DNA from: Verrucomicrobiota bacterium
Lineage (GTDB): Bacteria; Verrucomicrobiota; Verrucomicrobiia; Verrucomicrobiales; Verrucomicrobiaceae
Direction: 5' to 3'
Length of the DNA stretch: 33,617 bases
Assembly (NCBI GenBank): GCA_026397605.1
Contig: JAPLUM010000652.1
Coordinates: 1-33,617 of the forward strand
This document shows, in pieces, positions 1 through 33,617 of this stretch. The stretch's first letter is position 1. The number at the start of each line of letters is the position of its first letter. A program made the position numbers and the translations under genes. The notes below the pieces were generated by a model, which saw only the letters and a list, made by a program, of their open reading frames with translations, was not told the origin of the DNA and did no database searches.

Positions 1-3000
1 ACGATGCCGTTGACACTAGCTCCAGAATAAATCGCGTTGTTGCGGCTGCGCTCGTATTCGGTGGGTGGGTGTGCGCGGTGCCAAGCGAGCAGCGTGGAGA
101 GAACTCCTTGGGTGCCTGTCGGGGAGGTATTGTCCGCGAGCATGAGATCAACGGTGTCTGTGTCGGAGCCATCATAGCGGACCATCATGTAAAGCTGGGC
201 ACGGGCGACGATGCCTTTATCCCGATCCAGTGGCTCCCACGAATTGCCGTCAGAGAAGGATTCTGGCGCAAAGGGGTCGCTGTTGACATTGGCACCTTCA
301 TCAAAGGGAAGGTTCGAGCGCAGGCTGTTCACGGTGTCTTTGCAGGGGAAGAGATGATGAATGTCTGAGTAGTCTGGGCCTGTATCGCCGACACCGTCGC
401 TGCGTGGCCAGACGTGCTCACGATTCCAGCCGCCATTGATATTCGCAGAGGTTTTTGGCAGTGAAGCATTCGAGTAAAGCAGACGAACATTGGCGCTGGT
501 GGTCGCGTCTTCGTCGATGACCTGCATGACCTCATCCACAGTGCCATAGTCAACGACGGTGTGACCGTCGATGATGTTGTGCAGCGCGTTTTGAAGGGGT
601 GTGCCAAGCAGACCAGCAGCGCTGCTGTAGTAGTTGGCAAGGCCTACGTTTGGCGGTGTTGTGACTTCGCTGAGGGTGAGGTTCAGGAAGACCATGTGAT
701 GGTCTGTGATGGAGGTCGCATCGCTGATCGTGCCTGGGACCGTTGCAGGCCAGAAGACACCGCCGCTATTCACCACGAGGCCGTATGAGGATGGCAGGGC
801 GTAATCGACTCGGACACCACTGCTGAAGGCTGCGGTGTCATCCGGGTTGGGGCCGGTACCGCCGCCGGGGACGAAGGTGGAGTTCACCAATGGGTTCGGC
901 GTGACGGCGGTTCCGCCAATGGTTAAATTGCCGCCAATGATTCGCTTGATGGCAGGGTCGGTACTGTCGCCCTCATTGTTATCCGCGTTTTGGTCACCGC
1001 AGATGATGAAGCGTGTATTGGCTGGCAGACCACCCGAGCGAGTCGCAAACGTTTCCGTGTCATCGTAGATGTAGGCGGAGGTCGCACCGGGTGTCACGTA
1101 GTCGTTCCAGAAGCGGATTTCATCACTGTTACGGCGGCCATTGTGATCGACTCCAGCGGTCCAAGGCGCACCGGAATCAAAAACGGGCGGTGTAGGATGG
1201 CTGGCAAGGATGTGGACGGGTGTGCCGTTCACGAGGACTGGAACGTCCGCGTGATTCTTGGAGGAGAGGCGGAAGACATTCAGCTCGGCTGTGGAATACC
1301 AATCAATCGGAGTGCCGTTGGCTGGATTGTCTGGCAGATCAGCGCCTGGCATGTCTTTCCAGAGGAATTTTTGGAAGGTGCGGATGTTCGCCGTATCGAT
1401 TGGATACTTGGAAAGCACGACAAAGGCGTATTGACCAAGATGCGTGCCGAAGCCGAACGCGTCCTCACCATAACCAGCAGCTCCTGGGGTGGAAACGACG
1501 CTACCATTGTTATCGAGATCGAAACCGGAGTGAACGCCCGTGTTTGCAGGGGCAATGAAGGCGTATGGGTAATAGACTGGGTTTTCTCCGTTCTGTGCGA
1601 CTTCGAGGTAGTTCTCTTTGAAGCGCTTGAGGGCCAAGCCTTTCGCATCGTAGTCAAACTCGTTGATGAGGATGACGTCATTATTGTTGTTCTGAATGAC
1701 GCGGGCGATCTTTTTCGCCTGGTCGCTGGTGACGGTGCCGAGTTCAGTGATCAGTGCGCCCGCAGTATCCCGGAAGAGTGAGGTGTTGTAGGTAGCGGCT
1801 TTGAAGTTATTGGTCGTCGAAACGATGGTGTTGGTGACGTTGATCGTCACTTTTTCCAGCGTTGAATTGCTACCGTCAAAGGACTGCACACGTAGCTCGT
1901 GAGAACGTGGGCTCTCGAGTTGAAGCGCTGCGGGATTGGCGAGTGTGATCGCACCAGAATTTGGGTTAATGGCGAAGGCGCCCGTTTCGAATCCTTTCTC
2001 CAAGAAGCAGAGCTGGCCTCCTTCAAAGAGTGCCTTTGATGCAACGAGGCCGGTGGTGACGGAGTGGGCCTGAATGTCAAAGAGGAAGAGCGAGCCTGCT
2101 TCTTCACCGAAGAGTGTGGAGACATCGATGATGCCGGAGGATTCCCAGTTGCCAACATCGCTTGGATTCGTGTCCGTAGAGCCGAGTGGCAAGACGGTGG
2201 AGCGATCTGTCTGCGCAATACGCACCGCCGCGCCCGTCGTCGCATTGAGACGCCAGATGGAGGTCTCAAATCCAGCCGCGCCGAAGCTGCCGACTTGGTT
2301 TGACTGATCTTCCTGCACGTAGATAAAGCCGTCGTCAGCCCAGTCGAGATTGTCTGGGCAGCGCAGGCCTTCCTCAGGCGTAGCGAACTGACCGCCGCCA
2401 GCCACGTCACCATCATAGAGGATGCGCAGCGCTCCGCTGGTCGGCACGCCTGAGGCAAAGTCGATGTCGATGATGTATGTGTCGCCCCAGTTATCCAGCG
2501 GATACAATGAACCGCGTCCAGTGGAGGTGAAGGCGACCATGCTACCATCCGTCGGACTGGTGCTGAGATCTTCAGGACGCGAGAAGGAGAACGCACCTGC
2601 TGCATCAGCCTCGGCTTGCAGCGTCGTGTCATTTTTATATCCAGCGGCATCATGTCCGGCAGTGCCTGCATTGGTGGCGTTGCGCGCATTGATCGCCACC
2701 CAGGTGCCCGCGCGGGTCAGGCCGTTGCCATTGGTGCCATTGAACTGCTGCGGCGTGAGGTTGCCGTTTGTGGCTTTCCACACATAGAGCTGGCCACCGC
2801 TGAGCCCGTTGCGCTGGAGGAAAGTGCCTGCTGCATTCTTCACGCCGACATAAAGATAAAGCGGAGTGCCCTGCGCATCATCACCGAGCAGGAAGGCCAC
2901 ATGCGTCGTGTTACCCGTATCGACCAATGCCGCATTTTCCCAAGAACCACGGCCCATGTCTGGCAGCGCCCAGAAGTCGCCATTTGAGGTATCCAGTGCC

Positions 3001-5906
3001 CACATCGTGCCGCCATGCGGATGACCAAAAGCAGTCGATGTCTCTTCACCAGTGAAGTAGATACGATCCGCAAGACCACGACCAGCGCCCCAGAGATTTG
3101 GCTCAAAAAGGGAAGACGAGCACATGCGGTCAAGGCCGCCGAGTTCAAGCTGTGCCGTGCTGGTGACGACAGTGCCGCTACGATCATACATGCGAGCGAT
3201 AGCGAGACCGCTATCGACCACTTTGCGGCTGCCCTTGTCGATGTCGAAGTAAGTGACGCGAGCACCTCCCTTGGTGATAACGGTGCCATTTGCCAATGTC
3301 CAAGGATAACCCGCAGAGCCAGAGGTTGGCAGTTCGATCTCATGATTCATGAACACACGCACCGTGGTCGCATTGAGAGAATAGGCACCGAGTCCGTCCG
3401 GAGTGCCCACAGGAGAAAAAGCGCCCGCACTGGATGCATTCAATGCGCCGGTTGCTCCCTGAAAGGTATCACCCACGGTCCAGACTGGATCCACGAGGTA
3501 ACCAGCACCAGGTGTGCCCTTGATCATCGTCGAACCACCACTGCCGCCGAGGATGGCGTATTTCACACCTTCGTTGCCGATGATGGCTGGATTGAGATCA
3601 CCGACGACAGTTCCCGCCCGTGCATTTTCAGAAATGCTGAAAGGACCAAGTGCGGTGATCGGCGGTTGCGATGTGGTGAAGTCCCAGGTGGTCGTGTCCG
3701 TGAAGCCTGCATAGTCGTTTCCAGAAACGTCCTCGATAGCGCCAGCCGTGACTTGCACATAGTAAGTGTTCCCAGAAACCAGCGGACTGGTTGGATCAAT
3801 CGTCACCGTGGCATTGCTCACGGTGACTTGTGTCGAAGTGACATCAATGGCTTCCACCAGGACATTGCCACTGGTGTTAAAGATGGAGATCGTGCCGGAA
3901 GCTCCCTTCTGAACAAGTTCATTGAAGCGAATGGAAAGGTTCGAGCTGAGAGGGAATCCACTGAAGCCATCAGCTGGAGTGAATGCGGCGACCGTTGGCA
4001 CAGTGTTGTCGATGCCAGGCGTCTGATTGACGGTGAGCTTCAGTGATGGATCGCCTGGATCGAAGGTGTTGCCTTTACCCGAATAAGTGATGGCTGTGGT
4101 AGGCGTCGTAGCGGCCAGGATGATACTGAATTCAGCTCCCGCATTGAGCTGGGCGAGTAGCGCAGGTTCGACAGCACTCAGGTTAAGCGTGAAGGTGTTT
4201 GGTAGACCGCCCTGTGCCCCTGTGGTAGCCGGAGTGAAAGGGAACACTCCGAGTGAAACGGGAGCGAAGGTGTAGTTCGCGTTATTGATGCCGTTGGTTG
4301 TTGCCGTGTTAAAAGTCTTGCCCGCGAAGTTGCCGTTCATCTGATCGGTGGTGAGGAAAAACTCCAGTGTCGAGCCTGCGGCGAAGGTGCGGTTATTCGT
4401 CGTCAGCGTGTATTCCGCAGTCACGATGTTGTCGATGTTCGCCGAGCCTGGCAGCACGAAATCCACCTTGCTGAACCTGAAGTTCGCGATGCTATAGACC
4501 GCAAAGGTGCCCAAGGCGCTTCCCTCTGCATAGTGATCTGCCGAAGCGGAACCGCCGGTCGGTCTAGCTGCACCAGTCGCGGAGGTGAGAGTGGTTGCCA
4601 TGTAGGCTTGCTGAGTGATGCCAGTGGTGAAGTTCCACGTCGTAGGATCACTGATGCCTGCATAATCATTACCAGCGATGTCTTCGATGGCACCTGATGG
4701 AATTTCCAAAAAGTAACCCGTGGAGTTCACAAACGGAGTCGTAGGCGTGATCGTCACCGTGCTGCCAGCAACCACGACCTGCGTGGAAGTCACGGCAATC
4801 GTGTCAAAAATACCGCCACTGTTTTTAATGAGAATATTGCCCGTACCTTTTTTGACCGCCTCATTAAAAGTGATGGATGGCGTTGCCGAGTTAGCCACAC
4901 CGGTCGCATCGTCCAGCGGAGAAAAGCTGGTGGCAAGCGGCGCAGTCACATCAGGGGTGAGTGTCGTGAAGTTCCACGCCGCATTGCCGCTTATCCCCGC
5001 GTAGTTGTTGTTTGCGATGTCCTGGATAGCTCCAGCAGGGATTTCAATGTAGTAGCCCGTTGTGTTCGCAAACGCTGTAGCATGAGTGATCGTCATAGTG
5101 CTACCAGCAACGACGATCTGGCTCGAAGTGATGGCGATGGTTTCAAAAATCGAGTCATCGCTACTGCGCTTGATCAAGATGTTGCCCGTTGTGCCTTTTT
5201 TCACTGGTTCGTTGAAAGTGATGCTCGGAGTGGTGTTGGTCGCCACGCCTGAGGCGTTGTCGGCAGGCGAGAACGTGCTGGCGAGGGGTGCAACCGTGTC
5301 ACCGCCGCTTGCAGTTGCGTTGACTTGTAGATTGTCGATCCGGTTGTTGCCTGTGGTGGTCGTCGCGCCGCTCACAGTGTAACGAAGACGAACATTAGAT
5401 TGTCCATCGACCGCGTTGATCGCAGTCAGATCGACCAGTGGCGCAAGCGCGAAAGTGGTTGAAGTCGTTGCTGTGTTCACTCCTGCAATTGTCGTGAAGG
5501 CGCCTCCTGCGACACTGTAGGACCAGACGCCAGAGCTGAAACCTGAGGCTGTGCCACGCGTTGCAAAGCTCACAATTGGGTCAGCGAAACCAGTGAGGTT
5601 CAATTGCAACTCAATGAACGAATTGTTCCCAGCGTTGCTCACCAAACTAAGGGACTCCTCAGCCGGATCTGCGCTGAGCACGTTTAGTGTGGAGCCACCA
5701 AAGTCATCCACCAGCCCGGTGAAACCTGTTAGCGAGAGTGTTCCTGCACCTTGATTGGCTGCAATCGAAGTCGGCACACCACCAGCGCCTGGCGCACTGG
5801 CCGTGGTAATGGAAAGAGAATTAAAGTTCCAATAAGAGACGACATCTGCGATGCCGCTTTGAACTGATAAAAGCCCAATGATGAGCGTGAGGATGATTTT
5901 TTTCAT
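1..5906 (-). CDS. Giant secreted PhoX-like / EEP / endonuclease I multidomain protein (3' end beyond window)
   Basis: Open from the ATG at 5906 to the left edge, at least 1968 residues, C-terminus not seen. Order: signal peptide (1-20, MKKIILTLIIGLLSVQSGIA); beta-rich region; two adjacent SbsA-type Ig domains (about 203-308 and 314-426); another beta-rich region; a third Ig domain (about 636-745); a cadherin-like stretch (ISENARAGTVVG); a PhoX/DUF839-like propeller (about 809-1306) with FMNHE, GRGSWEN and YVGVKN; a short cadherin-like piece; an EEP domain (about 1359-1751) with LINEFD, ILASHPTPP, GDQNAD, RVDYAL and TDHHMVF; and an endonuclease I domain (from about 1753) with NREHVWP (1828-1834, His1831), DIHHLFP and RRNNAIYS-like ERSRNNAIYS. 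These families hydrolyse phosphoesters and nucleic acids; secretion implies action outside the cytoplasm. It follows btaB on the same strand after 155 nt. That all three domains are active is inference. Confidence 0.88.
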   Translation of the reverse strand, partial: MKKIILTLIIGLLSVQSGIADVVSYWNFNSLSITTASAPGAGGVPTSIAANQGAGTLSLTGFTGLVDDFGGSTLNVLSADPAEESLSLVSNAGNNSFIELQLNLTGFADPIVSFATRGTASGFSSGVWSYSVAGGAFTTIAGVNTATTSTTFALAPLVDLTAINAVDGQSNVRLRYTVSGATTTTGNNRIDNLQVNATASGGDTVAPLASTFSPADNASGVATNTTPSITFNEPVKKGTTGNILIKRSSDDSIFETIAITSSQIVVAGSTMTITHATAFANTTGYYIEIPAGAIQDIANNNYAGISGNAAWNFTTLTPDVTAPLATSFSPLDDATGVANSATPSITFNEAVKKGTGNILIKNSGGIFDTIAVTSTQVVVAGSTVTITPTTPFVNSTGYFLEIPSGAIEDIAGNDYAGISDPTTWNFTTGITQQAYMATTLTSATGAARPTGGSASADHYAEGSALGTFAVYSIANFRFSKVDFVLPGSANIDNIVTAEYTLTTNNRTFAAGSTLEFFLTTDQMNGNFAGKTFNTATTNGINNANYTFAPVSLGVFPFTPATTGAQGGLPNTFTLNLSAVEPALLAQLNAGAEFSIILAATTPTTAITYSGKGNTFDPGDPSLKLTVNQTPGIDNTVPTVAAFTPADGFSGFPLSSNLSIRFNELVQKGASGTISIFNTSGNVLVEAIDVTSTQVTVSNATVTIDPTSPLVSGNTYYVQVTAGAIEDVSGNDYAGFTDTTTWDFTTSQPPITALGPFSISENARAGTVVGDLNPAIIGNEGVKYAILGGSGGSTMIKGTPGAGYLVDPVWTVGDTFQGATGALNASSAGAFSPVGTPDGLGAYSLNATTVRVFMNHEIELPTSGSAGYPWTLANGTVITKGGARVTYFDIDKGSRKVVDSGLAIARMYDRSGTVVTSTAQLELGGLDRMCSSSLFEPNLWGAGRGLADRIYFTGEETSTAFGHPHGGTMWALDTSNGDFWALPDMGRGSWENAALVDTGNTTHVAFLLGDDAQGTPLYLYVGVKNAAGTFLQRNGLSGGQLYVWKATNGNLTPQQFNGTNGNGLTRAGTWVAINARNATNAGTAGHDAAGYKNDTTLQAEADAAGAFSFSRPEDLSTSPTDGSMVAFTSTGRGSLYPLDNWGDTYIIDIDFASGVPTSGALRILYDGDVAGGGQFATPEEGLRCPDNLDWADDGFIYVQEDQSNQVGSFGAAGFETSIWRLNATTGAAVRIAQTDRSTVLPLGSTDTNPSDVGNWESSGIIDVSTLFGEEAGSLFLFDIQAHSVTTGLVASKALFEGGQLCFLEKGFETGAFAINPNSGAITLANPAALQLESPRSHELRVQSFDGSNSTLEKVTINVTNTIVSTTNNFKAATYNTSLFRDTAGALITELGTVTSDQAKKIARVIQNNNNDVILINEFDYDAKGLALKRFKENYLEVAQNGENPVYYPYAFIAPANTGVHSGFDLDNNGSVVSTPGAAGYGEDAFGFGTHLGQYAFVVLSKYPIDTANIRTFQKFLWKDMPGADLPDNPANGTPIDWYSTAELNVFRLSSKNHADVPVLVNGTPVHILASHPTPPVFDSGAPWTAGVDHNGRRNSDEIRFWNDYVTPGATSAYIYDDTETFATRSGGLPANTRFIICGDQNADNNEGDSTDPAIKRIIGGNLTIGGTAVTPNPLVNSTFVPGGGTGPNPDDTAAFSSGVRVDYALPSSYGLVVNSGGVFWPATVPGTISDATSITDHHMVFLNLTLSEVTTPPNVGLANYYSSAAGLLGTPLQNALHNIIDGHTVVDYGTVDEVMQVIDEDATTSANVRLLYSNASLPKTSANINGGWNREHVWPRSDGVGDTGPDYSDIHHLFPCKDTVNSLRSNLPFDEGANVNSDPFAPESFSDGNSWEPLDRDKGIVARAQLYMMVRYDGSDTDTVDLMLADNTSPTGTQGVLSTLLAWHRAHPPTEYERSRNNAIYSGASVNGI
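4640..5310 (-). repeat. Two adjacent SbsA-like Ig domain repeats inside the giant nuclease gene
   Basis: Two consecutive units of about 330 bp encode closely similar Ig-like domains. Both contain the pattern SITFNE.VKKGT.GNILIK in the first half and end in a similar block (GYYIEIPAGAIQDIANNNYAG in one unit, GYFLEIPSGAIEDIAGNDYAG in the other), followed by AWNFTT or TWNFTT. A third, more diverged copy lies at about 3672-4000. They probably act as spacers or adhesion modules between enzyme domains. Confidence 0.75.
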
Positions 5907-6061
5907 GGCTTCGGATTGGTTCCGCCATGTCATTCACCTACTCTCCATCATCTGCACTTCATGCTACGTGAATCATTCGACACTGCCTGTTTTGTCACAT
6001 CTATTTATGTAACGCTGTGCGTGAGCAGATCGTCACATTCGCTCATGACGAGCACAGCGTT

Positions 6062-6670
6062 CTACGATCCATTTTTCTGGCCGATGAACATGCCATAGTG
6101 CCAAAGTCCAGTGTAGGCTGCGTGACGACTATCGACTAAAGGCGTGAACTTTGAGCGCAGGACTGGCCACAGATGACTTTCCATACGCACATGATTCACA
6201 CCCATCCAGCGGCGGAACATGTCAGACTGAGTGTGCGAAAAATCAACGACACTCATGTGCCCGCCAGCACGCAAATCTTGTGATGCGGCCTGAATGGCTT
6301 TTTCCCAACCTGGATTAAACATGGTTAGGGCATAAGAGCACAAAACGAGATCGAAGTCACCGCTGACAGGTTGATCGTAGCACTGCTGCAAGAGCGTGAC
6401 ACTGCGGACTTTTTGCTGCGCCACTTTCAGCATGTCAGAGGAAAGATCCACACCGGTAATCTCAGCCAATGGAAACAGGCGACGCAGGCTTAGCAAGTTC
6501 CGCCCGGTGCCACAACCAACTTCCAAGATGCGCTTTGGGCTTCCAATACCTGCTATGCGGTGAAGGATTCGTTCACGACCAAAGAGAAAGCTCCAGCGCG
6601 TAGCATCATAAATTTTGGCGTGCATGGCGTAGTAACCATGCAAAGCGGATTCAGGTGCTGTGGCAATCAT
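6062..6670 (-). CDS. btaB: BtaB-like S-adenosylmethionine-dependent N-methyltransferase (betaine lipid synthesis)
   Basis: 202 residues, a class I methyltransferase. Motif I (LEVGCGTGRN, residues 49-58) and the acidic post-I loop (VDLS, 74-77) bind SAM. The block YDATRWSFLFGRE (21-33) ahead of motif I resembles BtaB. In the known pathway BtaB trimethylates the amino group of diacylglyceryl-homoserine to give the betaine lipid DGTS, acting at the cytoplasmic membrane face. The ATG start overlaps the btaA stop by 4 nt (ATGA, 6667-6670), which implies translational coupling and supports the assignment. The stop is TAG at 6062. Taken alone it could be another small-molecule methyltransferase; the position directly behind btaA decides the call. 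Confidence 0.88.
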   Translation of the reverse strand: MIATAPESALHGYYAMHAKIYDATRWSFLFGRERILHRIAGIGSPKRILEVGCGTGRNLLSLRRLFPLAEITGVDLSSDMLKVAQQKVRSVTLLQQCYDQPVSGDFDLVLCSYALTMFNPGWEKAIQAASQDLRAGGHMSVVDFSHTQSDMFRRWMGVNHVRMESHLWPVLRSKFTPLVDSRHAAYTGLWHYGMFIGQKNGS

Positions 6671-7857
6671 GCGAGGACTTCTGCAAAGTGGGTGCTGCCG
6701 TAAGTGCCCACACGATCTAGGCGGTGCATGGCTTCCGTGCGTTCTGGTTGGAAGCGTAAGCGTGCACGAATCTCATCTGGAACAAAACTCAAATCCAAGC
6801 CTGCGGACCGCATCAGGATCTTCGTTCCTGGACGGCTATTGGCCAAGATCAGATCCCACTCCTCGCGTAGCGCTACGGGATCATTCCATGCCAGCCAATC
6901 CTGATGATCTAACAAGACGTAGTGTGAGTAGCTGCCAGGGTTTTCACGCAGGAAATTGGCAACAGTGCCTGAATAAGGCTTCAGGCGATCCATGCGCTGA
7001 CGCAGCATCTCTTGATTTTCGCGGCGAAGGTAATTGGGGCAGCAATGCAGGGTGTAGGAACCCGTGATATAGACACGCCAGAAATAGTTATCCTCAATGG
7101 GTAACTCGGTCATCACATGCTTCAATTTGTCTTTCACATAACCTGTGAGACCACCTGGATAAGAGTCCTCGATGAGTTTGATTTGCGGACGCGGCACACC
7201 GAGTAATGTCATCAAAGCCGGTTGACGAATGAGCCAATTCGTAAATTTACCCCAAATCTCTCCTTCGATCAGTTCATAGGCTTGAGTCTGTTCTTCCAGA
7301 GATTTGGCATCCAACAAACAGACGGCAAAGTTTTTGATGTTGGGACGCAAGCGGAACAGAGCATTTCCCATCACCCAGGCTGCTACGCCAGAGGTGCCAT
7401 GATAGTAGAACGACTTCTTTAAACTCTTCGGATTAAAAAATCCAATCCGCCGGTCCCAAAAGCCCTGCGCAGATTCGGTGAGCCGAGCACGCACGCTTTG
7501 ATAGATGGCTGTGTAATCCATGTGGGATCCGATCCCAAACATCTCAAAAAGATCATCAAAATCATTTCTCTTGATGAGGGCCATCTTTAATTCCAACAAC
7601 GCATTCTGGCGATGATTCACATCAATGGCATGAATTTGCGCTGGATTATCCAACAGGTAATCCAGAGAGTTGCACCCAGCACTGGTGATCATGACCACGC
7701 TGCTATCAGCATCTAGCTGCATGAGTTCTCGGTCGATCCGTGGATCCTCCCAGGCACAGTTATAGATTAAATTGGAGCCATGAACATGCTGAAAGAGCTT
7801 GTCGTGTGCAGCTTTTAACTTTGTGGGTGCTTTGGCTTGTTGGAGCGACTGAGTCAT
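6667..7857 (-). CDS. btaA: BtaA-like S-adenosylmethionine:diacylglycerol 3-amino-3-carboxypropyltransferase (DUF3419)
   Basis: 396 residues, the full length of the family. BtaA transfers the 3-amino-3-carboxypropyl group of SAM to diacylglycerol, the first step in making phosphorus-free betaine lipid. Visible signatures are NCAWEDPRID (33-42), the SAM-binding VVMITSAGCNSLDYLL (54-69), HAIDVNHRQNALLELK (76-91) and the later block EDSYPGGLTGYVKDKLKH. The start is the ATG at 7857, 21 nt behind the stop of the PEP-CTERM gene, with no clear Shine-Dalgarno sequence. It overlaps btaB by 4 nt. In alphaproteobacteria btaAB is induced by phosphate limitation; the secreted phosphatase neighbours fit that role here, but I found no convincing PhoB site. 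Confidence 0.92.
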   Translation of the reverse strand: MTQSLQQAKAPTKLKAAHDKLFQHVHGSNLIYNCAWEDPRIDRELMQLDADSSVVMITSAGCNSLDYLLDNPAQIHAIDVNHRQNALLELKMALIKRNDFDDLFEMFGIGSHMDYTAIYQSVRARLTESAQGFWDRRIGFFNPKSLKKSFYYHGTSGVAAWVMGNALFRLRPNIKNFAVCLLDAKSLEEQTQAYELIEGEIWGKFTNWLIRQPALMTLLGVPRPQIKLIEDSYPGGLTGYVKDKLKHVMTELPIEDNYFWRVYITGSYTLHCCPNYLRRENQEMLRQRMDRLKPYSGTVANFLRENPGSYSHYVLLDHQDWLAWNDPVALREEWDLILANSRPGTKILMRSAGLDLSFVPDEIRARLRFQPERTEAMHRLDRVGTYGSTHFAEVLA

Positions 7858-7878
7858 AGGCGATTCGTGTCGATTAGC

Positions 7879-8487
7879 TTACTTTGCTCGACGCCGACAG
7901 CTGATCAACGTGACAAAGCCGACAAATAGCAGCATCGCACGCGACGGCTCAGGGACGGAGCCTACGGTGATGGAGCTACCAGTATCATCATAAACCCAGT
8001 CGTGAATCACGCCGCCAGATGTGTTATTGGTGAATGTAGCGCGCATCCAACCGTAGTAGGGACCAGCTGAGGTATCGGTGGTAAAACGAAAACCGAGAAA
8101 GCCTTGCTGCCCAACGCTGAATTGATTCACCGCCACGCCTAGATGAGAAATGGGATCTCCAAAGCCTCCGAAACCTGTAGAATAAGTATTAGCGCCACTG
8201 ACCAGCTCACCGTTGTAGAAACGCAGTGCTGGCGCTGTGTTATCTGCTACGATGCGGGCCACCTGAAAACTACTGTGGGTTGCTACTCCAGAACCACCGA
8301 AAAAGGGATTGATATCCCAGCCCGTAAATTCTGAACCAGAGACTGCTGCATTGTCGATATTAATGTAGATGCCGTCAAGAGTTGTCGGAATAACAATGTT
8401 CTGCACACCACTATAAACCAGAGCTGCCTGTGCTGGATGCTGCGAATAGACAGCAAATCCAATGATGAGATAAATGAGTTTTTTCAT
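7879..8487 (-). CDS. Small PEP-CTERM sorting-signal protein
   Basis: 202 residues with an N-terminal signal peptide (MKKLIYLIIGFAVYSQHPAQA) and a C-terminal PEP-CTERM signal: VPEPS, a hydrophobic stretch (AMLLFVGFVTLIS) and a basic CRRRAK tail. PEP-CTERM proteins are cut and anchored or released by an exosortase and are tied to extracellular matrix in Gram-negative bacteria. The body (about 22-175) is beta-rich with many Gly, Ser, Thr and aromatic residues; it resembles short PEP-CTERM proteins of Verrucomicrobiota, but I recognise no enzymatic domain. It lies 21 nt behind the giant phosphatase gene and 21 nt before btaA, so it is probably co-transcribed with both. Its function is unknown. 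Confidence 0.85.
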   Translation of the reverse strand: MKKLIYLIIGFAVYSQHPAQAALVYSGVQNIVIPTTLDGIYINIDNAAVSGSEFTGWDINPFFGGSGVATHSSFQVARIVADNTAPALRFYNGELVSGANTYSTGFGGFGDPISHLGVAVNQFSVGQQGFLGFRFTTDTSAGPYYGWMRATFTNNTSGGVIHDWVYDDTGSSITVGSVPEPSRAMLLFVGFVTLISCRRRAK

Positions 8488-8508
8488 AAGGCTAGAAGAG
8501 GTAGAAAA

Positions 8509-11500
8509 TCAATTGTTTGTCACCGAGACACGGAAGAAACGGGCCTTCTTGCCATTGACGAAAAATGGATAACGGACAGTCACCACCTGATAGGTTCCGT
8601 CATCGGCAATGATTGTCGGATTCACGACGCTGGACTGCCAAGTCGAGAGATCAGGACTGAACTGCACCGTGTAGGTGAGTCCCGCAGTGGATTGATCTTT
8701 GCGGCGACAGAAGGCAGCTCTGAAATCAACCCCCGTGCTAGTGCTAGCAATGCTGACATCAGGCTGACCGCGCTTGGTGATGACTCCGTTAGTGACTTCG
8801 AGTTTTCCAGCATCACTCGCACCGGGATTCGTGCCAAAAGCGAATTCGACAAAGTTGCTGATACCATCATTGTCGCTGTCTGAAGTCGAGTCGGCAGCGC
8901 TGTTGCGATTGAGGCCGTTGGCGATCTCGAATTCATCGGTGAGACCATCACCGTCACTGTCAGCAGCACCGGCTTTTATGATGGTGTAGTTGTCAGGTGC
9001 GCTGCCGTCGGACTGGATGAAGGTGGCGACGAGGGTGTTGCCATTGATGTCGAGATTGACAGTGCCGACTTGGCTGTAGCTGATGTACATGGCGGTGTGA
9101 TTGATCGAGCCGCCGTCGGCCTGGCCTGACATGCCGGCGGTGTTATAGATGGCTCCGAAGTGGTCACGCGGGCCGGTGAGCGGCTTCATGTAGGCTCCGT
9201 TCGGCGGAATGACAGTGCCTGCGACGGTGGCGGTAGCGGTGAAGTTATTGGCGGCGTTGCGGATGACGCCGCCTGCATTCGTGGTGAAGCCGGTGGTGCT
9301 GCCGTTGCCCGCGTTTTTCTTCATCGCGGCAGTGATGGTGCCGGTGGTGCCGTAGTTGCCATCGAGGAGCACGCTGCGCTCGTAGTTGTGGCTGTGACCC
9401 GTGAGCACAAGATCGACACCGCCTGCTTCAAGGATGGGATTGAAGTTCGTGCGCATTTCGACCATGGCACCTTCGGTGTCGCTGTCATGACTGCCTTTGG
9501 AATACGGCGGATGATGGAAGAAGGCAATGATCCAGGTCCGCGTGGTGCTGGCCAAATCCTGCCGGAGCCAGGCCGCCATCGGGCCGTCTTCGTTCACACC
9601 GGTGGTGGCAGGATTATCGACGGTGCGGAAGGAGGAGTTCGAATCGAGGCAGACGAAGTGAATGTTGCCGTAGTCGAAGCTGTAGTAGTGCTCTGTGCCG
9701 CTGGCGACGCCGCCGGCTTCACCAGCTGTGGGGAAGGTGAACATGTCGAAGTAAGGATACGAATACGGCGCACCGACGCCGCTGGGTGTAGTGTTGTTGG
9801 CGTCGTGATTGCCCAGCGTGCTCCACTGCGGCATCTTGCGGAAGATGGTGGGATACATGTTCCAGTAGCCCGTTTGGTATTCGGTGTCGGTGCCAGCATT
9901 GTAGGCATTGTCACCGAGTTGCAGATTGAAGTCAGGAACACGGCTGCCCATCCAGTTGTAATAAGCATCACGGCCCGCAGCCTGCGTCGCACTGCCGCGA
10001 CCGCAGTCACCCACGACCCAAATGCGTGTGTTCGTCGCTGTGCCGGGCGTCGGTGCGGTGCGGAAGGTGTAATCGTCCACCGTCGGTGTGGCAAAGGTGT
10101 AGCTGCCGCTGCGCACGGTGGTGATGTCCGTCGCCTCAGGTGTCAGCGTGTCTAAAGCGGAACCGACACTGTAATAGTAACGTGTGTAAGGAGTGAGGCC
10201 GGTGAGCCGCACTTCGTGATTGGTGCGGGCGACGGTTTCATCCGTGGTCAGCGTCAGCGCTGCGCTGCTAGTACCGTAGCGCACACGACCGACCACAGCT
10301 TGGCTCGTGCGCCACCGGACGACGATGCTGTTATGATTTGGCATGTTCAAATACGGGCTGCGTGTGAGTGTGCCGCTGCCAGGAGCTGCATTGACGATCA
10401 CCGTAGCGACGCTGGAGGACATGGTGTTGTTGTCGTTGTCCGTCGCACGCGCTGTGACGCTGTAGGTCGCCGCTGTGAAGCCGCTCCAGGCATATTCATA
10501 CGGCTCTGTGGTGTCCTCGCCGAGTTTGGTCGCTCCATTGTAAAACTCGACCTTGGTGATGCTGCCGTCGCTATCCGCTGCGGTGGCGCTGAGATTGATC
10601 GTGTCGCCGACATACGAAACAGTAGGCGCAGTGAATGCCACCGTCGGCGGATTGCCGATGGGGCGTGTGATGCTGACGTTATCGAGGCCGATGATTTGGT
10701 CGGGCGAGGTCGCCACGGCATTGTCATCGAGCCAGCGGATGAGCAGTGTGGCACCATCGGCCCAAGGCGTCGCGAAAGCGATTGTTTGAGGCCCCATCGT
10801 GCTCACACCGACGGTATTCGGCACGGTGGCGATGGATGGATTCAGTCCCGCAGCAGCATTCCAAGTGGTGCCGTTGTCGAGGCTGTAAAAGACGAAGTAA
10901 CCTGGCAATTCGTTCGCTGTCGCGACGCTGGTGAAGCGGCGGATGTCGTAGCTGAGGCGGATCGCATTCAGTGCGGTGCCTGTTGGGTTCGTGAGGCTGA
11001 GTTGCAGCGCGAGGAACTGCCCCGTCGTCGGTGAAGTGCCCATCGCACGATCCGTGGGCGATGCAGCGAGGGCGAAGTTATAGCCCTGTGTATTCGAGCT
11101 GGCTGTCGTCGCGGGAATCGTGGTGGAGGCGATGAGCGTGTTGTTCAGCGTGCCACCAGCAGCCGTATTGATCGCGATGCTGTCCGTGAAGGTCGAGTTG
11201 GCACCGCCAAAGACACCATAGAAGGACCAGCCGCTCGCTGGTGCGGTGCCACTGGCCATGCTGTCGAAGTTTTGCGCATAAGCCCATAGCGCCGGATCGC
11301 CGGTGACATTGACGATGCTCGATGTCGTGGTGCCAGCGTCGTTGTCGGTCGCCTTTGCCGTGAAGGTATGAGCACCAGCGGCCAGTGAGGCCACCGTGAA
11401 GGAATACGGGGCCGTGGTGTCCTCACCAAGCAGTGTTGCTCCATCAAAAAACTCCACTTTGGAGACGAAGCCATCCGTGTCGCTAGCCGTCGCATTCAGC

Positions 11501-14500
11501 GTCAGTGGCACTGCGGGTGCCACAGCAGCATTGTTGGAGGGCGAGGTGATGGACACAGTCGGTGCAGTGTTGTCGGTATTGGTCACGCTGATCGCCACAG
11601 CGGCGGAAGTCGCCGTCGTGGCTGCATTGTCCGTCGCTTTGGCAGTCAGCGAGTAGTTGCCACTGATGACGCCGGGCCAGTCATACGAATAGGGTGCGGT
11701 GGCATCTTCTCCGAGCTTAGTCGCACCATTGAAGAACTCCACCAGCGCCACACTGCCGTCGGCATCCGCTGCATCTGCCGTGATGGTGATCGCCGCGAGC
11801 GCATCAAAGCTCGCCGCAGCTGCAGGAGCCGTGATGCTGACCGTCGGCGGCACACTCGCTAACACGCCGACATTCACGATGCTGGAAAGCGCTGTCGCAC
11901 CGCTGTTATCCACCGCGATGGCGCTAAAGGCATAGCTACCGACGAGCAGGCCACTCACACTTTGCTCAAAGGGAGCCGTGGTGTCCTGACCGAGCTTGAT
12001 GCTGCCTTGATAAAACTCCACGCGGGCGATGCTGCCATCCGTATCCGCAGCATCCGCCGTGAGCGTGAAGGCCGCAGGAGCGGTGAAACTCGCGTTATTG
12101 GCCGGTGCCGTGATGGCGACGCTCGGCGCGGCATTGGCCGTCGTGCTAAAGCGGCGTGCCGTCGTGCTGGCCGTGTTCACGGTGTCGGTGACGCTCGCAT
12201 ACCATTCGTAGTGGCTGCCCGCTGCCAGTCCGGTCCAGTTCAGCGAGGCGCTGGTGCCAGCAGCGGCCACATTGGTTGTGCCGAGCGGAATCCAGTCCGT
12301 CACCGCGCTTTGCATGTTGTAGGCCAGTGTGAACTGGCTGTCCGCATCGGTTTCAAACGTGCCTGCGACTGAATTCACGGGATTCGAGACACGGTAAGTC
12401 TTCGCACTGATTGTGTTCGCCGTGGGGGAGAAGGTGAAGTAGCGCAGCCAGCCATCGCCGCCATTGGTGCGGCTTTGATAGTCTTGCAGCACGCTATGCA
12501 CCGTGCGGCCCTGGAAGGTGTCGCTGCGCTGACCTTCGCCAGCCACATGGCCGCAGAGCATGAGGAAGAAGTTTGGATTGTCCTTCAGGTTGTCATAGAT
12601 GGCTTGGCCCTGCGTGCTAAAGCTCGCGGGATTGCCCGTGTTGACGATCCAGTGACTCGTCACGATGGCGCGGCGATTGGGGAAAGCCTTCATCACCGCG
12701 TCCGCCCAGTCCAAAATGACCTGATAACTCGAAACGGCCCGCGCATCGTATTCAAGGTGCAGAATGATGAAATCCAGCCCGCTGGCGCTAAAGAGTTGGT
12801 AGTTATTATTATTGTTCGTCGGCGATTGATTGCCGCCCCAGTAGCTACGACCCGCGTAACGGCTAGCTCCGAAGAGATTGTTATAAAACACATTTGCGCC
12901 GCCAGCGTTGCCAATGCTTGTTTGATCGTGATTTCCAGGTGCAGCGCCCCAGGGGATGCCGTAAGCACGCAGCGTGGCCACTTGGTTCTCGATTCGCTTC
13001 ATCGACTCATCCGCCACGGTCCACTCAGCAGGAATGGCATCGCCATTTTGCACGATGTCGCCCATGTGACTGACAAACGCGAGATTCAGAGCATCGCGAT
13101 TATCGACGAGCCACTGCGTCTGCGCATGGAAAGTAGCCGCACGACCATTGTTACTCAGATTCTCCGAGTAGAACTGCGTATCCGGCAGCGTGGCAATCGT
13201 GAAATCAGCCCCAGGGGCTGCAGCCGTCGTTTTGCGACCATAAAAGGTCACCGTCATCGCATCGCCTTCGGGATCGCTGAGTGAAACATTCAGCGTCGTG
13301 CTTGCACCGATGCCCGTGGCATCCGCCGCAGGTGATGTCGCGGTGATCACGGGCGGCTGGTTGGAATTCGGCGTGATGGTGATGCTTACCGCGGCTGAGG
13401 TTGTGACCGCGCCGCCATTGTCCGTGGCCTTGGCCGTGAGAGAAAAGATGCCCGTGTCGGCATTCGTGCGGCTCCAGTCGTATTGATACGGCGCGGTGAG
13501 GTCTTCACCGATCTTCGTCACGCCGCTGAAGAACTCGACTTTCGCAATGCTTCCGCCCGTATCGCTTGCAGTCGCCGTGATGCTCACCATCGCGGGAGCC
13601 ATCGTTGAGAATCCATCCGCAGGTGCGGTGATCGCCACGGTCGGCGGTGTGTTCGGCGTGAATGAGCGGCCATTCAGCCAGACAGGGCTAGGGCTGGCCA
13701 CCAATGTTCCAGCAGGTGATCCAGCGACAGAGCTGACCGTCGTGGTGCCGGTGCCTTCCCCAAAGCCGTAGCGTCCGAGCAAACCTGTTCCAGCCGAGAT
13801 CTCGGCATCCTTGCCCGCGAGAATCTCAGCGCCGCTGCGCGCCACGTTCCATACGCGCACCTCGTCGATGATACCCAGGAAAGTGCCTTCGCGTGTTCCT
13901 GAAGAATTCATCGCTGTGCCGATGGCGAAGTGCTGCGTGCTGATGGCTTCGGGGACAGCGTTCGCGATGGTGTTCACACCCGCAGTGGCGCTTGATGTGT
14001 CTTTGACTCCGTTAATGTAGAGCTTCCATTTTTCTCCATCGGTCGCAGCACCGTTATAGGTCGCGGCGATATGTGTCCACTGGTTGAAGGGAATCGTGCT
14101 TGTGCCAACGATGGGGTAATTTTGGCCAGTGGTCACGCCTGATGCCGCAGCCGCTTCAAAGTCAGCGACGAGACGGTTCGAGGTGTCGATGCCCATGAAG
14201 TAATTGCAGTTCAGGCCTGCGGTTTCGGATTCGCCGCGGCCTTTCGTCACCACGGGATACGCGGTGACGCCGCCTGTTCCGGTGGAAGTCGTCGTTCCGT
14301 TGCCTGTGCGGAAAATCCAGCTTTCAAGCGTGAATACTGACGCGCCAAGGGTGCTCGTGGCAGCGCCCATCGTCACATGATTGCTCCCGCCATTGAAGAA
14401 CAAAGCGCTCTGCCCCTCCGTGGTGAAAATAAAATCATCGATGCCCATTGCCTGCTCGTTACCGCTCTCGTTTCCATCCGCGATGCGCAGCCAAAGCTCC

Positions 14501-15156
14501 GCGCCCGGTGCCCACGAAATGCCTGTGATGCGACCAGCAACACCGAGCCGATTTGCAGAAGCGTTGCCATCTAGGCTCGCGATAGTCGTTGTGTTGACCG
14601 GTGAACTAAAAGTCGCCACAGCGGTCCATGTGCCGCTCGTGACGGATGTCGCACCGAGTTGGTACTGCAGCGGCAGCGTGTGAACCGTGGTGCCGCCATT
14701 CTTGTGCCATTGCTCGCCGGTGAACATCACGTTGAAGGAGGTGATCGTCTGCGCGGTGTCATTTTTTAGACGCACGCCGTAGGCCACGGTGCCATGACCG
14801 GTCCAGTTGGAGGTCGAGCGCGAACCCAGCGCTCGGTCCGTGCTGCTAGCGCTGCCGAAGCTGAGCAGGCCGACGTTGTTGATGTTGGTGGTGGGCGACG
14901 CGCCTGTGCCATCAAAGCTGGTCGCCGTACCGCCGATGGTGCCGTTGGTGACACCATAAGTTGCGACCGCACCCGTGGTGAGGGCCGCATACCATCCCGG
15001 CAGTGTGCTGTTATCAGCCCATGCAACACCAAGGGCGTTATTCGTCGTTCCTTGCAGCGTGTTGAAGTCCTGGAAGTATGCGCCGCCGGTGTAGCTGACC
15101 TGCGCCAAGGCAGAGAGTGGCAGCACGAGGAGTGCCGTGAGGAGAGAGCGTGTCAT
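8509..15156 (-). CDS. Giant secreted protein with LamG, Ig repeats, a calcineurin-like phosphoesterase and a purple-acid-phosphatase-like domain
   Basis: 2215 residues from the ATG at 15156, chosen because it gives a clean signal peptide (MTRSLLTALLVLPLSALAQ) and overlaps the TPR gene stop by 4 nt; a 46-residue upstream extension is arginine- and histidine-rich and unlikely. Order: beta-rich region (20-245); LamG/concanavalin-like domain (about 248-490); Ig domain; calcineurin-like phosphoesterase (about 645-955: LPDTQFYS, GDIVQNGD, GNHD, SHW, CGH); three Ig domains (about 1009-1286); beta-rich region; a fifth Ig domain; FN3-like purple acid phosphatase N-domain (about 1592-1685); phosphatase core (about 1699-1952: GDCGRG, GDNAYN, GNHD, HHPPYSKG, GHSHNYER, so all metal motifs are present); calcium-type DSDGDG repeats (about 2061-2109); a C-terminal domain. 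There is no PEP-CTERM signal. Likely role: release of phosphate from organic phosphoesters outside the cell. Confidence 0.93.
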   Translation of the reverse strand: MTRSLLTALLVLPLSALAQVSYTGGAYFQDFNTLQGTTNNALGVAWADNSTLPGWYAALTTGAVATYGVTNGTIGGTATSFDGTGASPTTNINNVGLLSFGSASSTDRALGSRSTSNWTGHGTVAYGVRLKNDTAQTITSFNVMFTGEQWHKNGGTTVHTLPLQYQLGATSVTSGTWTAVATFSSPVNTTTIASLDGNASANRLGVAGRITGISWAPGAELWLRIADGNESGNEQAMGIDDFIFTTEGQSALFFNGGSNHVTMGAATSTLGASVFTLESWIFRTGNGTTTSTGTGGVTAYPVVTKGRGESETAGLNCNYFMGIDTSNRLVADFEAAAASGVTTGQNYPIVGTSTIPFNQWTHIAATYNGAATDGEKWKLYINGVKDTSSATAGVNTIANAVPEAISTQHFAIGTAMNSSGTREGTFLGIIDEVRVWNVARSGAEILAGKDAEISAGTGLLGRYGFGEGTGTTTVSSVAGSPAGTLVASPSPVWLNGRSFTPNTPPTVAITAPADGFSTMAPAMVSITATASDTGGSIAKVEFFSGVTKIGEDLTAPYQYDWSRTNADTGIFSLTAKATDNGGAVTTSAAVSITITPNSNQPPVITATSPAADATGIGASTTLNVSLSDPEGDAMTVTFYGRKTTAAAPGADFTIATLPDTQFYSENLSNNGRAATFHAQTQWLVDNRDALNLAFVSHMGDIVQNGDAIPAEWTVADESMKRIENQVATLRAYGIPWGAAPGNHDQTSIGNAGGANVFYNNLFGASRYAGRSYWGGNQSPTNNNNNYQLFSASGLDFIILHLEYDARAVSSYQVILDWADAVMKAFPNRRAIVTSHWIVNTGNPASFSTQGQAIYDNLKDNPNFFLMLCGHVAGEGQRSDTFQGRTVHSVLQDYQSRTNGGDGWLRYFTFSPTANTISAKTYRVSNPVNSVAGTFETDADSQFTLAYNMQSAVTDWIPLGTTNVAAAGTSASLNWTGLAAGSHYEWYASVTDTVNTASTTARRFSTTANAAPSVAITAPANNASFTAPAAFTLTADAADTDGSIARVEFYQGSIKLGQDTTAPFEQSVSGLLVGSYAFSAIAVDNSGATALSSIVNVGVLASVPPTVSITAPAAAASFDALAAITITADAADADGSVALVEFFNGATKLGEDATAPYSYDWPGVISGNYSLTAKATDNAATTATSAAVAISVTNTDNTAPTVSITSPSNNAAVAPAVPLTLNATASDTDGFVSKVEFFDGATLLGEDTTAPYSFTVASLAAGAHTFTAKATDNDAGTTTSSIVNVTGDPALWAYAQNFDSMASGTAPASGWSFYGVFGGANSTFTDSIAINTAAGGTLNNTLIASTTIPATTASSNTQGYNFALAASPTDRAMGTSPTTGQFLALQLSLTNPTGTALNAIRLSYDIRRFTSVATANELPGYFVFYSLDNGTTWNAAAGLNPSIATVPNTVGVSTMGPQTIAFATPWADGATLLIRWLDDNAVATSPDQIIGLDNVSITRPIGNPPTVAFTAPTVSYVGDTINLSATAADSDGSITKVEFYNGATKLGEDTTEPYEYAWSGFTAATYSVTARATDNDNNTMSSSVATVIVNAAPGSGTLTRSPYLNMPNHNSIVVRWRTSQAVVGRVRYGTSSAALTLTTDETVARTNHEVRLTGLTPYTRYYYSVGSALDTLTPEATDITTVRSGSYTFATPTVDDYTFRTAPTPGTATNTRIWVVGDCGRGSATQAAGRDAYYNWMGSRVPDFNLQLGDNAYNAGTDTEYQTGYWNMYPTIFRKMPQWSTLGNHDANNTTPSGVGAPYSYPYFDMFTFPTAGEAGGVASGTEHYYSFDYGNIHFVCLDSNSSFRTVDNPATTGVNEDGPMAAWLRQDLASTTRTWIIAFFHHPPYSKGSHDSDTEGAMVEMRTNFNPILEAGGVDLVLTGHSHNYERSVLLDGNYGTTGTITAAMKKNAGNGSTTGFTTNAGGVIRNAANNFTATATVAGTVIPPNGAYMKPLTGPRDHFGAIYNTAGMSGQADGGSINHTAMYISYSQVGTVNLDINGNTLVATFIQSDGSAPDNYTIIKAGAADSDGDGLTDEFEIANGLNRNSAADSTSDSDNDGISNFVEFAFGTNPGASDAGKLEVTNGVITKRGQPDVSIASTSTGVDFRAAFCRRKDQSTAGLTYTVQFSPDLSTWQSSVVNPTIIADDGTYQVVTVRYPFFVNGKKARFFRVSVTNN
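10385..13655 (-). repeat. Five homologous Ig-domain units within the giant phosphatase gene
   Basis: Five units of roughly 260-290 bp encode variants of the same Ig domain, with the pattern PPTVxITAP ... DTDGSIxKVEFFxGATKLGEDTTAPYxY ... LTAKATDN. Approximate positions are 13375-13655, 11865-12135, 11575-11860, 11300-11560 and 10395-10650. Three are contiguous; the others are separated by enzyme or beta-rich domains. They probably space the two phosphatase domains along an extended exoprotein. Confidence 0.8.
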
Positions 15157-16004
15157 GGTTCGATAGCGGTGGTGATGATGCGTGTTTGAGAAGGTTTCAG
15201 CGCGGCCTGCGCCTCTTCGAGCAGGCGGCTCATGGCATGCGAGCCGCGTTCGAGATTCGGCAATGCCAGGAGGTGGTCGCGCAGCGAAGTCCACGCAGCC
15301 TTGGCGTTATCGGCACGGCCTGCTTGGGCCAAAATACTCGCCCGCTTGGCCATCCACGGTTCAGGGCGCGGTGCGCAGGCCTGCATGGCATCGATTCGCT
15401 TCAGCACATCGTCATAGCGCTGCGCGGCGAGTTCGTAATCCATCGCTTTGAGCACCAATTGCGGCACCGGGCCGATCTTTTCGATTCCTGTGCTCAGAAC
15501 GCTCAGCGCCTCCTCATTCAGCTTCTGTGCCTGTAGCGCCTCCGCCGTTTCGATGACCAAATCCGGCTCCGGCACCACCGCAGCCTGCAAAGCTGCTCGG
15601 TAGTCCTGCAAAGCTGCGTCTGGCTCGCCGAGCTTGCTCAACACCCGTGCTCGCTCCACCTGCGCGAGGCCTAGTTCACGATGATTCGTGATGTAGGCAT
15701 CCAGCTCCTCCCGCGCCTGCTTTAGCATGCCACCAGCGGCCAAAGAACGTCCACGCAAATACTGCAAATCGCCGTCATCCGCACCAAGCCGATTTGCACG
15801 CTCCAGGTCAGTCAAAGCCAGCTTCCAATCTTCATGGTCGAGTTGAATGCTCGCACGCCGAATCAACAAAGCGGGATCATTTGGACGCAGCTTCATCTCT
15901 ACCTCCAATTCCTCCATCAGCTCATGAAAAGTCCCATGAGCATGGAGGTGCCCTGATGTCAGAAAGACTAAGGCAATGAAGATTCGCGTAACGTTGAACG
16001 GCAT
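15153..16004 (-). CDS. Exported TPR-repeat protein, probable first gene of the phosphoesterase/betaine-lipid operon
   Basis: 283 residues from the ATG at 16004, giving MPFNVTRIFIALVFLTSGHLHAHG, a plausible signal peptide. An in-frame TTG 11 codons upstream would put polar residues before it and is less likely. The rest is alpha-helical and made of tetratricopeptide-like repeats, for example PALLIRRASIQLDHEDWKLA, LGLAQVERARVLSKLGEPDA and TAEALQAQKLNEEALSVLST. TPRs are protein-binding scaffolds and no catalytic domain is visible. The stop overlaps the giant phosphatase start by 4 nt (ATGA), so the two are probably translationally coupled. The protein may assist assembly or export of its neighbour, which is inference from position only. 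No clear Shine-Dalgarno sequence is visible. Confidence 0.8.
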   Translation of the reverse strand: MPFNVTRIFIALVFLTSGHLHAHGTFHELMEELEVEMKLRPNDPALLIRRASIQLDHEDWKLALTDLERANRLGADDGDLQYLRGRSLAAGGMLKQAREELDAYITNHRELGLAQVERARVLSKLGEPDAALQDYRAALQAAVVPEPDLVIETAEALQAQKLNEEALSVLSTGIEKIGPVPQLVLKAMDYELAAQRYDDVLKRIDAMQACAPRPEPWMAKRASILAQAGRADNAKAAWTSLRDHLLALPNLERGSHAMSRLLEEAQAALKPSQTRIITTAIEP

Positions 16005-16239
16005 CAGCCATGATTCGGCAAACCATCGATACAACAATGAACGATCCTGTCACATAGTCTCAAGAACACGCTAGAAACCTCGTTTCATAGGCTTCCGATA
16101 GGGTTTGTAACCCAACGTGATTTTTCCGTCACCTTTCTGCAGGCGGCTGTTTATGAGCCAAAGTGGCTTCACATCGGGTTGGGTTGCTTGTTCATCAAGA
16201 GTAATGCAAGGTCAACTCTAGCGGCGCTTACTGTGAATA

Positions 16240-16255
16240 TGCGAAGAGATTCGCA
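16240..16255. promoter_or_regulatory. Operator-like palindrome 1 (distal), probable BlaI-type repressor site
   Basis: Inverted repeat TGCGAA-GAGA-TTCGCA, with the left flank (AATA) continuing the pattern and the right flank (CTTTA) diverging. It has the same half-site and the same 4-nt centre as the stronger palindrome downstream, with centres 33 bp apart, about three helical turns. The differing flanks suggest weaker binding than the second site. Binding by the BlaI-type protein is inferred from position and symmetry. Confidence 0.7.
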
Positions 16256-16264
16256 CTTTAAGCT

Positions 16265-16292
16265 TGCCAATATGCGAATGTCTTCGCATATT
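16265..16292 (+). promoter_or_regulatory. Candidate promoter of the blaI/M56 operon
   Basis: TTGCCA at 16265-16270 and CATATT at 16287-16292 are separated by 16 bp and resemble -35 and -10 elements. Transcription would then start around 16299, only a few bases before the ATG at 16302, giving a leaderless or nearly leaderless message. Consistent with that, no Shine-Dalgarno sequence precedes the ATG. The -10 lies inside the right arm of palindrome 2. Confidence 0.4.
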
Positions 16293-16294
16293 GG
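16267..16294. promoter_or_regulatory. Operator-like palindrome 2 (proximal), perfect 12-bp arms
   Basis: A perfect inverted repeat: left arm CCAATATGCGAA, centre TGTC, right arm TTCGCATATTGG. It ends 7 nt before the repressor ATG at 16302 and overlaps the candidate -10 element, the expected place for an autorepression site of a BlaI/MecI-type dimer. The half-site TATGCGAA differs from the TACA/TGTA type of the classical bla operators, so this would be a specificity of its own. An RNA hairpin role is possible but less likely given the second copy upstream. Confidence 0.75.
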
Positions 16295-16301
16295 TCCAAT
16301 T

Positions 16302-16694
16302 ATGAGCACATCGATCACCTCTCCACCGCGGCCTAGTGATAGTGAACTGTCCATTCTTCAGGTTCTTTGGCAACGTGGCCCATCTACGGTTAGACAGGTA
16401 CATGAAGTCCTTGAGCGGGAAACGGGTTACACCACGATAATGAAGCTTATGCAGCTCATGGCCGAGAAAGGCCTCGTCGAGCGCGATGAGGAAAATCGTG
16501 CGCATCTCTACCATGCGGCGGTCAAACAGGAGGCAATCGAAAAGGGTCTAGTGCGCCGGATGCTGGATAACGCTTTCGCCGGTTCTGCTGCAAAGTTAGC
16601 CATGCGTGCTCTGAGCACGAAGAAGCCCAGTGCGAAAGAACTCTCCGAACTCCGCACGTTGATCGACTCCTTGGAGAAAGGCGGCAAGTCATGA
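16302..16694 (+). CDS. blaI: BlaI/MecI-family winged-helix transcriptional repressor
   Basis: 130 residues. The winged-helix domain (about 10-75) has the family pattern SDSELSILQVLWQRGPSTVRQVHEVL, then GYTTIMKLMQLMAEKGLV and a wing RDEENRAHLYHA; the C-terminal helices would dimerise. BlaI-type repressors bind palindromes as dimers and are inactivated by proteolysis through their partner membrane protease, encoded immediately downstream with a 4-nt overlap (ATGA, 16691-16694). I start it at the ATG at 16302 because an upstream in-frame TTG extension would translate the operators and does not resemble the family. No ribosome binding site is visible, so translation may be leaderless. What it senses is probably not a beta-lactam, given the partner's architecture. 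The symbol is given by family, not proven role. Confidence 0.92.
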   Translation: MSTSITSPPRPSDSELSILQVLWQRGPSTVRQVHEVLERETGYTTIMKLMQLMAEKGLVERDEENRAHLYHAAVKQEAIEKGLVRRMLDNAFAGSAAKLAMRALSTKKPSAKELSELRTLIDSLEKGGKS

Positions 16695-19600
16695 GCACCC
16701 TCGGACTCGATCCCCTGACTGTGGAGCGCCTCGCGTGGACATTGATCCACTTTGCGTGGCAGGGCACGGCCATCGCCATGCTTCATGGGCTCACACAGGT
16801 CTTGTTGAGGCGTCAAAGCTCAGGCAGCCGATATATGGCAGCGTGTCTGATGCATGCCTTGTGTTTAGCGTGTGTGTTCTCGACTTTTATAGGGCTCAAA
16901 CCAGCCCTAGAACCTGCCGCGCCTATTTCGCTGCCAGTGGCTGAACGCACCATCTCCGCTTCGAAAGTGGCTTTGGTCGCGGAGACAGCTGTGTTGGAAC
17001 CCAGTGGCGTTGTTCATTCTGTTTCTATCGTTTCCAGATCAGAAGTGCCATGGCAACGCTGGGCGGTCATTGCTTGGATGGTAGGCGTTTTGGCCTTGAG
17101 TGCTCGACTTGGTTTTGGCTGGTTCGGATTGCGACGTTTAAAGCGTAACGCTCTGGTTTTAACGGATGCATTTTGGTTGCGGCGCCTTGCTGACTTGTCA
17201 GAAAAGCTCGGCGTGCGGAACTGTGTGTCACTCATGACGAGCACCACCGTGGACAGCCCGATGACCATGGGATGGTGGCGGCCTGTGATCCTGCTGCCGG
17301 CCTCGATGCTCACAAATATTCCACGCGAACAGATGGAAATGATTCTCGCTCACGAGCTCGCGCACATCCTGCGTGGTGATTTCATCATGCATGCTTTGCA
17401 ATGCGGCATCGAGACTTTGTTGTTCTTTCATCCCGTCGTCTGGTGGATCGGTGCTGATATGCGGCGGCTGCGAGAGGAAAGCTGCGACGATTTAGCACTC
17501 AGCTGCGGTCAGCGTGAAGATTTGGCCCGGGCGCTTCTAGCCCTGGAGCAGGCACGTTTGCCCGCCCTTGCTCAAGGAGCCGGTGGTAACAACGCCCTCG
17601 CCCGTGTGCGTCGGCTGCTGGGTGTAAGTACGCCTCCGCCTCGCTGGAAAGGCACACTCGGCGGCATACTTGCGTGCCTGCTACTTTTCAGCATGCTTAT
17701 TCACACGGCCCTTGCGGCAGAGGTGATCACAGTGAAGCCCGGAGAGTCTATCCAGGCTGCGCTGGACGCCGCGCCAGATGGTGCTGTTATCAAGATCGCC
17801 CCAGGTGTGTATGCCGAGCGCATCACGATTAAGAAACCCGTCACTCTGGTGGGCGCAGCTGATGGCAAAACCATTCTGCGCCCGGATAAACCTGAGCCAG
17901 GTGTCACACCAGAGACCACAGCTGCCGCATTCAAGCAGTGGAAGGAGGCCTCAACGGATGAAGATCGGCTGAAATATGCCCTCGCCCTCTCCAATAAATA
18001 CCAGCGGCCAACTTTGTTGGTCGAAAAGACTCAAAACGTCATTCTACGCGGACTGCGGATCCAGGGTATAGAGCCCAAAGGTGAAAATGACAGCAATGGC
18101 CTGGCCATGTTAGCCAAGGTTAATGCCTCCCAGGTTGTTATCGAAGAGTGCATGTTTGTCGGACCGTTTGCCAACGGTATAGGCATTCTCGATGGCTCCA
18201 AGGTGCGCATGAAAAAATCACTTGTCGCTGCTATCTGGGGGACTGGTCTGGAGATCAGCCGGGGCCTGCTTGGCACTGGCACACCACCTACCGTTGACAT
18301 TGAAGAATGCGACCTGCGCAACTGCTATCACCGCTGCATCACCATTGGCAGCGGCTGTGACAACGTGAGCATTCGTCGTAGCCTCATCTCCGGCTCTGCA
18401 TGGCATGGCATCCGCTACGATCACGCCTCACCTAGCATTGAGGGGAATATCATCTTCGCCAATGCACGCAGCGGCATTTACGCCAATGGCGAGACTCAAG
18501 CAAAAGTGACTGGCAATCTGTTTCATGGCAATGAGATGGGTGGAGTCTCCTGCTGGTTTGCCAATCACGATACTTTTGAGCGCAACACCTTCGCCGGTAA
18601 CCTGCGCGAAGGTGTCAGTGTGCTTGGCGGCTCAAAGCCAACCTTCCGTCAAAACATCTTTGCGCACAATCCGCTCGGACTCGTTCTTAGCATGATCAAC
18701 AACGACAGAACAAAGGCCATGGGTGAGGTCATTTCCGAGAACAATGTCTTCTGGAAGAATGGCCAGGATGAAAAACTACCGGACGGAGCACGCGAAGCGG
18801 ATCCAAAGTTTTTCGATGTTGAAGCAAAGGACTTCCGCCTCGCTCTCGATTCTCCTTTGCGTGCTGAAATGATTGGCGCGGCTGACCTACCCACTCCCAC
18901 CAGCCCCTGGCCAATCCAGCCAGAAGAAAAAGCCATGATTCCAGCCACAGCGACCCGAAACTACAGCGACTGGCAGAAGCCAGGTCAGCCCAGCGCTGCC
19001 TCCGTTGCTGCTGAAGGGGCTTACCAGCAGGCACGCACCGACTGTGATCCCTGGGTGAAGGACGCACTTCAAATCGACAACCCCGCCAAACGTAGCGCCG
19101 CCATCGCTACCATCCGCCAAGGCATCACCAGCAGTGATCTGCTCACTCAGTTGAAGGCCATCCTTGCCTTTAACCGCATTGGCGTCGTCGAGTTCGACCG
19201 CGAGTCTTTCCGTGAACCACTGCTTCCTCTTTTAGAAAACAGCAATGCGCATCTTAGCATCGGTGCCTGCCGTGGGCTCAGAGCCTGCGGCTACCAAGAC
19301 GGTGATTTCAACCGCATCCTGAAAGTCGCCGCCACGGATGATCCCGCTGTCCTGGAAAACATCACGCCCTACCTCGTCGAAGCAGCGAAGAATCAACTGC
19401 AGCCAGGCATGGAGCCAGTATTCATGAAAGTGCTCTCGCTACCCATGATCGACCTGGTTCGTAGAGGGAAGACGGCCGAATCCCTCGCACGTGATACCAT
19501 GAGCGCTCTTGGTCGTATCGATCTGAGCCCTGCGGTAAAAGCTCGCGTTCTTGAACTTGCACGTGATTCGGAGCCCCGCATTTACCGTCTCGCCTTTCAT

Positions 19601-19942
19601 CATGCTTTTGCACCGCAAAAACTGAGCACGAAAGAAGACGTGGACACCATGGCATCCTTTCTCGAGCACGAAGACAGCAGCGTGATCGTCCCACGTGCTC
19701 TATGGGCTTTCGAAAAAGAAGTGCCCGACGCCCTAAAGCCACAAACCGCCAAGATCATGACGCAATTCATTGAAGCACGAGCCGATAACACGCTTCGTTC
19801 TTCGGCGCTCAATGTCCTAGCCGCCACTGCTAGTGCCACAGAGCTAAAGTTTTGCGAGACCCGTCTCTCAAAGTCTGGATTGCCAAGTGGAGAGCGTCAG
19901 ATGATCGAAGACATCATCACACGATTGAAGTCAAAAAAGTAA
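16691..19942 (+). CDS. BlaR1-like M56 membrane metalloprotease fused to a beta-helix and HEAT-like repeats
   Basis: 1083 residues. The N-terminal 330 form an M56 (BlaR1/MecR1) unit: membrane segments near 12-40, 55-75 and 120-145, the zinc site HELAH (221-225) followed by FFHPVVWWI and REESCDDLAL (third-ligand region about 262-263), and a last membrane segment ending LLLFSMLIHTALAAE (about 325-343). A right-handed beta-helix then begins with ITVKPGESIQAALDAAPDGA and APGVYAERITI and runs to about 730, with repeated N/G-rich turns. From about 790 to the end come helical HEAT-like repeats. In BlaR1 the outer domain binds penicillin; here beta-helix and HEAT modules occupy that place, so the ligand could be a polysaccharide or cell-surface glycan (inference). 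It overlaps the BlaI-type repressor gene by 4 nt, the standard sensor/repressor pairing. A bifunctional surface protein is an alternative reading. Confidence 0.9.
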   Translation: MSTLGLDPLTVERLAWTLIHFAWQGTAIAMLHGLTQVLLRRQSSGSRYMAACLMHALCLACVFSTFIGLKPALEPAAPISLPVAERTISASKVALVAETAVLEPSGVVHSVSIVSRSEVPWQRWAVIAWMVGVLALSARLGFGWFGLRRLKRNALVLTDAFWLRRLADLSEKLGVRNCVSLMTSTTVDSPMTMGWWRPVILLPASMLTNIPREQMEMILAHELAHILRGDFIMHALQCGIETLLFFHPVVWWIGADMRRLREESCDDLALSCGQREDLARALLALEQARLPALAQGAGGNNALARVRRLLGVSTPPPRWKGTLGGILACLLLFSMLIHTALAAEVITVKPGESIQAALDAAPDGAVIKIAPGVYAERITIKKPVTLVGAADGKTILRPDKPEPGVTPETTAAAFKQWKEASTDEDRLKYALALSNKYQRPTLLVEKTQNVILRGLRIQGIEPKGENDSNGLAMLAKVNASQVVIEECMFVGPFANGIGILDGSKVRMKKSLVAAIWGTGLEISRGLLGTGTPPTVDIEECDLRNCYHRCITIGSGCDNVSIRRSLISGSAWHGIRYDHASPSIEGNIIFANARSGIYANGETQAKVTGNLFHGNEMGGVSCWFANHDTFERNTFAGNLREGVSVLGGSKPTFRQNIFAHNPLGLVLSMINNDRTKAMGEVISENNVFWKNGQDEKLPDGAREADPKFFDVEAKDFRLALDSPLRAEMIGAADLPTPTSPWPIQPEEKAMIPATATRNYSDWQKPGQPSAASVAAEGAYQQARTDCDPWVKDALQIDNPAKRSAAIATIRQGITSSDLLTQLKAILAFNRIGVVEFDRESFREPLLPLLENSNAHLSIGACRGLRACGYQDGDFNRILKVAATDDPAVLENITPYLVEAAKNQLQPGMEPVFMKVLSLPMIDLVRRGKTAESLARDTMSALGRIDLSPAVKARVLELARDSEPRIYRLAFHHAFAPQKLSTKEDVDTMASFLEHEDSSVIVPRALWAFEKEVPDALKPQTAKIMTQFIEARADNTLRSSALNVLAATASATELKFCETRLSKSGLPSGERQMIEDIITRLKSKK

Positions 19943-19970
19943 GATCTTAGAATCTAAATCACCGCCTAGT

Positions 19971-20396
19971 TCAGATCGACCTCGGCAGGCTGCCTTGGGG
20001 TCTGAATGGGATGACTTTACCCGTGGGCACCTTCGCTCCTGTGGCGATCCATTCACGCAGCACCTGCACGTCGGCTCGATCAATCGCATGGCCTGTTGGC
20101 GGCATCGCACCAGGGACTTCATCGGGGAAAGTCACGACTTGATAGATGCGGCTTTGTTCAGGCTTTCCAGGCACGATCCAGCCACCCTGGCTGATCAGCT
20201 TCTCCAGTGCCCGAGAGTTCTGAATCGAAGGCATGGTGGAGAGCCGATTGTCGCCATGGCAGTGAACACAGCTTTTCTCCAAGACCACCTGCACTTTGGC
20301 AAAGGCTAGATCAACAGTGGGTGTCGAAGTATCCGAGGATGTGCAGGAGGAAAGGATCAGACAGACACTTGCGCCAAACCAAAGATGATTGTTCAT
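19971..20396 (-). CDS. Cytochrome c lipoprotein of the planctomycete type (PSCyt1-like)
   Basis: 141 residues. The N-terminus MNNHLWFGASVCLILSSC is a lipoprotein signal with the lipobox Cys at 18. The mature part has one c-type haem site, CVHCH (43-47), and a later MPPTGH that can supply the axial methionine, followed by LREWIATGAK, the usual end of this domain. It would be an envelope-anchored electron carrier. It converges on the M56 gene with a 28-nt gap. The start ATG at 20396 has no clear ribosome binding site. It is small for a partner of a PSD1 oxidoreductase and its redox partner cannot be named from the sequence. Confidence 0.85.
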   Translation of the reverse strand: MNNHLWFGASVCLILSSCTSSDTSTPTVDLAFAKVQVVLEKSCVHCHGDNRLSTMPSIQNSRALEKLISQGGWIVPGKPEQSRIYQVVTFPDEVPGAMPPTGHAIDRADVQVLREWIATGAKVPTGKVIPFRPQGSLPRSI

Positions 20397-20488
20397 GGAT
20401 ACATCGTCTCATTCACAGCAGGATCAGCAAACGACAAAGTCTGTGCCTCATTTGCGTTGATGAGCGCTGATTTTGATCGGTAGTTACC

Positions 20489-20523
20489 GTCTAGTTCCCT
20501 GCCGTAGGGTTATGAAGCTAGAC
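20489..20523 (-). terminator. Possible hairpin downstream of the unrecognised secreted protein gene
   Basis: Outer arms GTCTAG (20489-20494) and CTAGAC (20518-20523) enclose an inner CCCT-gccgt-AGGG stem (20497-20509). It lies just past the stop at 20546 on the minus strand. No clear U-run follows, so it is weak as an intrinsic terminator and may only protect the 3' end of the message. The rest of the 149-nt gap shows nothing else. Confidence 0.3.
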
Positions 20524-20545
20524 GCCAATCTCGGCTTCGTTCAAA

Positions 20546-21466
20546 TTATGGTTTGGAGATGGCAATGCCGCCAATGATCGTTGTGCTAGGCTTGATATTG
20601 AGATCGAAACCGGAGTTGTTTGTGATGGTGCAGATAGCCGTGGCTGAAGTGAGGCTAACTACCTTGATCGTGGTGCCCGTGGGGAAGACCGCGCCGGTCG
20701 GCGTCGAAGCGTCAGCAGCATTACCATTAACAAACGCGGTGCCTGAGTCGGCTACATTGATAGCCGCTTCGATGTTGATCGGTACGGCAGGTGCAACTCC
20801 AAAACCAATCTCGCAGTTCCCGTTTATCTGGATGCTCGGCACGCTGATCTGATTTGCCCAATTAATGGTGCCTGCATTGATTGTGAGAACTCCCCCCGTG
20901 AAAGTGGCCGGTGGGGAGAGACTATTAGAGAATGAAAAAGTTTGGATGGTGCCAATGTCCATCGAAAAATTCCTAATCGAAGAATTCGTGATTGGCGAGG
21001 TTGATGAACCCAACAGTCCGCCATTCAGGTTCAATACGGATAGCGTGTTTGAGGTGAGAAAGGTCAAGTTTGAAGCTTGTGTGCTGGCCACTGAACTGAG
21101 AGATGGAAATGGTGCGTTGGTATTCCACGTAGTCGCGCTAGCATTGAGTGTTAAGCTCCCGCCAATAGTCGGTGTAGCCCAGCCTTTAGAGGGAATTTGT
21201 ATCGTGGCACCGGTCCCAGTTACAGTCGAAAGTCCGCTAGCTGGATTCGGAATTGAAATCCGGAGTGGTCTCCTGGTGTGTCCATTCCAAATTAACGAAG
21301 GTCTCTGAGTGGGCGCTCGAAATATCGTGCTTCCCGTCAGACCCATGATGCCTGGATTGACGGCCACTGTCGATCCTGTCTGGGCCACAGCCAAACTACC
21401 CATTGGACAGAAAAGAGCCATGGCCAACGCCAGATAAGCAAGTTTGGATTGCGCGAATGAATTCAT
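20546..21466 (-). CDS. Secreted beta-rich protein of unknown function
   Basis: 306 residues from the ATG at 21466, chosen because it opens a signal peptide (MNSFAQSKLAYLALAMALF, cleavage near LAVAQ). I do not recognise the family. The mature part is low in charge and rich in Ser, Thr, Asn, Gly, Ile and Val, with recurring short strands such as SGLSTVTGTGATIQIPSKGW and GGVLTINAGTINWANQISVP, suggesting a repetitive beta-solenoid or beta-sandwich surface protein. Only two cysteines remain after cleavage (NCEIG and AICTI) and could form a disulphide. There is no PEP-CTERM signal, lipobox or membrane anchor. It is divergent from the kinase gene (210-nt gap). Function unknown. Confidence 0.7.
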   Translation of the reverse strand: MNSFAQSKLAYLALAMALFCPMGSLAVAQTGSTVAVNPGIMGLTGSTIFRAPTQRPSLIWNGHTRRPLRISIPNPASGLSTVTGTGATIQIPSKGWATPTIGGSLTLNASATTWNTNAPFPSLSSVASTQASNLTFLTSNTLSVLNLNGGLLGSSTSPITNSSIRNFSMDIGTIQTFSFSNSLSPPATFTGGVLTINAGTINWANQISVPSIQINGNCEIGFGVAPAVPINIEAAINVADSGTAFVNGNAADASTPTGAVFPTGTTIKVVSLTSATAICTITNNSGFDLNIKPSTTIIGGIAISKP

Positions 21467-21676
21467 TTTTACGAGGTTCTCGGAAAATGCTCCCATTGTC
21501 AATCATTTCTCCCCAGCTTTCAGGGTGCAGGAATTGCAGTGGCTCTGATTCACTCGTTTGTACGACAGCGTCTTTACTCACAAGGCCCGCCTACATCGTT
21601 CGTCCTGAAGCCGCCTTTGAAAAATCGCAGATGTCTGTGTAACCTCGCGCATCACAAATCCCCATGTAGGGATGAC

Positions 21677-23716
21677 ATGAACACACCTACACCACCCTCC
21701 TCCACCCATTGTCCCAAGTGCCACACCGAGCTGCATGGCACAGGCCTCTGCCCGAAGTGCCTACTCGCGCAAGCCGTCATGGTCACCGAGGATGGTGCGC
21801 TGCCTGGAGCCAAGGGCGCTCCTGTGCTCGATGAAGTCGCGGCGGCGTTCCCTGAACTGGAGGTTATCGAGCTTATCGGTCGTGGCGGCATGGGTGTGGT
21901 TTACAAAGCGCGGCAGAAGTCGCTGAACCGGCTGGTGGCACTGAAATTGCTGGCCCCGGAGCGGGTGCAGGACGCGGAGTTCGCCGAGCGCTTTGCCAAG
22001 GAAGCGCAGGTGCTGGCCACGCTGAACCACCCCAACATCGTCACCGTGCATGACTTCGGAGTGGCAGCGGCACCCTCGTCGCAGTCGGGTGCAGGAGACG
22101 CCCCTGTCGCCAGTCGGTTCTTCTTTCTCCTCATGGAATTCGTGGACGGCGTGAACCTCCGCCAAGCCATGAGCGCAGGGCGTTTCACGCCGGAGCAGGC
22201 GCTCGCCATCGTGCCGCCCGTGTGCGAAGCGCTGCAATACGCCCACGAGCACGGCATCGTACACCGCGACATCAAGCCGGAGAATCTGCTTTTGGACAAG
22301 GAAGGCCGCGTGAAGATCGCCGACTTCGGCATCGCGAAGATGCTCAACGCCGCAGCCAGCGAGACCATTTCGCAGCCTGTCGGCACGCCGCGCTACATGG
22401 CCCCGGAGCAAACCATGGGCGTTGCGACGGATCATCGCGCAGACATCTACTCCCTCGGTGTGGTGCTCTACGAACTGCTCACTGGCGAGCTGCCCGGCAC
22501 CAAGCTCCAGCCCCCATCCCAGCGCGTGCAGATCGATGTGCGTCTGGATGAAGTGGTGCTGCGTGCGCTGAACGTAAAGCCGGAGTTGCGCTGGCAGACG
22601 GCGGCAGATTTAAAGACGCAGCTGCTCTCAGTCGCGACTCCCCCGGCAACCCATGCTTCACTCAGCCAACGATTCGAATTCGTGATGGGTCTGCAAACCG
22701 AGTGGGGCAAACGATTTGCGCGCTTCGCACTGGTGGGCCTATTGGGTTACCTCGGCTTCATTCCCGGGCTAGAAATCGCGCGCCCACTCTGCTTGTTTGG
22801 CGTCTTCGCTTTAGTCAGCCTTGCCATTGAGCGCTGGTATCGACTGCGCTTTGGCCAGCAAGGTCGCTACCCGAGAACACTGCTGCAGCGCACCATCATG
22901 ACTCTCCTCGTGGGCGTGACAATCTTCATCCCGATTCGCGCGTGGGTGATTCACCCCTTCGTCGTACCCACAGCCTCGCTGGAGCCTGAAATTCCGCGCG
23001 GCAGCCGCATCCTCGTGTGGAAGCTCGGCAAGTCATATGTGCCAGGCGACATCATCGCCTATCCGCACGGCAGTCAGACCTGGTGCTCACGCGTCACGCG
23101 GGTCGAGGGTGAGAAAATCATCATCCAGCGCAACAAGTCACCCGAGGAAGTCGTGCCCGTGGGTGAGGTGATCGGTAAGATCATCAGTGTTTACTGGCGT
23201 GCATCACCACCCATTCACACTGCGGTGTTGAAGACCTTCGCCGCCGCTGACAAGCCCATCTCCAGTCCCACTCCGAGCGATGACGACGCATGGCTGTTCG
23301 ATAGCCAGCAAGCTCAGGTCGTCCGTTTGTTCGAGGTGACGCCGCCCGCACTGGACGACTGCACCATCTTCTACCGTGCGAAGCTCAGGTGCGAGAACGT
23401 GCAAGGCCAGGCCTACCTTGAGATGTGGTGCCGCGTGCCGCCCTTCGGTGAATCGTTCTCGCGCGGTCTCGACAAGGCTCTCACCGGCAGCACAGGCTGG
23501 GCTTCGTATGAGATTCCTTTCTTCCTGAAGAAGGGTGAAAAACCCGATCTCTTGAAACTCAACCTCAGTATCCAGGGCACGGGTAAAGTGTGGATCAAGG
23601 ACGTGGAGGTGATCGCGAGTGGAGCGGGGGTGAAGGCTCCACTGTCGGACGATGCCAGCATGAATCCGCCAGCCCCCAAGGACGTGACCCAACTCCGGAT
23701 GCCCGATGCAAAGTGA
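21677..23716 (+). CDS. Zinc-ribbon Ser/Thr protein kinase fused to a signal-peptidase-I-like domain
   Basis: 679 residues from the ATG at 21677, preceded by AGGGA; upstream in-frame codons give a basic, unlikely N-terminus. Order: zinc ribbon (C12, C15, C25, C28); kinase domain (about 63-320) with GRGGMGVVYKA, VALK (Lys90), HRDIKPENLL (Asp198), DFG (Asp216) and GTPRYMAPEQ, so catalytically complete; membrane segments near 352-385 and 405-425; an S26-like domain (about 425-508) with PTASLEPEIPRGSRILV, GDIIAY and VTRVEG; and a C-terminal beta-rich domain (about 530-665) with YRAKLR, YLEMWCR and VWIKDVEV. The serine (Ser434) of the S26 signature is kept, but the catalytic lysine position (KRVxG) reads Thr474, so peptidase activity is doubtful. 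The sigma-factor gene overlaps its end by 11 nt, implying joint control of transcription in response to an envelope signal. Confidence 0.92.
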   Translation: MNTPTPPSSTHCPKCHTELHGTGLCPKCLLAQAVMVTEDGALPGAKGAPVLDEVAAAFPELEVIELIGRGGMGVVYKARQKSLNRLVALKLLAPERVQDAEFAERFAKEAQVLATLNHPNIVTVHDFGVAAAPSSQSGAGDAPVASRFFFLLMEFVDGVNLRQAMSAGRFTPEQALAIVPPVCEALQYAHEHGIVHRDIKPENLLLDKEGRVKIADFGIAKMLNAAASETISQPVGTPRYMAPEQTMGVATDHRADIYSLGVVLYELLTGELPGTKLQPPSQRVQIDVRLDEVVLRALNVKPELRWQTAADLKTQLLSVATPPATHASLSQRFEFVMGLQTEWGKRFARFALVGLLGYLGFIPGLEIARPLCLFGVFALVSLAIERWYRLRFGQQGRYPRTLLQRTIMTLLVGVTIFIPIRAWVIHPFVVPTASLEPEIPRGSRILVWKLGKSYVPGDIIAYPHGSQTWCSRVTRVEGEKIIIQRNKSPEEVVPVGEVIGKIISVYWRASPPIHTAVLKTFAAADKPISSPTPSDDDAWLFDSQQAQVVRLFEVTPPALDDCTIFYRAKLRCENVQGQAYLEMWCRVPPFGESFSRGLDKALTGSTGWASYEIPFFLKKGEKPDLLKLNLSIQGTGKVWIKDVEVIASGAGVKAPLSDDASMNPPAPKDVTQLRMPDAK

Positions 23717-24398
23717 CTTCCACACCACGCGCTGGACCATCGTGCGCCGATCCTGCGGGGATGACACCGCCTCGCGGCAAGCGCTGAGCGACCTCTGCGC
23801 TGCTTACTACGCGCCGATCGTCGCATTCATCCAGCGCTGCGGCTTTGATGAAAATGCGGCGCGCGATCATGCGCACGACTTCTTCACGCGCCTCTTGGCA
23901 CAACCGCAGATGCTGAAGGCGGATCAGGCGCGCGGACGCTTCCGCTCTTATCTGTTGGGCGCGGTGAAGCATTTCGTTTCAAATGCGCTGGATCGTGAAC
24001 GCGCGCTGAAGCGTGGCGGCGGCGTGGAGATGATCGAACTCACCGAATCTGGCACGGCGCTGGCCGATGCGGTGGGCCTAGCTCCTGATCGTGAGTTTGA
24101 CCGCCAGTGGGCGCTCACGGTGCTAGATCGGGTGCTGGCGCAGTTGGCTGCGGAGTTTGATGCAGTGGGCAAGGCGTCGCACTTCGCCCTTCTCAAGCCC
24201 TGGCTCACCGGCGATGAGGGCGATGCCACACAGGCGGAGGTCGCACGGCAACTGGGCACCAACGAGGGCGCGCTTAAGGTAGCAATCCACCGGCTGCGGA
24301 AGCGCTTCCGGGAACTGGTGCGCAGCGAGGTGGCGCAGACGGTGGATGATGAGAGCGAGGCACCCGATGAGCTGGCGTATTTGCTCGCTGTGATGTGA
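23706..24398 (+). CDS. ECF-like RNA polymerase sigma factor paired with the kinase
   Basis: 230 residues. Sigma region 2 covers about 25-100 (LCAAYYAPIVAFIQRCG, ARDHAHDFFTRLL, GRFRSYLLGAVKHF) and region 4 about 170-215 (TQAEVARQLGTNEGALKVAIHRLRKRFREL, a clear helix-turn-helix). The opening DFHTTRWTIV is typical of the planctomycete/verrucomicrobial ECF groups encoded beside Ser/Thr kinases. No anti-sigma gene is present; in such pairs the kinase is thought to regulate the factor. The start ATG at 23706 lies inside the last codons of the kinase gene (11-nt overlap), so translation is probably coupled. The PSD1/DUF1501 gene set begins 115 nt downstream and is a candidate target, which is inference from position. 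Confidence 0.92.
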   Translation: MQSDFHTTRWTIVRRSCGDDTASRQALSDLCAAYYAPIVAFIQRCGFDENAARDHAHDFFTRLLAQPQMLKADQARGRFRSYLLGAVKHFVSNALDRERALKRGGGVEMIELTESGTALADAVGLAPDREFDRQWALTVLDRVLAQLAAEFDAVGKASHFALLKPWLTGDEGDATQAEVARQLGTNEGALKVAIHRLRKRFRELVRSEVAQTVDDESEAPDELAYLLAVM

Positions 24399-24513
24399 AC
24401 TGATACGGTGGAACGAAGCTCGGAGCAGGACCAGTGTCGTGAAAGCGGTCGGCGTTTTTTGTTCTCCGCACAGGGCAAGAGACAACATAGAACACTCGTA
24501 GTATCCGACGCTC

Positions 24514-27500
24514 ATGTTTGCTGTTCGAAATGCCTTTCTGCTCGTTTTGTTCTCCTCCTCACTTGCTGCGGAGGAACTGGAAGTGCGCCCAGCGCAGGCG
24601 ATGGGTCTTCTCAAGACTCAATGCATGGGCTGCCACAATGCGGAGAAGAAGAAAGGCGGGCTTTCGCTGGAGGCGCGTGAGCTGGCGCTCAAGGGCGGCG
24701 AGAACGGTTCCGCGCTGAAAGCGGGCGATGCGACGCAGAGTGCGATGATCACGGCGTTGAGCGATGCTGGCGATGCGCACATGCCGCCGAAGAAGCAGAT
24801 GCCAGAAAAGCAGATCAACCTTCTCAAGGCTTGGGTGAATGCAGGCGCTGTTTGGGATGAGGTAGCGCTGAAGAAGTTTGGCGAATTGACGGCAGCAGAC
24901 AAACTGTTGGCATTGCCCGCCGAGCATTCACCGGCGACGGCGCTGGCGCTGAGCGCAAACGGCAAGTGGCTGGCCGCAGGCATCAGAAATCGTGTGGTAG
25001 TGCGGGATGTGAGTGCGAAGGACGCTCCAGTGATCGCCACGCTGGAAGGACACAAGGATGTGATTCAATCACTGGCCTGGAATAGCGATGGCACGCGACT
25101 GGCAGCGGGCGGTTATCGTTCCGTGCTGGTGTGGAATCCGGCGGATTGGTCAAAGCCAGCCTACACGCTCGCCGCGCCACTCGAAGGCCGTGTGACTGGA
25201 CTGATCTTCCTGCTCGATAACACGACGCTGATCGTCGCCGACGGTGCCGCGAGCGTGAAAGGCGTGCTGCATCGCTGGAAGCTCGGCGAGGCGAAACCCG
25301 CGCAAACGATTGAAGCGCATACCGACAATATTTTGAGCCTAGCGCTTAGCAAAGACGGCAAGCAGATCGCCTCTGGTGGCGCGGACAATCTGGCGAAGTT
25401 ATGGGACGCGGCCACGTTCAAGGAGATCGCCAAGATCGAGGGGCATGTGGGGCACATCACGGCGCTTGGCTTTAATGCGGACGGCAAATGGCTGGCCACT
25501 GGCAGTGCAGACAAGGACCTCAAGGTGTGGGACATCGCCAGCAAGGAGATGCTGATGCTGCTGGGAGACAAATCCTCGGGTGTGAATGCGCTGCTGTGGT
25601 CGCCGGACTCCACTAGCCTCACCTACCTCACCGAAAAAGGCGGCGTGCATGGCGTGACTGAATTGAAGACACACGACGGCGTGCGGCTGGCCTTCACCTC
25701 CGGCAAAGAGAAGAAGCTCACCACACTCGAAGGTGTGCCAAATGCGGTGGTGATGAGCGAGGATGGCAAACACATCTTCACCGCTTTGGATAGCGGCAAG
25801 ATCGTTCAGTTCGATGAGAAGGCGAAGGTGACGAAGCTCGCGGACGACAAGCCTGCGTTAACCCCGAGCATGCCGCAGACGCTCTCCTACACCCAAGACA
25901 TCCTGCCGATCCTCAGTAAGGCCGGCTGCAATCTAGGCTCCTGCCATGCAAAATCGAGCGGGCAGGCTGGCTTCAAACTTTCCATCTTCGCCTTTGATCC
26001 GAAGACCGACTTCATGGAGGTCGTGAATGATTCGCGTGGCCGTCGTGTCTTTCCCGCGCTGCCGGAGGACAGTCTCATCCTGCAAAAGGCCACCGTGCGT
26101 GTGCAGCACGAAGGCGGGCAGCGCTTTGAGCCGGACTCCGAATCAGCAAGGACCATCGCAGACTGGATTCGCCAGGGCATGCCGTTTGAGACTTGGAACC
26201 AGCCAGCGTTGGCGGGCATTGAGGTCACACCGAGTGAGAAGACCTATCGCAAGAGCGAGGAGCAGGCTTTGAAGGTCATTGCGAAATTCAGCGACGGCTC
26301 CACGCGCGATGTCACGGCGCTGACGGACTACATTTCCTCGGAAAAATCAATCGCAGCAGTCGATGAAACCGGAAAGCTTAAGACGAGCACGGAAAGCGGC
26401 GAGACTGTGATTGTGGCGCGCTACATGGGCCAGGTGGGCATCTCCCGCGTGGCGGTGCCAGCCGAGAAACTCTTCCCAGCAGAGCGCTATGCGAAACTCA
26501 CCGTGCGCAACGAGATCGACAAGCTCGTCTATGCGCGCCTGCAAAAGCTCGGCCATCTGCCTAGCGACACCTGCAGCGACGCGGAGTTCCTGCGCCGCAG
26601 CACGCTGGATGCCATCGGCATGCTGCCGACTGCCGAGGAAGCACGCACCTTTTTCGCGGACAAAAACCCGACGAAGCACGAGCAGTGGATCGAGAAGCTG
26701 CTGCAACGCCCCGAGTGGGCTGATCACTGGGCCATCAAATGGGGCGATCTCATTCGCCCGAATCCTTCGCGCGTCGGCGTGAAGCCGGTCTATCTACTTG
26801 ATCAATGGATCCGGCAGAGCTTCCGCGAGAACAAGCCATGGAATCGTTTTGCGACCGAACTGCTCACAGCTGAAGGCAACACGCACAAGAACGGCCCAGT
26901 CGCTATCTGGCGTGACAAACGCGAGCCTATCGACGCCGCCACCTTCATCGGCCAGATTTTCCTCGGCGTACGCCTAGAGTGCGCCAAGTGCCACCATCAC
27001 CCGACCGAGAAGTGGGATCAGATCGACTACTACCAGATGGCGGCGTTCTTCACGCAGATGAAACGCAAAGGCCAGGGCATCTCCGCGCCGATCAGCGGTG
27101 AGCCAGAGCAGTGGTGGTTTTCTCCTGGAACGGCCAGCATCGAGCACCCAGTCACCAAGGCTTCACTGAAACCGCGCCCGCCTGCCGACAAGGAAATCCC
27201 CATCGCCGAAACGCAGGATCCACGTGCGGTGCTGGCCGATTGGATGACGAACCCGCAGAACCCCTACTTCGCGCAGGCCGTGGTCAACCGCACCTGGTCC
27301 AGTTTCATGGGCCGCGGCATCGTGGATCCAGTGGATGACTTCCGCGCTTCGAATCCGCCTAGCAACGGTCCCCTGCTCGAATGGCTGGCGCAGGACTTTG
27401 TGAAGCACGGCTACGATTTGAAGCACCTCATGCGCACCATCATGCAATCTCAGATTTACCGTCTCAGCAGTCTGCCGAATGAGACCAACATCGGCGATCT

Positions 27501-27993
27501 GAAGAACTACAGCCGCAGCTACCGCCGTCGTCTTCCCGCAGAGACCCTTCTCGATGCCGTCTGTGGGGTCACTGAGATCAAAGAACCCTTCTCCGGCATG
27601 CCACCCGATGCTTTGGCTAAGCAGACCTGGAATCATAAGCTCGAAAGCCAGTTCATGGATGCCTTTGGCCGCCCCAACGCCAGCTCCGAGTGCCCCTGCG
27701 AGCGCGATGCAAAACCCAGCGTCGTGCAAGCCCTGCACCTGATGAATTCAACTCGACTACAGACAATGCTCACCGACAGCAAAGGCCGTGCGTCCAGGCT
27801 GGCCAAAAGCACCCTCACTCCGACACAGATATTGGAAGATTTGTACCTCGCTTGCTACTCCCGCCTGCCGACTTCGGAAGAGCTAGCCATAGCGGGCAAA
27901 GCCTTGGATGTAGATTTGGCAAACCGGCAGTCAGCCATCGAAGATATTCTGTGGAGCCTGCTGAACTCAGCGGAGTTTGTGTTCAATCATTGA
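24514..27993 (+). CDS. PSD1 cytochrome protein with WD40 repeats, Ig domain, DUF1549 and DUF1553
   Basis: 1159 residues with a signal peptide (MFAVRNAFLLVLFSSSLAAE). Order: planctomycete cytochrome c domain with haem site CMGCH (37-41) and MPPKKQMPEKQ; WD40 repeats (about 140-380: IQSLAWNSDGTRLAAGG, ILSLALSKDGKQIASGGADNLAKLWD, ITALGFNADGKWLATGSADKDLKVWD); a second cysteine/histidine site CNLGSCH near 471; an Ig-like Big_2 domain (about 568-655); DUF1549 (about 665-870) containing CAKCHHHP; and DUF1553 to the end (DPRAVLADWMT, NRTWSSFMGRG, RRLPAETLLDAV). These proteins are exported and abundant in Planctomycetes and Verrucomicrobiota; a redox or polysaccharide-related role is assumed but unproven. 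The DUF1501 gene follows after 71 nt. Confidence 0.93.
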   Translation: MFAVRNAFLLVLFSSSLAAEELEVRPAQAMGLLKTQCMGCHNAEKKKGGLSLEARELALKGGENGSALKAGDATQSAMITALSDAGDAHMPPKKQMPEKQINLLKAWVNAGAVWDEVALKKFGELTAADKLLALPAEHSPATALALSANGKWLAAGIRNRVVVRDVSAKDAPVIATLEGHKDVIQSLAWNSDGTRLAAGGYRSVLVWNPADWSKPAYTLAAPLEGRVTGLIFLLDNTTLIVADGAASVKGVLHRWKLGEAKPAQTIEAHTDNILSLALSKDGKQIASGGADNLAKLWDAATFKEIAKIEGHVGHITALGFNADGKWLATGSADKDLKVWDIASKEMLMLLGDKSSGVNALLWSPDSTSLTYLTEKGGVHGVTELKTHDGVRLAFTSGKEKKLTTLEGVPNAVVMSEDGKHIFTALDSGKIVQFDEKAKVTKLADDKPALTPSMPQTLSYTQDILPILSKAGCNLGSCHAKSSGQAGFKLSIFAFDPKTDFMEVVNDSRGRRVFPALPEDSLILQKATVRVQHEGGQRFEPDSESARTIADWIRQGMPFETWNQPALAGIEVTPSEKTYRKSEEQALKVIAKFSDGSTRDVTALTDYISSEKSIAAVDETGKLKTSTESGETVIVARYMGQVGISRVAVPAEKLFPAERYAKLTVRNEIDKLVYARLQKLGHLPSDTCSDAEFLRRSTLDAIGMLPTAEEARTFFADKNPTKHEQWIEKLLQRPEWADHWAIKWGDLIRPNPSRVGVKPVYLLDQWIRQSFRENKPWNRFATELLTAEGNTHKNGPVAIWRDKREPIDAATFIGQIFLGVRLECAKCHHHPTEKWDQIDYYQMAAFFTQMKRKGQGISAPISGEPEQWWFSPGTASIEHPVTKASLKPRPPADKEIPIAETQDPRAVLADWMTNPQNPYFAQAVVNRTWSSFMGRGIVDPVDDFRASNPPSNGPLLEWLAQDFVKHGYDLKHLMRTIMQSQIYRLSSLPNETNIGDLKNYSRSYRRRLPAETLLDAVCGVTEIKEPFSGMPPDALAKQTWNHKLESQFMDAFGRPNASSECPCERDAKPSVVQALHLMNSTRLQTMLTDSKGRASRLAKSTLTPTQILEDLYLACYSRLPTSEELAIAGKALDVDLANRQSAIEDILWSLLNSAEFVFNH

Positions 27994-28006
27994 ACCTACT
28001 TTTTCT

Positions 28007-28026
28007 GCGCATTCGAAAGAATGCGC
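28007..28026 (+). other. Perfect hairpin with GAAA tetraloop between PSD1 and DUF1501 genes
   Basis: Arms GCGCATTC and GAATGCGC (8 bp, no mismatch) enclose a GAAA loop closed by C-G, a stable GNRA tetraloop. It begins 13 nt after the PSD1 stop and is followed by TTCTGTT rather than a clean U-run. It may be a partial terminator, a processing or stability element that lowers DUF1501 expression relative to PSD1, or a protein site. In the DNA the same bases are a palindrome. Confidence 0.5.
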
Positions 28027-28064
28027 TTCTGTTCCCGTAATTTGCCCATCTGTTTCCGCAACGA

Positions 28065-29405
28065 ATGTCTCGTTTTTCCCACAACTGCGCCGGCCACATG
28101 CGCCGCGATTTTTTGAAGCTTGGTCTCACCGCCGCAGGTGGTGGTCTTGGCTTCACGGATCTGCTGCGCGCACGCGCGATGGCAGCCTCGGCTCCGCAGC
28201 CTTCTCTTGGGCGGCCCGTGAACTGCATTCTGGTGTGGCTGGATGGCGGCCCTTCGCACTATGAGATGTTTGATCCCAAGCCTGATGCGCCAAGCGAAAT
28301 TCGCGGTGAATTCGGCACGATCCCGACCAGCGTTCCAGGCCTGCGTTTCAGTGAATGCGTGCCACATCTCGCCAAAGCGGCGGACAAGTTCACGGTGCTG
28401 CGCAGCGTGACTCATAAGGATCCAAACCACGGCGGTGGCAATCACTACATGATGACTGGTGCGCCGACGCCTGTGCCGGTGGGCTGTGGTGCATTCGTGA
28501 CCTTCCATCCATCCTTCGGCAGCGTGGTGAGTTACAAGCGCGGAGTGCAGAACGGTCTGCCTGCCTACATGACGCTGCCAAGCATCACCCGCAGTGGCGG
28601 ACCTAATTTCCTCGGTGCAGAGCATGCTCCTTTCGTCGCTGGTGGCGATCCGAACTCCAAAGGCTTCAAAGTGCGTGACGTGGTGCTGCCTTCCGATATA
28701 TCCGATGCCCGTGGTCTAGCCCGTCGCGAGTTGCGCCACTCGCTGGATCGGATGAAACGCCTCAATGATGCGGTGGCTGAAGACCCGGCGGTCAGTTTCG
28801 ATACTTTCTACGGTCAGGCAGTCGATTTGATCGCCTCGAAGCCAGCCCAGGAAGCTTTTGATATTTCACGTGAAGATGACAAGACCCGCGATCTTTACGG
28901 TCGCAATGATGTGGGCCAGCGCATGCTGCTAGCGCGCCGTCTTGTGGAAGTGGGTGTGCCGTTTGTCACCGTGAATTACGGTGGCTGGGATCATCACCGC
29001 GATCTCTTCAAGACCTGCAAGGGCGAGTTCATGCAGAAGTTTGATCAAGGCATGGCCGGACTCATCACGGATCTCGACCGTCGTGGCCTACTGGAAAGCA
29101 CACTCGTCATCGGGCTCGGCGAGTTTGGCCGCACGCCGAAGATCAACAAGGACGGGGGGCGTGATCACTGGCCGGGAGCCATGAACATCCTCTTCGCGGG
29201 CGCAGGAGTGCCACGCGGCGGCATCGTCGGTGCCACGGATCCCAAGGGCTATTACGCCAGCGAAAACATTTATTCACCTGAGGACTTTGCCACCACGCTT
29301 TATACGAAGTTGGGCGTCGATCCGCATCAAGTCCTGAACACCAGCACTGGGCGTCCCGTGCAGCTCATCAACGGGGGCAAGCCTATTCGCGAGCTGTTTG
29401 CGTGA
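28065..29405 (+). CDS. DUF1501 family protein, Tat-exported
   Basis: 446 residues. The N-terminus NCAGHMRRDFLKLGLTAAGG holds a twin-arginine motif (RRDFLK, about 13-18) and hydrophobic stretch, so the folded protein probably leaves by Tat. The body has the DUF1501 hallmarks ILVWLDGGPSHYEMFDPKPD, VPHLAKAADKFTVLRSVTHKD, NHGGGNHYMMTG, GGWDHH and GLGEFGRTPKIN, a fold related to alkaline phosphatase/sulfatase enzymes with probable metal ligands among these Asp and His residues. It is almost always encoded beside PSD1 proteins, as here. I start it at the ATG at 28065; a second ATG 11 codons on is possible but would remove the conserved C-x-G before the Arg pair. It overlaps the next gene at TGATG. 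The substrate is unknown. Confidence 0.92.
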   Translation: MSRFSHNCAGHMRRDFLKLGLTAAGGGLGFTDLLRARAMAASAPQPSLGRPVNCILVWLDGGPSHYEMFDPKPDAPSEIRGEFGTIPTSVPGLRFSECVPHLAKAADKFTVLRSVTHKDPNHGGGNHYMMTGAPTPVPVGCGAFVTFHPSFGSVVSYKRGVQNGLPAYMTLPSITRSGGPNFLGAEHAPFVAGGDPNSKGFKVRDVVLPSDISDARGLARRELRHSLDRMKRLNDAVAEDPAVSFDTFYGQAVDLIASKPAQEAFDISREDDKTRDLYGRNDVGQRMLLARRLVEVGVPFVTVNYGGWDHHRDLFKTCKGEFMQKFDQGMAGLITDLDRRGLLESTLVIGLGEFGRTPKINKDGGRDHWPGAMNILFAGAGVPRGGIVGATDPKGYYASENIYSPEDFATTLYTKLGVDPHQVLNTSTGRPVQLINGGKPIRELFA

Positions 29406-30844
29406 TGCGTGCGGTTTTCATCATGCTGCTTTGGCACTGCTGTGCTGCGCAGGCAGCTCCTCCTAATTTTGAATCGATCTTTCCAGCGGGTGGACAGGTG
29501 GGTAGTCAAATCGAGGTCAAAGTGGCCGGAAAAGGCCTGGAGAAAAGCTCACCTCAAGCGTGGTTAAGTGATCCTAAGCTCACCATCACCACCGGTAAGA
29601 AACCGAATCAATTTCAGCTCGGAATTTCAGCTGATGCTGCGTCAGGCCCACGCTTGATCCGTTTGTTTAACAGTGAAGGCGCCACCGCCCCACGCATTAT
29701 CGAGGTCGGTACATTCGAAGAGCTGATCGAAACAGAGCCGAATGAAAACCTCGCGGCGGCTAAAGCCAACCCAGCGAAAATCAATGTGACCATCAACGGA
29801 GTGCTTGAAAAAGCAGGTGATGTTGACACGCACGCGTTTCCTGTGAAGAAAGGCCAAAGAATCATCCTCGAGTTGCATGGTTACAGCATCGGATCGGCGA
29901 TGGATCCAGCCATGCGGCTGTTAAACGAACAGGGCGTTGAAATCGAGGCAGGGCATGACACCTACAACCTCGATCCATGCATCGAACACACACCCACGGC
30001 TAATGGCACGTTGTATGTTCAGATTTTCGCCTTCGCCCATCCTCCAGCTGCGGATGTGGCCTTTAAAGGAAGTGCTAATCATGTTTATCGTCTCACGCTG
30101 ACCGATGAGCCCAGAAAAACACCCCAGTTGGATGAGCCCAAAACGATCTCCGCTCCGACCCTCCTAACCGGTTGCATGGCCAAGGCTCGTGAAGAGGATG
30201 TCTTTACTCTCACCGCGAAAAAGGGTGACGATTTACAAATCACGGTTCGTGCCCAGGCCATCCGCAGTCCACTTGATGCCATACTGCGCATCGAAGACAT
30301 GGACGGCAAGACTCTGAAGCAAGCCGACGATGGTGAAAAAGAAAACCTCGACCCAGCTATGCGCTGGACAGCGCCAAAGGATGGCGAGTTTAAGTTCGTG
30401 ATCGCTGACCGTTTTCATCAGGGAAGCACCGATCACCTCTACGAATTATCAGTGAAGCCTTTTGTCCCCTCATTCACCGGAACACTCGACACACACGCCT
30501 ATCGCCTAGAGGCCGGAAAAAGCGTCGAGATCAAACTGACCATTCAAGTGAATGGAACTCTAACCAGCAAGATTCAAGCACGCGCAGGGAATCTACCCGC
30601 AGGCGTTACCGCCGAGCCTGTCGATGTCCCCGCGAAAGGTGGTGAAGTCAAACTCACCCTGAAAGCCGCCGCCGATGCCGCCGCCAGCCAAGCTCCATTT
30701 GCTGTTGAGATCAGCATCAGCGCACCACCTGAAGCGCCGCCGCCTGTGCTAGCCAGCTATCTGATACCGTTCACCGAACCCCGAGGTGACCTGCTCATTA
30801 TGTCCGACACGCATCCCTGGCTTACCGTGGCTGAGAAAAAGTAA
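29405..30844 (+). CDS. Exported pre-peptidase C-terminal (PPC) domain protein
   Basis: 479 residues from the ATG at 29405, which shares its A with the DUF1501 stop (TGATG); a GTG one codon upstream is also possible. Signal peptide MRAVFIMLLWHCCAAQAA. Then an IPT/TIG-like region (PNFESIFPAGGQVGSQIEVKV) and two PPC-like beta-sandwich domains (about 110-240, with VTINGVLEKAGDVDTHAFPV, and about 250-350, with GCMAKAREEDVFTLTAKKGD). No catalytic domain is visible. PSD1, DUF1501 and PPC proteins recur as a trio in Planctomycetes and Verrucomicrobiota, so this is probably the structural or ligand-binding third member of an exported complex; the coupled start supports equal expression with DUF1501. 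Confidence 0.87.
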   Translation: MRAVFIMLLWHCCAAQAAPPNFESIFPAGGQVGSQIEVKVAGKGLEKSSPQAWLSDPKLTITTGKKPNQFQLGISADAASGPRLIRLFNSEGATAPRIIEVGTFEELIETEPNENLAAAKANPAKINVTINGVLEKAGDVDTHAFPVKKGQRIILELHGYSIGSAMDPAMRLLNEQGVEIEAGHDTYNLDPCIEHTPTANGTLYVQIFAFAHPPAADVAFKGSANHVYRLTLTDEPRKTPQLDEPKTISAPTLLTGCMAKAREEDVFTLTAKKGDDLQITVRAQAIRSPLDAILRIEDMDGKTLKQADDGEKENLDPAMRWTAPKDGEFKFVIADRFHQGSTDHLYELSVKPFVPSFTGTLDTHAYRLEAGKSVEIKLTIQVNGTLTSKIQARAGNLPAGVTAEPVDVPAKGGEVKLTLKAAADAAASQAPFAVEISISAPPEAPPPVLASYLIPFTEPRGDLLIMSDTHPWLTVAEKK

Positions 30845-31087
30845 ACCATGGTGTTGATACGCTGGCGGCTCACTCGCTTCGCGATAGTTTCTCTGGTCGA
30901 TGACTCTTTCGTCATCTGTTGTCAAAGACGCCGAGGCACTTCGTTTGCCATCGTTCCGGAAGGTGCTGGGGAAAATAGGGCTACTCTATTTGGAGCTTTA
31001 TTGTGACAGGCAGACATCCTGCCGTTCATCGACTGACTCAATAGCAACATCTGGAGTATCGATTACTTCTTAGCAGGATCTGTCGAT
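30845..31087. other. Intergenic region between the PPC gene and the CarF-like gene, with two small hairpins
   Basis: 243 nt without a convincing gene. Arms GATGAC (30899-30904) and GTCATC (30911-30916) form a 6-bp stem that could end the upstream message, without a strong U-run. A smaller GGCAG-ACATC-CTGCC repeat lies near 31010-31030. The promoter of the CarF-like gene should be in the right half, but no convincing pair of hexamers is visible. Confidence 0.35.
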
Positions 31088-31714
31088 ATGAGGTGCGGGG
31101 TCATGAATAACCTCATCACACTTCCCCTTCAGGCAGTTGGCATTGTCCTCGCTGCAGATTTTATCGCCGGATTGATCCATTGGCTGGAGGATGCCTACAT
31201 CCGAGAGGACACGCCGCTGATTGGAAAATGGATAGGCCGCCCCAACACGATTCATCATCACATGCCACGCCGCATGACACGCAATAGCTGGTGGCAGAGC
31301 AATTGGGATCAGTTGATGGCCATGAGTGTGGTGCTGGTGGGTGCGGCGATTTTGGGCCGGCTGAGCTGGCAGCTTTGGCTCTTTGCCATCATCGGCGGAA
31401 ATGCCAATGAAGTGCACAAGTGGTCTCACCGCACGCGGAAGGAAAATGGTTGGCTGATTAACTGGCTGCAAGACATGCGCCTGCTACAAACCCCGCATCA
31501 TCATGCGATCCACCATACGAATCCGAAGGAGGTGCACTACTGCCCCGTAACGAATGTGGTGAATCCAGTGCTGGATACTCTGCACTTTTGGGAAGGACTG
31601 GAGTGGCTGCTGGAGCATACGGCGGGATTAAAGCGCCAGCCTGATACGTCAGTGCCTAGTCAGGGGACGGCCCCGCAATGGATCCAAGAGCTGCGCCGCG
31701 CAGGATCAAGGTGA
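31088..31714 (+). CDS. CarF/TMEM189-type lipid desaturase (plasmanylethanolamine desaturase family)
   Basis: 208 residues. This integral-membrane family introduces the vinyl-ether bond of plasmalogens in animals (TMEM189/PEDS1) and in Myxococcus (CarF). Seen here: membrane segments near 8-30 and 76-105, and histidine clusters that would bind a di-iron centre, H31, TIHHHMP (56-58), NEVHKWSH (H110, H114), TPHHHAIHHTNP (137-143) and H150. The segment HHHMPRRMTRNSWWQSNWDQ is characteristic. The start is the ATG at 31088, with AGGA 9 nt upstream; an ATG 5 codons on, behind GAGG, is equally good. The gene stands alone. No other ether-lipid genes are in the window, so the substrate lipid is inferred from the family. 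Confidence 0.88.
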   Translation: MRCGVMNNLITLPLQAVGIVLAADFIAGLIHWLEDAYIREDTPLIGKWIGRPNTIHHHMPRRMTRNSWWQSNWDQLMAMSVVLVGAAILGRLSWQLWLFAIIGGNANEVHKWSHRTRKENGWLINWLQDMRLLQTPHHHAIHHTNPKEVHYCPVTNVVNPVLDTLHFWEGLEWLLEHTAGLKRQPDTSVPSQGTAPQWIQELRRAGSR

Positions 31715-31750
31715 TGCTGTTTGAGACTCTGGTACCAAGGAGGAGGCTCG

Positions 31751-31769
31751 GAATCAGCACTTATGATTC
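31751..31769. terminator. Small hairpin in a convergent gap
   Basis: Arms GAATCA and TGATTC (6 bp) with a 7-nt loop, between the ends of the CarF-like gene and the NYN/hydrolase gene and directly abutting the latter's stop. It could act on either strand, but no strong U-run flanks it. Confidence 0.3.
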
Positions 31770-33248
31770 TCACTCGAGGACCATGCGCAAAAAACTGGCA
31801 TCTGAAAACTTGGCGTTTTGTCCCATGCGCACGATGACCAGTCCACGAGATGGGATGGCATAAAGCCGCTGGTAGCTGCTGCCGATGCAGGCGATGAGGT
31901 CAGGAGGGGCGTCTTTGCAGAGGCAGACATGGTCCCAAGATTGGCGGTTCCAGTCGCACTCCAGCTGATCTTCGATGTCGATTTCTCTGGCCTTGGCTTG
32001 ATTGGCAGCGCGGTTATTCCAGAAGCCGAAGCTGTAGGCTGGGTTAGCTTGGGAGCCCGCGGTGAGCTTTTCAAAAGAGCTTGTTTTTAAGACTGGGTCT
32101 CCTTTCTCCAGCAGCAGAGTGCCCAGCTTCGCCCATTGCCGAGCTGTCATGACAAAGCCTGCGGCTAAGAGAGGATTACCAGCAGCATCAGGCAGGTAGC
32201 GTTGAGAACCTAGGCCGAGCGGACTCAAAACATGCTTCTCTAAATAGGAGGTCGGTGACTTTTTGAGCTTCCGCTTCAGCACTTCATGAAACACTTGCAG
32301 CTGACTCGGCCCGTAGATGAAGGACTTCCCTGGTGTGGCGACGAGTGGTCGTGCCATGGCTAGTTGATTGCGATCGTTTAGCCCGTCTTCGTGTAGCTTC
32401 AGGCAGCGCTCCAGTCCGCCGGTAAAGCAGAGCAGTTGCTCAATCGTGATTGTAGATTTCTCAGGATCTTTGTTCCACTGAGGTAAAATGTCGGCGACTT
32501 TTTCATCAAGACGGATGAGTCCGTCCTGGATAGCTACCATGGCTGCCAGTCCCCAGAAACCCTTCGTGCCACTGAAGATGCGATTGGCTTCATTTTGACC
32601 TCCTCCATTGGGATAACTTTCATGAATGACACGCCCATTGTGCTGGATGAGTAAGGCTCGACTCTTCCGCGCAGAGCAGTAGGCGGCTGCCTTTATTAAG
32701 GAAGCTTCACCGGGTGTATCGGACTTCGGGCTGGAACCAGAGGCACAGCTAGGCAGCGTCAATCCTGCACCGCCGAGTGTCAGCCAGGCCAGCATTTGTC
32801 GGCGGGATTTGAGCTTATTGATCTGGCTCTGGATCTCTTTATCAGCACCCTGACACATGGTTTTGAGCATCTCCGGGCTGAGCCAATCTGCACCGAAGGC
32901 CATGACGGTCTCACCAACCATGCCATCTGCGGAGACCACGCGCATGGGGTTCGTCTTGGCATACTTCGCTGCTAGCTTTTCCACAATGTGATCGGCGCTG
33001 TTCCCAGTATCGGCATAGATGATTTGGAGTCCGTCCTTTTCGCGTTCTTCAGACATCTGAGCCTGTGTGCCATCAAAGACCACGACCACCTGAGTGCCAC
33101 TGCTGTCTTGATAGTCGCGCAGACGCTTCAGCAGCTCTGTCCTGGCCAGATGACGCTTGCTGGCCACGACCTGATGGCGCTTCAACTCGGGCCACGCGTG
33201 GAGAACGCTGTGACCATCCACGAGCAAGTAGGAGAGCGGGCCGGGCAT
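31770..33248 (-). CDS. Fusion of a YacP-like NYN nuclease domain with a serine beta-lactamase-like hydrolase
   Basis: 492 residues from the ATG at 33248 (a GTG five codons upstream is possible). Residues 5-135 match the YacP/NYN nuclease family: YLLVDGHSVLHAWPEL, VVVVFDGTQ, YADTGNSADHIVEKLA, RVVSADGMVGE, FGADWLSPEML. Residues 148-168 (SRRQMLAWLTLGGAGLTLPSC) form a complete Tat-like lipoprotein signal with the Cys at 168. From about 185 to the end is a class C beta-lactamase/penicillin-binding-like domain: SxxK is SGTKG (Ser226, Lys229), the second motif is YGPS, and the late block reads YAIPSRGLVIVRMG. A nuclease that should be cytoplasmic is thus joined to an exported hydrolase through an internal export signal. 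It may be a signal-anchored two-sided protein, a recent fusion by stop loss, or two cistrons with an internal start such as the ATG near 32795. Confidence 0.85.
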   Translation of the reverse strand: MPGPLSYLLVDGHSVLHAWPELKRHQVVASKRHLARTELLKRLRDYQDSSGTQVVVVFDGTQAQMSEEREKDGLQIIYADTGNSADHIVEKLAAKYAKTNPMRVVSADGMVGETVMAFGADWLSPEMLKTMCQGADKEIQSQINKLKSRRQMLAWLTLGGAGLTLPSCASGSSPKSDTPGEASLIKAAAYCSARKSRALLIQHNGRVIHESYPNGGGQNEANRIFSGTKGFWGLAAMVAIQDGLIRLDEKVADILPQWNKDPEKSTITIEQLLCFTGGLERCLKLHEDGLNDRNQLAMARPLVATPGKSFIYGPSQLQVFHEVLKRKLKKSPTSYLEKHVLSPLGLGSQRYLPDAAGNPLLAAGFVMTARQWAKLGTLLLEKGDPVLKTSSFEKLTAGSQANPAYSFGFWNNRAANQAKAREIDIEDQLECDWNRQSWDHVCLCKDAPPDLIACIGSSYQRLYAIPSRGLVIVRMGQNAKFSDASFLRMVLE

Positions 33249-33324
33249 GGGTGAATCTGGCACAGGATACGCCGATCATCAATCTTATGGACGAGCAACA
33301 AGTTGCTGATATACCATCGGCACC

Positions 33325-33617
33325 ATGTTACGCCGACTATTCACCGCCCTCCTCCTCTCAGCCAGCATCTTCACTCACGCTGAAGAAGCCAAAAAAGAAC
33401 CTGTGCCGAAAGCAGAAGCCAAAGACGAACAGAAGGACGAAAAGAAAGATGACAAAAAGCCGGATGAAAAGGCCGACAAGAAAAGCGAGACCGAGCACAG
33501 CATCACCCTCGGCGGCCAAAAGATCGACTTCACCGCCACGGCAGGCACCTTAGCTCTGAAAGATGCTGAGGGGAAAACCACGGCGGACATCTTTTACATC
33601 GCCTATATTAAAAAGGG
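33325..33617 (+). CDS. N-terminus of an exported peptidase S10 (serine carboxypeptidase-like) protein, cut by the window edge
   Basis: 97 complete codons are visible. Signal peptide MLRRLFTALLLSASIFTHA is followed by a very charged Lys/Glu/Asp linker (about 20-56) and then HSITLGGQKIDFTATAGTLA, which matches the opening of bacterial S10-type proteins (H-S-x-T-x-G-G-x-x-x-x-x-T-A-T-A-G-T-L), continuing with DIFYIAYIKKG. The catalytic Ser, Asp and His would lie beyond the right edge, so activity cannot be judged. It is divergent from the NYN/hydrolase gene with a 76-nt gap. Confidence 0.8.
   Translation, partial: MLRRLFTALLLSASIFTHAEEAKKEPVPKAEAKDEQKDEKKDDKKPDEKADKKSETEHSITLGGQKIDFTATAGTLALKDAEGKTTADIFYIAYIKK

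Follow-up and report, generated by a model that had tools for sequence, protein, structure and literature searches.

An Apparently Secreted Verrucomicrobiales Protein Combining a PhoX-Type Propeller with EEP and Endonuclease I Domains, and Its Probable Role in Phosphorus Scavenging

The Fusion Gene and Its Product

The window, that is, the whole stretch of DNA analyzed here (33,617 nucleotides), is an entire contig (G000:C553) of a Verrucomicrobiota assembly of 6.2 Mb in 900 contigs. A giant fusion ORF lies on its reverse strand (5933..3, 1977 codons) and runs off the contig end without a stop codon. The encoded protein has the domain order of signal peptide, Big_5 repeats, PhoX-type propeller, EEP, and endonuclease I. 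Because the nine residues upstream of MKK vary among the orthologs, and one ortholog (L044) has an in-frame stop ahead of MKK, the ATG at 5906 (MKKII...), which agrees with the end coordinate given in the sequence-only reading, is the likely start codon. It would open an N-terminal Sec-type signal peptide, MKKIILTLIIGLLSVQSGIA (5844..5906, reverse strand; approximately residues 10–30 of the ORF), predicted from the sequence and kept in the orthologs as MKKIILALI.. or MKRPLLSLL... The protein is thus apparently secreted, as the sequence-only reading had assumed.

The signal peptide is followed by an Ig-like spacer with three Big_5 repeats (3669..5306, reverse strand; approximately residues 210–755), to which Pfam PF13205 matches with 165 bits in three stretches. 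A short cadherin-like linker may be present at 1836..1991 (reverse strand; residues 1315–1366), where the match to PF00028 is weak (19.3 bits, under the cut-off of 28.8). The window lacks the C-terminus of the fusion protein: in the orthologs, the sequence past the cut point reads QGNRNPFIDFPQ, completing the endonuclease domain, and then continues into a TSP3/Ig-like C-terminal region. Complete orthologs are 1981–2135 aa in length, and the same domain order is encoded by uninterrupted ORFs of 1989–2135 codons at 12 loci.

That three phosphoester-cleaving domains are joined in a single polypeptide, the central claim of the initial reading, is borne out by the HMM search that it had proposed: PF05787, PF03372, and PF04231 each score above their curated cut-offs, the motifs are intact, and the architecture is found in about 12 species. 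In each of the three domains, orthologs differ mainly at the third position of the codon, with for example 19, 7, and 136 differences at positions 1, 2, and 3, respectively, of the PhoX part in comparison with L044, which fits purifying selection on every domain. A DNA-level search of plasmid records gave short matches of 65–74% identity and nothing more.

The PhoX-Type Propeller

The beta-propeller occupies 1899..3596 on the reverse strand (residues 780–1345) and is assigned to the PhoX type by PF05787, a PDB profile match, an AF2 model, and hhalign (97.8%). When residues 780–1300 are scanned alone, PF05787 gives 55.3 bits (E 8e-15, cut-off 24), and the scores in four complete orthologs are 49–56 bits; the match spans positions 232–472 of the 515 in the model, with the N-terminal part of the propeller lying outside it. 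PhoX is absent from the hmmscan listing of the whole truncated protein and appears with the propeller alone or with a complete ortholog. Automatic annotation could therefore miss this PhoX domain, and for the same reason inventories of phosphorus-cycling genes may have gaps.

The identity between the propeller and PhoX is 17–18%. A family profile searched against PDB has PhoX of Pseudomonas fluorescens (3zwu) as its sole match (E 4e-9). The structure prediction that the initial reading had called for points in the same direction. The AF2 model (pLDDT 83.7, pTM 0.86) finds PhoX 3zwu as its best PDB match in Foldseek with E 7.8e-21, far ahead of the next fold at 3e-6. With VIA-align 2, superposition on PhoX 4a9v gives Z 25.9 and an rmsd of 3.7 over 421 residues, as against Z 20–24 for generic propellers (up to 23.7 over 270 residues).

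Motifs along the propeller include NHE (863–865, part of MNHE at 3350–3339 on the reverse strand), RMCSSS with C938, GEE (963–964), SWEN with E999, GDD with D1019, SRPED with R1119 and E1121, PDN with D1194, and furthermore QED, WESSG, and QAH. E865, E999, D1019, R1119, E1121, and D1194 align with E90, E273, D292, R385, E387, and D479 of PhoX, respectively. The equivalents of E90, E273, D292, and E387 are identical in all of the 46 propellers compared, and those of R385 (K in the remaining one) and D479 in 45 of them. The concern that the propeller might lack metal and phosphate ligands is answered accordingly: all six acidic and arginine residues are present, each in at least 45 of the 46 propellers. 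An invariant cysteine, C938, precedes Glu-Glu as in PhoX, while neither MAFFT nor hhalign pairs it with Cys179 of PhoX, a presumed metal ligand. R385 and D292 are described among the metal-binding or active-site residues of PhoX (PMC11098088).

The domain is therefore alike to P. fluorescens PhoX (3zwu/4a9v) in propeller fold, Pfam score, and the six aligned residues, whereas it differs in its low sequence identity and in being one domain of a 2000-residue protein; C938 is a candidate equivalent of Cys179. Psip1, an Fe/Ca phosphatase of marine picocyanobacteria, is likewise described as an enzyme with a propeller and with metal residues like those of PhoX, and as having no overall sequence identity to PhoX (PMC11098088).

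EEP and Endonuclease I Domains

The EEP domain (639..1793, reverse strand; residues 1381–1765) matches PF03372 with 81.3 bits against a cut-off of 24.5. Its motifs GDQNAD (998–981) and TDHHMVF (707–687), both on the reverse strand, vary little or not at all among 12 orthologs, and the catalytic residues N43, E85, D307, N309, D370, D404, and H405 (numbering of alignment A3) are invariant in the same 12. EEP is a functionally broad superfamily. Since lipid and inositol-phosphate phosphodiesterases are also included in it, the nucleic-acid substrate proposed for this domain is deduced from its partner domain.

That partner, the endonuclease I domain (3..593, reverse strand; residues 1781–1977), is cut by the contig end and still matches PF04231 with 91.7 bits; complete orthologs reach 101–110 bits (110 in P0002). 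NREHVWP (425–405, reverse strand) is followed by DIHHLFP...N..R, for which the pattern among the orthologs is DxHHLFP...N..R. NREHVWP as well as H519, N529, and R532 (alignment numbering) are invariant in the 12 orthologs, and by profile this part matches the Vibrio nuclease 1oup. An AF2 model of the EEP and endonuclease I domains, made with 12 close sequences, has a pLDDT of 31.5 and supports no structural statement.

Compared with Vibrio nuclease Vvn (1oup) and EndA, the endonuclease I domain shares PF04231 and the NREHVWP and DxHxLxP..N..R pattern; those are small single-domain enzymes, whereas here it is the C-terminal domain of a fusion. Extracellular nucleases of the ExeM/NucH type are, like the window protein, secreted and EEP-containing. 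In NCBIfam, neither the ExeM/NucH model nor any other nuclease model matches the window protein, and Pfam shows no lamin-tail domain in it.

Gene Neighborhood

Directly upstream of the fusion gene, on the same strand, lies a methyltransferase gene (6062..6670; Methyltransf_25, 63 bits), called btaB-like from its position beside btaA. The btaA gene itself (DUF3419, betaine-lipid synthesis) is at 6667..7857 (reverse strand; PF11899, 335.8 bits). A small PEP-CTERM-like protein and a second multi-phosphoesterase giant of 2261 aa (8509..15294, reverse strand) are also encoded upstream on this strand. The latter matches PF00149 in two stretches, PF16656, PF17957, and PF13385, and is composed by Pfam of LamG, five Big_7 repeats, two calcineurin-like domains, and a purple acid phosphatase N-domain. 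In the four closest orthologs, btaA-btaB likewise adjoins the fusion gene. In a distant ortholog (L039), btaA-btaB is found within 4 kb, beside genes for a glycosyltransferase and an LpxH-like phosphoesterase, the whole set lying within 4–8 kb. In another case (L040), the neighbor is a giant with PhoD and phytase-like domains, and the neighbors of other orthologs include a giant with phytase-like and SdiA-regulated domains.

The btaA-btaB pair and the giant with two metallophosphatase domains upstream point to phosphate starvation, and we infer that the fusion gene may be regulated by it. Replacement of phospholipids by non-phosphorus lipids is a known response to phosphorus deficiency (PMC4796936), and both the synthesis of betaine lipids and phosphatases belong to the usual repertoire of phosphate starvation (PMC4796936; PMC9846622). 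Furthermore, a PhoX-like gene and a GDPD and phytase gene, putative counterparts of the present propeller proteins, are among the genes strongly induced by phosphate limitation in Nodularia (PMC9846622). As a marker of such a regulon, the palindrome GTGWCGAANSATTCACG / GTGTCGAATGATTCACG upstream of the gene (5967–5983, reverse strand) is not supported: look-alikes are seen by eye upstream of orthologs, and genome-wide it is not enriched (16 genome hits vs. 9 control hits).

Distribution of the Architecture

The three-domain order is found at 12 loci, belonging to 12 GTDB species and to separate assemblies. Nearly all of the genome records concerned bear titles of Verrucomicrobia-type MAGs, several of them Verrucomicrobiaceae or Prosthecobacter; one is titled Akkermansia muciniphila, which is probably a matter of naming. 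Within the order, 13 of 240 sampled Verrucomicrobiales genomes carry the full architecture, their ORFs including the EEP-endonuclease part at full length; fragments at contig ends are present in two further genomes of the same sample. In a phylum-wide sample of 240 genomes, the propeller is rare. No published characterization of a PhoX-nuclease fusion was found in the open-access literature searched, and a description elsewhere is possible.

Related Fusions of Phosphohydrolases

Relatives of the propeller are fused to other phosphohydrolases in a variety of ways. They are combined with GDPD and phytase-like domains (L046, L060, and L078), with PhoA (L063), with PhoD (L062), and with choice_anch_I (L055, L065, and L066). 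In a cyanobacterial (Acaryochloris MAG) protein of 2193 aa (L048, 4907–11485, forward strand), PhoA, GDPD, phytase-like, and PhoX domains are found in one chain. Cyanobacterial PhoX-like proteins and the giants L046, L048, and L060 have the closest propellers outside Verrucomicrobia (approximately 45–53% identity); these giants are likewise fused to other phosphohydrolases, and none of those scanned for domains has EEP or endonuclease I.

Similar diversity is observed for the EEP domain. In Verrucomicrobiales, EEP domains related to that of the window occur alone or in giant proteins, such as PhoX-EEP (L133), PhoX-EEP-phytase-like (L092), and phytase-like-EEP-choice_anch_I (L130 and L131). An ORF of 4427 aa in another Verrucomicrobiales genome (L129, 2855–16135, forward strand) has the order PhoX-PhoX-EEP-choice_anch_I. 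Similarly, a GDPD-EEP-phytase-like protein of Indioceanicola profundi (WP_225890063.1) has an EEP domain 47% identical to that of the window, similarly placed alongside other phosphohydrolases; it differs in its GDPD and phytase-like partners, in having PhoX as a separate, adjoining gene, and in being without endonuclease I.

In FastTree phylogenies, both the propellers and the EEP domains of L092, L129, and L133 are placed outside the three-domain clade (with midpoint rooting, so that the direction is uncertain), which suggests at least two separate joinings of PhoX with EEP. The initial reading had singled out the PhoX propeller as the unusual element, and this needs correction. Propellers of a different subclade also form PhoX-EEP fusions in Verrucomicrobiales, and other members of the propeller family are joined to GDPD, phytase-like, PhoA, or PhoD domains, while the full combination of PhoX, EEP, and endonuclease I was seen in this lineage alone among the selected proteins that were domain-scanned. 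Because of this recurrence, the window protein is a new domain combination of known enzyme families within a wider pattern, not a new kind of enzyme; the wider pattern of giant secreted multi-phosphohydrolases is apparently undescribed. In addition to the fusion gene, the genome has a second PhoX-like gene (L033, 6428–7723, reverse strand), a frame of 431 aa whose C-terminus is shorter than those of stand-alone relatives such as L016.

Proposed Function

Extracellular nucleic acids constitute a large phosphorus pool, whose use is usually pictured as the work of separate nucleases, nucleotidases, and phosphatases. We propose, with a probability of roughly 0.7, that the fusion protein is a secreted multi-enzyme phosphorus scavenger, which strips phosphate from extracellular nucleic acids under scarcity. 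The signal peptide would direct export; the Ig-like repeats would space the domains, and a surface or sorting element might be provided by the TSP3/Ig-like region at the C-terminus. Endonuclease I would convert extracellular DNA or RNA to 5′-phosphorylated oligonucleotides, EEP would cleave further phosphodiester bonds (as an exo- or endonuclease, or as a phosphodiesterase), and the PhoX propeller would remove terminal phosphate from nucleotides through an Fe/Ca-type center. The freed phosphate would then be taken up, while btaA-btaB would swap phospholipids for betaine lipids. This nucleic-acid route is the simplest reading because the neighbor of the EEP domain is clearly a nuclease domain and because nucleotides are substrates of PhoX-type enzymes in some species at least, as cited for S. 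meliloti PhoX in PMC5768637.

Both of these observations weigh against a broader organophosphorus scavenger, in which each domain would have substrates of its own (nucleic acids for endonuclease I, lipid head groups or inositol phosphates for EEP, and any phosphomonoester for PhoX) and the fusion would serve only to deliver several phosphohydrolases in a single export event. We regard it as rather unlikely, with the following in its favor: in several phyla, the same propeller and EEP families have GDPD, phytase-like, PhoA, PhoD, and choice_anch_I domains as partners, these varied pairings look more like a phosphohydrolase toolkit than a single pathway, and the EEP superfamily is broad in function. 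Far less probable is a nuclease remodeling biofilm or extracellular DNA, with the propeller as a binding or structural domain of little catalysis. Secreted nucleases of these families are often involved in biofilm turnover, and six-bladed propellers are also common as non-phosphatase scaffolds, as the Z of 20–24 for generic propellers reflects, but 46 sequences retain the PhoX residues in an unchanged order and the gene lies beside genes of the phosphate-starvation type.

A chimeric contig or a frameshift joining separate genes would be suspected from the fragmentation of the MAG into 900 contigs and from an ORF that runs off the contig end. Uninterrupted full-length ORFs in the same order at 12 loci of separate assemblies, together with divergence dominated by third positions, leave this a negligible chance, and the recurrence of the architecture in 13 of the 240 genomes of the order rules out a chimeric assembly.

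The phosphorus-scavenging reading has a bolder extension, in which endonuclease I, EEP, and PhoX work as an assembly line that degrades the bound polymer all the way to free phosphate, without releasing intermediates as the initial reading had suggested, and in which shuffling of one set of modules has produced a class of giant secreted phosphohydrolases common to Verrucomicrobia and Cyanobacteria. As a whole, this is quite doubtful. One exported chain with all of the steps would couple DNA degradation to phosphate release, and reshuffling of a module set comprising PhoX, EEP, phytase-like, GDPD, PhoA, PhoD, choice_anch_I, and endonuclease I would give a testable prediction for many large proteins that are unannotated.

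Other ORFs in the Window

Several other ORFs of the window also combine domains of different types. A 497-aa ORF (31770–33263, reverse strand) joins an NYN domain of YacP type to a serine hydrolase domain of beta-lactamase type. In a 725-aa ORF (21539–23716, forward strand), a Ser/Thr protein kinase domain precedes a domain resembling signal peptidase S26. In the third case, an M56 peptidase of BlaR1 type is fused to a right-handed beta-helix region in a protein of 1083 aa (16691–19942, forward strand).
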